Of a stretch of 64,000 bases of DNA, positions 1 through 64,000 are shown one piece after another. Origin of the DNA: Zygaena filipendulae (Eukaryota; Arthropoda; Insecta; Lepidoptera; Zygaenidae); NCBI GenBank assembly GCA_907165275.2, contig OU015649.1, forward strand, positions 11,252,001 through 11,316,000, given 5' to 3'. Each line of letters starts with the position of its first letter. Positions within the stretch are counted from its first letter, which is position 1. The notes under the pieces are model-generated. The model was not told the origin of the DNA. It worked only from the letters and a program-made list of their open reading frames with translations, and did not search any database. The position numbers were made by a program, and so were the translations under genes.

Positions 1-370
1 TCGCAAACAAATCATACCTTCTAACTTGCTTCTAACAATAAGAGCAGAGAGAAATATAAAATTGATTTTGATATTTCTGTGTTAATTCCACAGCATTTAA
101 ACAGCAGAGTAGATGCCGAAATCGCTTAATGTGACTTTATTTCTACCTTTTGCCATGGACAAATTAAACTAGAAGGACTGTCAATTACCATACTATCGAG
201 CGTGACTCGGAAACTAGATTGCGCCAAGAGTAGCGAAATGGAAAAAAAAATTAGCAAATCAAGCATCGGTGAACCTAACATGCTTTTGCTGACAAGTTTA
301 CCTTTATACTGTAAAATCTTAAAATAATTTGTATGATGCGTTAATTTCACTTATTCAAAATTTATTTAGG
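1..370. other. AT-rich stretch, no gene recognised
   Basis: No splice-bounded coding segment, tRNA or repeat terminus was recognised. The only open frames are short and AT-driven. Confidence 0.5.
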
Positions 371-612
371 ACTAGCTGTGCCCTGCGGTTTCAACCGCGC
401 GAGTTTCGGAATTCCGGCACGTACCTACAATGTTTTTCTAAAATAAAAGTAGGTAGTCTTAGTTACTCCTTATAAGATCAGCAGTGAAAGTCCCGTTAAA
501 ATCAGTCCAGCCGTTTCAGAGATTAGCCGGAACAAACAGACAGACAAACAGACAAAAATAAAAAAAGGGGTGTTTTTTTTTGGACACTTCAATTTTATTT
601 ATGTGTATAGAT
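371..612 (-). mobile_element. Helitron-like (Lep1-type) repeat copy
   Basis: Starts ACTAGCTGTGCCC followed by a degenerate GC hairpin, which is the reverse complement of a Helitron-type 3' end (hairpin then CTAGT). A run of CAGACAAACAGACAAA follows. It belongs to a family of about twenty copies in this window. That it is a Helitron is inferred from the CTAGT terminus and hairpin; no Rep/helicase is encoded. Confidence 0.6.
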
Positions 613-1001
613 TAACAGATAACAATCGAGCTTAAAATATAAATACCTACACTATAGTTAATATACGTATACATATATCTATGAATAAAAGTGTAATGTA
701 GGTAGATGCCGCAAAAAAGTGAGAATTATGGAAGTCATTGATGTTGATAACAATGACTCACAAAATAAATATGTATTCGTATTTGAAAAACAAACAACTC
801 ATTTATTTAATACAGAACTTGATTATACCAGCGGTTTCGCTCGCTCGTTTTTACTCTTATGCAAAATATACGTAAAACAAAGAAAGCCTTTGTAGTTTGT
901 ATATCGATATATCGATGTTAAAACTTTTACGTTGTACGGGTATTTAGTATATCAATGCCTTTGGATTTATGTTTTAATCCTTTGATTTTTTTTATAACTA
1001 A
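613..1001. other. AT-rich stretch, nothing recognised
   Basis: No exon, RNA gene or element terminus recognised. Confidence 0.4.
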
Positions 1002-1208
1002 ACTAGCTATCCCTCGCGGTTTCACCCACATTAATTTCGGAGTTCCCCGAATTTCAGGATAAACTATACGTATAAACCTTCCTCTAATCTCTATTTAATC
1101 TCTAATTAAAAAAAACCGCATCAAATTCCGTTGCGTAGTTTTAAAGATCTAAGCATACATAGGGACAGACAGACAGCGGGAAGCGACTTTGTTTTATACT
1201 ATGTAGTG
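1002..1208 (-). mobile_element. Helitron-like (Lep1-type) repeat copy
   Basis: Begins ACTAGCTATCCCTCGCGG and runs through a GGACAGACAGACAGCGGGAAG segment to TTTTATACTATGTAGTGA. The same internal segment appears in opposite orientation near 47,570-47,776, which supports one repeat family. Confidence 0.6.
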
Positions 1209-2114
1209 ATGAATGAAACATGATTGAGGTGGGTGCTTTCTTCCTGGTGCAGCCAAAGGGGCGCGCCAGCGGCCAAGCGCGTCCGTTACGCCACACTCGA
1301 ACGATGCTTTCTGGGTTCTCAGTTCTTACTTCTTGGGTCCCGCGTCTGTCCGTCGCAAGAGACGATGTTACGGATATTAAATTGTAATGTCGGATGTGAT
1401 AGGAATCCAAATATTATAATATAATCTATCCATAGATTCCAATTGTATCTAAAGGCGAGTTAAAAAAAAACAACCTGCAGTATATGTATAATCGGCACCT
1501 TCGTTATGCGTATACAAACTCGAAAGAGCTTAATCGTGCGCTGTAATAACCAACGGTATATATTTTTTTTTAAATAGTTCTATAAACAAAAAAATAAATG
1601 ATTGTCATCTAATAAACGCAAACAAAACGCAAATAAAACAATTTTTTTGAATTTTAGTCTGTCCGTACGCTTCTCAGGTCAGAAACTACTGAACGAAATC
1701 AAAGCATTTTATATTGTACACTACTTATATTGTATACAGTAATTCATAGAATCGAATGAAAATGGTGGAAAAGTCGGGAAACCTTGCCATGCGCGGCATG
1801 CCATGTCGGTTCTAGTCTCTCTGATGGCTTGGGTTCGAATTCCACTTCTTAATAACTCATCGATTTTTCTTTTTATTACCTACATTTTTATCGTTCTTTT
1901 AACAGTAACTCAAATGAGCTTACCTTACCACCATCTCAAACTGTATAAGCAATAAGTATAGTAGGTACATAACAATTTCGTCTATTACAATTTCGAACTT
2001 AAGTATAGAGTGTTTTTATTTATTTTAGGTCCTGACGAAGGTAAATTAAATATTTTTGCAAAGTGCGACGGCAACCAGCAGCAGGGCAATTATGTAACTT
2101 TTGTTGCTATCACA
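1209..2114. other. Non-coding stretch with a weak tRNA-like B box
   Basis: Bases 1209-1425 are moderately GC-rich but have no splice-supported coding. Near 1831 there is GGTTCGAATTCC, which resembles a tRNA B box and could be the head of a degenerate tRNA-derived SINE; no cloverleaf could be built around it. The rest is AT-rich. Confidence 0.35.
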
Positions 2115-2226
2115 TTTCAGTTTCAATCAGAAAATGGCGGTTTTGTAGTAGGTATGTTGATTTTTGTTGATTGTTACGTATATATTGTAAACGCAAAACC
2201 ACCATTTTTCTGATTGCAACCGAAAA
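2115..2226. mobile_element. Foldback MITE remnant
   Basis: An imperfect inverted repeat: CAATCAGAAAATGGCGGTTT on the left pairs with AAACCACCATTTTTCTGATTG on the right across a short AT loop. This is the shape of a short foldback MITE. Confidence 0.5.
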
Positions 2227-2669
2227 ATTATAGAAACAAAACAAACGTTCATGTAACTATAGCCCCTCAGGTTAGGATTAATATTACATGTAAATATAAA
2301 TATGTATAGAAGACCCTATGCCACCCTGGGTGCGGCAGAGGGTGGCTGGGGGGTGGGGGGTGGGGGGGACACTAGGAGGATGCCGTGGAGATCGACTCAC
2401 CGTAGCCTGTTTTTAGACTTGTCACTGTCACTGCACACCACTACAGTCCTCCGCATCCTGCGTATTTACCACCCACTTACCTTCCCACTGATGCAAATAT
2501 AATATGTACCTACATATCTATGAACCTCCCTGATCAATTTAGCTTCGAGACACGGCCACGGGTCATAATTGGTTTGACCTTCAATAAATAATAATACGAG
2601 TAGGTACCTAGTAGTAATAATACGATCGAATCTGATTTGTGATTGATTGTTCGGTTACTTTTGTATTAT
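2227..2669. other. Non-coding stretch with G-rich patch
   Basis: Contains a G-rich run near 2,340-2,370 and AT-rich sequence. No gene was recognised. Confidence 0.4.
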
Positions 2670-2945
2670 TGACGAAGAGATAATAGCACAGTGGTGAGTA
2701 TGGACGGATTACACGCCACAAAGGCGTCGTGGGTTCAAATCCCAACAATGAGCTTTTTTCGGTGAAGGCAAACCTCGTAAGGAGACACGGTGGTAAGGTA
2801 GGTTTCCAGTGCCGGGCTGGTCAAACTACCAACTTCAAATTGAAACTTTGTTCCGGCAGCCTCACTGGTGCCAAGTATCCATTCCCGGCTGGTGTGTTTA
2901 AAATCTTCGCCCACACCGTCACAGTTTAACATAATTATCTAAATA
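2670..2945 (+). mobile_element. tRNA-derived SINE
   Basis: TAGCACAGTGGTGAG resembles an A box and GGGTTCAAATCCCAAC resembles a B box, spaced as in a pol III promoter. A non-tRNA body follows (GTAAGGAGACACGGTGG to CACACCGTCACAG). The head-plus-body layout fits a tRNA-derived lepidopteran SINE. It is not a functional tRNA, because the acceptor stem does not close. Confidence 0.6.
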
Positions 2946-2977
2946 AAAGAAAGAAATTAGTTCGGGGATTAGGTCCA

Positions 2978-3062
2978 CTAGCTGTTTTACCCGCGTGAAT
3001 TTTGGGATTTCCTCGCGAATTCTTTGTTTCTGGATAAAGTAGATATCCTTTATTACACGGGA
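2978..3062 (-). mobile_element. Helitron-like repeat fragment
   Basis: Begins ACTAGCTGTTTTACCCGCG, the degraded reverse complement of the hairpin/CTAGT terminus seen in the other copies. Confidence 0.5.
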
Positions 3063-3204
3063 CTCGAGTTTAAAGCTGCTAAAAATTCTTTGCGAGTTTT
3101 AGCTAATAGTGTTTTAAAAACAATATTTTTCCCTTTTATTACATTTACACGTTAATGTATAGTTTGAACACGATATTGGACGCGTTGGGGTCACTGGAGG
3201 TCAC

Positions 3205-3425
3205 ATTTAAGGGCGGCTCCGCGCCACACTGTCGGGGTTGTTAACCCTTGGCCAGTCTCTGCGGCAGCGGTGGCGGCGGCGGTGGCGGCGGCAAAAACAC
3301 ATGGTAGACAACATACGAAGTGGGCCACAGCTATGAGCGGCGCGAGCTGTGGCCAACTTCTTATGTTGTCTACCATTTGTTTTTGCCGCTGCCGCCGCCG
3401 CTGAGACTGTGGCGCCGCCCTTACT
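3205..3425. mobile_element. GC-rich foldback element with strong central hairpin
   Basis: Outer arms start TAAGGGCGGC and end GCGCCGCCCTTA. (GGCGGC)n-type arms surround a central hairpin at about 3292-3382 that pairs AAACACATGGTAGACAACAT with its inverse and GTGGCCACAGCT-like sequence across a 12-base loop. The nested inverted symmetry makes this a foldback MITE; the alanine-rich open frames it contains are repeat artefacts. Confidence 0.65.
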
Positions 3426-3859
3426 GAGCACTGACTGTTGAACCTGAATTTGCGGAGAACCTAGGCTAAGTTCACATGTAACGCGCATTAACGCGCGTCA
3501 ACGCACGAAGAGAGTTCAGATGACGAGCGCTAACGCGCGTTACTGGTCATTACTGATCAGCGTGCGCCCAACTGAACAGCAAACGGATGTTACATTATAT
3601 TAAAGCGAGCGTCAACGCACGATCGTCTGCGTCTAGAAACTTTTTCTCTGAGCGCGCGCGCATGTGAACGGTTGTTAGGTATTTATATTAGCTCAGAGTA
3701 AAGCGCTTATTACACCTTTTAATTTGGCAGACACCAATCTTGGAAATCGAAGGTGTAATCGATGTTAGAACAGTTAGGGTCCAATTTAGTGAGATTGGAG
3801 GGTCCCAATCTACTTCTCCCCAAATTGGTTACGATTTAGGGCAGTGTAATCGCGCGGAA

Positions 3860-4240
3860 CCAATTTAGGGTCGGTGAGTAAGAGAGAGAGCGAGTGATCA
3901 CACTACATTAAAATATACCCTAGAGTAGTCGATTTAAGTTACAATTTAGTGTAGTGTGCTGTGTGATCACTCGCTCTCTCTCTCTCGCTCACTTAGCCTA
4001 AATTGTATCCGATTTAGATTCCCTAAACTATACTTCTCTCCAAATTCGTTACGATTTATTGCAGTGTAATCACGTCTTTCCAATTTAGAGTCGGTGAGTG
4101 AGAGAGAGAGCGAGTGATCACACTACATTAAAATATACCCTAGAGTAGTCGATTTAAGGTACAATTTAGTGTAGTGTGTGCTGTTCGATCACTCTCTCTC
4201 TCTCTCGCTCACTGAGTCTAAATTGTATGATGTATCCAAT
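3860..4240. repeat. Tandem pair of foldback units, period about 222 bp
   Basis: Each unit pairs GAGAGAGAGCGAGTGATCAC with GTGATCACTCGCTCTCTCTC across about 80 bases. The unit starting near 3,860 is repeated near 4,080 with few differences, indicating tandem duplication of a hairpin MITE. Confidence 0.7.
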
Positions 4241-4299
4241 TTAGATTCCCTAAATTGTAAATGTTGTCCAATTAGATTCCCAAAATAAGCACTTTTTTG

Positions 4300-4528
4300 C
4301 TTGATGTGGGCTTTAAAATTTTTACCCACGGTAATTTCAGAGTTCCCGCGGGAATACCGGGATAAAAGTACCCTATGTCCTTCAGTTCCCGAGGGAATTC
4401 CGGGATAAAAACAACCCTATCTTGTTGGACCATATTATAAATGGTTGCAAAATTTTATCAAAATCCGTTCAGTACTTTCGGAGTCCATCGCGGACAAACA
4501 ACGTGACACGTGATTTATATATATTAGA
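4300..4528 (-). mobile_element. Helitron-like repeat copy
   Basis: Reverse orientation: degraded hairpin, CCCGCGGGAATACCGGGAT, then TAAATGGTTGCAAAATTTTA and CGCGGACAAACAACGTGACA, ending TTATATATATTAGA. This is the inverse of the intact copies at 13,109 and 15,070. Confidence 0.65.
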
Positions 4529-4617
4529 TTATATATATTACATAAGATAAGATGTCTAAACGCGCGATTAGAAACGCGCGTCAACGCGCTTTACATGTGA
4601 ACTTAGGCTAAGTTTTT

Positions 4618-5781
4618 ACAGATTTGGACGTTGCGTCTTATAACAGTCGTTGGTTTGCAATTAGGTACATTGTGGAAATCCTGAACGATTGGACATGACT
4701 TTATTCTATTCTTTACAAATGAAAATATTACAATTTTGTAATTCTTTGAAATCAATTGTCAGTTTGTTTGTTTTGCATAGGTATATTGTTTTAATATGTG
4801 TGACTTTTTTATGGGCAGTTTCAATAAGTTTGTTATTATCGATTGTGTTTCAAATGTGCTGCAACGTGGGTTGGTAAAGTGGTAACAAGTTAACTGTGTT
4901 AAATATGCTTTTCGAATCACTATAGTAGGTAGGTACCTCCTTTACTTTGGTTCCTTCACGATTATGTAAAGTTAGTCGGTACTCGGTAGGTATATTTAAT
5001 TCAAAAGTTAAATAAAATCAACATATTGCGACATCTTAATGAATGCTTAATGGTTATAACATTTTAGGAAAGTGAATTAAGTAGATTGATTATACGATCG
5101 AATAAATTAATTTATTAAAACTTGTTATTGAGAGTATAGCAGCAACTCTTACTTTCTCATTCTTACCTATTACGTGAAATTAAAGGCAAAATAATTTACT
5201 TAAATCGACTAAGTAGGTATTATTGTAAATCTCTAAATCTGTCTATTGAAAGATGTTGACTTCGCACAAAAAAAATTAAAGTAAATTAAAAAAAAAGTAA
5301 TACAGGAGATTATTGCCTGGAAACACGGATAAAATGACGTTTTTAAAAAATGAAACCGAGCCAGATCGATTATTCGTCCCCGACACGCCCTGCATACTTA
5401 ATTTCATGAAAATCGTCGGAGCCGTTTCCGAGATTCGAATTATATACATACGTATAAAATATATTTATATACAAGAATCGCTCGTTTAAAGATAGTACAT
5501 ATTGTGTATCTTTGTCGTATTGAATGAGATATTCGAGTAGGTACATGTTTAGATGCTCGTGATTAGCTCCGGTGTATGGTCTGTTATTGAATTACTTAGC
5601 GATGTGTAATTGTGTATACCTAACTTTGTAATGTTGCAGTGAGATAATATCAAAATTTAAATGTAATTCCCTAAGATTTCGAATCCCATAGTCACCACAA
5701 TCAGTACAGTTCCAACAATAGTCAGTTTTCAACGCGCATAAAATAGAGATGCTTATAGAACGAACTTAATTTATCTATACA
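4618..5781. other. AT-rich stretch, no gene recognised
   Basis: A 62-codon AT-rich open frame near 4,690 has no splice or homology support. No RNA gene or element end was recognised. Confidence 0.45.
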
Positions 5782-5962
5782 ACTAGCTGTGTATTGCGGT
5801 TTTACCCGCGGTAATTTCGGAGTTCCGGGATAAACTTTATACCTACGTATAAACCTTCCTCTTGAATCACTCTATCTATTGGTGAAATCAGCATGAAAAT
5901 TCGTTCAGTACTTTTTTAGTTTTTTGCTAACAGACAGACAGACGTGGCGGAGGATTTAGTTT
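5782..5962 (-). mobile_element. Helitron-like repeat copy
   Basis: Starts ACTAGCTGTGTATTGCGG, then ACCCGCGGTAATTTCGGAG, a CAGACAGACAGACG run and TTTAGTTTTATAATATAC. Confidence 0.6.
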
Positions 5963-5969
5963 TATAATA

Positions 5970-6921
5970 TACAACGTGTTAATGAATTGACTGAAAACTA
6001 GAAAGTAGTTTGTTCAGAATCAACTTCCGAATCGATAGCACCATGTTATAATATAGGTTAGTTATATTTATTCATTTTACTAGCCCATGTCTAAATTATT
6101 TATAATACAATATTTGGCGTGTACGCCGCGCCGCCGCGCCCGTAGCAAAAAAGTCGAGTCGGTCTTTGACACGTAGGCGCGAGCGTAGCGCTTGAAATTT
6201 CGTATTCGTAGATAGGTCATCTCCAAACTTAATATGTTGAATAACTTTTAGACTATTAATTTTTTCCACATAATTTATATTTTAATCATACGAAGTGTCT
6301 AGTCTTCCACTAAGGATTATTCTCGTAGTCCACGGACCATTAAACTAAATAAATTCACAAAAGAGCCAAGAGGTTGTCAATATAATTATTGTAAATTGTA
6401 AATTTATCACCGTAAAATTGCAAATACCGTTAGATTATAGTCTATCTCGCGAGATTGTAAACTGTCAAAAGATTGTAAACAGTAATATACTGCTTACAAT
6501 TTAATACATTTAACGTATTATTTTTCGGTAGGTTATAATATAATTTTGGTTAGGTTAGGTTTGTACTGTTGAGCAAGTCGCGGGAGCCGAGCGAGCGTAC
6601 AGCGAGCGTGCCGCGGCAGCGGCCGGCGCGGCGATGCGCCAAGACAATGTTACACTCACGATCTTTTGACAATTTACAATCTCGCGAAATAGATTATAAT
6701 TTAACGGTATTTACAATTTTACAGTGATATATACAATTTTTTTTTTTAACAAAAATTGTATATCATTTAAAAAGGTTTTTCAATCGGCGTGTAAATATCT
6801 CGTAACAAAAAAAGAACGTTAGGAAAGATCAATACATTTTGCGTTTAGCCTTAATCATATTATTGTTGTTTTTTTAAATGGGGTGTATCAGGTTTTTGGT
6901 CAATTCATTAACACGCTGTAT
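5970..6921. mobile_element. TIR element, long copy with nested foldback
   Basis: The left end ACAACGTGTTAATGAATTG is inverted at the right end (CAATTCATTAACACGCTGT). A short relative lies at 29,702-30,056. The extra internal sequence in this copy (about 6,290-6,850) holds a second foldback element (about 6,392-6,740). No transposase is encoded. Confidence 0.65.
6392..6740. mobile_element. Nested foldback MITE
   Basis: The left arm (GTAAAATTGCAAATACCGTT, then CTCGCGAGATTGTAAACTGT) is inverted at the right (ACAATTTACAATCTCGCGAA, then AACGGTATTTACAATTTTAC). Arms are about 90 bases. The centre is GC-rich (near 6,570-6,640). Confidence 0.65.
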
Positions 6922-7059
6922 GTATAGTGATACAAATTTTATTATGCGATATTGCGCTGTATTTCATTTTCCATAGCTCGTGAATCGTGATACCTAGAGG
7001 TTTGATCAAAGCTATGATCATCAATTCACGGCTACATATTGTACGAGTAGGCACCTACA

Positions 7060-7880
7060 CTGTACAGCGACGACGTCACTGCCGTGGATTACGTACTTTT
7101 TAACGCGTTCTCTCCGCAATAGACCAGTCGTAACTCGTACTGCACCCGCGTCGCTGCATCCGTGTCTCGAACAAAAAAAAATATTATCATATTAACCTTC
7201 TATTGTGCCATCGGAACTCATTGTAATAACTTAATGCAACTTGCATGTGGCTCAATGTGAAAGTTCTTGGCAGTGACGATAAGTTCATTAGTGTTAAGTC
7301 CGATTGTGTAGTTTCGCTGTGAAAGTGTGACAATAATTATTACCTCTACAACGTGTTTGTGTAGCAACGTGTGGCTGATCATCTAGAAAATTGTGATATT
7401 CTCGACGGTCAGAGAACTCTCTCTAACATATCGATATCATTACGTACATTTTCTAATTACAGAAAATGTTACTTAATGTGAGACGTAGTACCTACTGTCG
7501 ATAAATGATGATTTAAAATATTTAAGTTATCTTCGTAACAACTTCCGTCACGATAGAGTATTAGTTCGCTGAGCCGGATACGCGGGCCCGTCGAGTGTGG
7601 GGCGATTTCTCTTGCGTCACGCTCGTCCGCGCGGATTACATACCTCGCATCCCGATAAAGTAATTGATTCGTTTACAGTGTATTAACATTTTGCATGTTG
7701 ATAAATAACGTTGTGTTTTGGTGGCGCGATAGTGAAAGTATTAATACATATTATCTGCGTGATGCGCGGTGCTCAGCTGAGCTGATGTGACGTCGCGCGT
7801 GACGTCAGCCGACATGGGCCATGTGGAGGATATGCGGCGTCAGTAGAGTCGAGCCCGTACTGTTCAGTGATATTGTAAAC
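7060..7880 (+). promoter_or_regulatory. Candidate promoter / 5' exon region of the Rgl gene
   Basis: An unusually GC- and CpG-rich stretch in an AT-rich setting, upstream of the first recognisable Rgl coding exon. It holds a full CRE-like palindrome TGACGTCA at 7,800-7,807, a close variant TGACGTCG at 7,788-7,795 and other GACGTCAC/GCGTCACG sites. An ATG at 7,815 opens only ten codons and could not be joined in phase to exon 9,493. The promoter role is inference from position and composition. Confidence 0.35.
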
Positions 7881-8330
7881 GATAATTATGTAAGAATTCA
7901 TACTACAATATTCTAAAGTAATGTCTACATACAAAACGCACTATGTACCTATGTAGGTACAGGCTACTACCTATTTCATTATCTTTTATTCATAATGCGA
8001 TACAAAATCAACTGTTATCTAAGTTACCTACCTCAATGAATTATTTATTTATCGCTATCGATATGGAATAATCACTACTTACTAATAGTTTGCAGCGTCT
8101 ATGTAATTGTAACGATTAATGATATCAATAGAATGTTGATATTAGATAAAATTCTAATCCAATTTGTCGTTTTATTTACTCATCAAGGTTCGAAAGGTCA
8201 CGAGTCAGACCGAGAGTATTCTGCCGGTGGTTTTAATGTTGGGTGAAATTTTTCTTTTACATAATCATGAGATTATCGCTTACACATTACACTCATTGCA
8301 GATATTTACAAAAAAGTGGAACCTTGGGTC
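7881..8330. other. AT-rich intronic or intergenic stretch
   Basis: Nothing recognised. Confidence 0.4.
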
Positions 8331-8463
8331 GCATTTTGAATCGCTCGAATTAATTTTCGCACACGGAATTGCAAGATTCACGTGTGAATGCTTAAAAAAT
8401 GTATAAGGATTCGCACGTGAATTCGCGATTCCGTGTGTGAAAGTAATTCGAACGATTCAAAAA
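8331..8463. mobile_element. Short foldback MITE
   Basis: Arms of about 60 bases: TTTTGAATCGCTCGAATTAA and CGCACACGGAATTGC are inverted as GATTCCGTGTGTGAAAG and TTCGAACGATTCAAAAA. The loop is at about 8,396-8,405. Confidence 0.65.
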
Positions 8464-8604
8464 TAGGGCCCCTTATTAGCACATTAATGGACCTATTGTG
8501 GACTTGCACAATTTGACAACTTAACATCTAAATGAGAGATAACTTTTCGGGTCTTACGGTAGGTACGATAAGTTTTTTCAAGGGTTCTTTTTTATCATTA
8601 CTTA

Positions 8605-8720
8605 ACTAGCGGTTCCTAGCGGTTTCACCAGCGTTAATTTGGGAATCCCCGCGAGAACTTCGTGAAATCTTTTCTTAGTGACTTCTACTCTCTATAAACT
8701 ACCTATACCTGCCCTTAGCA
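8605..8720 (-). mobile_element. Helitron-like repeat fragment
   Basis: Begins ACTAGCGGTTCCTAGCGG, then CACCAGCGTTAATTTGGGAA, a degraded version of the family terminus. Confidence 0.45.
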
Positions 8721-9492
8721 TCCCAGGTCATGTTCACGTGGTTTTCGAGATTTTACGTTTAGTCAGTAAGTGACCTTTCATTTTAATAGTTATATACAGA
8801 TTTTCCGTAAAAATATATATTAGTTACTTTACCTGTTATTCTATTTACTATTTTTTTAACGTTGCGACTACTTTGAGGATAGTATTAGTTTGTGGTTTTT
8901 CTATCACTTTGGACTAAAAAATGACACACAATTATAGATAGATAAGATAAGATACATTTTAGTGTAGAAGAGCCTGATATAGGTTATAGGTACGCTGGGC
9001 TCGCTCGTTGTAACAAAAAAGCGGTTGATCCGTCATTAATTTTTGTATCTGTAAAAAATGAAGTTCTGTTTTAAACTCCTGTAAGTAATATGCAATAAGA
9101 TTTGCAGTGGCAGTTTTTTATTTGCGCATGAAGATACTTGACGTTTAGAGCTGATTTCTTCCGTGCCCACTAAGAGCTCCGAGATCCATTTTGCAATCTA
9201 TAGCACCAATTAATGTCTTTGTATAGCACAATGAATTGCAAATTAAAACCGTTGCTAAATTTATTTTATTTAAAACTGGATAAATGTATCTATGTACCTA
9301 CTACCTTAAAACGAGCAATTCTTGTAGATATATAAGTATAGGTCATCCAGGTACTTACGCAGGTATACATATATGCGAAAATCTATATAAAAAAGGAGAT
9401 TCACACTTTTTCAATCGTTAAACAAAACAATTTTTAAAAAGGTGACTTTTGACAGTGTGCATTTGTGTTGACCTGTTGGTGGTGTGTTCCAG
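8721..9492. other. AT-rich stretch upstream of first Rgl exon
   Basis: No coding sequence recognised. The last 20 bases form the splice acceptor of exon 9,493. Confidence 0.4.
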
Positions 9493-9597
9493 CAGCCGAC
9501 ATGGCGGTTGTGGGGCGAGGAGCGGGTGGACGGCGCCATCTACACTGTCTACCTCAAGAAGGTTCGCTATCATCGGCCCACGCGCAGCGCTTCAAGT
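9493..9597 (+). CDS. Rgl: Ral guanine-nucleotide exchange factor (Rgl), first recognised coding exon
   Basis: Encodes 35 residues beginning QPTWRLWGEERVDGAIYTVY and ending ...RSASS, the N-terminal segment that precedes RasGEF_N in insect RalGDS-like proteins. The acceptor is TTCCAG at 9,487-9,492 and the donor is AGT|GTAAGT at 9,598. The acceptor is a tandem NAGNAG (CAGCAG), so splicing could include or skip the first Gln. The exon ends in phase 0 and joins exon 30,822. The initiator Met must lie in an upstream exon that I could not fix: ATG at 9,501 is out of frame. The next intron is 21.2 kb and is filled mostly by a giant transposon. Confidence 0.8.
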
Positions 9598-10090
9598 GTA
9601 AGTAATAATACATACCAGCGTGTAATTTTTTTACACCAAAATGTTATTTATTTTAGGTACCTACTCAGTGACCCGTATTTATTATAGTTCCCATCTAGCG
9701 AGAGACTCCATCCATTCGTCTATTAATGGATCTCTACATAAATTAAAAATCGATTAAAAATACCTAACGACTAAAGTTAACGGCACCTAATGAGTAAAGC
9801 GCGGGTAGTGGATGCCTACTGATTATGAGTGTGGGTGGAAGTAACGTCAAGGTTGCTTGCAGTCATGGTGGGTCGCTTGGTACTAAGTTTCGATCCCATT
9901 TCTCTGATCGAAACTCAATCGAAATCTAAGATCGATTTATTAGGTAATTGCGGATCCGCTCTACATAAATGTAAGTATTCATGTCATTTGGCATGTCGTA
10001 ATGTCTACATAATATATTTTTATTTCAAAAGCCTATAATAATTATGTCACACGTTAAATATTATTATTATCTAGGTCATAGTTATAATAT
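9598..10090. other. Intron 5' part
   Basis: Unique-looking intron sequence with no recognised feature up to the Helitron-like repeat at 10,091. Confidence 0.4.
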
Positions 10091-10224
10091 ACTAGTTGTG
10101 TCCCGCGGTTTCACCCGCATTAATTTCAGAGTTCCCGCGGGAATTCTGGGATAAAAAGTGCCTTATGTGTTAATCTGATGTATAAGCTTTATTATTACAA
10201 AGTTTCATTTAAATCTAGTCAGTA
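10091..10224 (-). mobile_element. Left half of a Helitron-like repeat split by the giant transposon
   Basis: Starts ACTAGTTGTGTCCCGCGG with ACCCGCATTAATTTCAGAG and CCCGCGGGAATTCTGGGAT, and stops at ...AAATCTAGTCAGTA. The rest of the same repeat resumes at 28,969 (TAGTTTTTTCGTGAAAGAG, CATCCATCC...). Joining the halves gives the family's normal CAGTAG junction, so this is the insertion target. Confidence 0.8.
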
Positions 10225-10239
10225 CACTGGGAAAAAAAA

Positions 10240-12165
10240 GGGTCGATTTATCGGCTATCCACAGCCGTGTAAACCCGGTACTACGGTTGCAGCCGCGTCA
10301 ACACGGTAACATTTGCCGTGTGACGCTGAAACGGCTACGGTGGACACACGGCTAATTTGCACACGGTACTGCGGTTGCAGCCGTGTCAATCTTGTCAGCC
10401 GTGTCAATTTATCAGCCGTGTCTCAATTTTTCAACACGGCTATTATCATACACGGCTAGATTTGCACACGGTACTGCGGTTGCAGCCGTGTCAATCTTGT
10501 CAGCCGTGTCAATTTATCAGCCGTGTCTCAATTTTTCAACACGGCTATTATCATACACGGCTAGATTTGCACACGGTACTGCGGTTGCAGCCGTGTCAAT
10601 TTGTCAGGCGTGTAAATTTTTTAACACGGCTATAAACAGACACGGCTAGATCAGACACACGGTTACAGCCAACATGGCTGGAGTAGCCGTGTGAAAGGGC
10701 TACCTCATCCATATCGACACGGCTAGTTCAGCCGTTTTCCTACCTAATGACACCGTTGGTTAAGCCGTGTGACGCGGTTTGATGTGACCGTGTGAACGGC
10801 TGTCTGAGCCATGTCAACGCGGCTGTTCCAGCCGTCTCCCTATGTTCATGCGCAGCTGGCGTAGCCGTGTGACGCGGTCTGGAGTGGCCGTGTAAAACGG
10901 TTGCCTCAACTACGTCAACATGGCTATCCCAGCCGTCTCGCTACGACCTTACGCAGCTAGCGTAGCCGTGTGACGCGGTCTGGAGTGACCGTGTAAAACG
11001 GTTGCCTCAGCCACGTCAACATGGCTATCCCAGCCGTCTCGCTACGTTCTTACGCAGCTGGCGTAGCCGTGTGACGCGGTCTGGAGTGGCTGTGTAAAAC
11101 GGTTGCCTCAGCCACGTCAACATGGCTATCCCAGCCGTCTCGCGACGTCCCTACGCAGCTGGCGTAGCCGTGTGACGCGGTCTGAAGTGGTCGTGTAAAA
11201 CGGTTGCCTCAGCCACGTCAACATGGCTATCCCAGCCGTCTCTCTACGTCCCTACGCAGCTGGCTTAGCCGTGTGACGCGGTCTGAAATGGCCGTGTAAA
11301 ACGGTTGCCTCAGCCACATCAACATGGCTATCCCAGCCGTCTCCCTACGTCCCTACGCAGCTGGCGTAGCCGTGTGACGCGGTCAGAAGTGGCCGTGTAA
11401 AACGGTTGCCTCAGCCACGTCAACATGGCTGTCCCAGCCGTCTCCCTACGTCCCTACGCAGCTGGCGTAGCCGTGTGACGCGGTCTGAAGTGGCCGTGTA
11501 AAACGGTTGCCTCAGCCACGTCAACATGGCTATCCCAGCCGTCTCCCTACGTCCCTACGCAGCTGGCGTAGCCGTGTGACGCGGTCAGAAGTGGCCGTGT
11601 AAAACGGTTGCCTCAGCCACGTCAACATGGCTGTCCCAGCCGTCTCCCTACGTCCCTACGCAGCTGGCGTAGCCGTGTGACGCGGTCTGAAGTGGCCGTG
11701 TAAAACGGTTGCCTCAGCCACGTCAACATGGCTATCCCAGCCGTCTCCCTACGTCCCTACGCAGCTGGCGTAGCCGTGTGACGCGGTCTGACGTGGCCGT
11801 GTAAAACGGTTGCCTCAGCCACGTCAACATGGCTATTCCAGCCGTATTTACGCAGCTGGCGCAGCCATGTGACGCGGTTTGAAGTGGCCGTGTAAAACGG
11901 TTGCCTCAGCCACGTCAGCACGGCTATCCCAGCCGTCTTTCTAAGTCCCTATACAGCTGGTGGAGCCGGTGACGCGGTTGAGACAACCGTTTTGTACGGC
12001 TAGCGCACACCGCGTCACACGGCTCCGCCATCTGCGCATGGACGCAGGAGCACGGCTACCCCAGCCGTCCCTGTACGTCCCTACGCCGCTGGAGGAGCCG
12101 CGTAACACGGTTGAGGTCTCCGTTGCAAAACAGTGATCTCAGCTGCATCAATATGGCTACTTAGG
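10240..12165. repeat. Left subterminal tandem array
   Basis: First come about 2.5 copies of a 105-bp unit (starting at 10,361, 10,466 and 10,571), then ten or so copies of a 101-bp unit (starting at 10,861, 10,962, 11,063, 11,164, 11,265, 11,366 and so on to about 11,860), then diverged units to about 12,165. Every unit contains several GCCGTGT/ACACGGC motifs in both orientations. Open frames here are repeat artefacts. By analogy with other DNA transposons these may be transposase-binding sites. Confidence 0.85.
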
Positions 12166-12641
12166 CAATAATAAGTAGCCGTACTGACACGAATGTCTCA
12201 AGATCACCAGCTGTATAGCATAAAGGTAGAAGAGTCAGATATACTTGAACACCTGCGAAAGAAAGCTGCAGTTGAATTATACAAGATAAACACTAAAAGA
12301 ATACAAGAAATCTCTTAAAATTACTGATTTTCCTATTTGGTGAAGAATGATATGATTAGTAAATAATTAACATATTTATTTTAAGATACTGTTCATTTAT
12401 TTTCCAAAATTACTTAAATGGTTTCAAATTTATACAAATTCAAATAATTTATTCAATACACAATTCTAATCCAATTTTTAAATTTATAGACAATTTTAAT
12501 CCAATTATATTTCCTGTACACAAGAAGATTTAGTAAACATGGATCAAATTTAATGAAACTGTGTACTAGAGGATCTCGTTGTCAAACCTGCAGGACGCTG
12601 TGGTACGTTAGTTTTATTAGCTGATGCGTTTCTAAGTCACA
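12166..12641. other. AT-rich interior of the giant element
   Basis: No feature recognised between the left array and the duplicated exon remnant. Confidence 0.4.
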
Positions 12642-12877
12642 CTAACTTAAGGACGTCCTGCCGGTTTTCCAAAGCTTGACAAGCGTGTGCCGTGTGGGCC
12701 CACATAACTTTGCCTGATCGACCACGGGATCCGATCCTGTACGATCCTGTAAATGAGCCTCGACCTCGCAGCGAGTTTTGGCAACGAAAATGAAGCGGAT
12801 GGCTGCGTCGATCCGCGAGGCTTTAGTTCGAACACCGGTTCTTCCCCCGACGAACGACAACGACGACGACTCAGTAT
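12642..12877 (-). pseudogene. SAM-gene last exon, truncated duplicate copy
   Basis: Shares the acceptor (TTTTTCAG before 12,877) and the first about 43 codons with the exon at 14,451-14,839: a Thr-Glu-Ser-Ser-Ser start, then GRTGVRTKASRIDAAIRFIF. Homology stops near 12,748. Beyond that, unrelated sequence supplies about 33 codons and a stop, so the conserved C-terminal part is lost. It is one end of a tandem duplication (copy A, about 12,748-14,440). Confidence 0.65.
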
Positions 12878-13108
12878 CTGAAAAATAGAATTAAATGTTA
12901 ATTAATCAAGCGAATGTTCACTAAACACCAGACGCAAATACTTAAATAACTTTAGAAAAGTGCCTAAAAAATTTGAGGGTTGCCCTCAATTTCCCTGGGA
13001 TCCCATCATCAGATCCTGACTTGGTGACAGTGGGATCACCTCGGGAGTATTATTCTTTCAAATAAAAAAAAATCTAAATCAGTTTATAAATATTATGTAA
13101 ATTATAAA

Positions 13109-13296
13109 TCTAATATATATAAATCACGTGTCACGTTGTTTGTCCGCGATGGACTCCGAAACTACTGAACGGATTTTGATAAAATTTTGCAACCATTTAT
13201 AATATGGTCCAACTTAAAAGATAGGATAGTTTTTATCCCGGAATTCTCGCGGGAACTCCGAAATTACCGCGGGTGAAATCGCGGGGGACAGCTAGT
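13109..13296 (+). mobile_element. Intact 188-bp Helitron-like (Lep1-type) copy
   Basis: Starts TCTAATATATATAAATCACG and ends in a CCGCGGGTGAAATCGCGG hairpin followed by a short spacer and CTAGT. A 5' TC, a 3' hairpin and CTAGT are Helitron hallmarks. It is non-autonomous (188 bp). Its duplicate is at 15,070-15,257. Confidence 0.75.
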
Positions 13297-13309
13297 ATTA
13301 TGTAAATTA

Positions 13310-13960
13310 CGCTGGACTTGAACGCGATGTTTTTTATTACCTTTTTTGGCTGACGTTTCGGCTGAGTTGCATCACGCAGTGGTCACAGGCTGACTAAAGC
13401 ATTGCGGCGTCGATAGCGAGCCGCGCGAGATGATTCTTCATCTACCCACACTGGATGTTCTTTTTTATTAGATGCACTTTTAAGGTCCCTGCACACTACA
13501 CTCACTCGGTCCGCATTCACCGGTTCGGAACGGCCGTAATGATGCGGAACACATCTTGCAACCGGATCTGAACCACTGGATTGAGTTCCATCGTTTGAAG
13601 GTTCTCTCAACTGAACGTCACTACTACGCGAGGATAGTGCGTGAAGCGGTTGAAATAAAGAAACACAAAACTTTCAATCGAGATGACGGATATAGGTTGC
13701 CAACGACATGGGATCCTATAATTCAAAAAACAAAAAATCGTTGCGGCCGTCCGGAACCGGTGAATGCGGACCGAGTGAGTGTAGTGTGCAGGGACCTTAA
13801 AAGTGCATCTAATAAAAAAGAACATCCAGTGAGGGTAGATGAGGAATCTACTCGCGCGGCTCGCTATCGACGCCGCAATGCTTCAGTCAGCCTGTGACCA
13901 CGGCGTGATGCAATTCAGCCGAAACGTCAGGCAAAAAAGGTAATAAAAAACATCGCGTTC
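13310..13960 (+). mobile_element. Penelope-like element fragment with inverted flank
   Basis: A central open segment (13,556-13,745) encodes NHWIEFHRLKVLSTERHYYA then ...REAVEIKKH...NRDDGYRL...WDPII, matching the C-terminal GIY-YIG endonuclease tail of Penelope-like retroelements. Both sides carry about 200 bp of the same sequence in opposite orientation (GACGTTTCGGCTGA plus a TGGTCACAGGCTGAC block), an inverted arrangement common for this class. Truncated and inactive. Confidence 0.65.
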
Positions 13961-14126
13961 AAGTCCCGCGTAATTTACATAATATAATGTGCTCAAAACG
14001 CGAAAATCTAAAAACTTTAATAACAGTTTATAAATGACGCAGTTCTGAGGTAACAAACATAGATAAAAATATTTAAGAATTAAGAACTTTCTTTTTTTGA
14101 AGTCGGTTCAAAACAATATCCATTAC

Positions 14127-14292
14127 CTTTTGAAAGAGCGTGGATTCTTTGTTGCTGAGCCCGTAAGGGCTTCGATAGTGTTTGCAGCTTTGCGGAAGCT
14201 CTGTTTTCTATCAGATCCGAGATTTGTCTTAACCCAGTGTACAGTGCTGAGGGGCTAATATTATAATTTAGATTTGTGAAGTCAATGTTTAT
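14127..14292 (-). pseudogene. SAM-gene penultimate exon, duplicate copy
   Basis: Acceptor CACAG before 14,292 and donor AAAG|GTAATG after 14,127. The 166 bases give 55 codons (INIDFTNLNYNISPSALYTG... to ...QQQRIHALSK) plus one base. It differs from the copy at 15,905-16,067 by one in-frame codon (an extra Leu in SAKLQTLSK) and a few substitutions. Phase is preserved, so it was still spliceable when duplicated. Confidence 0.7.
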
Positions 14293-14450
14293 CTGTGAAA
14301 CAAAAATAAACAAGTTAATTTTGTTAAAATATAAAAACCGGCCAAGTGCGAGTCGGACTCGCGTTGCAAGGGTTACGTGCTTCACTGGTCGGACTTAGTT
14401 CCCACTGTGTAAGTTGCTGCTGCCTATTGAGCAATTGATGTTTTTGTTTA

Positions 14451-14839
14451 TTATTCCACTACCCATGTGCGAAAATCTGTAATCGGCTGCCAAATGTGCT
14501 CACACTGTATTGGGTATCTTAGGTTAAAAACATAGAAACTTTTAAAACATAGGTCTACAGCTTCCAGAATATTAAGACAGCATAACCAAACGTCATCTAC
14601 AACGACGAATGCGCTATTAATGTTCGCCAAGTTCTCACCTATAGCAATAACTAGAGGCTGCACTCCAATACCAGGTGCTGACTTGTTTAAAGCTTCCTTT
14701 CTGAATTCCTGTAAATGAGCCTCGCCCTCGCTGCGAGTTTTGGCAACTAAAATGAAGCGGATGGCTGCGTCGATCCGCGAGGCTTTAGTTCGAACACCGG
14801 TTCTTCCCCCGACGAACGACAACGACGACGACTCAGTAT
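14451..14839 (-). pseudogene. SAM-gene last exon (best copy)
   Basis: Acceptor TATTTTTCAG before 14,839. The first two bases complete a codon with the G that ends exon 15,905, giving D-TESSSLSFVGGRTGVRTK. Then comes a region with hydrophobic core GVQPLVIAIGENLANINSAF, FVVVDD, ILEAVDLCFKSFYVFNLRYP and CEHIWQ. I recall a similar pattern at the C-terminus of uncharacterised SAM-domain animal proteins; this is memory, not a search. The tail after CEHIWQ (PITDFRTWVVE) looks aberrant, suggesting decay. Function unknown. Confidence 0.65.
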
Positions 14840-15069
14840 CTGAAAAATAGAATTAAATGTTAATTAATCAAGCGAATGTCCACTAAACACCAGACGCAAA
14901 TACTTAAATAACTTTAGAAAAGTGCCTAAAAAATTTGAGGGTTGCCCTCAATTTCCCTAGGATCCCATCATCAGATCCTGACTTGGTGACAGTGGGATCA
15001 CCTCGGGAGTATTATTCTTTCAAATAAAAAAAAATCTAAATCAGTTTATAAATATTATGTAAATATAAA

Positions 15070-15257
15070 TCTAATATATATAAATCACGTGTCACGTTAT
15101 TTGTCCGCGATGGACTCCGAAACTACTGAACGGATTTTGATAAAATTTTGCAACCATTTATAATATGGTCCAACTTAAAAGATAGGATAGTTTTTATCCC
15201 GGAATTCCCGCGGGAACTCCGAAATTACCGCGGGTGAAATCGCGGGGGACAGCTAGT
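15070..15257 (+). mobile_element. Intact 188-bp Helitron-like (Lep1-type) copy
   Basis: Near-identical to 13,109-13,296, with the same ends (TC...CTAGT) and flanks. It is a by-product of the segmental duplication rather than an independent insertion. Confidence 0.75.
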
Positions 15258-15289
15258 ATTATGTAAATTACGCGGGACTTGAACGCGAT

Positions 15290-15745
15290 GTTTTTTATTA
15301 CCTTCTTTGCCTGACGTTTCGGCTGAGTTGCATCACGCCGTGGTCACAGGCTGACTAAAGCATTGCGGCGTCCATAGCGAGCCGCGCGAGCAGATTCTTC
15401 ATCTACCCTCACTGGATGTTCTTTTTTATTAGGTGCACTTTTAAGATCCCTGCACACTACACTCACTCGGTTGCCAACGACATGGGATCCTATAATTCAA
15501 AAAAGAAAAAATCGTTGCGGCCGTCCGGAACCGGTGAATGCGGACCGAGTGAGTGTAGTGTGCAGGGACCTTAAAAGTGCATCTAATAAAAAAGAACATC
15601 CAGTGAGGGTAGATGAGGAATCTGCTCGCGCGGCTCGCTATCGACGCCGCAATGCTTCAGTCAGCCTGTGACCACGGCGTGATGCAACTCAGCCGAAACG
15701 TCAGGCAAAAAAGGTAATAAAAAACATCGCATTCAAGTCCCGCGT
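15290..15745 (+). mobile_element. Penelope-like fragment, deleted duplicate
   Basis: Same inverted flanks as 13,310-13,960, but the GIY-YIG segment is reduced to PTTWDPIIQK because of the internal deletion at about 15,470. Confidence 0.6.
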
Positions 15746-15904
15746 AATTTACATAATATAATGTGCTCAAAACGCGAAAATCTAAAAACTTTAATAACAG
15801 TTTATAAATGACGCAGTTCTGAGGTAACAAACAAAAAGATAAAAATATATAACCAAATTAAGAACTTTCTTTTTTTGAAGTCGGTTCAAAACAATATCCA
15901 TTAC

Positions 15905-16067
15905 CTTTTGGAAGATCGTGGATTCTTTGTTGCTGAGCCCGTAAGGGCTTCGATAGTGTTTGCTTTGCGGAAGCTCTGTTTTCTATCAGGTCTGAGATTT
16001 GTCTTAACCCAGTGTACAGTGCTGAGGGGCTAATATTATAATTTAGATTTGTGAAGTCAATGTTTAT
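15905..16067 (-). pseudogene. SAM-gene penultimate exon (best copy)
   Basis: Acceptor TTTCACAG before 16,067, donor AAAAG|GTAATG after 15,905. Its 54 codons plus one base encode INIDFTNLNYNISPSALYTG, SDLIENRASAK and QQQRIHDLPK. It starts in phase 0, continuing ...RVGPHL from exon 17,509, and ends in phase 1, matching exon 14,839. No stop codon. An amphipathic, partly helical segment; no named domain. Confidence 0.7.
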
Positions 16068-16257
16068 CTGTGAAACAAAAATAAACAAGTTAATTTTGTT
16101 AAAATTTAAAAACCGGCCAAGTGCGAGTCGGACTCGCGTTGCAAGGGTTACGTGCTTCACTGGTCGGACTTAGTTCCCACTGTGTAAGTTGCTGCTGCCT
16201 ATTGAGCAATTGATGTGATTGATGTGATGTGCAAGTTAAATAAAAGGTTGTAATTAA

Positions 16258-16615
16258 ACCGACTTCCAAAAACACAAATCTAAAAAAGCTAAAAATAACA
16301 AAATACCGATTTAATCCAAAAGACAAAAACATACGTAATATTATTGGTTTGTGCTACCACTGATCGGTTTGAATTCGGTGACAAGCCCGCTGGTGTCTGC
16401 CCACATGGGTTGTTCTGCTCACGGAGAGCTGGTTGCGGGAGTTGACTTAGCCCATCTACTCCCTCCATATTTGGCTTGTTACCGACTTCATACCGATCAG
16501 TGTTAGCACAAACCAATAATATTACGTATGTTTTTGTCTTTTGGATTAAATCGGTATTTTGTTATTTTTAGCTTTTTATTTTTAGCTTTTTTAGATTTGT
16601 GTTTTTGGAAGTCAG
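16258..16615. mobile_element. Foldback MITE of the CCGACTTCCAAAA family
   Basis: Arms of about 130 bases: AACCGACTTCCAAAAACAC, CCGATTTAATCCAAAAGACA and ATTATTGGTTTGTGCTACCA on the left are inverted on the right. Near-identical foldbacks occur at 25,895-26,210 (partial) and 58,953-59,335. Confidence 0.75.
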
Positions 16616-17472
16616 TTTAAATTTTTTTGTTAAAAATTTGTTTATTTCTTGCTTTTTAGTGAGTCGGTTTGTAATTTATCTAAGTTACAATAGCCTACTG
16701 TCAACTGCTCATAACCTTTTACAAAATATTGCTTTTCCCGATGTAGGGACGTTAATTTTTGAGGAGTTCTGCTGGTACAACACCATCAGTTCCACTTCAC
16801 CATATACATTGTGACGAACATAAATTATTTAGAAACCACATTAAAGTTAACGAATCGGAATTTGTGAAATACCTATTATTTAGTAGTTCCGATGACCATC
16901 TGCGGTCTTCATCATCAGTTCCACTTCTTCAAATCTTACTTTCCAAAAGCAAATAAACGATTTACTATAAAAAATACCCAAATCGCCATAGGTGTGCCTA
17001 TAAATTTTGAAGAGTTCCCTCGATTTCTCCAAGATCCCACCATCAGATCCTGACTTGATGACAATGTGACCAATTCGGAAGTATCCCCTTTCAAACAAAA
17101 AAAACAATTTTCCAAATCGCTCTAACTAGAACCCCTGAAATACGTATTATTGTTGAGTAGTTCTGATGAGCATCTGTGGTCTTCATCATCAGTTCCACTT
17201 CTTCAAATTTTGCTTTCCGAAAGCAAATGAACGATTTACTATAAAAAATACCCAAATCGCTATAGGTGTGCCTATAATTTTTGAAGAGTTCCCTCGATTT
17301 CTCCAAGATCCCATCATCAGATCCCGACTTGGTGGCAATGGGACCTAATTGGGAGTAAACCCTTTCAAACAAAAAAAGAATTTTCCAAATCGGTCCAACC
17401 GTCTTCGAGTAGTCGGTGAACATACAATCGAACATAGAACCTCCTCCTTTTTGGAAGTCGGTTAAAAAAATA
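16616..17472 (-). mobile_element. CCGACTTCC-family repeat body with internal tandem modules
   Basis: Two modules of about 270 bp (each with TCTTCATCATCAGTTCCACT and CCAAATCGCTATAGGTGTG) end in CCTCCTCCTTTTTGGAAGTC, the inverse of the family start. The long minus-strand open frames across it recur in the other copies and are not genes. Confidence 0.65.
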
Positions 17473-17508
17473 GATATAATATGATTCACAAATGTGCCAA
17501 TCTCTTAC

Positions 17509-17696
17509 CAGGTGTGGACCAACTCTCTCCAAACGAAGCAAAGGAAACTTTTTCAAGTACTGTGAAGTTGAAACAGTCATTAAGTACCGCTTGCGAAGTG
17601 ACCGCGTGGCTTTCCAAGCTGTTTCTAGTATGGATGAAGATTCTACTCCCTGGTACTTGGCTATTGTGATAATGTCGCCGTTAATTTTCAGCTCCT
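17509..17696 (-). pseudogene. SAM-gene middle exon
   Basis: Acceptor GTTTTCCACAG before 17,696, donor CACCTG|GTAAGA after 17,509. 188 bases: two bases complete a Glu codon from exon 18,070, then 62 codons including ELKINGDIITIAKYQGVESS, ETAWKATRSLRKRYLM and SQYLKKFPLLRLERVGPHL. No stop. Basic and helical in character. It links in phase to 16,067 on one side and 18,070 on the other, which is the main evidence for a real multi-exon gene. Confidence 0.7.
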
Positions 17697-18069
17697 CTGT
17701 GGAAAACGTTCAAGTATAAGTAATAGTGAAGTTTATTTCATTATAAATTATATATATATACAAATTATATAGGTATTATTAATTATAATTATAAATATTT
17801 ATTTCATAATATAAACACAACACAGATGTTTAGCGTCTGTAAGCATCACCTTAATTAATATGGATATCATATGAGGTGCTCTATCAGCCCTCTTAGTTCA
17901 CAGCCCTGTCATCACGCGGATCCACACCTATAGCCACCACATCTACACTCGGTTCAGCGCGCATGTTAGGGCGAGCCATGTTCGGCCGAGCCACTCGTCC
18001 GGTGTGGATCCGCCCTATTGGATCTACGTACACATTTAAAATTGTATATGAACTATACTGTATACCTAC
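17697..18069. other. Intron of the SAM gene
   Basis: AT-rich, with a short GC-richer patch at 17,880-18,020. No other feature. Confidence 0.4.
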
Positions 18070-18252
18070 CTTCTAAGTTTTGGTCCTGATCAAGTTTTTC
18101 GTCCTGTAATGGCCGCTGTGATAGTTTCCTTTTAAGGCCACGTCGCCCTGTACCAATTTCCTCTGAATCGTCAGATGTCTCTGCTGTAGTGACGGATGAG
18201 GTCTTCTTGTTTACTAACCCTCTGGTCTCTCGCCAAATAGCCTGCCTTTTGC
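18070..18252 (-). pseudogene. SAM-gene charged linker exon
   Basis: Acceptor CTCTTATTTCATGTTAG before 18,252, donor GAAG|GTAGGT after 18,070. 183 bases = 2 + 60 codons + 1. It encodes KRQAIWRETRGLVNKK, an acidic/Ser patch ETSDDSEE and a basic GRRGLKRKLSQR stretch that could be a nuclear-localisation signal. Phases fit both neighbours. Confidence 0.65.
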
Positions 18253-18419
18253 CTAACATGAAATAAGAGTAAGCAATTGGATTCAATCATTCTATACAGA
18301 CATTGGTAGGTACGTACCTACTCATAATTGCACTGGATAGATTTTTTGAAGCTTTTTCATATGTTGCCACCCTCACATTTAACCTAGGTATTTATTATAT
18401 ATTTTTTTTAGTTCAGTTC

Positions 18420-18480
18420 AGTTCAGTAGGTAGTTTCGGAGTTTATCGCGAACATACATCGTGACACGAAATTTTTATAT
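18420..18480 (-). mobile_element. Short Helitron-like remnant
   Basis: GTAGTTTCGGAGTTTATCGC followed by CATCGTGACACG matches part of the Helitron-like family. Confidence 0.4.
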
Positions 18481-18799
18481 ATAGGTAGGTACCTAAATAA
18501 GATTTTGTTTGACAGATTACCCCTAGAAAATGTGTCTTAGGTAACTGTTGGTACGGAATGTTGTTGGTTTCGGTGGTTTGATTATTGGAACTCGGCCTAA
18601 CTTGATGTCTTATCACTTTTTTTATCACACTTCAATTGATTTAAAAATTATTCATTTTTTATTGGTCAAAGTACAGCTATGGCATGGATTCAGTTTTTTT
18701 TTAATGTTTCATCATGTCTTTTATTATATAGAACATAGAACGCATCAAAATAGGCATAAAATGTAAATATAATTTTGTGTAAGATATATTCCAACTTAC

Positions 18800-18867
18800 C
18801 AAGAAATGCTTCGGCGTATTTCTCGAAACCCCACGCGTTCAACAGTTCGCTTAATTCGTGACACAAA
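18800..18867 (-). pseudogene. SAM-domain start exon
   Basis: Acceptor GTTTCTAG before 18,867, donor CTTG|GTAAGT after 18,800. 68 bases encode LCHELSELLNAWGFEKYAEA followed by FL. The pattern L..L..W.F..Y...F is typical of the first helices of a SAM domain. The phase (one trailing base) fits exon 18,252 directly, but then most of the SAM domain would be missing, so an exon may have been lost or unrecognised between them. Confidence 0.5.
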
Positions 18868-19403
18868 CTAGAAACAAAACAAATCTATCATATTTTTTTA
18901 CAGTACCATGGAGCCGTTACAAAGTGGCGCGAACTTTTGCACTAACTAGGACGCGTAAAAAAGGCGAGGCGCCATCTTTTTTTAAAACTGTCTACTTTAT
19001 TAAATATGTAGGTAGCACCTACCTACCGACGTTTGGCACAACGTGTTTATGCTTCAATTCAATATTTGTTTGCAAAACAATGGTATATCAAGTAAATATC
19101 GTTTTTTCCTTTAGGGGGATGCGCTAACCTCCAAACGGGTTCGCAGTTTGATAATGCTCCACTATTACTGCACACATGAGTATTACAATTAAAATTAAGT
19201 ACCTACTCACCTCATGATGCCGTCATAGGTTTCATTCAGGACACAAACACTCTATTTACCGGGAAAATATCACAGCATCTAATTTTTAGACGTAAGCAGC
19301 GCACTCGACGTTAGGCAATGTGATGTACAAGTATTAGCACGAAAGTGACTAGTGAGCGAAATGTGGAAGGGATAGCTGCGCATGGGTACAGTCGCGCACC
19401 TAA
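18868..19403. other. Interior of giant element, nothing recognised
   Basis: Expected to contain the 5' end of the SAM gene, but no exon could be identified. Confidence 0.35.
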
Positions 19404-20404
19404 TGGTAAGTTCACACGCGTGCGTTCAACTCTATGCTACGTTCACACGCGCGCCGTGCAGCCCGGCGGGCTGCCTGGCGGGCTGCGCGGCATGCAGCCC
19501 GTCCCGGGCCGGCGGACATTCAAGCTGTTTACACGCACGCCGTCGTGTCAGTCAGTGCCAGAATGGCGAGCAGTGAGGATCTCGGTGTTGTTGCTGCCAT
19601 ATCCTTTGGCTTAACTTATTTTTATTGGAAAAAGAAACAAAATTATGACCATTCCGCCATGTTGTAATATCCGATCGTAGCGACTTTCTTAGCAACGTTG
19701 AATGAAGATCCACTCGTCGCGAAAGCGCGGGACAGACTGACTGCCCGCGCGCGTGTAAACAGTCACCGGGCGCCCGCACATTCATCCTTTGAACTTTGCC
19801 AAAAAACCGACACTTGCCCGATTCGCGGCATTCACGTTCACAGGCGCGTTCACGGGCTCGGGCGTACCGTTTACACGCTCGTGAATGTGAATGTGCACGT
19901 TGAATGTAGAGTTGAACGCACGCGTGTGAACTTACCACTACATTCAACGTGCACATTCACATTCACGAGCGTGTAAACGGTACGCCCGAGCCCGTGAACG
20001 CGCCTGTGAACGTGAATGCCGCGAATCGGGCAAGTGTCGGTTTTTTGGCAAAGTTCAAAGGATGAATGTGCGGGCGCCCGGTGACTGTTTACACGCGCGC
20101 GGGCAGTCAGTCTGTCCCGCGCTTTCGCGACGAGTGGATCTTCATTCAACGTTGCTAAGAAAGTCGCTACGATCGGATATTACAATCGTTCATAATTTTG
20201 TTCCTTTTTCCAATAAAAATAAGTTAAGCCAAAGGATATGGCAGCAACAACACCGAGATCCTCGCTGCTCGCCATTCTGGCACTGACTGACACGACGGCG
20301 TGCGTGTAAACAGCTTGAATGTCCGCCGGCCCGGGACGGGCTGCATGCCGCGCAGCCCGCCAGGCAGCCCGCCGGGCTGCACGGCGCGCGTGTGAACGTA
20401 GCAT
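19404..20404. mobile_element. Near-perfect ~970-bp palindrome of Harbinger-like sequence
   Basis: Bases 19,434-19,917 are inverted at 19,922-20,404 with very few differences. Each arm encodes MASSEDLGVVAAISFGLTYF followed by YWKKKQN (19,562 onward; and 20,276 downward on the minus strand), resembling the N-terminus of PIF/Harbinger nucleases. The left copy (19,404-19,938) is itself bounded by inverted GGTAAGTTCACACGCGTGCG ends. Many overlapping open frames here are the same codons read on both strands. Confidence 0.7.
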
Positions 20405-22249
20405 AATATAATAATTATAAGTTTACCTCTGAAATGTCCTAGTCCCTACAGTATGGACTAACTCTGAAATGTCCTAGTCCCCACAGTTGGCACTAACTCA
20501 ATGGCGGTTTTCTTATTTTTTTACGGCGTTCCATATTGGTTGACAGTACTGTAAAAGTTTTATTGGCTGGTCACAATACAAAATATGTATTTTTTTCCCA
20601 ATCCATATTCCATAACGCACATACTGGCCAGAATTAAAAAAGTTAAGGTAGTGCGGGCGAAATTCACCCGCGATTTTGACAATCAGTCTCTGTAGTCTGT
20701 GTTCGGTTAGTGAGCGGCTCGCGCCGTCTCGCATAAATATGTCGAAATATAAGTAATCGGTTAGTGTTTATATCAAGTGTTATATATCAAATCATGGACT
20801 AATTATTGGCCCATGATCAAATTGATGGAAATTAAATAAGGTTTTTAGTTTTAATATTTAATTTAGCCGCATGACAAAATTTTCAGTAAAAAAAGTCAGT
20901 ACCTTTTAATGACGCAATAATTTGTTTACGGCTGTCAAACAAAAAACAAATGAAATACTTTATTTGTTTTCTAATATTCATTTGTTCAAAACTATGTGAA
21001 AAATCAATTGTTTTGTAGCAAATTTACTCATGATATAATTTTAAATAAATTATATTGGTGTTAAATCTTCTAAATAACCTACATTTTTGTTTTTGTTTAA
21101 CCACGGTAACGCTAGGTATGGCTGTTTCACGGCTAGCCGGCACGTATTTTGTCAATAAATGTTTGTTGTGAAGTCATTATTAGTTTTTTGATGGTGTAAT
21201 TACATAAAATCGACGCCTATACTGGCCAGTTACATCTTAGTGTATGTGAAATGTGTATGTGGCTATAAATTTAGTGTAAACCAGTGACGGATATGAAAAA
21301 GGACCTCATCTTTGGTAAGTAGGTAAATAAAATATATTCAAAATCACACTTTATTTCTTACTTTAAGTTTTTATTTTTTATTTATCGTCATTAAACTACC
21401 TACACATAGACATATAAAACATAATATAAATTTGTTCGGAGAGTGGGTGTATAAATTTGTTTGGTAGTTCCGAGGGTCACGGTGCGCGGACCAATGAGGG
21501 TGGCGCTTTCCATGGGTTAATTAATTTAACCAAGTAATTTTAGAATATATTTAAATAAATAGTAAGTCTATCACTGAGCGTAATGTGGAGGATATAAGCT
21601 ACTGTCGCGCGCGCAAACAATGCACGTCATACACCATTTTTGTGCATGTCTTTTCAAAATATTATTTTTTTTAGATATATTCACTATCTACTAAAAATAG
21701 ACTAATAAAAAACCCAACAATAACAAAGAACCTCAAACTTAATAAAACCAATAATAATGAACGGCAATAACAATACACTTTAGACCATGACTGTACAGTC
21801 AGAAGTCCGTGGAGCGTCGTATCGGGGCGGGGGACGGAATACGACGAGCTTGCCAACCGGCGCTACGCACGCACACCCCTCGTCCCTCTAGCCCCCCTGT
21901 GAATCCTATTTTTTGACTTCTGCGCATTGATTTTGCGCAATAACGGTCAGCGCTAGAGTGTTGTTCGCTGTTCCTTCCGCGCCGGCGCGCGGCGGTCAAT
22001 GGTACCTACTCTCAGCGCGTGGCGTCGCGCGTCGGTTGTCCACCAATCACAGCGCGGCATGACAAAATCACCGCCGCTCTTGCGAGCCAGATCCGGAAGT
22101 TCCTATATACCTACCTACGTACCTACTACACCGTGGTAGTTGGTACTACTGCGTAAATCATGTCCGTGTCTGCTATGTCGTATGTTCTTTGCGGCCGGCG
22201 GCAAAGAACCATTAATTGGACGCAATATTTCGTACTTATTTTCATCATC
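20405..22249. other. Interior of giant element, mixed
   Basis: Contains a short direct repeat (CTGAAATGTCCTAGTCCC at about 20,428 and 20,463) and a GC-rich patch at 21,790-22,130. No gene recognised. Confidence 0.35.
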
Positions 22250-22647
22250 GTTACTTTGGACTATAGAGTATAGACTAAGTATATATAATTAACAAAAAGT
22301 TCCTCTAATTCTAAACCAAATGATTGCACACTTTTGTGCCCCTGCGTTGCTCGTTGCAACTGTGCCTGGATTGCGACATCTGATTTTCTCGGGATAAGAT
22401 ATTTTTTCATATCCCCAACCAGGCAATAAACTGAACAATACTTGGACTAAGAGGTTAAACGAAGTTTTGCACTGGCTTAAAGTCGCGTTTTTCAAGCAAA
22501 TTCAATTAATAGAGGTTTAGATGCAATATTAATCATAGAATCGTATAACTTGATCCCATTGATTAATTGTTTTGTAATATTCTCTACTCCTGTCATAATG
22601 GGAAATAAGACAAGAGCCGTTTTTAAATCAAAATTATCGGTAGCCAT
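22250..22647 (-). pseudogene. LTR-retrotransposon gag remnant
   Basis: Begins at an ATG (complement of 22,645-22,647). The reading continues through a segment resembling the N-terminus of insect retro-gag proteins (LINGIKLYDSMINIASK), with several stops, to a downstream QAQLQRATQGHKSVQSFGLE motif (about 22,310-22,350) that is typical of the gag 'xxFGxxIExLF' region. Multiple in-frame stops and frame changes show it is dead. No protease, RT or LTRs were seen nearby. Confidence 0.55.
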
Positions 22648-23057
22648 TTTACTTTCTATCGACTCACTGCAATGTACCTACCTAGGTACCTACTAACTAG
22701 CCTACTAAGGAATTAATTTTTCTATATAAACTATGAATATCGTCCACTAGTCGATTAATTAGTAAGGTATCACTAACATTTAATTCTGATCTTGTTATCT
22801 TAGATTGGATACTTACCTAGTAAATAGTAATAAACTTAGACTATCACTGGCAGATAGCTGATGTTATAAAGAGTAACTTAGTGCTTTACTTTTTGTCTCG
22901 GAATTCCCGCGGGAACTCCGGAATTGACGCGGGTGAGGCCGCGGGGCACAGTTAGTACTATACTATAAAGATATTATGCCCTATCTTTGGGACAAAAATG
23001 ACGAAATTTTCCTGAAGAAAAATGAGGGCTTTCAAGTGTTAGTGAGTTTATATAAAA
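22648..23057. other. AT-rich interior with a Helitron-like end at 22,880-22,956
   Basis: CCCGCGGGAACTCCGGAATT, ACGCGGGTGAGGCCGCGG and a degenerate CACAGTTAGT terminus mark a plus-strand family copy. The rest is featureless. Confidence 0.5.
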
Positions 23058-23310
23058 ACTAGCTGACCCCCGCGGTTTCACCCGCGGTGGTTTCGGAGTT
23101 CTCGTGGGAGTTCCGGGATGAAGGGTGTGTCACTGTGTCACTCAGGATTACTTTAGTTTCTTATAAGTGAAAGAATTTTCAAAATCGGTGCAGTAGATTC
23201 AGATATTACAAACTCCGGAGTTTCCGCGGGAATTCCGGGATGGGACAAAAGTACCCTATGTCACTCAGGACCACTGTAGCTTCTTTTTAGTGAAAGAATT
23301 TTTGGCCGCA
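23058..23310 (-). mobile_element. Helitron-like repeat copy
   Basis: Starts ACTAGCTGACCCCCGCGG with ACCCGCGGTGG, then two diverged blocks of GAGTTCCCGCGGGAATTCCGGG type and AAAATCGGTGCAGTAG. Confidence 0.6.
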
Positions 23311-25060
23311 AAGGACAATTTTTTGGATACTACAATATACAATACTGAAGCCATCCTCGTATTCCTTCGACTCCGTCGCGCCGCGCTTCATTCAGTAACT
23401 AAAAGTTAGGATAGTAGGTATGATGCTTCAAATTTGCTTCTGAATGACTTAGGAGACAAAATTAGCCAAGTGTAATACCTAACTACCGACTTAGGTAGGT
23501 ACCTACATGGTACCTACCTACTACGCTGCTGAAGGTACTTAATCGTGGATTCTACTCTTTTATTATAGTAGGTACTAGGGAGGTAGGTACCTACTTACCT
23601 ATCTATATATTATAATATAGATGTGAAATGAAATTTTAAATAAATTTGCTACAAAACTATTGATTTTTCGTAAAGTTTTGAACAAATGAATACCTACCTA
23701 CCTCAATCATTGATTTACTACTCAATGACCTCAATGAATACCTACTACCTATTAGAAAAGAAATTGAACAGTATACAAATTAGTTATTTCATTTGTTTTT
23801 TTTATCAGTCGTCATTGCAAATTAAATTGCGTCATTCAAAAGTTACGGATTTTTTTCACTGGGGCTCATTGGGGTATAAAAAGCCAGTAAAATAGGTGGG
23901 TAAAAGGCCGACCTCTTTCGTCTGAGAGGCCGACCTTTTTTACTTCGTATGCATCGACGTCACGTCGACGTAGAAAAATTACCAATCTGTTTCGTCTGTA
24001 GACAACGTGTGTCTACTGGACGCTACCGGTATAAAAATTCCGTAGGTAGGTAGGTATACTAGGTAGTCACCGTTTGGGTAGGTACCTACTGGACGTTTCG
24101 GCCTCCAGAAGACTTCTATTGATGTATTTATGAGGAATACTAGCTGTTCCCCGCGGGTATCATCCGCTTTAATTTCGGAGTTCCCGAGGTAGTTCCGAGA
24201 TTAAAAGTACCTACCTACATGGATGGTAGGTACCTACCTACCTACTTTTTATAAATTTTTGGTTGAGCAGTCTTGAATCTTGAGTCTGCACTACAGTCTG
24301 CACTCTGCAGTCAGCAGTTGTGCTTTTGCGACTTGTGACCTTCATTTTTTTTTATAATAATAATCCACTTCACAACACACAGATGTACTTGATCCCACAC
24401 AGCACACTAAGCTATAAGCTTGTGTCGTGGAAACCAAACAAACGTAGTATATACTACACATATTATTACATATATATTATACTATAGATATACATATACA
24501 TACATATATACACACCCATTCAAGTAGAAATGCGGGAACATTGGGAACAAGTTTGAACATGTTCTTTACGGGCTACGAATTACGATATAGCTTTAAATAT
24601 CTCAAAAATAACATTTATGAGGAATATTTTTAATAAATAAACATGTCCCTACGTGTGTTCAGTCTCTGAAAGACAACTTGACCGTTTAAAAAAATTTATT
24701 ATAATATAGTCTATAAATACATTGTTTCAAATTTTAATATTGCCAATTGCCATTGAATTTTTTGATGGATGCTTACGTTACTAACCTACGATGCTAACCT
24801 AACATGGTGCATGAAATTTTTAAATATTAGAATTTTTCTCTGTACATATTACCTATAGTTAATTCATTATTGAATAATCTATTCTGTTGTCCACGTCGAT
24901 TGTATTGTCGTTTTTGCGAGAGAGTGAGTAGGTACCTAGCATTCAACGACTGCCATTGGCTGGGCGGCTGGGCCGCGAGCCGCGCCACGCGCCACGCAAT
25001 ACGCATCCGCCCGGTGGTGGCGGATGCGTGATGCGACATGGCGCGGTGCGATGCGTTTCT
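23311..25060. other. AT-rich interior of giant element
   Basis: Rich in GTAGGTAGGTACCTACC runs, with a Helitron-like fragment at 24,139-24,220 and, at its end, a GC-rich hairpin (ACGCATCCGCC / GGCGGATGCGT, centred on about 25,018). No gene recognised. Confidence 0.4.
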
Positions 25061-25067
25061 TTTTAAC

Positions 25068-25910
25068 CGACTTCCAAAAGGGAGGAGGTTCTATGTTCGA
25101 TTGTATGTATGTTTTTTTTTTATGTATGTTCACCGAGTACTCGAAGGCGGTTGGTCCAATTTGGAAAATTCTTTTTTTGTTTGAAAGGGTATACTCCCAA
25201 TTAGGTCCCATTGCCACCAAGTCGGGATCTGATGATGAAATTTTGGAGAAATCGAGGGAACTCATCAAAAATTATAGGCACACCTATAGCGATTTGGGTA
25301 TTTTTGATAGTAAATCGTTCATTTGCTTTTGGAAAGCAAAATTTGAAGAAGTGGAACTGATGATGAAGACCACAGATGGTCATCGGAACTATTCAACAAT
25401 AGTACGTTCTGATTGGAGCGATTTCGAAAATTGTTTTTTTGTTTAAAAGGGGATAGTCAAGATCTGATGGTGGAATCTTGGAGTAATTGAGGGAACTCTT
25501 CAAAAATTATAGGTACACCTATAGCGATTTTTGTATTTTTATAGTAAATCGTGTATTTGCTTTCGGAAAGCAAAATTTGAAGAAGTGGAACTGATGATGA
25601 AGACCACAGATGGTTATCGGAACTACTCAATAATAGGTATTTCACAGGTTCCGAATCGTTACCTTTAATATGGGTTCTAAACAATTTATGCTCGTCACAA
25701 TGTATATGGTGAAGTGGAACTGTTAGTGATGTACTAGGAGAACTCCTCAATAATTAACGTCCCTGCGTCGGGAAAGGCAATATTTTGTAAAAGGCGATGA
25801 GCAGTTGACATTAGGCTATTGTAACTTAGAGAAATTGCGAACTATGTCACTTAAAATCGAGAAATAAACAAAATTTTAACAAAAACATTAAAACCGACTT
25901 TCAAAAACAC
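25068..25910 (+). mobile_element. CCGACTTCC-family repeat, inverted copy
   Basis: Starts TTTTAACCGACTTCCAAAAG with GGAGGAGGTTCTATGTTCGA and two ~270-bp modules in the orientation opposite to the copy at 16,616-17,472. Contains a T10 tract where the 60-kb copy has A49. Confidence 0.65.
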
Positions 25911-26210
25911 AAATTAAAAAAGCTAAAAATAAAAAGCTATAAATAACAAAATACCAATTTAATCCAAAAGACAAAAACACACGTAATATTATTATTGGTT
26001 TGTGCTACCACTGATAGGTAGGTATGAATATGGAGGGGGTAGATGGGCTCAGTCGACTCCCGCCACCAGCTCTTCGTAAGCAGAACGACCCAAGTGGGCA
26101 GACACCAGCGGGCTTGTCACCGAATTCAAACCGATCAGTGGTAGCACAAACCAATAATAATTACGTGTGTTTTTGTCTTTTGGATTAAATCGGTATCGGT
26201 CTAGGTTTGA
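25895..26210. mobile_element. Foldback MITE of CCGACTTCC family (partial)
   Basis: Left arm begins AACCGACTTTCAAAAACAC. The right arm is inverted (CAAACCAATAATAATTACGT, TTGTCTTTTGGATTAAATCG) but truncated near 26,210. Confidence 0.6.
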
Positions 26211-26744
26211 ACGAGATCTAGTAAGTAGTTTTTTTAATACGTCATAGATCGTAAACCGCAATAAAAAATTACAATATTATTAAAACATCGATCAAAGTTA
26301 CAACGAACTACAAGAACTTTTATATTAATGTTACTTGCTGCTACGGAACCCTTCATGGGCGAGTCCGCATTTGGCCGCTTTTTTCTAGGGTGGATTCTCT
26401 CCTTAGACTGCATGTCTGAAGCTGAACATGCATCAGATATCAGTGAGTCACATTTATCAGATAAGACACTCATGTGGCAAAAAAGGATTATGTTCACTGA
26501 AGGAATGTGAACGGCTTCAGGGTTAGGTTGCAGACAGTAAAAACGGCGTGTTATTCCTTCTTTTGTGTAATAATTATTTGCAAAATTTGTATAATTATTT
26601 GCAAAGCTCATACTAAGCGGTTCGGATTATAACGCCCTCTGTCGGCTTAATCCTAAACTACTTGCTAAATTAGCTGATGATGATCTTACCTAGATAAACC
26701 ATCTAGTGGTTCCAGTCTGGAATCAAAGATGGCGCTGTTATTAA
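26211..26744. other. Interior next to right array
   Basis: Contains a short dispersed-repeat remnant (CTACGGAACCCTTCATGGGC at about 26,341). The 125-codon minus-strand open frame crosses it and lacks convincing splice sites, so no gene is called. Confidence 0.35.
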
Positions 26745-28960
26745 CACACAGCCATTCCATAAGAGGCTAACGTAGCCAAGTGTTGATAAGCACACGACCT
26801 GCTGTATCGTGTCTAAACGGCTCCGACAGCCGTGTTTGCAAGATAATTAATGACACGGCTAACGTAAACAAGTTTTGTTTTGCACACGGTCCGCTGTACC
26901 GTTTAGGTATATAACGGCTACGACAGCCATGTTTGCGTGGTTCATTTCTGACACGGCTAACGTAGTCAAGTGTTGATAAGCGCACGACCTGCTGTATCGT
27001 GTCTAAACGGCTCCGACAGCCGTATTTGCAAGATAATTAATGACACGGCTAACGTAAACAAGTTTTGTTTTGCACACGGTCCGCTGTACCGTTTAGGTAT
27101 ATAACGGCTACGACAGCCATGTTTGCGTGGTTCATTTCTGACACGGCTAACGTAGCCAAGTTTTGATAAGCACAAGACCTGCTGTATCGTGTCTAAACGG
27201 CTCCGACAGCCGTGTTTGCAAGATAATTAATGACACGGCTAACGTAAACAAGTTTTGTTTTGCACACGGTCCGCTGTACCGTTTAGGTATATAACGGCTA
27301 CGACAGCCATGTTTGCGTGGTTCATTTCTGACACGGCTAACGTAGCCAAGTTTTGATAAGCACAAGACCTGCTGTATCGTGTCTAAACGGCTCCGACAGC
27401 CGTATTTGCAAGATAATTAATGACACGGCTAACGTAAACAAGTTTTGTTTTGCACACGGTCCGCTGTACCGTTTAGGTATATAACGGCTACGACAGCCAT
27501 GTTTGCGTGGTTCATTTCTGACACGGCTAACGTAGCCAAGTTTTGATAAGCACAAGACCTGCTGTATCGTGTCCAAACGGCTCCGACGGCCGTGTTAGCA
27601 AATTTAATATATTACACGGCTAACGTAAACAAGTTATGTTCTGCACACGGCCAGCTGTACCATTTACAGAACGGTTCAGACAGCCGTGTTAGCAAGTTTA
27701 ATATATGACACGGCTAACGTGGCCAGGTTTTGATAAGCACACAACCAGCTGTACCCTTTATAGAACGGCTCCGACAGCCGTGTTAGCAAGTTTAATATAT
27801 GACACGGCTAACGTGGCCAGGTTTTGATAAGCACACAACCAACTGTACCCTTTATAGAACGGCTCCAACAGCCGTGTTAGCAAGTTTATTGTATGACACG
27901 GCTAACGTAGCCAAAGTTTGAAAAGCACACGACCTGCTGTATGGTGTCTTAACGGCTTCGACAGCCGTGTTTGCAAGTTTATTATATGACATGGCTAACG
28001 TAAACAAGTTATGTTCTGCACACGGCCAGCTGTACCATTTACAGAACGGCTCCGACAGCCGTGTTAGCAAGTTTAATATATGACATGGCTAACGTGGCCA
28101 GGTTTTGATAAGCACACAACCAGCTGTACCCTTTATAGAACGGCTCCGACAGCCGTGTTAGCAAGTTTATTGTATGACACGGCTAACGTAGCCAAGGTTT
28201 GAAAAGCACACGACCTGCTGTATCGTGTCTTAACGGCTCCGACAGCCGTGTTAGCAAGTTTAATATATGACACGGCTAACGTGGCCAGGTTTTGATAAGC
28301 ACACAACCAGCTGTACCCTTTATAGAACGGCTCCGACAGCCGTGTTAGCAAGTTTATTGTATGACACGGCTAACATAGCCAAGTTTTGACGAGCACACGA
28401 TCTGCTGTATCGTGTCTAAACGGCTTCGACAGCCGTGTTTGCAAGTTAAATATATGACACGGGTAACGGGAACAAGTTATGTTATGCACACGGCCAGCTG
28501 TACCGTTTATAGAACGGCTCCGACAGCCGTGTTAGAAAGTTTATTATATGACACGGCTAACGTGGCCAAGTTTTGATAAGCACACGACCTGCTGTACCGT
28601 GTCTATACGGCTCCGACAGCCATGTTAGCAAGTTTAATATATGACACGGCTAACGTGATAAGCACGCGGTGCACCGTACCGTGTCAACAACGTTACCGAG
28701 GCCGTGTTTGTTGTGTGCACACCGCTCCGACAACCGAGTCAAAAGGTAGCCGTGTAATTTTACACGGCTAGGATTTCAACACGGCTGAAAAAATTACGAA
28801 CATGGTACACGTAACCGTCTAAAGCGGCTATCTTAACCGCTTACACGGCTACGTTTCATGTAGCCGTGTACACGGTTCTTTACACGGCTGCCAAACTCGG
28901 TTGTCAGAACCGTTTGCACGGCTACGCAAAACGTAGCCGTGTTCAAAAGCCGTGTATTTT
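26745..28960. repeat. Right subterminal tandem array
   Basis: Four near-identical 190-bp units begin at 26,951, 27,141, 27,331 and 27,521, and an earlier partial unit begins near 26,760. Each consists of two diverged halves of about 95 bp. From about 27,600 the array continues as about 92-bp units (GACACGGCTAACGTGGCCAG). All units carry ACACGGC/GCCGTGT pairs. The unit sequence differs from the left array but shares the heptamer. Confidence 0.85.
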
Positions 28961-28968
28961 TCCCAGTG

Positions 28969-29068
28969 TAGTTTTTTCGTGAAAGAGTAAACATCCATCC
29001 AACCATCCATCCATCCATTCATCCATACATTCTTACAAACTTTCGCGTTTATAATATTAAGTAGGATA
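28969..29068 (-). mobile_element. Right half of the split Helitron-like repeat
   Basis: Resumes TAGTTTTTTCGTGAAAGAG, then (CATC)n and ACTTTCGCGTTTATAATATT, the usual distal end of the family interrupted at 10,224. Confidence 0.8.
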
Positions 29069-29701
29069 CATCGATTTTTCGAGGGCCGTTTTTAGATTGT
29101 TTTTCAATGCACATTATGTTTAGGACGGTGTCACCTATCCTTGAAAATAAGTTGTGTGTTTAAAAACCGACACTCGTGGCCATGATTAATAGCCGTCGTT
29201 ATTGTATTGTTTAATACAAAGCAGCAATAAAAAATTGCACGCTGTAATTAAAAGTTTACATAAAAACGTAGCATTATATTATAATAACAATTGAGTGTAG
29301 TACCTACGAGTAAGTATGCACGAGTAGGCAACCGGTGCTGTCCATAGGTATAATATTTTGTACTGTGTACCTGCTGTGTCTGATTGCGCAACGAACGACA
29401 ATTTAAAAATTACATATCCTGAGTAAATACGAGTGGTGGTTAACTAAACGAGTAAATTACAGTCCAACACTCAACTTCTAATCTTCCTACTATTTGATGT
29501 TGCTTTATGGGTTTGATGATTAGAATTTTATAATACGTACAAAACGTACAAAAACAACTAACCATAAGCACAGCTGGTAATTTATAATTTATAATATTAC
29601 TAGTACCATAAGTAACAAAAAGCATTTATCTTATTCTCTAGACAGATGATAAGACCCATCTGGATGAGATGAAATGAGTATTTATGATTTAGTTTTATAA
29701 T
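29069..29701. other. AT-rich intron stretch
   Basis: Nothing recognised. Confidence 0.4.
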
Positions 29702-30056
29702 ATACAACGTGTTAATGAATTAACTGAAAACTAGAAAGTAGTTTGCTCAGAATCAGCTAGCGAATCCATCGCACTATGTTTTAATATAGATGATTTTTTT
29801 TCATTTTTACTAGCCCATGTCTAAATTATTTATAATACAATATTTGGCGGGTACGTCGCCCGCAGCAAAAAAATTCGAACCGGTAGGCGCGGGCGCAGGC
29901 GCTTGGAATTTCGTAGATAGGTCACCTCCAAACTAATGTTGAATAACTTTTAAAGTATACATTTTTTCGACAAAAAATATATTTTAATCATATTATTGTT
30001 TATTTTTTTAAATGGGGTGTATCAGGTTTTCAGTTAATTCATTAACACATTGTATA
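29702..30056. mobile_element. TIR element, short copy
   Basis: Same termini as 5,970-6,921 (ACAACGTGTTAATGAATT ... AATTCATTAACACATTGTAT) and the same flanking TTTAGTTTTATAATAT. It lacks the 6,290-6,850 interior, so it is either the uninserted state or an internal deletion. Confidence 0.65.
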
Positions 30057-30821
30057 TAAGTAGGAAGTAGGATTAAACATAATAATGTAATGCTAATTGG
30101 TGCTGTAGACTATTTTCAAATAAGATAGGAATTTTTATGACAGATATACAGCTTAATCTATCTTTACTTATATGATTAGCTGTGCCCCGCGGTTTAATCT
30201 CAGACCTCAGATTAACCTACGTGAGTTTCGAAATTTCCGCAGGAACTCAAAAGTAGTATTAACATCAGCTAATTAGCAGTGAAAGTGCCGTCAAAATCGG
30301 TCCAACCGTTTCGGAGATTCACCAGCGTGAGTTTCAAAATTACCGCAGGAACTCCAAACTTCTTTCATATTCTCCTCCTCCTTACAATAACAAACAACAA
30401 AAAAGAATTAGCAAAATTTTTCCAGTAGTTCATGCGTGATGCCGTGACCAAGGGTAATAGGGACTCATTTTTATAGTATAGGTATATTGTAATAGTAGGT
30501 AGTGAATCTATCTCGGAAACCTATGGATACTGGACAAAATTTCGTACCTATTGAGAGATAACGTAGTAAAACCTCAATTTTTAAGTTTATACATAGGTAG
30601 GTGCCTCGAAAAAACGCCATTTTACACAAGAAACCATTTTTATAACGCCATCTCGTAACTAGAGTGAACTATAAGGATTTTTCTTCCATCGATCATAAAG
30701 AAAATTGAGAGCATAGTAGCTTAGTGTGTGTGTGTTTTTGTGTGTGTGAGATAGAGAGAGAGCACGTGTATCCACGTCTTGTTGTTGCATTGTTATAGTG
30801 ATGATAAATTCTTTTGTTCAG
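30057..30821. other. Intron 3' part with Helitron-like fragments
   Basis: 30,174-30,330 holds ATTAGCTGTGCCCCGCGG plus GAGTTTCGAAATTTCCGC, a degraded minus-orientation copy with a duplicated block. A short (GT)n/(GA)n microsatellite lies at 30,722-30,762. The splice acceptor TTTTGTTCAG precedes 30,822. Confidence 0.45.
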
Positions 30822-30973
30822 GAGTCCGATGATGAGATATCTCACCTGGAGTGGGAAACAGTGCGCGTGCGCTTCGTGAAGGCGGGCTCCGTCGAGCGGC
30901 TAGTGGAGGCGCTGGCCACCGACGACGGCGAGCTCGAGTCCACCTACGTCAACGTGTTCCTGGCTACATACCG
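30822..30973 (+). CDS. Rgl: Rgl exon: start of RasGEF_N domain
   Basis: Encodes ESDDEISHLEWETVRVRFVK, then GSVERLVEAL and DDGELESTYVNVFLATYR. This is the LTxxx...ETVRVRxxKAGxxxxLVxxL start of the RasGEF_N module that stabilises the catalytic domain of Ral/Ras exchange factors. Acceptor TTGTTCAG, donor TACCG|GTACAC. It begins in phase 0 (joins ...RSASS) and ends in phase 2 inside an Arg codon completed at 31,827. Very GC-rich and codon-biased compared with the surrounding intron. Confidence 0.9.
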
Positions 30974-31826
30974 GTACACATCTCTTGTTGTGTTCTAGTG
31001 CTACCACTGACTCAGTGCCGATCTGTTGTTTTCTAAAATTCATATTGCCCCGGTATCAAGTCCAATGCGCTGAAAGAAAGAAAGAAAATATCTGTGGAAA
31101 ATATATTAACACCCGAGAAATTAATAAATCTACACTTTAGTCTCATATTTTCATAAATTTTACTAGTAGCTCTACTTTATGAAGAAAATAATAAATCTAC
31201 ACTTTAGTCTCATATTTTTGTTTCTACTTTGTTTGTGGGTCTACATTAAAGTTATATAATACCATTTCATTGCAATTATTATAAACTAGCTGTCCCACGC
31301 GGTTTCAACCGCGGTAATTTCTGGAGTTCCCGTGGGAATTTCGGGATAAAAAGTACTCTATGTCACTCAGGACTACCGTAGCTTCCAATAAATGAGAGAA
31401 TTTTCAAAATCGGTCCAGAAGATCCAGAGATTACCACATAAAACGTCACAAACTCACAAACTTTACCTCTTTTTAATATTAGCATAGATGTGCAGTGGAC
31501 TTCATACACTTTGGAATCGCTTCTGTTGAAGTATTCAGGTTTCCTCACGATATGTTTTCCGTTAATAGCGTTAGATGTGGTGTTTAACATAATTTATATA
31601 TAATGATATTTGATTCACACACACGGAAAATACCTACCCATTAAGGTACAACCTTACAAAAAAAAACTTAACAACAAACCTAGAATCGAATCGAATTCAA
31701 CCAATGTTTTTTTTTTCACAGCGGCAACAAAATCTTATAAATAATAGTTGATTAATTATTAAATTAATTAAAAATATTTGTCGTATTTAGTTCGGAAGTG
31801 TTTACGTTGTTTGTGAAAAATTTCAG
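30974..31826. other. Intron with Helitron-like copy at 31,285-31,490
   Basis: ACTAGCTGTCCCACGCGG, CCGTGGGAATTTCGGGAT and AAAATCGGTCCAGAAGATC identify a minus-orientation family copy. The remainder is AT-rich and unremarkable. Confidence 0.5.
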
Positions 31827-31937
31827 ATCATTTGCGGAGTGTAGTCGAGTTCTGGACCTCCTGCTGCGACGGTACGAGACCCTCGCTGCATCAGATGTGG
31901 TCACGACAACAATCGAAAATTCAAAACAACACCGAAA
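31827..31937 (+). CDS. Rgl: Rgl exon: RasGEF_N continued
   Basis: After one base that completes Arg, encodes SFAECSRVLDLLLRRYETLA then ASDVVTTTIENSKQHR. Acceptor AAATTTCAG, donor CGAAA|GTGAGT. It ends in phase 2, completing a Lys codon at 32,632. The helix pattern F....VLDLLL.RY matches RasGEF_N of RalGDS-type proteins. Confidence 0.88.
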
Positions 31938-32631
31938 GTGAGTAAATACCGAACGATTAATAGCTCCCGATTATAATAGATAGCTCGGTGTTTGGGTTGA
32001 TTCATAGGCGTAAATAGAGGGAGGGCCGGGTGGGCCGGGGAAATCTTGTTAATTTTTAATACTTGATAAATAAAATCGAATGCCAAGTCAGTCAGTACAT
32101 CAGTACAGTCATCAGTCAAAATTAAATTCTAGACCGTTTTGGTCATGGGGACGCACCACGCAAACACCATTTGTTCTCATAATATTGTCATATATATAAC
32201 CATATACCTTTTTTTGTTAAATCACGTTTGTATAAAATAATTGTAATTGTGTTGTCTCTGTGTCCAAATAAATGTCTTTTCTTTCTTTCTTTCTTTCTTT
32301 CTAGATAAACAATTTATCAACATTTTTATATTCTTCTTAAAGGCAACGATCGGCGCTTGCTCGTTTGCGAAATGTAAAAAGCCTACCAAAAGCCGGACTA
32401 GCCGGACACGCAATCAAAAAGCCTAACCATGTCCGGCTTTATCCGGACGCCTGGAAACCCTAACTATGATAGATAGTTAGTATTGAGTAGCGGAACATAC
32501 CACGTCTTTATTGTACTTATTTTATCTTTATGGTATCAAATAAACTTTTTTCTATTCTATTCTATTCTATTCTTTAAATTAAAACTATATAGAATGTGAT
32601 ATGCTAAATGGTGGCTTGTGTCACATCACAG
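31938..32631. other. Intron with two LINE 3' tails
   Basis: 32,230-32,303 ends in AAATAAATGTC plus (TTTC)n, and 32,490-32,576 ends in AAATAAAC plus (TTCTA)n. Both resemble 3' ends of CR1/Jockey-type LINEs that finish in a short tandem repeat. No coding remains. Confidence 0.45.
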
Positions 32632-32767
32632 GACTCTGGTAGCGTGTCTCCACGTGTGGCTGGACACCTATCCCGAGGACTTTCGGCAGCCGCCCCACCA
32701 TCCCGCGCTGCAGCAGCTACTGGCCTTCACGCAGTTGCATCTGCCCGGCTCAGAGCTTCACTCGAAG
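32632..32767 (+). CDS. Rgl: Rgl exon: end of RasGEF_N
   Basis: Encodes (K)TLVACLHVWLDTYPEDF, then ALQQLLAFTQLHLPGSELHSK. The VWLDTYPEDF motif is a signature of the RasGEF_N domain in RalGDS/RGL proteins. Acceptor ACATCACAG, donor TCGAAG|GTACAA, ends in phase 0. Confidence 0.9.
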
Positions 32768-33238
32768 GTACAATATGCTTTAATCTTTTTGAACTTGATG
32801 GTACTGAACTTGTCTAGGCAGAATTCTGTTTCATTAAGATCGTATTATATCGATCGTATCGTATATGTCTAGTAATTTTTACACACTATAATATGTTTTA
32901 TTAATTACCATCAATTGAAGTAATTGATTTATACTTGTAAAAACATTGCATGTTACGAACCGCTATTCGAACTGTCAAAACTTTGTATGTTTCCTTGTTT
33001 TCCCGTCTATCAAGTTCGAATAGCATTTTAAAATAAGGGCCCTGCTTCTTGCGGTTTCACGATGAAATGCGCAATTTTTTAGCATTATAGTGGTTGAATT
33101 TCCAAAAAAATCCCTTATTAGTGCTTATCTACATTGCTAAAAGGAAGACATATACAAAATTAAAATTAAAGAAAAAACCAGCCGTTTGGACTGGAAGGAA
33201 ATGGAACGGAAGTTAACGAATAGGATTTTTGTTTTCAG
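32768..33238. other. Intron with small foldback MITE
   Basis: 32,958-33,022 holds GCTATTCGAACT inverted as AGTTCGAATAGC with a flanking AAATAAGGGCCC. Otherwise featureless. Confidence 0.5.
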
Positions 33239-34676
33239 GTCTTGCAGAAGTTAGCTATATTCAGTGCGGAACGTAATGGGAAAACTCAGGGCGGCGGAGG
33301 GGTGTGCCTGGCACCGGGCATGCGGCTGCCCGCGCACCACACCAGCACCTACCGACTACCGCACGTGCCGCATCGCCACTTCGCCGAACAACTCACTCGA
33401 ATGGACATGGAACTGTTTAAAAAACTTGTGCCTCATCAATGTCTCGGAGCAGTGTGGTCGAGGCGAGACAAGGACAGAAACCACGACGCCGCCACGGTCC
33501 TCGCCACCGTTAATCAATTTAACGCGGTGTCGTTTAGGGTCATTTCAACGGTGCTAGTCGAACCCAATCTAAGGCCGATGGAGCGTGCCGACATTCTGTC
33601 GTCGTGGTTAGACATCGCCCGGGAGTTAAGGGTTCTCAAAAATTTTTCATCACTCAAAGCCATAATCTCGGGATTGCAGAGCAATTCCGTGTACCGTTTG
33701 AGGAAGACTTGGGCGTTACTTCATAAAGAGAAAGCCGAATTATTCGACGAACTCGCACGTATATTTAGTGAGGACAATAACCGTTGGGCTCAACGGGAAC
33801 TCTTGATGCGCGAGGGCACAGCGAAGTTCGCAGATACGGTCGGCGAAAACGATCGCCAGTTGCAGAAATTACTGCACGAGCGCGGTTCCCCGGGAGTGAG
33901 CCACGGCACCATACCGTACCTCGGCACTTTTTTAACAGATCTCACCATGATCGACACAGCGATCCCGGACACGGTGGCAGATGGCTTGATAAATTTCGAC
34001 AAACGAAGGAAAGAATTCGAAGTACTTGCTCAGATTAAATTATTACAAGGCGCTGCAAATGCATACCATTTGCCCACCGACGCAATGTTCGACAGGTGGT
34101 TCGATTCAGTCATCGTATTAGATGATCGAGAGGCGCACAAACTGTCCTGCCAAATAGAACCACAGTCTAATCCACCTAAGGATAGACGACCGAAACAGCC
34201 CAACGACAACAATCACGGACATAGAAAAAACGACTCTATCGCCAGCACGAGTTCTAGTAATAGTTCTCAATTTTACTGTGAAACAGATGGCGTGAACACG
34301 GGAAGCGCTTGGAAGAGGGACAGCTTGGAGCGTAGAGCTTCGCCGACTAGGTTGTCGCACGGATCGTCGTCGTCGTCGATACCGTCGCTAGATGTTTCTC
34401 TTTCGAGTGCCAACAGCGGACAGAAGCCGCCGAACGGCAAAGCGAGCATGGCGAGCCCGGCGCACGCGCATCGCAACGGCAGCGACCCGGACTTCTACAT
34501 AATCCGCGTGACGTACGAGTCGGACTGCGTGGAGACGGAGGGCGTGGTGCTGTACAAGTCGATCATGCTGTGCAACAACGAGCGCACGCCGCAGGTCATC
34601 CGCAACGCCATGCTCAAGCTCAACCTGGACGGCGACCCTGACGCGTACAGCCTGTCCCAAGTGCTGCCCGATAGAG
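33239..34676 (+). CDS. Rgl: Rgl large exon: RasGEF catalytic domain, Ser-rich linker and start of RA domain
   Basis: A 1.44-kb exon (residues about 169-647 of the 691 reconstructed) catalysing GDP release from Ral GTPase. The catalytic CDC25-homology domain runs from FAEQLTRMDMELFKKLVPHQ (about 215) through NQFNAVSFRVISTVL, the ERADILSSWLDIARELR and NFSSLKAIISGLQSNSVYRL helices and PYLGTFLTDLTMID to about 477. A Ser/Asn-rich basic linker follows (SSSNSSQ, GSSSSSIPSLD). From about 586, DFYIIRVTYESDC to NAMLKLNLDGD opens a Ras-association domain that binds activated Ras-like GTPases at membranes. A Gly-rich insertion (QGGGGVCLAPG) precedes the catalytic domain. Acceptor GTTTTCAG, donor GATAGAG|GTACGT, ends in phase 1. 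No lesion seen. Confidence 0.93.
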
Positions 34677-35767
34677 GTACGTATGGGGTGTAATGCACAA
34701 TTGTATTATATTATCTGTGACCGTGTTATTGGTCTCATCTAGGAAAATATCACTCGATCGGGAATGAGCCGTGTGCTTTCGTACTTTTGGCAGAGGGGAT
34801 AAGTCAATCAATGGCGACTCTTTTAGGTTAAATACGCTAAGTTACATACTTGTATTATGTACATTAGTCACATTTTCCCATCTATAGCTGTTTTCTGTGA
34901 AAACACTACAAAATTTTCAAAAGTTCGTATAAACTTTGTTCATATGAAAAAAAGATTGATTGCCAAATTTATTTCTTTTAAAATTATAAAATAACTAGCT
35001 GTTCTCCGCGGCTCCAGCCGCAGTTTCCGCGGGAACTCCGGGATACAATGTAGCCTATATGCTATATGCTCAGGGATAAATTAGCATTCTAATGGTGAAA
35101 GAATTTTTGAAATGGGTCCTGTAGTATTTGATTTCAATCGTAACAAACAAACAAAAATACAAATCTTTCATCTTTATAATATTAGTATAGATACATTAGT
35201 AAAATTTCATAATTATACTTATTATCATTTTCATTTCCTTGGGGTTTAAATTTGACAAGTAATTGTGAATTATTAAAACGTGTAACGTAAATTTTTATAC
35301 TATTATATTGAGTGGATTTGGCGTAACATTATAGCATGCGGATCAATCATTTCTTCTTCTGTATAGATGGCTAATTTGATCGTTGTGTAAATTGTATCTT
35401 GTTAGATTTTAAGTCCTCTCCTGAGTGAATATTAAGTTGGTGCGCTGCAATATTATGCAGTCTCTCAGCTGATAGAGGAAGCGGGCGGCGCCATAAAAGA
35501 GTTTTCTCAATTTATAGATAACCATAACCTAAAAGATAGATTAGATAGATAGATAGATGCGAGAGGATAGGTACATCTTTAATTTAAAATTTTCATATGG
35601 TTTTACAATTTACGCGTAGATAGCTTGTTGTAGACTTTCGACATGATTGGATGTTATTATCTAATATATCCAATCAATGATGGGATTATGTTTTTTTAAT
35701 ATTTCAAATTTCTGTTGTTTTTATTAAAATATGTACTATATTTTCTATTCTTTTTTATTTTTCACAG
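34677..35767. other. Last intron of Rgl, with Helitron-like copy at 34,994-35,190
   Basis: ACTAGCTGTTCTCCGCGG to ATCTTTATAATATTAGTATA is a minus-orientation family copy. The rest is AT-rich and ends in acceptor TTTTTCACAG. Confidence 0.5.
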
Positions 35768-35901
35768 AAATGGTGCTACCAGCGAACGCGAACGTCTACT
35801 ACGCCGTAAACACGGCGTACAATTTGAATTTCATATTACGTTCTCGAAAACAATCGAACGACACAGTTGTTAACGGCAAAGGGAAGAACAAGCGCAACTA
35901 A
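35768..35901 (+). CDS. Rgl: Rgl last coding exon: end of RA domain
   Basis: Two bases complete Glu, then MVLPANANVYYAVNTAYNLN, FILRSRK and a basic tail ending KGKNKRN with stop TAA at 35,899-35,901. The VYYAVN...FILR strands close the Ras-association domain, and the exon ends shortly after, so Rgl terminates with its RA domain as in RalGDS/RGL proteins. Acceptor and phase fit exon 34,676. Confidence 0.92.
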
Positions 35902-36300
35902 AATGTTATTAATATCACACTTGTAGAGCCGTCCTAACTCCTACCTAAACACTGGCTGCTTTACCGTGTGCAAATGTCCATAATTAAATAATTTTTAAAC
36001 CGTTATCAGACCAGTGAGAAGTTGAGAACTACATAAAAAAAATATCTGTGTTCATAATCTTGTGAAATCTGTGGTGTTTATACTTCTGTATATTTTGTGA
36101 ATGAACTGAGTATTTCTTATGTATATATCTGCAATTTGTGTATAGTGTTTTTTGTAATAAGTAATGCCACCTCTAGCTATAACAAAAACGTCTGTGGTAC
36201 TAAATGTGACTCATTATATGTTTTTTTTTTTGTAGATAAGTAGATATTTTTTTGTAAAAATGTATGTAAAATACTTTAATAAAACGTAGTTAAGTAAACT
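35902..36300 (+). other. Rgl 3' UTR with poly(A) signal
   Basis: AT-rich sequence after the stop. A canonical AATAAA lies at 36,278-36,283 and a second at 36,522-36,527. Either could end the transcript. Confidence 0.6.
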
Positions 36301-37385
36301 ACTGATGTCAAATATAAATTAACACTGATCCAAAGGCAGTTTCTGTTTGCGAAGTGCTCTTCTAAAGACTTTATTGAATCTCCACGTACTGTAGAGTTAC
36401 CCAATTTTTAATATCATATTCTTAGTAAATAATAATAGCATAATAATAACACTGTCGGGGTCATTATTTTACAGAGCTTTTGTACTAAAAATATTTATAT
36501 GTCTTGTTTTTTGGGATGATAAATAAATTTAAAATTAAATCAGTCGTAGCTAAAAACAGTTTTAATGAGTGACCGCAGTATATTCTCGTCTGTATTTACT
36601 TATTAAAAAGTTTTGTTGCTTTAAGTAGGTAATCGTACATTACGTTATTTACCTGTTTATACCTACTACTGTATAAAAAAAATCACCATGTGCCTCGATC
36701 TTTTGAATAACTTTACATTGAAAAGGCAGGTATCTATGTAACTATACATAATACAATTAGGTATTGTATTTGATAACAAATATTATATGTATGTACCCGC
36801 CTCATTATGTACTTAAGTACCTAGGTTATTTATGAATGTTCAAGTCCGTTTTATAAATAACATTTTGTATATATATAAAGATGTGCTACCTAGAAGTGTA
36901 TCTGATGATGTCCACCAATGTTTGTATGTTTATGTATATGTACCTACTTATGGATTAAAAAATTTTATGATTATATTTATATTTCATTCTTGTCAGTTGT
37001 CACCATAATATCTCATGAAATCGCGGGGGACAGCTAGTCTGAGTAGTAAATATAATACCTACGCAATAATATACGTATTAATTACGGCCAACACATTTCA
37101 TCTTCTTTTTCTTTTGACTAAATGGCTTCCACAGTGATGTTACTTGTTTTCCTCACAGTGACTCCGCCAATGTCACGTAGTTAAAAGTAAACGTAGGAGA
37201 TCAAGTATTTGTTCGATGGAAATGGTATTACCAAAAGCCTGAGTTTACCTACAAAAAACGGTCAAGTGCGTGTTTCATACCAGTAATTAGAAATTATTAC
37301 GCGCTCAAAATTCAAAAACAGCATCCGCTCGCAACTACGACACGTGCCCGATAGTGCGTGTTCTATCGGGTCGCTCGCTGCTTTA
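36301..37385. other. Intergenic AT-rich stretch
   Basis: Contains only a tiny Helitron-like end at about 37,015-37,039 (AAATCGCGGGGGACAGCTAGT-type terminus). No gene recognised. Confidence 0.45.
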
Positions 37386-37772
37386 TACAGGTGTCCCGTA
37401 AATCGACACGCCAGAACCGGGTGATAGGCTAACTTAATAAAAACGTAAAAAAATAATCTTTAAAAAAATGGTAATTTATGAAAAATTATAAAAATTTACA
37501 TCCTGCGACGGTTCTTTAACTCCTGTTGCTACAGACCTTAACGTTTTCAATTTCCTTCTTATTGTGTAATCCTGAATAGTGTTTCTGAAAACTAGTGCTT
37601 AAAATTTAAGTTTTTGCCAATGATGTTTTCAAAATTATTATTGCTTTCGTCGGTTTTTAATGACTGTCCTTTTTTAAATAGGTATAGCAATTTTTTCTGT
37701 TACCTAACAGCTGTTGTATGACAGCCTATCATCTAGTTCTGACTTGACGTCGATTTACGAGACAACCTGTAT
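37386..37772. mobile_element. MITE with ACAGGTGTCCCGTAAATCGA-type TIRs
   Basis: Left end TACAGGTGTCCCGTAAATCG, GACACGCC...GATAGGCTA. The right end has the inverse TAGCC-like TATCATCTAGTTCTGAC and CGATTTACGAGACAACCTGT. About 390 bp, non-coding, foldback-like. Confidence 0.6.
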
Positions 37773-38309
37773 ATAAGCCCTATGGCTAGGGGGCGGGGCT
37801 TATCGCTACGCTATACTAATCATAATGAATAATACCGATGAGATTATTCATTCTGATATCGATGTCATATAAAAAACGCGTGCGTGTCGGACTTCTCACA
37901 TTTAGCGTTTCGTACCAAATATTTTTAATCGCAAAATAAGAGAATAAAGAACACTCATAAATATTAATTGTTAGCTTTTATAAATTGTGCTAGTTTCTTT
38001 ACAAATGGGGAGAAAGTGAGAAAAGGGGGACATTTCATATTAGTTGGGCGAGGGATCTCTGTCGGAATTGAGTCATATAGAAAGGAGAAAGTAAGTTTAG
38101 GACAACTAAAGAACATAATGATCCACAGTTACTTCGTCCACGCCACACTTACAGAGAGTGATCCCTTACCTTGATTTTATTTAGGTGAATGGGAATACAA
38201 GAGTGACCTAAACGCAGGCGATAAATAATTGATACTGTTTTTTTTTATTAATAGTGCGGAATTTAAAGAACCGGGTTGTATATTGCCTTTAATTTGTTTA
38301 AGAGCTAGT
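37773..38309. other. Intergenic stretch, nothing recognised
   Basis: A 68-codon open frame at 37,968 has no supporting features. Confidence 0.35.
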
Positions 38310-38490
38310 CATTGTTCCACTCTCGTAGTAGTTCAGGGGTTAAGGTGGCTAGCGTACACAAGTCGTGGGAATAGATGCGGTAATTTGTAGAGCCTGTCTC
38401 TACTGCAGTCTTGGCGCATGAGTCCGCTGTTTCATTGCCTCGAATTCCACTATGGTCTGGGAGCAAGGACCACGAATAGTCCAAGTTAAA
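38310..38490 (-). pseudogene. LINE RNase H domain fragment
   Basis: The minus strand reads SLLPDHSGIRGNETADSCAK then TAVETGSTNYRIYSHD. The HSGIRGNE.AD..AK pattern is the RNase H core of I/Jockey-type non-LTR retrotransposons. 5' and 3' parts are missing, and a stop and AT-rich sequence follow. Confidence 0.65.
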
Positions 38491-38599
38491 GGTTAGGGAT
38501 GGTTGTTTAAGTTACCACCTAAACAACCTTTCTCTAATTTTTAAGTTTAAAGGAGATTTTCATTTGGACTTAAAAGGATTAGCAAGGATAACATCTTTC

Positions 38600-38735
38600 A
38601 TCATTACAGTCCTTTATGTTATGTTTTTTTTTGTTTTTTTACGTTTTCACGCCTTAAATACTAATCCGATCATCATGAAATTTCGGAAGCTCCCAAAGTA
38701 CTGAAACGCGGGTGAAACTGCGAAGAACAGCTAGT
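38600..38735 (+). mobile_element. Helitron-like repeat copy
   Basis: TTTTACGTTTTCACGCC, CATCATGAAATTTCGG, then ACGCGGGTGAAACTGCG and ACAGCTAGT at 38,727-38,735: a degraded plus-strand 3' end. Confidence 0.55.
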
Positions 38736-38819
38736 ATAAAATAAGTAGATAGTAGTAGTACGCACTCCTTGTATTCCGTGATTTTTACAAGGTTCGATAC
38801 TTAATAGTTGAGGTTTACT

Positions 38820-39200
38820 GAAATAAATGTATCCGAGGAGACATGTGCTGTGTGCCCGCAGCCCGGCGTGCCAGGTGCGTGCTGCCTGCCAGCCACCGGT
38901 TGACATCGGATTGCCTCAAATTTTTCATGGCCAGCGTATCGAGCGGGGAAGCCTTCATGCTTCCGGCGCGCAGTCGCGACGCGCCGCCCGCCCGAGCACC
39001 TCGCTCGCTCGCCGCCAGTTCGCCGCGCCGCCGCCGCCGCCGGCACACTCGTCGCGATACTACCGGAATACGGACATCGACTTAACAATAACAGACGCGC
39101 GATTCCAACGGACGGCCGTCTTTGACACGGATTATAAAAATTCTGACAATAGTTGTTGATAATTACAGTCAGTGACCACGGCCGCGAGTGACACATTAGG
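38820..39200 (+). promoter_or_regulatory. CpG-rich island, candidate promoter / 5' exon of the PDZ gene
   Basis: An isolated GC- and CpG-rich block downstream of Rgl, with (CCG)n near 39,025 and long open frames on both strands caused by composition. It sits upstream of the PDZ gene exons on the same strand. No TATA box or convincing coding start was found, so the role is inferred from composition and position. Confidence 0.3.
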
Positions 39201-40740
39201 CCTGGGCCGGATATGTGAAAAACAATGTCTTTGTGGTCGCGCCGGCCAGTGACATGTGGTGTGACAGAGAGATGTTCAAAATGAAATAATAAGGTTAGTT
39301 TAAGACTTAAACTGACCCGTTTTATTTTTAGAAAATCTTTATTTCCATCATGATTTCAAGTCATGAATGAATGAAGGAACAGCTGTTTATGGTTTACTCG
39401 CGCACTCCACTTCGTTGACTTAAATTATCGAAGCACCTACTTGTAAAATACACAAGGCGCTAAACCTGTAAGCTAAATTACCTAATATGAAATAAAATAA
39501 CTGATATAATAATATAATTATTGCGCCTAGGTGTATTTATGTGTAGTGGGAGCGGTTGATGCCCGAAGAACGAAGCACTACGACGGCCGCAATCTGATTA
39601 TGGCACACCCATTTAGCTGTATAGTATGATAAGTATAAATTAGTTTCCTAGTTTTGTTCGAATACGAAAAGTAATTAGATAATAATTTGCTAGCTAAAAT
39701 GACAAAATTACTCGTAAACAGTTTGAATTTCACACCACTTCGTAGACCGCGCGTAGGCTTTTCGTAGCATACATCGTAGCAGGCCATTACGAGTTAAAAT
39801 TCAGGAACATAAAATATGTATATGGGCAAATAATATGATGTTATATATTTTATATTATAAATAGTAGTATATTATGATTATTCTGATATTGTTTTTTTAT
39901 CCAAATTCCTAACGCGAGGGAACTGAGTCAATGAATTTTCCACGATATTTTTATTTGTCATGATTCAATAAGAAAACCTATCCAATGTTACGTATAATCT
40001 ATGTGTATAAACGCTGTTATTTTTTAAAATGACAAAAAGTCAAAAATTTACCATAGGTAGATAGATATAAACAAAAATAGGGAGGGCTTTTTACATCATA
40101 TCTTTTTACGTCACACCTGAAAACTCTCAAATGCGAAAGTCATGTAGGTATATCTACCTATACCTATGTTTTTATAGTAGTGTGTGAATTGTTTGTTGTT
40201 TGTGTTATCAAAAGCCAAATAGAGTATGAGGTCTATTAGTCGTGAATCTTGCGTGTCAAGGTGGGAGTGTGCGGGGTAGGCACGGGGTGCGGGAAACTCA
40301 CGCAAAACAATGCAATAACATTTAACAAGTCCACTGGCATTATGTCGGGGGCCGGGGCGCATCGATCGCACTAATCACGTTCACAAAACCGTTTGTTGAA
40401 AGAAACAAACACTGGGAATTAAACTAAAAGGCACGCGACAGGAAAACCGGAAAATGGAACAGTAAAGTTTTACTAATGTTATAGATGTATATAAAAATGT
40501 ACATACATATACACGTAGGAAAGAAATGATTAAAATAAAAGATATAAATATACATTTGAGATTTATCCACCAGCGCAGCGGTAAGATGAGACATTGGAAT
40601 AGGTGTTTCGGTTCTCTTGTGACACACATAAATAGGAGACCATCAATAAGTGGGACTTTGTCTACTTAGTACTTACCTAATTCATTATAAGAATTATCTT
40701 GTAATAGGCAAACAAGTTGGTAACTCGTACTAAAGTTTCA
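39201..40740. other. Non-coding stretch
   Basis: AT-rich with a few GTAGGTA runs. No exon or element ends recognised. Confidence 0.4.
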
Positions 40741-40757
40741 TTGCAGTCGGACGAACG

Positions 40758-40802
40758 ATGTGGGAGCGCATTATAACCGACGATGGTTTCAGGAATTACG
40801 AG
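40758..40802 (+). CDS. Candidate first coding exon of the PDZ gene (uncertain)
   Basis: After acceptor TTTCATTGCAG (40,736-40,746), ATG at 40,758 opens MWERIITDDGFRNYE and meets a donor GAG|GTAAAA at 40,803 in phase 0. This could splice in phase to 51,161 if the AG at 51,159-51,160 is used. The protein segment is not one I recognise, so the call rests on splice signals and phase only. Confidence 0.3.
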
Positions 40803-42785
40803 GTAAAAATATCCTGTGTGAAAATTCTGATACTTCATAAACTTCTAATTTGATAGTATGATTTTGAATAATTTTTTACAATGTATAATAGATAAGAAGC
40901 AATTCAATAAACTGAAAGGTTTATAATAATGGTGTAGCTATGCGTATAGATGTGACTAAACAAGTGCACCCAGTAGTTTAGCTGATCTAATTTGTTTTTA
41001 ATTATAATTACGAGTATTGTTAAGTGCAATGTCGTTAATAGTCCCAAACTTGATACCTACATTTACGGCTGCAATTTTAAGAAAACTTATCAAGGTCTAA
41101 ACTTCCGACAGGCAAATATTATGTGTGAAAAATTCTACGACAATACGACCGATAAATAACTCTACTTTTGTAAATAGTCAATTTTAAGATTTATAGAGTA
41201 ACCCTTTAAAAGTAGAAAATACAGTGTTCATACAAAGATCAAAACTTGTGTCCGTGTAGTTATGTAGGTATGATATTTACGACTACAGCAAGTGTGCACC
41301 CGTTGTATAATGAAGGCTCTGCTTCAGGCTGTAGTCGGTACTATAGCCTTAAGAGGATTTTCATGTTTGTTCAGACACTTAAGTGACCCTTTATTTCACT
41401 CATTCTTTCGTAGTTTTAGTTTTATTTATTCGTAGGCACAGAGAACAACTCTAGATTAAATAAATACTTTTTCATAATTTCTTACGATTTCTATACGAAG
41501 ATAACTAGTAAGAGATTTTTAATGAAAAATAACGGGTGCGTGTTTTAGTATAGTACACGCAGAAGAAAACATATAAAATATGCAAATTCATAAAAAATAA
41601 CAAAATACTCGTAGAGAAACCACGAGGTTTTTACAGAATATAACTTAGGTACCTACCTACATGAAAAATTTGTAGGATTTAAAAAAAAATCTGTTCCCCG
41701 CAGTTTTTCCACGTTAGTTTCGGACTTGCTGCGGGTGTCAAATTGAAATGTATTTCTGGAAGGCGATACTGTTAAGAATTATGATCATTCCTCTCTCTAT
41801 GATCTTTTAAAATCATAGTTCAAACTAAGATAATGCAAATAACAAAACAATATCCAAATTTAAGCAATAATATTGTAATAACAACCTTTTAACACACAAC
41901 TTTATTTATGTAGAGATACCTTTTATTTTTGTTAAAAATCATATTATTCGGTATATACTATATATACATAGTACATAGTTGCATTTAATATTTTATATCA
42001 TGTTTTTGCCTATTTAGGTATACACTTAAGCAACGAAATTGTAACTTTAATGCCAAAGGTAAGGTTTAAATGTCTGTAAGCACGCAACTCTACACAGTGT
42101 CGTTCGAGTGGTTGTTTTGTTTTGCGTTATTGATTAAAAAATATTCATATAAATTGTTTTATTAATAATTTGATAAACATTGTGTCAGCTATTAGTAGGT
42201 ACAAAATTTTGCACTGATTGAGGTTTCATAAAAAAAATATTGCCACCTTTACTCACTCTCTCTCTCTTACCTATCTACCAAAACAGTGTCATCTTAAACA
42301 TAAAAATAATACATATTTAGAAATGTTTAACTTGTTTAATTAGTGCTTAGTGTTTGTTTAGTGATAATAAAAATAAATTGGCGGAGTACCTACCTACCAA
42401 AGAGTATATAACCACTATAATAACAATAATAATCCACTTTACAACACACAGATCTCCTTGATCTACTATACTAAATGTATAGTAGACGTGGGAGTGCCGA
42501 GTGGTGGAACAGTAGATATATATAGTTTACACGATGTAAGGTAAAACAAGGAACGTATTGGAATGTTCAGTATTGGATTCTCGTTTCAGATGTTATGTAA
42601 AAAAACATAAAATTAATTTTTGAAGCAAAAAAAACTATTCAAGTGAGCGCGCAGTTGCTGTGCACTGACGCACTTCTTTCTTTTGTATTGTCGATAAATT
42701 TAATGTATAGGGCATTCACCTGCGTAAAACCTCGTTCACATTTAAGGCTTTCTCTGTGGTTTGTTAGTGTTTTTTATCTATTATT
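40803..42785. other. Long AT-rich stretch, no gene
   Basis: Nothing beyond short GTAGGTACC runs and a common-repeat fragment (AATCCACTTTACAACACACA at about 42,433, also at about 24,362). Confidence 0.4.
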
Positions 42786-43170
42786 ACTAGCTGTGCCCAC
42801 GGTTTTACATGCGTGAGTTTCTAAAGTTCCGCAGGAAGTTCTCCCAATTTTCCTTCTACCAGTTACAAAAAGGGGAACAATTTCGTCATACATGATTTTT
42901 GCGTAACTTTAACCGTTTACGCAGCGTACGCAACGGAAGCTCTGAATCGGAAAATAATTTTTCCCGATTTTTCATTGGTCGTAGCGTGATATAGCCTTCC
43001 TGGATAAATAGATTATAAAAAAAAACAAAAATAAAACAAACATACGCGTCGAATTGAGAACCTCCTCCTTTTTGGGAAGTCGGTTAAAACAGACATAATT
43101 TTTAAATTCGAACCAGTAGGATCTGAAGTAGTTCATCTTCATAATATTAGTACGTATAGATATATAGATT
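42786..43170 (-). mobile_element. Helitron-like remnant with inserted CCGACTTCC-family tail
   Basis: ACTAGCTGTGCCCACGG at the left and CATAATATTAGTACGTATAG at the right bracket a GAATTGAGAACCTCCTCC / GGGAAGTCGGTTAAAA block (43,050-43,087), the end of the CCGACTTCC family. Confidence 0.5.
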
Positions 43171-44833
43171 AGTATGTAAGCATGAATTAATTGTATCAAA
43201 GGTTTAGAGAAGTCTCTCGTTTAAATGAATTCTGTACGTAACTTTTAAGTTAAAATCGCCCTAAATCGAAATTTAACTATTAGTACTAGTTAGCCTACGT
43301 AATGGAGTTCAAGGTAAAACGAGGAATATTCAACGGAGAGAGCAATTAATAGCGTTTTCTGTAATCAAAATTAGTTGCCTTTATAATTAATCAACAAACC
43401 ATCCATAAACAAACGCCTCTATGGACTAATAATAATTGTGCAATAAAACCATATTTTAATATTGACTACACCAAAATATTAACGACTAGGTAGCTGGTGC
43501 TCGCGGTTTTCCCTTTGCCTATTCAGGAGTATCTAGGAGACTACTTACATCACGCCCTTATTTTGCTTGATTATTTTTTTTGTAGGAAAGACTGAACGTC
43601 TTGGTCGGAAAGTAAAGAACGGTCTGCATTTACATTGTTCAACAAAACCATGTAAAGTTCAGTAATTTGTAGCAATATTACATTCCCTAAAAAAAACTTT
43701 TTAATTTTGTTTTATCTTCTTGTAAGAAAGCATTTAAACTTTGCACAAAAAAAGCTATGAGAAATAAGAATATGATATTATGTTACAAAGTTTTGATGCT
43801 TTTAAATTATACAATCCCGGGGTAATAAAATACGAATAAGAAGATTAATAAATATTTGAGAGTTATTTGTAGATATGATAGCGAGACTTGTTTTCAACTC
43901 GTTATTTCATTATAATTATAAGTAATACTAACTATGTAGGTATACATCCTAACTAATATTATAAATGCGAATGTGAGTCTGTTTGTTACATCTAGCACCT
44001 TAACTGTTAACTCATGAAATTGTCATTGTCATTTCAGTTGTCAGGGGTACAGTAAAAGGATAGGGTAGGTACGTAAAACCGCGGTAAAACCGCGTGGAAC
44101 AGTTAGTAGGTATAATTATATACTATACAGTATACACGTCTTATTCTTACATAGGTAGGTATATGTAAGTACCTATAAAAAAATCTACTCGTGTCTCATA
44201 ATGTTATTACATTTACCACCCGCCCATATAGAAAGTGGAAACCTATGGTCATTACTCAAAATAAGTTCATACTAACTAGAAATATATATATTATTTTCTA
44301 AAAGCCTAATTTCTATAAGTAATATGATTAAAGGTAAATGCTTCCACACCAATTTAATAATCAAGGTACCGACGTAGGTATCTACCTAAGCGTATAATAT
44401 AAAATTTTGCCGGTCGCGTCGTAAGGAACAGACATATCAGACATCCTCGCTCGTAAAATACTAAATCTGTGATGCCATCTCAAATAAGAAGAGTTTGTAC
44501 GTCCTTTCTGTTGGAATATTTGAATAAATTACTATAAAACTCTATTCTCTAGGATTCCTCTACATCAGTCAGTGCTTTCTAGACACCCGGGGCCGTTTTC
44601 CAATATCTGCGGTTTTTATGCACAATATCAAAGAAGTTGAATCTATTCGTAAAATTACGCACTGTTATAAACAATTTTGGGATTTTCTCTGGAAAAACCT
44701 TATGAGGAAAAATGAAAATGATAGTAAAAACCACATCGAAATCTGTTTTGTTTAGAAACCCAGACGGATGCAGATAGCGACTATATTTTACTGACACCCT
44801 TAAAACTACCCCACCCGTTTCACAGATCAACTA
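43171..44833. other. AT-rich stretch, no gene
   Basis: A degraded Helitron-like end (AAAACCGCGTGGAACAGTTA) lies at about 44,086-44,107. Nothing else recognised. Confidence 0.4.
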
Positions 44834-46404
44834 CACTCGAGAGCAATGAATCCGGGTCACTTAAAGAATGTTAAAAATCTCGGAAACTAAAAATGATAGG
44901 TTAATGCAATAAATTGTATTTAATAGACAATATAATACTCCTTAAATGAAAGTAAAAAAAATATGAGTCACCATACATTTTATTAACACAAAATTACATA
45001 AAGAAAAAAACTGCTGATCTCTCCTTAAAACAAAAATAGGAAACATGAAATTTTTGAACTTTATTACGATTTTCTTGAATTTTAATACTTCGTATTGCCT
45101 CCTCGTGCTTCCATTACTGCGTTTACGCGGTTTGGCATGCTGTACACCAAGTTCCTTATACGATTTTGGGGAATATTCTCCCATTCCTCTGTGAGAGCAA
45201 TTTTGAGCTCACGAAGCGTGATTGGGGGAGGGTTTCGTTGTTTTACGCATCTGCCTAGCTCGTCCCAAGCATGCTCGATCGGGTTGATATCCGGGCTGCG
45301 CGCTGGCCACTCCATACGAGTAATGTTCATCTCTTGAAGGTAGTCATTCACAATCCTACCTGTATGAGGTCGGGCATTGTCATGCATAAATATAGCATCC
45401 TCACCTAAATTGACCATAAATGGACCAACGTGATCATTGAGGATTTCTTCCACATATCTTACGCTAGTTAAAGAGCCGTTTTCTATGATCACCAGCTCTG
45501 TGCGACTTTCAGAAGAAATTCCGGCCCACACAAGTACAGACCCACCACCGTAGGCTACTTTTTCTTCGATGCATGCTTGCTTGAATCTTTCCCTTGGTCT
45601 TCGATACACTCTGTATCTTCCATCGTGCTTGTAGAGCATACATTTTGATTCGTCGGAGAACATAACTTTTGACCAATCTTCAATACTCCAATTTACGTGG
45701 CTCTGGGCATATCTTAGTCTTGAAATACGATGCGCACGCTCCAGTTTAGGGCCGTTTGCAGGTCTAAGGGGTTTTAAGTTAGATTCAGCAAGCCGACGTC
45801 TTACTGTCCATGCACTTGGGTTACTTCCTCCGAGGCGTCGAAACTGATTTGTGAGTTCAGTTCCTGTGAGAAAGCGATTTCGAAGCATGGTGTTCACCAA
45901 GTATCGGTCTTCTCATGCTGTGGTACACCTGGTTCTGCCCGTTCCTGGTCTGCGTAGGTTAGAACCAGTTTCTTCGTAACGTCGGAGAACTCTTTGTACT
46001 GTTGACAGCGACACACCGACAGTCCTGGCTGTATCGCGCTGACTCCGGCCGGTTTCCAGCATTGTAAGTATTCTGGTGCATTCTTCAGGCGTAAGCGACA
46101 TAATTTCAGCTTGAATAATGAATATAGAGCACTATCAACATGGTTTATGTACCCACATAAATGACAGATTACAAACAAAAGCAAAACCAAATGCTGTAAT
46201 TTCGTAGTTCCATCTTCGAAAGTGGCCCTTTTTCAAGTTTGATTTTTTTATGATATAACTTTACAATAACTAAGAAGTTTTAATACCTTCATTTAAGGAG
46301 TATTACATTGTCTATTAAATACGATTTATTGCATTAACCTAGCATTTTTAGTTTCCGAGATTTTTAGGATTCTTTAAGTGACCCGGATTCATTGCTCTCG
46401 AGTG
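44834..46404 (-). mobile_element. Tc1-family transposon, 1,571 bp, nearly intact
   Basis: Terminal inverted repeats of about 121 bp (44,834-44,954 and 46,284-46,404), starting CACTCGAGAGCAATGAATCC and differing at only about six positions. Both ends are flanked by TA (44,832-44,833; 46,405-46,406), the Tc1/mariner target duplication. It encodes one DD34E transposase on the minus strand, interrupted by a single stop. Confidence 0.92.
45082..46101 (-). pseudogene. Tc1 transposase (DD34E) with one in-frame stop
   Basis: Starts MSLTPEECTRILTMLETGRS with a paired-like helix-turn-helix (GRSQRDTARTVGVSLSTVQR) and a GRTR AT-hook-like linker. TGA at 45,913-45,915 follows ...TRCTTA, and the same frame resumes with EDRYLV. 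The catalytic part has D in FSDESK, D in FMHDNARPHT and E in SPDINPIEHAWDEL, with 34 residues between the last two, the DD34E spacing of Tc1. About 339 codons in total. Homologues usually have Arg where the TGA sits, so a CGA-to-TGA transition is likely. Cut-and-paste transposition would need readthrough or an intact copy elsewhere. Confidence 0.9.
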
Positions 46405-46796
46405 TAGTTTCGAAACTTTATGTTTAATCAGTATATACCTAATTGAGATGATGTTTCGCTTTTATTTATACTGCAGGTTTTTTTAAATTTATTTATATAC
46501 CCAGAACACAAAACAGATTATGGTTATAATAAACATAAACCAGAAGTGTAATAAGTATAGAAGTTCGACTACGATCTTTTACTTGTGTCCCTGGCACGCT
46601 TAAAATTAAAACCGCTTTTTACAATAGGTAATTTAATTGATAAAGAAAATTTACTAAAATTCTGATTATTAAAAATTTATAGGAGCGAGCGTGGTTTACC
46701 TATATATTAAAATGTTCTAAAAGAAATGGATGTCAATGTAGTATAATACCTATATCTTGAATTTTTGGTTGAGTTGCGAGAAACATATGTATAATA
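46405..46796. other. AT-rich flank of Tc1 copy
   Basis: Nothing recognised. Confidence 0.4.
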
Positions 46797-47046
46797 TCTT
46801 AATATATATAAATCACGTGTCACGTTGTTTGTCCGCGATGGACTCCGAAACTACTGAACGAATTTTGATAAAAATTTGCAACCATTTATAATATGGTCCG
46901 GCTTAAAAGATAGGATAGTTTTTATCCCGGAATTCCTGCGGGAACTCCGGCAGTAATGCGGGGAATAGCACATAGAGTACTTTTTTCCTGCAACCTCCGC
47001 GGGAACTCCGAAATTACCGCGGATGAAATCGCGGGGGATAGCTAGT
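46797..47046 (+). mobile_element. Intact Helitron-like copy (250 bp)
   Basis: TCTTAATATATATAAATCAC at the 5' end. Two tandem CGCGGGAACTCCG blocks, then ATTACCGCGGATGAAATCGC and ATAGCTAGT at the 3' end. It differs from the 188-bp copies by an internal duplicated block. Confidence 0.75.
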
Positions 47047-47569
47047 GTATGTATATATATAATATACAACCTCCTTTTTAATGAAAAGTCTGCCTCCTAA
47101 TTTTCTACTTGACTGTAGGTATAACTGAATATTATAAGTAATAGGTATAAGGTTTCTGATCCCTTTCTAAGGTTGTGGGGTTTATGTGTCTTACAAGGCT
47201 AGTTTAAATAAAAATACTACTTGTAGAATACGACTTGAATAAAAAGAATGTATCTCCAGTTATTTGATTCAAACTGTTCATAAAACCATAAATAGAAATA
47301 TAGGTCCCTACTACATTAAAACTAAGTCTTGTTAAAATTGTACTTTCAAATAAAAAAAAAGAATAAATAGAAAAGTGTACAAAAGCAGTTCCAGAGTCTC
47401 TATTGATTAAAAGATCAAGTTCGGTACTTGATTAGTTTGATTAGCGGTATCCTATAGTCTAGGCTTGTCCGTGTCCCATTGACCTACATTCTCGGCCTTG
47501 AACCACTCCCCAGCGGCAGCCCCGTGCTTTCCTGTGACGTCTCACTTCGCAATTCCTTTGTGTAAACTA
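47047..47569. other. AT-rich stretch, nothing recognised
   Basis: No exon or element end recognised. Confidence 0.4.
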
Positions 47570-47776
47570 TATCACTACATAGTATAAAACAAACTCGCTT
47601 CCCGCTGTCTGTCTGCCCGTATATATGCTTAGATCTTTAAAACTATGCAACGGATTTTCATGCGGTTTTCACCAATAGATAAACTGATTCATGAGGCAGG
47701 TTTATATCTATATTTTATCCTGGAATTCTAGTGAGAACTCCGAAATACCACGGGTGAAACCGCAGGGGACAGTTAG
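47570..47776 (+). mobile_element. Helitron-like repeat copy
   Basis: CACTACATAGTATAAAACAA, CGCTTCCCGCTGTCTGTC, AAAACTATGCAACGGATTTT, then ACCACGGGTGAAACCGC and CAGTTAGT. Same subtype as 1,002-1,208 in opposite orientation. Confidence 0.65.
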
Positions 47777-48265
47777 TTGAGAAATTATATAAATTGCAAA
47801 ACAAAATATCTATCTAGGTGTCTTATTTATTATAGCTGTGCTCGCGATTTCATCAGCGTGAGTTTCGGAATTTTCAAAGGAACTGCTAATTTTAAATTCC
47901 TTATAATCTTCGTGCAAGTGCAAGTAATAAGTCGAAAAAGTTTGGGTAGTTATGCAGTTTGGTAACTTTTCGCAAAAAAATGGTGATAAACCGGGTAAAA
48001 CCGTTGAAGAACAGTGTTCATATATATTATATACTTATTATCATCCCGATACATTAAAGTTCTCTAGGGAATCTGGCACGGATGAAACCGCGGGAAATAC
48101 ACTAATAATATTATGTAGGTATTATTTAAGGACCGTTGGAATTTTCCATTTGGTTTAACCCCAACCTTGTTTTCCAAACCATTGAATTCATTCACACTGA
48201 CTTTGGACAGTGTTGATATTATAGTATACGTACCCAATTTTACTGGAAATAGGTCAATAGACAAG
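47777..48265. other. Degraded repeats, no gene
   Basis: TAGCTGTGCTCGCGATTTCA at about 47,834 marks another decayed Helitron-like end. Otherwise nothing recognised. Confidence 0.4.
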
Positions 48266-48347
48266 TACAGTAAGCATCAGAAAAATAATTTTGGCAGTTG
48301 TTGAATCCAAAAGAAGTTAATTACATATTTCTGATGCTGACTGTACG
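48266..48347. mobile_element. 82-bp palindromic MITE
   Basis: GTACAGTAAGCATCAGAAA is inverted as TTTCTGATGCTGACTGTAC around a short centre. A minimal foldback MITE. Confidence 0.65.
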
Positions 48348-48479
48348 AGTATATATTGATACTATATTGATATAATAAAATATGTATATTGATACTAAAC
48401 AAAAAAATAACCATAATTTTTCAAAACATACAGTATAGTATTATATCATCTGTGGTAATACCTAGCAGCCCGATGCGCT

Positions 48480-48972
48480 TTGATTTCAATTTCGCGGTCC
48501 CTTCATGAATGCGAAAAACATGAAACTCGAGGGCAGTTTAAAAAACACTACGTTTTATACATAGAACCAATACTTATAACATCTTTGCATAGAACACTGA
48601 GCTATATTTTGTTATTTGTTATACCAGCCTCCAAAATTGGTTAGCTAATAGTTACATCTATCTCTTTAATAGCTTAAGTGCTTAAGATGTTTAGATATTT
48701 AATTTAATTTAAGTCACGTTATGCTATGGTTAGTAATATGTGGGTGATGGGTCTCTATTAAGTTGTCTGCAATAGTTGTGAAGGGTCCCTGGGTTCTATG
48801 ATACAAGTTTACTTAGTTTAGAACCCAGGTCACCAACTCATTCCTATCCTACCTTTGTTGTGTTGCAATGGTTTGCGCATTAGATTTAGAGTACATTAAG
48901 GTCTAGGTAGGCATAGGTTAAGAACCTTTATTTAACCAAATAAACGTATTTTTCATTCATTCATACCTATAT
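48480..48972 (+). mobile_element. LINE 3' end
   Basis: Ends AACCAAATAAACGTATTTTT followed by (CATT)n, a typical 3' tail of a CR1/Jockey-type LINE. No RT codons remain. Confidence 0.4.
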
Positions 48973-51150
48973 GATGTGAATATTTTAAATTGAACACAGA
49001 AATCAGTCTAACTTCTGCGCGTTAGTGTGTTTTCTGATTTGAGTAACCAGGGTTATCTTAACACTTAACTGTTATATAATGTTTTATTTCGTCTGAGGTT
49101 TACGATAGTAGTAAGTTTCTTTTCTTTTAAATCGAGTATCTATCGATCTATTATTTTTTTGCATGAGACGCGTTATTTATTATAAATATAAAAAAGACAT
49201 ACCTATCCACTTCAACCGGTAGGCGGAGACCACAAGGGGCGACATTGCAGGCAGTAAAAGAGGTGGATGTGAGCAGTAATTTTATATTAGAGTGATAAAA
49301 CTTCGACAGTAGTTCTGTAGCCCGGGGCACGTAGTCTGCTTGGCGCCTCGCCAGTACCTACCCACCGATTCTTTGTCGATGATTCTGTCGTGCTGAATTT
49401 ATCGTTGATGAATTTGTCTTTTATGATCTGAAACTCTACAATTAACCGTTGCAGATATTTAGTACATAATAATTATATTAAATAATGATATTACTTATAT
49501 TATGTACTTATTCACAACAATTTTATTCATTTCTCTGTGATCCTGGTCGTATTACGAAGTACAAAATTATTGTATTGTCATCGGATACGTGTATATATCG
49601 TGTATTGGACGTCATCAACGTTTGTTGCCCTAAATAAAGAAAAATAAAAAATAAAATCAATAAAAAAAAAACATAATTATGATATGAGATAATTTTGACA
49701 ACCAGTTCCTATGGTTTCATTCCGGCTCTATCATTAAACCTTGAATATATCATCTAGGACCAGAATTCTTGTCAAGAAAAATCAAACAAGCTCAAACTTG
49801 ATAGGGTTCGTTGTTTGATTACATGATTCCCATGACCATCTACCGGCTCTGTCATCAGATCAGCTCCATGTGATACATAAATTTTAATAGGGACATAGAT
49901 AAGCAATAGTGTGTTAACCCACACTGGAGAAATTTTGAGTAAATCGTGTTATAAAATGATGACGTCATTTTCTGTCAACATCTTTTATGTTCAATATTTA
50001 GTTACATACTTAAACAATTTAATAACGTAAACATATAATCAAAAAACGTTCCCTAACTCTCAATAAATCGTTCTGAATCAATAACTTAATTTTGTGGGTT
50101 AACATGTTATTGCTTATCTGCGTCCATAGATAAATTTACATATGTATGCAAAGTTTCAACTGAATCGGAAACCGTGTCAAGTTTTAGTTTCCGTTAAATA
50201 CGTTAAAAATAAGGATTTTTCCATCAGTTTGTGATCAGGCCAGGCGCGGTTGCAGGTTGAAATTTTGGGGGGGTCACTAATAATATAATATGTCGAGTAA
50301 ACTACATTGCAAAAACTATGCGTTACTATGCGTAGTAAACTATATTGCACAATTTTATTGCACACATTATGAAAAAAATGGATTTTGGAGGGGGCCATGT
50401 CCCCCGTGACCACCCCCTTTGGACCGCGACTGGATCAGGCTCAACCGTTCATTAGTGATATACGTATATATTTATAGTGTTGTGCCATTCGCTTTATTTA
50501 GGTTCAATTGGTGTAAACACCCGGGGCCGGGTAATTGTGGTGTGTGCCGGAAGCGTGTCGGACGTGACCGGACGTGGCTGGTCTGCGACACTGCCACGCT
50601 CAAATTACCCTCACAGGCGATGGAATCGTACCTATACTGTTACGTATTTAAATACTCATTAGTTTATTTTATGACCAAGACGACCAAGACTATAGGTATG
50701 TAGGTGTTTACGTAAACGTGGTGGATAACTTATTTACTATCTAACCTCTATATGGTTCACTGAACTGCTTATCACGCTAGTTTTTAGATTTGACCCTGAT
50801 CGTGACTGAAGTTGAAATACCTTTGGTGGCGGTCTTGTATGTAAAAGAAATTAAGTGGGTAGGGCAGCAACCAGTGTTAAAGTTATTATACCTATAGTAT
50901 AAAAAATAATTATTGTAATATTGGGGCATGTAACGTATAGCGCAATGTTTTTTTTATATATTGTTATTAAAAAGTCATTATTAGTATTACAAATACATCG
51001 ATATACACAAAGTTATTGGTAAACCGCTGGGTATAGAATAGAAATAGCACGAAGTGAATATGTCCTCTAGCGCGTCGCTGTCATGTCGCTGACCGTAGTG
51101 TCGTCACTTTTCATGCCGAATCTCCCAACAGTACATATATAATTTGTTAC
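48973..51150. other. Non-coding stretch before first firm PDZ-gene exon
   Basis: AT-rich. 49,730-50,170 holds a diverged dispersed repeat (CATCAGATCAGCTCCATG, related to about 56,080). No exon recognised. Confidence 0.4.
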
Positions 51151-51160
51151 AGTGTGAAAG

Positions 51161-51334
51161 GTGACCCCCGGCATGAGGTCGGGGGAGGCGGGGGAGGCGG
51201 CGCAGGGCTCGGAGCTAGCGGAGTTCGGGGCGCGCTGGCCGCCGCCCTACGGCCAGGGCTACGGCTGGACGCGCTCCGCCACGCCGCAGCACCCGCCCGC
51301 GCACCACCTCGCCAGGCACTCGCGCTCGCAACAA
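51161..51334 (+). CDS. PDZ scaffold gene (probable whirlin/dyschronic orthologue), N-terminal exon
   Basis: The reading frame fixed by downstream exons gives MRSGEAGEAAQGSELAEFGA (ATG 51,173), then RWPPPYGQGYGWTR and HHLARHSRSQQ up to donor CAACAA|GTACGA, phase 0. The strong acceptor is TTTGTTACAG ending at 51,152, but a TGA at 51,155 is in frame with it. So either translation starts at ATG 51,173 with a purine at -3, or the weaker AG at 51,159-51,160 is used and the exon continues from 40,802. Low-complexity Gly/Pro/His-rich N-terminus. Confidence 0.65.
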
Positions 51335-52302
51335 GTACGATCGTTATTCATGTGAACACCGCCACGGCCCACGCCGCTTCGTACTGATACCATCTGTGTT
51401 CAGCGGTTAAAGGTGAACACGCACTTGTTCGGGCCAAATGAGCCGAATTTCGAATTCGATTTGTTAAGCGTATATAATATTTTAAGCGGTTGTCGCGTTG
51501 TGCTTTCCCATAAACTCAATATTAGTTGAAGATGTCGTTTACTTGTGACAACCCTAGTTGTGGTTGTCATTTATCACAAGGTTAAGGTGTCGGTCTAAGC
51601 TGTAGCTACTAGTTTCGTTTCGTTCGCACAACATTGCCGTAGTAGTTTTGGGGAGAATGGGTTTGCGGTGCGTAGAATTATATTAGACGTAAACGTGATT
51701 TCTGAGCTGGGGCTCACAATCAGATAATTGTGTGTTGACCTGAAGTTCACACGTAATCCCCAAAAAAAAAACAGGTTTAAAAGCTATATACATACAAGTA
51801 AATGCAGGCAGCAGGCACCAAAAAAAACATATCACAAACAAACTAATCCATCAAACACAACTAGCAAGCAGTCTTATCTTTTCTCTAGCACGGCCCTTAT
51901 TCATTATGCCCAACAACATTCCTCGCCTACAACGCGCATCCCAAAAACATAATTCCAAACGTTCCAGATACCAGAATATTAGAAATTAATACTCCGTCTG
52001 CCATAAGATAGGTATAACTATAAGTACATTGAAAATGTATTTTTTTAAACTTCTTAGAGCACTAGGGAAGAGCGGGTTACGTTAACGCGACGTGTTGTGG
52101 TCATAGTGAATAAGGGTGCTGGCCTGTGCCAATTTTTTTCTGCGATGAAACGTTTCGAATAAAAAAAGGAAAGGCGTCGAATTGAGAACCTCCTTAATGA
52201 AGTCGGTTAAAAAAAACGAAATTGTATGTACTTTCATTGCTTCCAAAGAAGTTTAAATTCAGAAAGCATTGTGAGGTTGTGTGATGTGGCCAGTGGTTGC
52301 AG
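51335..52302. other. Intron of PDZ gene
   Basis: AT-rich. 52,168-52,214 is a CCGACTTCC-family end (GAATTGAGAACCTCC / GAAGTCGGTTAAA). Acceptor GGTTGCAG precedes 52,303. Confidence 0.45.
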
Positions 52303-52513
52303 GACAACCGGCACACGAGCTACGAGGCGGAGGATGCGCGGGGGCGCGCGCGCGGCGGCGTCTACTACTCGCCCCCTGGCACCTCGTACACCATCGTGGA
52401 GCGGCCGGCTTCCTCGCACGGACACCACACCTCCTACTCGCAGCACCACAGCTACGCCGGGAAACTCTCCCGGACGCCGTACCTCGGCTCCTCCACTATC
52501 GCTAACAGTGCAG
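52303..52513 (+). CDS. PDZ scaffold gene (probable whirlin/dyschronic orthologue), second firm exon
   Basis: Encodes DNRHTSYEAEDARGRARGGV, then YYSPPGTSYTIVERPASS, a His/Ser-rich stretch and KLSRTPYLGSSTIANSA. It starts in phase 0 after ...SRSQQ and ends in phase 1 at GCAG|GTAATA. Tyr/Ser/Pro-rich, disordered, with no catalytic motif; such regions in scaffold proteins carry binding motifs. GC content is far above the introns. Confidence 0.75.
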
Positions 52514-52882
52514 GTAATATAGATACCCACGTCTATATTATTTAGCTTGAAATGTACAGAGTTCTTGAAGTTGTAGCGAAAAATAACGAAAAAGATCAAT
52601 CCTAGAGAGGGGTTTTTAAAAAAAACCTGCGATGTTCTTTCAGATTTGATACTAGGAACATTATGCGAACTCTACATTTTCTTTTTTATGAATTTCAAAG
52701 TAGGTATACCTATTTAGGTAATTCCATTTATACCAGTCTAGCCTGTCTCAATCGATGATTATTTAAAATATGACGTGTACAACTCGAAGTACCTACCATT
52801 GCTTTTACCATCTGTGAAAGCTCACTTGCATTGAATACTCCTATTTTTGTTTATGAACACAATTCGTCTGATATTCATGTAG
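52514..52882. other. Intron of PDZ gene
   Basis: AT-rich, nothing recognised. Acceptor ATTCATGTAG precedes 52,883. Confidence 0.45.
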
Positions 52883-53118
52883 GAGCGACGAGTTTGAGGA
52901 ACAGCACGAACCATTTGAGCGCGTCCAACGGCAAGAAGCGGCCGATTTCGCCGGAGCAGGTGCTGCGGCTGTTCGGGCAGGGCGGCGCGGCGGCGCTGGG
53001 CAAGGCGCTGCCGCCCTCGCACCCCTCGCACCCGCCGCACCCACCGCCCCAGCTGTCCGCCGCGCTCCCCGCGCGCCGGCAGTCGCCCGCCAGCAGCCCT
53101 AGCAGCACCACCCACCAT
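52883..53118 (+). CDS. PDZ scaffold gene (probable whirlin/dyschronic orthologue), third firm exon
   Basis: Two bases complete Gly, then ATSLRNSTNHLSASNGKKRP and ISPEQVLRLFG, followed by a Pro/His-rich run (LPPSHPSHPPHPPPQLS) and SPASSPSSTTHH. The short helical SPEQVLRLFG motif is the only ordered-looking segment. It ends in phase 0 at CACCAT|GTGAAT. Alternative frames in this exon are GC-driven and do not connect to neighbours. Confidence 0.75.
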
Positions 53119-53542
53119 GTGAATACATTTCGCTAACATTAACAATTAACATACTTTCATTAACCTCATTTTTCATCCATTTCATATACTCAGTCGATAT
53201 AAGATTAGTACCGCTAGCAACTGGAATGACCTTCCGCATTCTGTGTTTTCTGCCCCCTTAGCCAAATAGGCAATCCATGATCATTATAATGATATAGAAA
53301 AATAAGGAACGTATCGTCATGTTACATGGCCACGTAAAATCGTCCGATCAATCCAATTTTTCGTGACCATTGTGTAACGTGACATAAGTTCCTTAGTTTT
53401 CTACTGTGTTAACGATCACAGATTGTCAACTTGTCTAAGGGGGCAGGGCTCTATAATTTGGACCTCTTTAAAAGCATTGTTGTTTAGTAAGAGAGAAAAT
53501 ATATCAACGAAATCTCTTTTGGTTTATATGTACTTGAATATA
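53119..53542. other. Intron of PDZ gene
   Basis: Nothing recognised. Confidence 0.4.
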
Positions 53543-53752
53543 CAGGGTGTAAGGTTTAAAAGCAGGACTTATTCAATGACCTTGATTTGTCGGCATACCA
53601 GCGACAATATAAAGGAAAGAGGACGCATGACGTCAGCGATACGGCAATTTTTTTACATCAAAAATGAATTATAATTTTTTAGATATTTGAGACCAGAATC
53701 GAATACCGAACAGGGTTCTTCAGTGCATGTCTCATTTAACCTTACACCCAAT
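53543..53752. mobile_element. MITE with ACAGGGTGTAAGGTTTAAA ends
   Basis: Left ACAGGGTGTAAGGTTTAAA is inverted at the right (TTTAACCTTACACCCAATGT). About 210 bp, non-coding. Confidence 0.6.
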
Positions 53753-56575
53753 GTGTATAAAGTTACATGTCCTGTCTGATATATCAACGCCCTGAAAAAC
53801 TGGGACTAGAAATGTAAAATTTTGTCCAAGGCCTTCTTTTATGATACCTACATCAGCACTAAGAAAAAGGTTTTGGAAATGCAACCCCTAAGGAAATGTA
53901 AATTAATAGTTTGCATAGGCACCGTTAATTGATGTCAGAAAATCACTATTTGGATAATCCGATCAAAAAAACCCGCTAACTGAGGGTCTTTCGCTTTTTT
54001 ATCTCTAAGGTGAAACCTAAACAGATAAATTAGCTTAATATTAGTTTTATTACTTTATATCGTGATTGATATATGTTGCATACGAGTTTCTTTTTCGGTG
54101 TCGGTGTCGCGAGCGCTCTCTCTGTTAACATATTAGGTATAATAATAGGTTAGGTTAGGTTACGTTACTCATATGAAGAAAGTATTGAGTACCTATTAAA
54201 AGTATCGTTATTCCTCATGTAAATGTAGTACTTCTCTATAATATAGTTTACACGACTGCACTTACCAACAGACGGTATCAATAATTTAAGGAAACTCCAC
54301 AGACATGTAGGTATTTCGTATAATTTATATAATGGCACTATAAATAGCCTGCGTGTAGCGCGGGGCGCGCGGTGCGGGGCGCGGGGGGAGCGGCGCTTCA
54401 CACATGTAAATAATTCTACGCGGGGCCGCGCCAGTCGATAATACTACTTTATTCATGACCACAGTGGCGACTGCTTTTCGGAATTGAATACATGGATAAG
54501 CAATCAGAAAAATTAAAACAGGCTCGCGGGGTTATTTTTCCTAATCGTGTTTTTGCAATGGTGTAAACTCACGGTTGTCGCTTCTTCAGTTTTTGCACGG
54601 TATACAGCTGAGTGATGACACCTTTTATGGAGATTACTTAAACCTAAATCAGTTTTTCTTATTGTCAGTCTCTCTAGATTTTTAACTTGTATATCCTTAT
54701 AGCATCGAAAGAAATTCATTTAAAAATCCTTAACATCCTTGGCTGTTGTTTTTCCGAACTTCAACAACACAAAACGCAATGTATCTTTTCACGAATCACG
54801 TCGCGACTCGCGATGAATCGCTTTCACATCGCAATGGAGCTATAGATTGATGTGATTTTTTGTACGCACATTGCTGAATGGTTGGAAAGTGACATATAAC
54901 TTTTACATATACCTTACATAGGACACTTTTTAGTTCAGTGCGTGCGTGAGTTCCGGGGGAGTTCAAAAATAATCGCGAATGAAGTCGTCGGCAACAGCTA
55001 GCTTAAAATATGGTAAAAAATTTGGGGCTCAATTTCATGATTATCGTCGTTATGAGAAACCTGATACAGGTAGATTGTATAGAGCTTTTGATATCGTTTA
55101 CGAAAATAAGTAGGAGTGGTATGTGTTTCGCGAGCACACACGGCGCCTTAGGACACACACATATACCTACGTAGTAATAAGCTTTATGAGCGACGTGTCC
55201 ATACTAATATTACCTAATGGGCTTGTCATGGTCAATGGAGGGTAGATGAGGGTGTCATTGTCATTCTTACAGCGATGCGCCACAAGCCACAGTGAACGTT
55301 CTGCGCTAGGCCGTAAAATGGTTCGGTGTTTCATGGAATAGCGTGTTTACGTATAACAAAATTTAGTTTTTGTATCAACATATTGAAAAATACTCGTTTA
55401 TTCATTTCTTGACTGACCTAATAAGCCAGTTGTTTCTTGGTTATAAAGTTTCAGTATTTCGTCTTTTAGGTGAAAAAGGATATTTTTTTCTAGAAAAATT
55501 CTTTTATTTCCACGTGTAATAATTAATGACCTATTCTCGACCTTGCCGCGTTTGTTAGTAGTTGGTAGTTGGTATACACACGTTTTAACATTTTGTGTTG
55601 CTATTAAAATATAACTTTCGCCAAATATTGTCCTATGTTGTGTGCTGACTTAAAAATGTGTTGTTGATACTATGAACGCGTGAAACAAAAACTGCGTGAT
55701 GTGCTTCAATGTAGTAATAAAAACAAGGGACATTGCATTAAGAATTTTCGTTTCACATTGGATTCCATCAATTATAATGAGGTAAGCCCATTTGGTCCAA
55801 CTACATATTATGTCATACATATCAACTACATATATTTAATAATATTTAATATTTACCTGTAGGCAATTTTTTATTTCTTCAAGATATAACTTGAAATAAG
55901 AGACATTTCAAGATAGTTCACGCTTTCATATGAGTCATAATAATACAGAAACCTAATAAAAATACTTCTACCTATACATAAAGAACAACATGGATAAATT
56001 ACTCAGAAAATCCTGAAAAATATCTAAAAGAAAGTTTTTTAAAGTTTTACATAATATGTAATGGAACATCCCGGCTCCATCGTCAGATCAGATCGACGAT
56101 ACCATATATTACTGCATTGTATGTTGACCAAACTTACATAAGTAGCCCAAATTTCATCTGATTCGGATACTTCACCGGCAGATAGCAAGTGGTTGAAAAA
56201 TAATTGTCAAATTTTGAAGAAAAGTGCGTAGCTACAACTTACGAGCACGAACGAACGAAGATTGCAAAGGTTTATGCGGGTGAATGATCTTTAACATAAT
56301 CTGCGCCTCTGCCGGTGAAGTAGCGACAATACAAAAGAAAGGGGTGTTGTATTAGGTACTAGGTATGATCAGACGCAACAGCGGGTCTGCTTGTTACGCA
56401 CTCAGTAGGTAATGTATGCATCCATACATATTTTACTGGATTTAAGTAATCAAATACTGAATAGGTACTCTCCTTTAATTTGTCCCTCGTTTAACCCTAC
56501 CTACATTCTGTATACGTGCAGTAAATAGAGTAAGGTAGGGCTGTAAAACTAATTTATCGAAAACAAACAAACCTA
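53753..56575. other. Long intron stretch
   Basis: Contains a GC-rich patch at 54,355-54,432 (possible internal promoter, unsupported), three TTAGG-like units at about 54,147, a decayed Helitron-like end at about 54,940-55,002 and a dispersed-repeat remnant near 56,060-56,180. No exon recognised. Confidence 0.4.
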
Positions 56576-56830
56576 TCTAATTTCTTACTATTATAAATGT
56601 GAGTGTGTTTGTTTGTTTGTTACGCTTTCACTCCCTAAGGGCTCGACTGATCATCATAAATTGCATACACATTTTCAAGGAAACGGAAAAGGACATAGGG
56701 TAGAGGTACTTTTTATCACGGAACCTCCGCGGGAACTTTATGAAATTAAAAGGAAATAGGGTAATCTTATATCGGAATTCCCACGGAATCTCCGGAATTT
56801 AGCGCGGGTGAAACCGCGGGAACAGCTAGT
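56576..56830 (+). mobile_element. Helitron-like repeat copy
   Basis: TCTAATTTCTTACTATTATA at the 5' side, TACGCTTTCACTCC, then GCGCGGGTGAAACCGCGGGA and CAGCTAGT at 56,823-56,830. Confidence 0.65.
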
Positions 56831-57530
56831 GAAGTCATAATTTAATTTTAATAGAAAGGGATAGAATATAATAAAATAGGTACCTATTATTAAAATAGCC
56901 TACATTTCCAAATAAGTAATCATTTGATTTCGCGTAGTTGTTTGCTAAATGTAATTCGCATAGCACGTGTGTACTGTGTAGTTATAGATCACTTTAAAAA
57001 TGGGTCATCGTTTTATTGTTACTTCAAAGGAAGAATATTGTGGGCGTGACAGCGGAGGCGGATAGCGGATGAGCACGTCTTTGAAAATATGCTAAATTCC
57101 TCAACCGTAGAATTCTAACGCTGCGCTGTTTATTTAGAAGAGGTTTATGTTTTATCGCCCACCTATAAAAAGTTTCGGAACAATGTTGATCTAGGATTCC
57201 ATTATCTGTGCAAAATTATAAATATCTAACATAACATAACATCTACTGTGTATATTGTATATATATACTACCTATATACCTACCTATCCACGAATTCCAC
57301 GATAAAATATTTTATTCCATTTGGCCATACCTATCTGTAACTAACAGTTTTCTTTGACTTGACTATCACGTTGATCTATGTACCTATCTATGTGTTGTGA
57401 TATGTTAATATTTCTCATTAGCTATTCCCCGCAATCTCACCTGCTTATCGGAGATCCCATGGGAACTCCGGAATGAAAGTACTCTATATGTCCTATTCTA
57501 TCCCAACTAATCATTACTAATATCTTATCT
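56831..57530. other. AT-rich intron stretch
   Basis: Contains only a decayed Helitron-like fragment at about 57,418-57,500 (GCTATTCCCCGCAATCTCAC). No exon recognised. Confidence 0.4.
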
Positions 57531-57821
57531 TCTTAATATATATAAATCACGTGTCACGTTGTTTGTACGCGATGGAATCCTAAACTACTGACCGGATTTT
57601 GATAAAATTTTGTAACCATTTATAATATGGTCCAACTTACAAGATAGGATAGTTTTTATCCCGGAATTCCCGCGGGAACTCTGGAATTAATGCGGGGAAC
57701 AGCTAATCACCGTAAACTACTGCACAAAGGGGTACAAAGAAGGACATAGGGTACTTTTTATCCCAGAATTCCCGCGGGAACTCCGAAATTACCGCGGGTG
57801 AAACCGCGGGGCACAGCTAGT
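57531..57821 (+). mobile_element. Helitron-like copy with duplicated 3' segment
   Basis: TCTTAATATATATAAATCAC start. The first end-like block gives ATGCGGGGAACAGCTAAT; the second is complete (TACCGCGGGTGAAACCGCGG, GCACAGCTAGT). Compound or tandem insertion. Confidence 0.7.
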
Positions 57822-58111
57822 ATTAGATATAAATGCGAAAGTAGTCTATCTGTCTGTTACGCTTTCACGCCTTAACGGCTCAACTGATCATCACGAAATT
57901 TTGCATACACGTTGTTAGAGGTACAGAAAAGGACATAGGGTACTTCTTATCTCCGAATTACCGCGGCAACTCCGAAATTAACGCGGGTGAAACTGCATTA
58001 AATTTTGAATACTGCACGTTTTCAAGGGTATAGAAAAGGATATAGGGTAGGTACTTTTATCCCAGAATTCCCGCGGGATCTCCGAAAGTAAAACCGCAGA
58101 GAACAGCTAGT
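57822..58111 (+). mobile_element. Helitron-like copy abutting a PDZ exon
   Basis: Starts directly after the previous copy. TTACGCTTTCACGCCTTAAC, two CGCGGGAACTCC-type blocks and final ACAGCTAGT at 58,103-58,111. Only 45 bp separate its end from the coding exon at 58,157. Confidence 0.65.
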
Positions 58112-58156
58112 ATTATATTATTAGTAAGGAGTAAGTATTATTAATATTGTGTGAAG

Positions 58157-58310
58157 GCGATCTACCGCGGCGTGGAGCGCGAGCGGCCGTACTCGTCGGG
58201 GGGCGCGCCGCCGTCGCCCGCGGAGCCCACCATGCGCACCGTCACCATGAGTCGCGACCCCGCCGACTCGCACGGCTTCGGCATATGCGTCAAAGGCGGC
58301 AAAGAGGCTG
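58157..58310 (+). CDS. PDZ scaffold gene (probable whirlin/dyschronic orthologue): start of PDZ domain
   Basis: Encodes AIYRGVERERPYSSGGAPPS, PAEPTMRTVTMSRDPADSHG and FGICVKGGKEA. RTVTM is the first PDZ strand, HGFGICVKGG is the carboxylate-binding loop (G-Phi-G-Phi) and second strand that grip the C-terminus of a partner protein. Starts in phase 0 after ...STTHH, ends in phase 1 at GGCTG|GTGAGT, splitting a Gly codon completed at 62,647. The acceptor (TATTGTGTGAAG) has a poor pyrimidine tract and lies 45 bp from a Helitron-like insertion. Resemblance to whirlin/dyschronic PDZ domains is from memory of the family; other PDZ scaffolds remain possible. Confidence 0.8.
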
Positions 58311-58952
58311 GTGAGTTGTTCTGCATTCGGCGTACATACAATACACTACACATCCGAGCCGGGCCGCCCCTGCGTGCAATGTGTGCATCGCACACAGGCG
58401 CTAGGCAAGTAATCGGGGTCGCCGTGAGAGCAAATTTGCACCTATTTATTACATTTAATAGATTAGTTTTTAACACACACCACAGTTCGAAACAAGAGAG
58501 AATTTGTTAATTTTTTGTCCCATTGCATTTTTGACTATTTTTCCAAATTATATCCAAGTGGTTCACTCAAAAGTCAAGACCGAGGCGCTTAGGTAATTAA
58601 ATAGTTTCGCACACAGGCGCGAATCATGGCAAGCATCGAGCTGTGTACATCGAGCGTTAAATATTCATGGAGCTAACGTTTTTGATAATAACGTTATTTT
58701 TCTCTTCTTTGGCAGTGGCACGATTCACCGATGACTGTCTGAATAAAATATATTTTTTTACCGATGTTATTTTTTTCCGTTAAAACTTTGATACCCTATC
58801 TATTTTTCTTCAACACCATTAGTTTTATTTTCCTGAAACACTAACTATAATACAATTATATTTCTGAAGTATAATTATATTACAAAAACGAGTACGATTG
58901 TAGGAATAGGTTAAGGTAATCAATTCACTCAAAAATTTTTAACAAAAAAATT
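58311..58952. other. Intron of PDZ gene
   Basis: Nothing recognised. Confidence 0.4.
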
Positions 58953-59335
58953 AAAACCGACTTCCAAAAACACAAAACTAAAAATCTCAAAATAAAAAGC
59001 TAAAAATAACATCATACCGATTTAATCCAAAAGACAAAAACACACGTAATATTATTATTGGTTTGTGCTACCACTAATCAGTTTGAATTCGGTGACAAGC
59101 CCGCTGGTGTCTGCCCACTTGGGTTGTCCTGTTCACAAAAAGCTGGTAGCGGGAGTCGACTTAGCCCATCTACCCCCTCCATATTTGGCTTGTCACCGAC
59201 TTCATACCGATTAGTGGTAGCTCAAACCAATAATAATATTACGTGTGTTTTTGTCTTTTGGATTAAATCGGTATGATGTTATTTTTAGCTTTTTATTTTG
59301 AGATTTTTAGTTTTGTGTTTTTGGAAGTCGGTTTT
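58953..59335. mobile_element. Foldback MITE of CCGACTTCC family
   Basis: Both arms of about 130 bp: AAACCGACTTCCAAAAACAC, CATACCGATTTAATCCAAAA and GGTTTGTGCTACCACTAAT are inverted with very few differences. The best-preserved of the three foldbacks. Confidence 0.8.
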
Positions 59336-60138
59336 AATTTTTTTGTTAAAAATTTGTTTATTTCTCGCTTTTAAGTGACTTAGTTCGTAATTTCTCTAAG
59401 TTACAATAGCCTAATGTCAACTGCTCATCACCTTTTACAAAATTTTGCTTTTCCCGACGCAGGGACGTTAATTGTTGAGGAGTTCTCCTGGTACATCATC
59501 ATCAGTCCCACTTCACCATATACATTGTGACGAGCATAAATTATTTAGAAACCATATTAAAGTTAACGAATCGGAATCTGTGAAATACCTATTATTTAGC
59601 AGTTCTGATGACCATCTGTGGTCTTCATCATCAGTTCCACTTCTTTAAATTTTACTTTCCAAAAGCAAATAAACGATTTACTATAAAAAATACAAAAATC
59701 GCTATAGGTTTACCTATAATTTTTGAAGAGTTCCCTCGATTACTCCAAGATCCCATCATCAGATCTCGACTTGGTGACAATGGAATCAATTTGGGAGTAT
59801 CCTCTTTCAAACAAAAAAACAATTTTCGAAATCGCTCCAATCGGAATCCGTGAAATACGTATTATTGTTGAGTAGTTCCGATGACCATCTGTGGTCTTCA
59901 TCATCAGTTCCACTTCTTCAGATTTTGCTTTTCAAAAGCAAATGAACGATTTACTATAAAAAATACCCAAATCGCTATAGGTGTGCCTATAATTTTTGAA
60001 GAGTTCCCTCGATTTCTCCAAGATCCCATCATCAGATCCCGACTTGGTGGCAATGGGACCTAATTGGGAGTAAACCCTTTCAAACAAAAAAAGAATTTTC
60101 CAAATCGGTCCAACCGTCTTCGAGTAATCGGTGAACAT

Positions 60139-60192
<54 letters not shown>

Positions 60193-60235
60193 ATACAATC
60201 GAACATAGAACCTCCTCCTTTTTGGAAGTCGGTTA
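59336..60235 (-). mobile_element. CCGACTTCC-family repeat body with 49-base poly(A)
   Basis: Two ~270-bp modules as at 16,616-17,472, ending TTTTTGGAAGTCGGTTAAAA. An uninterrupted A49 tract at 60,143-60,191 sits between two ACATAC copies, where the 17-kb copy has a single ACATAC and no tract. Confidence 0.7.
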
Positions 60236-60690
60236 AAAACGTAATTATCCTGAACTTACCTCAGAAGTATATCACAGCTTATGTATTATTTTTGGTTTCG
60301 AAACTAAATGTTTAATTTTATCTCTCTCAAAAGTGTGCTGAACTAGTCCTATATACTACTTTATAGAGTTGTAGGTATATATTTACTTGGGTAGGTAAAG
60401 CTCCAAATCGAGGCAGGGAACAGGTATCGATTGCTAAGCCAGCTGGAAAGCTTCGAGGTTCGGTCAAAGCGATCCATCTACGACCCACCACCCGTAAAAC
60501 CTGTAGTCCGATATAATGGGCCGGAATAGTGACGATCAAAGGTAAAACTCAGATGTGAAAAGTCTTTTACTAAGAAGAACCCGAAACAGAAATTTTAAAA
60601 TGTTTGTCTGTACCTTTATCTGTGCGTACAGACAATTATTTATTGTACGTTACCAACAAAGGTACTTGAGTACTTACTTAGGTAATATAT
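60236..60690. other. Intron stretch, nothing recognised
   Basis: No exon or element end found. Confidence 0.4.
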
Positions 60691-61170
60691 ATTTATGTAA
60701 TTTTTAGGATTCCGCACCTCAAGAAAAAAAGGAACCTTTATCACATTGTTGTGCGTCCGTTTGTCTGTCTGTCTATCTATCTGTCAAGACCCTTTATCAG
60801 TGGAACCCGTGGGAGGTATCGAGTTGAAATTAAAACGATGTACCTACTCATGTCTATACATTCCCTTCAGGCTGTGAAAAAATCAATTTCTAAATTAACG
60901 TAAAAAAGATATGGCCGTTTATGCAGCAAAAAATGTATATACCTATTTCAACTTTCGGCACTCTCAAGGGGATCAAAATTTATAAGGTAATTTCCGTTGA
61001 TCTAGAACTATGAAATTTGGAAAGTAATACCGTCTTATACTGCAAGTACAGGGAAAATTCGGAAACTATACTTTTGTAATTAAATCATAAAATATAAAAA
61101 AGTAGATACGTAATCAACGGTACTCGCCCTGTACGGAACCCTCGGGGGCGAGTCCGACTCGCACTGGTCG
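60691..61170 (-). mobile_element. Dispersed retroposon (AACCGGCCAAGTGCGAGTCGG family)
   Basis: Left GATTCCGCACCTCAAG and TTTGTCTGTCTGTCTATC; right TGTACGGAACCCTCGGGGGC, GAGTCCGACTCGCACTGGTC and a T-run. The same tail occurs in part at 14,335-14,375, 16,110-16,150 and 26,341. It is a common short retroposon/LINE tail in insects. Confidence 0.5.
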
Positions 61171-62646
61171 GTTTTTTTTTACTTGTAAGTACGATTTGAA
61201 ACATGATAATTAAACTGTTTTTGTCTGTTTTTTGGTTTTTATACACGCATCGCACAACTACTACTGGACGGATTTGAATAAAACTTAGCAAGTAAGTAGC
61301 TTATATCCTAAAGATAGGTAATTTTATTTTATTTAGTTTGCGCGAGTGAATCTAAAGAGAGGTAAAATAACCACTATTAGGTTTTTTCAAATTTTTGATG
61401 CATGTTCTCGGATAAAGTAAGGGGAAATAACTAGTTTTATCTTTAATATATTTAGGTTAATATGGCTGTATAATGTATATGCAGAACTTTTTGTAAAACC
61501 AAAACATGTAGATTATTCTTTTTCTTTAAAGATTGTAACCATTAAAGATTCGTCCCGCAAATACCTATGTATTTTCCAAGGAGCGCAACGGCCGCGACAA
61601 TCTTTCTTTATTGCACTTTATTGTGCAAAAGGCGGACTTAATGGCTAAGGCATTCTCTACCATATCTATTTCAGAATAATGACTATTTTTAGAACGAAGT
61701 TCTTTATTGCGCGGTACGGATGGGAGTAAAAATTCATTTTACGTCACTGCGGCTCTACGGAAAAACAAAGCAACTGTAATTTTTTTCGAAATGAGTTTTT
61801 TTTTGTATTTTCCCTCTTTTTACGCATAATAGACTCATTCAATTTCGACATCCCACCAAATCAAAATGTTTGTCACCTGCTCACTTCATTAGCTACCCGT
61901 TTCGAGAATTTTCTCAGGGGAAAAGCTTTTGCGTCTTGTCGAACTAAACCTATTTACGAGGTTTCAGCCTGTTATTAGTCACTGAGAAAATAAGTACGGA
62001 TGCTCCCGGACTATAACGGACTCAGTCAAAAAACTTCGTTCTAACCAAGTGTACCACGACTCTCACGCATTTTTTATTCAGGACGTTGTTAAAGTAAGGG
62101 TGCCAGTTACGTATCCAACTTTTATAATGTTAAATAACAATGTTACATAATGTGGAAGTGTTATATAACACAAGTTATCTAACATGTTACATAGTCTCTA
62201 TACCCACACCGTGATGATAAGGCTACATTGTACCTGAGTAGGTACTTAAATTACCTAGGTACATTACTCGGGCAATTTAAGAGTTAAAGTTCACACTCAC
62301 TGTCTCACATGGCTAGATACTGGTAACTCAGGTTAACTCGACATATTAATAGAAGAAGCTAAAATACAAGATAGTTGTCGAGACCTTTAGAATTTATTAT
62401 TCTATTTCTTAACAAGAATTATAGGTACCTACCTCAATGGCTAAAAAATATGTAAAAATTGTAATTATTCTTGCTTACAGCAGATATAATACAGTGGATA
62501 TATCTATATAGGTATTAGGTACCTACTTACTTTTTGAATGCATACTAAACGCTCAGACTCAAAGTAACCACAATCATTCATTACATGAAAATATCAAGTT
62601 GTATATGTATACACGTTGAATTGGACGATATGTTTTGGTATCCTAG
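61171..62646. other. Intron stretch
   Basis: An imperfect inverted pair (AGAACGAAGTTCTTTATTG at about 61,692 and AAAAACTTCGTTCTAA at about 62,028) may delimit a MITE. Acceptor GGTATCCTAG ends at 62,646. Confidence 0.35.
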
Positions 62647-62777
62647 GCGTGGGTGTGTACATATCGCGCGTGGAAGAGGGCTCGGTGGCGGAGCGGGCTG
62701 GCCTGCGCCCGGGCGACTCCATCTTGCAAGTTAACGGAACTCCATTCTCCGGGATATCCCACGAGGATGCTCTGAAG
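62647..62777 (+). CDS. PDZ scaffold gene (probable whirlin/dyschronic orthologue): PDZ domain continued
   Basis: After two bases that complete Gly, encodes VGVYISRVEEGSVAERAGLR, PGDSILQVNGTPFSG and ISHEDALK: PDZ strands 3-5, the AGLRPGDSILQVNG turn and the helix beginning ISHEDALK that lines the peptide groove. Ends in phase 0 at CTGAAG|GTAAGT. The final strand and the rest of the protein must lie beyond the window. G.GVYIS.VE.GS.AE..GLR.GD.IL.VN resembles whirlin PDZ1/2. Confidence 0.88.
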
Positions 62778-62884
62778 GTAAGTCACAATAGCCTTACAAA
62801 ACTTTCCTAGATTAAAATTGGAGTCTCAGCCCTGAAGCTATGCGTAGTCCTGTACTCTGTGCAAAAGGAAAACTTACCATAATA
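62778..62884. other. Intron of PDZ gene
   Basis: Nothing recognised. Confidence 0.4.
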
Positions 62885-63475
62885 GTTTTATTTTATTTTA
62901 TTTTATTTATTAATTCAGACACAAAACAAGTTACAGTCACATAGATAATTAATTATAAAGTAAATTTGTAGGGCTCTAGGCTGTAACTCAAAACTTGTGC
63001 CCACAGCGGGGTTATGATGTGTACAATCACACAATAAACTTAAACTTAAATTAGGATCACAGGAACAAATAATTAATTAACTAAAAAAAATTATTAATCA
63101 GTAAAAAACTTTACTCTATGGTTGAAGAACACGCCTGGAGACATTTAATGGAGAAGCGCTTAAAGTTAAAGAAGTTAGAGTCGAATATATCGAAGCGACG
63201 ACGCATCTCTTTTAGATCATCTGCCCCGTCATCCCCGCCCGCATCCGCCTCATTAATGCTGTCATTCAATTTAGAAGTTAGTTCGTTATATAAACGCCTC
63301 ATTCTTACTACAGGATTGAAAAAAGAAGTGTTATTCCTGTATACCTGCAGAGTGAAAGTAGGGAGTAAGCGTCGGGGATTGTATTTAGTATTGAAACTGA
63401 TATTGGCAAGCAAAGGTGGACAATCAATGGACGAATGAATAATTTTGTGTAGGTAATAAAGAATAGTCATTCAAA
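62885..63475 (-). pseudogene. 5'-truncated non-LTR retrotransposon (CR1/Jockey-type) 3' end
   Basis: The minus strand encodes CPPLLANISFNTKYNPRRLL, PTFTLQVYRNNTSFFNPVVR and MRRLYNEL. This is the C-terminal tail after the reverse transcriptase of Jockey/CR1-like LINEs (LL..I.F..P....R....F..P..RT...FN.P..RM.RL.N). It then has a stop, a 3' UTR and a terminal (TAAAA)n at about 62,887-62,912. A 5'-truncated insertion. The plus-strand 106-codon frame over it is a shadow. Confidence 0.7.
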
Positions 63476-64000
63476 AGATTCAATATGGACGTGGGTGACG
63501 CTTTTCTATTACGGTTGAATATATTGAAGGTCTATTTACAAAGGGTACAAATAGTTGAAGACTTGAAGATTAAAAGTTCTATTTTCGGTCTGACTCGGTC
63601 TGAATCGGTATACGAATTAACATCAGCGGAGCTAGGATGCGCAACATGATAAGATTTTATCGAGCCATTTTATCGATTCTCGTCGACATATTATATCGTT
63701 TTGTCTACCAGTGGTAAAAAATGTTTAACCGAATCTAGTCTTAACTCAATACCTCACTACTGCACTTTATTGCTTGGACGCGAACAAATATTTGTCGTGT
63801 CGACAATTTTATCTTTCGTTCGATAAACATATCGTGTTGCGCATCCTAGCTACGCAGATCGAATTCCACGATCACTGGTCAAACTATTTTAATAATTGAG
63901 TGCGTGGAAAGTGACGTAAAAAGATTAAAATATTTAGAAGCAATATGTACATCGGTATAATAATAACTATAGGTATATAATATGTAATTTTTATAATTCG
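63476..64000. other. Intron of PDZ gene, no feature
   Basis: No exon recognised before the window ends. Confidence 0.4.

Follow-up and report, generated by a model that had tools for sequence, protein, structure and literature searches.

In Zygaena filipendulae, an intron of the Ral regulator gene Rgl hosts a recently landed copy of a transposable element, which raises the question of what kind of element it is. The window analysed here is a stretch of 64,000 nucleotides (OU015649.1 of assembly GCA_907165275.2, positions 11,252,001–11,316,000, forward strand). A previous reading, made from the sequence alone, proposed that one transposon fills 88% of the intron, and the measured lengths agree: 18,744 bp of ~21.2 kb (exon end ~9597, restart ~30820). 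That sequence-only reading took the CACTG ends and subterminal repeats as signs of CACTA/EnSpm and the TA duplication as a sign of something else, possibly an undescribed lineage. We find that the stretch very likely belongs, as one of the non-autonomous copies, to a giant CACTA/EnSpm DNA transposon that was active very recently (Table 1).

Table 1. Features of the element and its surroundings, in window positions.
Feature	Position	Strand	Remarks
Complete non-autonomous element, type A, 18,744 bp	10225..28968	+	Ends, pairing, shared type-A junction
Left 2-bp target site duplication, TA	10223..10224	.	
Right 2-bp target site duplication, TA	28969..28970	.	
Left terminal inverted repeat CACTGGGAAAAA	10225..10236	+	31 left ends genome-wide
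Right terminal inverted repeat CACTGGGAAAAA	28957..28968	-	30 right ends genome-wide
Older repeat (insertion target), left half	10089..10224	+	Alignment to other window copies
Same older repeat, presumed right half	28969..29070	+	Far end is a rough limit
Rgl exon upstream of intron	9490..9597	+	Edges approximate
Rgl exon downstream of intron	30820..30974	+	Edges approximate
Left subterminal array, 105-bp and 101-bp units	10264..12170	.	38 ACACGGC/GCCGTGT, both orientations
Right subterminal array, 94/190-bp units	26765..28960	.	42 ACACGGC/GCCGTGT in 26759-28968
Type-A junction sequence	12739..12759	.	Counterpart of ~2624-7789 of 22.9-kb element missing
SAM-domain gene remnant, first recognised exon	18800..18867	-	
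SAM-domain gene remnant, exon	18070..18252	-	
SAM-domain gene remnant, exon	17509..17696	-	
SAM-domain gene remnant, exon	15905..16067	-	
SAM-domain gene remnant, last exon	14451..14839	-	C-terminus changed relative to 22.9-kb copy
Duplicate of 15905-16067 exon	14127..14292	-	Via 1.8-2-kb direct duplication
Duplicate of SAM remnant's last exon, truncated	12745..12877	-	
Nested fold-back element, near-perfect palindrome, 999 bp	19405..20403	.	Apparent duplication TAAT
Dispersed 1.2-kb repeat within element	16252..17468	.	Also at 58949-60239
Inverted copy of dispersed 1.2-kb repeat	25060..26196	.	

Both termini adjoin TA, as the previous reading held, and carry inverted ends of the CACTA type, 5'-CACTR...YAGTG-3', in the form of CACTGGGAAAAA, which with its inverse has no further copies in the 64-kb window. 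The flanks had been interpreted as two halves of one repeat. Rejoined through a single TA, they align within the window to 15259-15120 (75.0% over 140 bp), 13298-13159 (74.3% over 140 bp), and 57696-57582 (75.7% over 115 bp). These alignments extend 4 bases beyond the junction (TCAG-TA-GTTT), the first 4-6 bases of the presumed right half being the only ones that align with other window copies, and the first two repeat copies are a duplicated pair located within the element. Because of this short reach and the internal pair, the window alone makes a one-TA empty site suggestive; the 2-bp duplications found genome-wide make it firm. The ends, the single-TA joining of the flanks, and the genome-wide duplications support the proposed single insertion event.

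The ~2-kb subterminal arrays claimed at both ends are borne out by the motif ACACGGC/GCCGTGT, found 38 times in 10225-12170 (Markov mean 0.8) and 42 times in 26759-28968 (Markov mean 0.6), versus five times in the remaining 59.8 kb of the window (Markov mean 4.3). The tandem units comprise 12.2 copies of 101 bp (10763-11978) and 10.0 copies of 190 bp (26765-28656). Subterminal short repeats thus occur at both ends in both orientations, as in CACTA elements generally and plant En/Spm in particular, whose deletion derivatives are mobilised in trans; plant En/Spm makes 3-bp duplications and has shorter arrays.

Genome-wide, 31 left and 30 right ends were found. The occurrence of the two arrays at unrelated loci had been named as evidence that would count against a single element; instead, 29 left and 29 right ends pair, leaving two left ends and one right end single. 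The 29 elements measure 15,979-29,431 bp, large for a DNA transposon and, as previously stated, unlike an ordinary MITE, which is short (roughly under 1 kb) and non-coding. The near-identity of the copies is what one would expect of segmental duplications or assembly artefacts, an explanation to which we assign a vanishingly small probability: the flanks differ at all 29 loci, every one of which has a separate 2-bp duplication bordering the same two end points, and the older repeat to the left of the window copy is interrupted at this same base. Scans for the two end patterns gave 1 and 2 viral contigs, two of which, partly inspected, appear to be chance matches; one scan of bacterial and archaeal genomes gave no match.

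The target duplication is 2 bp at all 29 paired elements: TA at 23, TG at four, and CA at two. The TA of the window copy, together with the preponderance of TA overall, would suit an unusually large Tc1/mariner-type element, whereas the six TG and CA sites do not fit insertion at TA only. Neither does TA speak against CACTA/EnSpm, as had been argued, since six of the 29 duplications are TG or CA, animal CACTA elements are reported to make 2-bp duplications (PMC6004678), including 7 of 14 copies of SmTRC1, an animal TRC element (PMC1636069), and EnSpm-like elements duplicating TA occur in fungi (PMC12730594).

Inside the window copy, 22 translations were compared with Pfam, covering 12000-26501 in all six frames and each strand of 10225-12224 and 26600-28968 in one frame. 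None gave a match above a family's cut-off; the top sub-threshold match was Tudor-knot (E 0.0013, 19 of 20.8 bits). Pfam finds no transposase here because the copy has none: compared with the 22.9-kb element, the segment missing at the type-A junction includes the entire transposase ORF. This junction occurs at 21 places genome-wide, each within one of the 29 paired elements, and so defines 21 type-A copies, the window copy included, none of which matches the transposase ORF. A search for longer relatives with a transposase, as previously suggested, yielded six sister copies (type B, 22.4-25.8 kb), whose intact ORFs of ~860 aa are identical. The earlier statement that no transposase is recognisable therefore holds for the window copy and the other 20 of type A and fails for the family.

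The loss of the transposase, together with a damaged SAM gene in the window copy, could be taken to mean that type-A copies are old, long-immobile relics. This is highly improbable. The ends are almost identical across the 15 copies compared, and the window copy is 99.87% identical to the copy on C3 over 9.2 kb, which argues for recent spread; gene conversion between dispersed loci is a possible but less likely source of the near-identity. Since type-A copies retain both ends and arrays, they are very probably mobilised in trans.

In the type-B transposase, C2H2-like fingers at the N-terminus are followed by a RAG1-like DDE core and, at the C-terminus, by a BAH-like fold; the folds are predicted. 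Two structure predictions were made, both confident; by structure comparison, the model of residues about 128-717 has a fold matching core RAG1, and Transib is also matched. Solved structures listed as fold matches include no CACTA transposase. The core has a C(2)C/H(3)H pattern, and the CACTA series D, D, C(2)C, H(3-4)H, E is present in this protein, encoded by sister copies and absent from the window copy. D322, D415, C435, and C438 of this protein are invariant among 30 sequences, and H654, H658, and E678 are kept in at least 90% of them; in a 61-row alignment, conservation of H658 and E678 drops to less than 90%. For the family's own ORF, the Pfam matches listed, which reach E 10, do not include Transposase_21; of 61 homologous transposases, 15 match it at E 0.1 or below (best 6.7e-5). 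Homologs match CACTA and Plavaka profiles. With the C(2)C/H(3)H pattern, the RAG1/Transib folds, and the Transposase_21 matches all against it, a Tc1/mariner-type element deserves hardly any credence. Membership of the Transib/RAG-like group, rather than CACTA proper, is very unlikely: Transib and ProtoRAG duplicate 5 bp, not the 2 bp seen at 29 of 29 elements, and the CACTG ends with long subterminal arrays, the CACTA and Plavaka matches, and a companion gene with a SAM domain and no further Pfam match also argue against it. We assign the family to CACTA/CMC with strong confidence. Because 15 of 61 homologs match Transposase_21, an undescribed lineage is too strong a claim at the superfamily level, though it may hold for the family and its domain make-up.

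The companion gene is spliced and lies directly upstream of the transposase on the same strand in the one type-B copy read through; in the C5 copy, the two frames are 44 nt apart. As read from its first recognised exon, SAM is its only Pfam match. The remnant in the window lacks the two exons that follow 18800..18867 in the 22.9-kb copy, and its gene model matches one distant thrips protein (E 1.6e-8, 42% over 22% of the query), which by eye agrees with the third splice junction. A relative at C42 (38% identical) shows, by eye, a SAM-like exon on the upstream side of its transposase; its ends were not found within about 8 kb on either side, and a ACCGACAT array adjoins the SAM-like exon and is therefore not counted as subterminal. 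Among the open-literature titles and abstract openings listed, none describes a SAM partner of a CACTA element or a BAH domain in a transposase.

Among known systems, SmTRC1 shares a Transposase_21-related DDE transposase, inverted ends, 2-bp duplications, and spliced genes, but has CCC rather than CACTG ends (PMC1636069). Unlike SmTRC1, the Zygaena family measures 16-29 kb, has ~2-kb arrays per end, and combines a SAM companion gene with a C-terminus predicted to be BAH-like; the main text on SmTRC1 does not use the terms SAM domain, zinc finger, or BAH (PMC1636069). The fungal EnSpm-like ESTA likewise duplicates TA and has an EnSpm/Transib-group transposase similar to RAG1 by profile search, but carries a TET/JBP gene, and TA is what is reported for it, in contrast to TA, TG, and CA in the insect family (PMC12730594). 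CMC-NA MITEs of polydnaviruses and wasps and the tunicate ENS1_Cis are alike by description in their CAC..GTG ends and 2-bp duplications, although the former are MITEs without a known autonomous partner (PMC6004678). CACTA transposases and Transib are placed in a group including RAG1, whose D, D, C(2)C, H(3-4)H, E series has the same order (PMC12730594). The Zygaena family differs from RAG1, Transib, and ProtoRAG in its 2-bp duplication and its ends, and its companion gene, as read from the first recognised exon, is a SAM-domain one where ProtoRAG has a RAG2-like one.

In the proposed mechanism, the transposase would bind the ends and the ACACGGCT-rich arrays, excise the element, and insert it, with a 2-bp stagger, at a pyrimidine-purine dinucleotide. 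A possible accessory role for the SAM protein is to assemble along the arrays, and the BAH-like tail may bias target choice via histone marks. From the structural models, the C-terminal domain is probably a BAH fold; that it reads histone marks is a possibility short of an even chance. More doubtful is the broader picture, offered tentatively, of an animal CACTA lineage ranging from aphids and moths to a sea cucumber, in which a RAG1-like core would be fused to a BAH histone reader at the C-terminus and a SAM partner would polymerise on giant subterminal arrays, and which would still be active in a living lepidopteran, moving 16-29 kb into pyrimidine-purine dinucleotides. RAG1 cuts antibody genes in vertebrates, and its partner RAG2 carries a PHD finger in place of the BAH-like tail of the Zygaena transposase; if true, this picture would provide an independent counterpart of the RAG1 and RAG2-PHD arrangement, a transposase steering itself to marked chromatin. 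Because the family provides six intact transposase genes of identical sequence, clean ends, a map of 29 insertions, and two structure predictions of good confidence, it makes CACTA cutting and joining, possible steering by a chromatin reader, and the role of the SAM partner directly testable.

The window copy has also received a later nested insertion: the fold-back element is missing from both sister copies read at this place, on C3 and C5.

The element ends in exact 12-bp inverted termini at 10225 and 28968, each unique within the window and adjoined by TA, as the sequence-only reading had described. That reading also took the outer flanks for two halves of one repeat that rejoin at TA: joined with one TA between them, the flanks, an older repeat, do align with three further copies in the window, but the alignments reach just 4 bases beyond the junction, and two of these copies lie within the element itself, where they form a duplicated pair. 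Judged on its own, the window suggests that one TA was duplicated on insertion. The reported subterminal arrays are present at both ends, with 38 and 42 copies of ACACGGC/GCCGTGT against 0.8 and 0.6 expected under a Markov model; the other 59.8 kb of the window holds 5, against 4.3 expected. The two arrays have seven 12-mers in common, one of them the end sequence, and so are distinct arrays based on a single motif. The surrounding gene is Ral guanine nucleotide dissociation stimulator (Rgl), with recognised RasGEF and RA domains; moth and butterfly proteins head the ranking of its named relatives, with 91% identity in Loxostege and Ostrinia, which makes the host a lepidopteran. Exons on either side of the ~21.2-kb intron match homologous proteins, and the element fills about 88% of it, the share first read.

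The genome to which the window belongs, 366 Mb in 56 contigs, was searched for further copies of the ends. Exact patterns found 30 right and 31 left ends, the right-end pattern giving 48 rows since 18 ends came up twice; because the patterns are exact, these counts are lower bounds that derivatives with altered ends would escape. Reversed control patterns gave no match in the same genome. Matching left with right ends gives 29 elements, 15,979 to 29,431 bp long and 595,764 bp in sum, and leaves one right end (contig C22) and two left ends (contig C18) unpaired. All 29 pairs have one and the same dinucleotide on either side (TA in 23, TG in 4, CA in 2) and none has a third matching base; every duplication is a pyrimidine-purine step, a class to which 25% of the dinucleotides belong in the left-hand flanking sequence of 21 loci. 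The two unpaired left ends, at C18:9629204 and C18:9651291, are oriented towards one another over a distance of 22 kb; the interval contains pieces of transposase that are split and decayed, and two elements may have fused here.

The window copy lacks a recognisable transposase, as was first noted; a longer relative, the 22,877-bp copy on contig C5, carries an 865-aa ORF that is absent from it. Six of the 29 elements carry this ORF at full length, with 100% identity. One copy on C18 is broken into two frames, and versions on contigs C15, C50, and C18 show 94% identity over residues 347–865, with stops. The junction sequence that marks the missing ORF turns up 21 times, each in a different one of the 29 elements as placed by coordinates; the window copy is among these 21, and none of the six elements with intact ORFs has it. 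ORF matches and junction together thus divide the family into 21 type A elements (no transposase match), six type B (intact), and two decayed (C15 and C50). We infer that type A derived by deletion from a transposase-bearing form. The same genome holds eight stop-free relatives of the transposase, 31–38% identical to it over most of its length, and thus harbours several families of this lineage side by side. A transposase in the protein database, P0122, is 95% identical to the type B ORF and lies on a 24.8-kb contig from a jgi source; its host could be a close relative, or P0122 could be a case of horizontal transfer.

On the same strand as the transposase, the C5 copy holds a seven-exon, 621-aa gene model that opens with a SAM domain scoring above the Pfam cut-off and stops 44 nt ahead of the transposase ATG. 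Its exons were joined at GT-AG sites picked by eye to hold frame, and the gene's first exon was not found in this copy. The window copy retains five of the seven exons, with an altered end. Aphis and Exocentrus proteins matching the transposase bear the name SAM domain-containing, and a SAM-like exon, read by eye, lies upstream of the 38%-identical homolog on contig C42; a SAM domain next to the transposase, or fused with it, seems to occur repeatedly. Beside that C42 exon, at L099:4804-5258, a 10-bp unit (ACCGACATCA) is repeated in an array of 45 copies.

The age of the family was gauged from the first 1,800 bp of 21 of the 30 right ends. Pairwise differences average 1.8 positions among fifteen type A copies (range 0–8) and 0.67 among six type B copies (range 0–2); between the window copy and each of these six there are 17–18. 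A type A copy on contig C3 is 99.87% identical to the window copy across 9,180 ungapped bases, with 7 mismatches and 10 gap openings in the remaining two matched pieces; their principal difference is a 999-bp fold-back element that the window copy acquired later, apparently with duplication of TAAT. So few differences among the copies compared indicate that the family spread very recently.

The type B transposase would recognise type A and type B elements alike by their ends and arrays, perhaps via its N-terminal fingers and with the SAM protein assisting. Movement of both types would be of the cut-and-paste kind, with a stagger of 2 bp, and a predicted BAH-like C-terminal tail may steer target choice. 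The lineage had been proposed as possibly undescribed; the superfamily proves to be known, since two papers report 2-bp duplications in animal CACTA elements (PMC1636069, PMC6004678) and a third reports TA duplications in fungal EnSpm-like elements (PMC12730594). What appears to be new is that a single family, active very recently, unites this size and these arrays with a SAM partner, a YR target range and a predicted BAH-like tail, a combination without a match among the papers listed in the literature searches, Repbase lying outside the comparison.

Positions of repeats in the window and of transposase relatives in its genome
Feature	Position	Remarks
Nested fold-back element, near-perfect palindrome	19405-20403	arms 99-100% complementary; absent from two sister copies
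Dispersed 1.2-kb repeat	16252-17468, 25060-26196, 58949-60239	internal ~274-bp tandem duplication
220-bp tandem repeat	3811-4228	1.9 copies; outside element
Eight transposase relatives	C42:197329, C3:5492323, C22:9370451, C31:411751, C20:3928478, C31:648753, C22:469357, C2:9553530	

Two inverted copies of the dispersed 1.2-kb repeat lie within the element, and the copy at 58949 contains a run of 49 A at 60143-60191. Elsewhere in the window, a 276-aa open frame on the minus strand (45082-45912) reads like a Tc1-type transposase, with HDNARPH and SPDINPIEH motifs.
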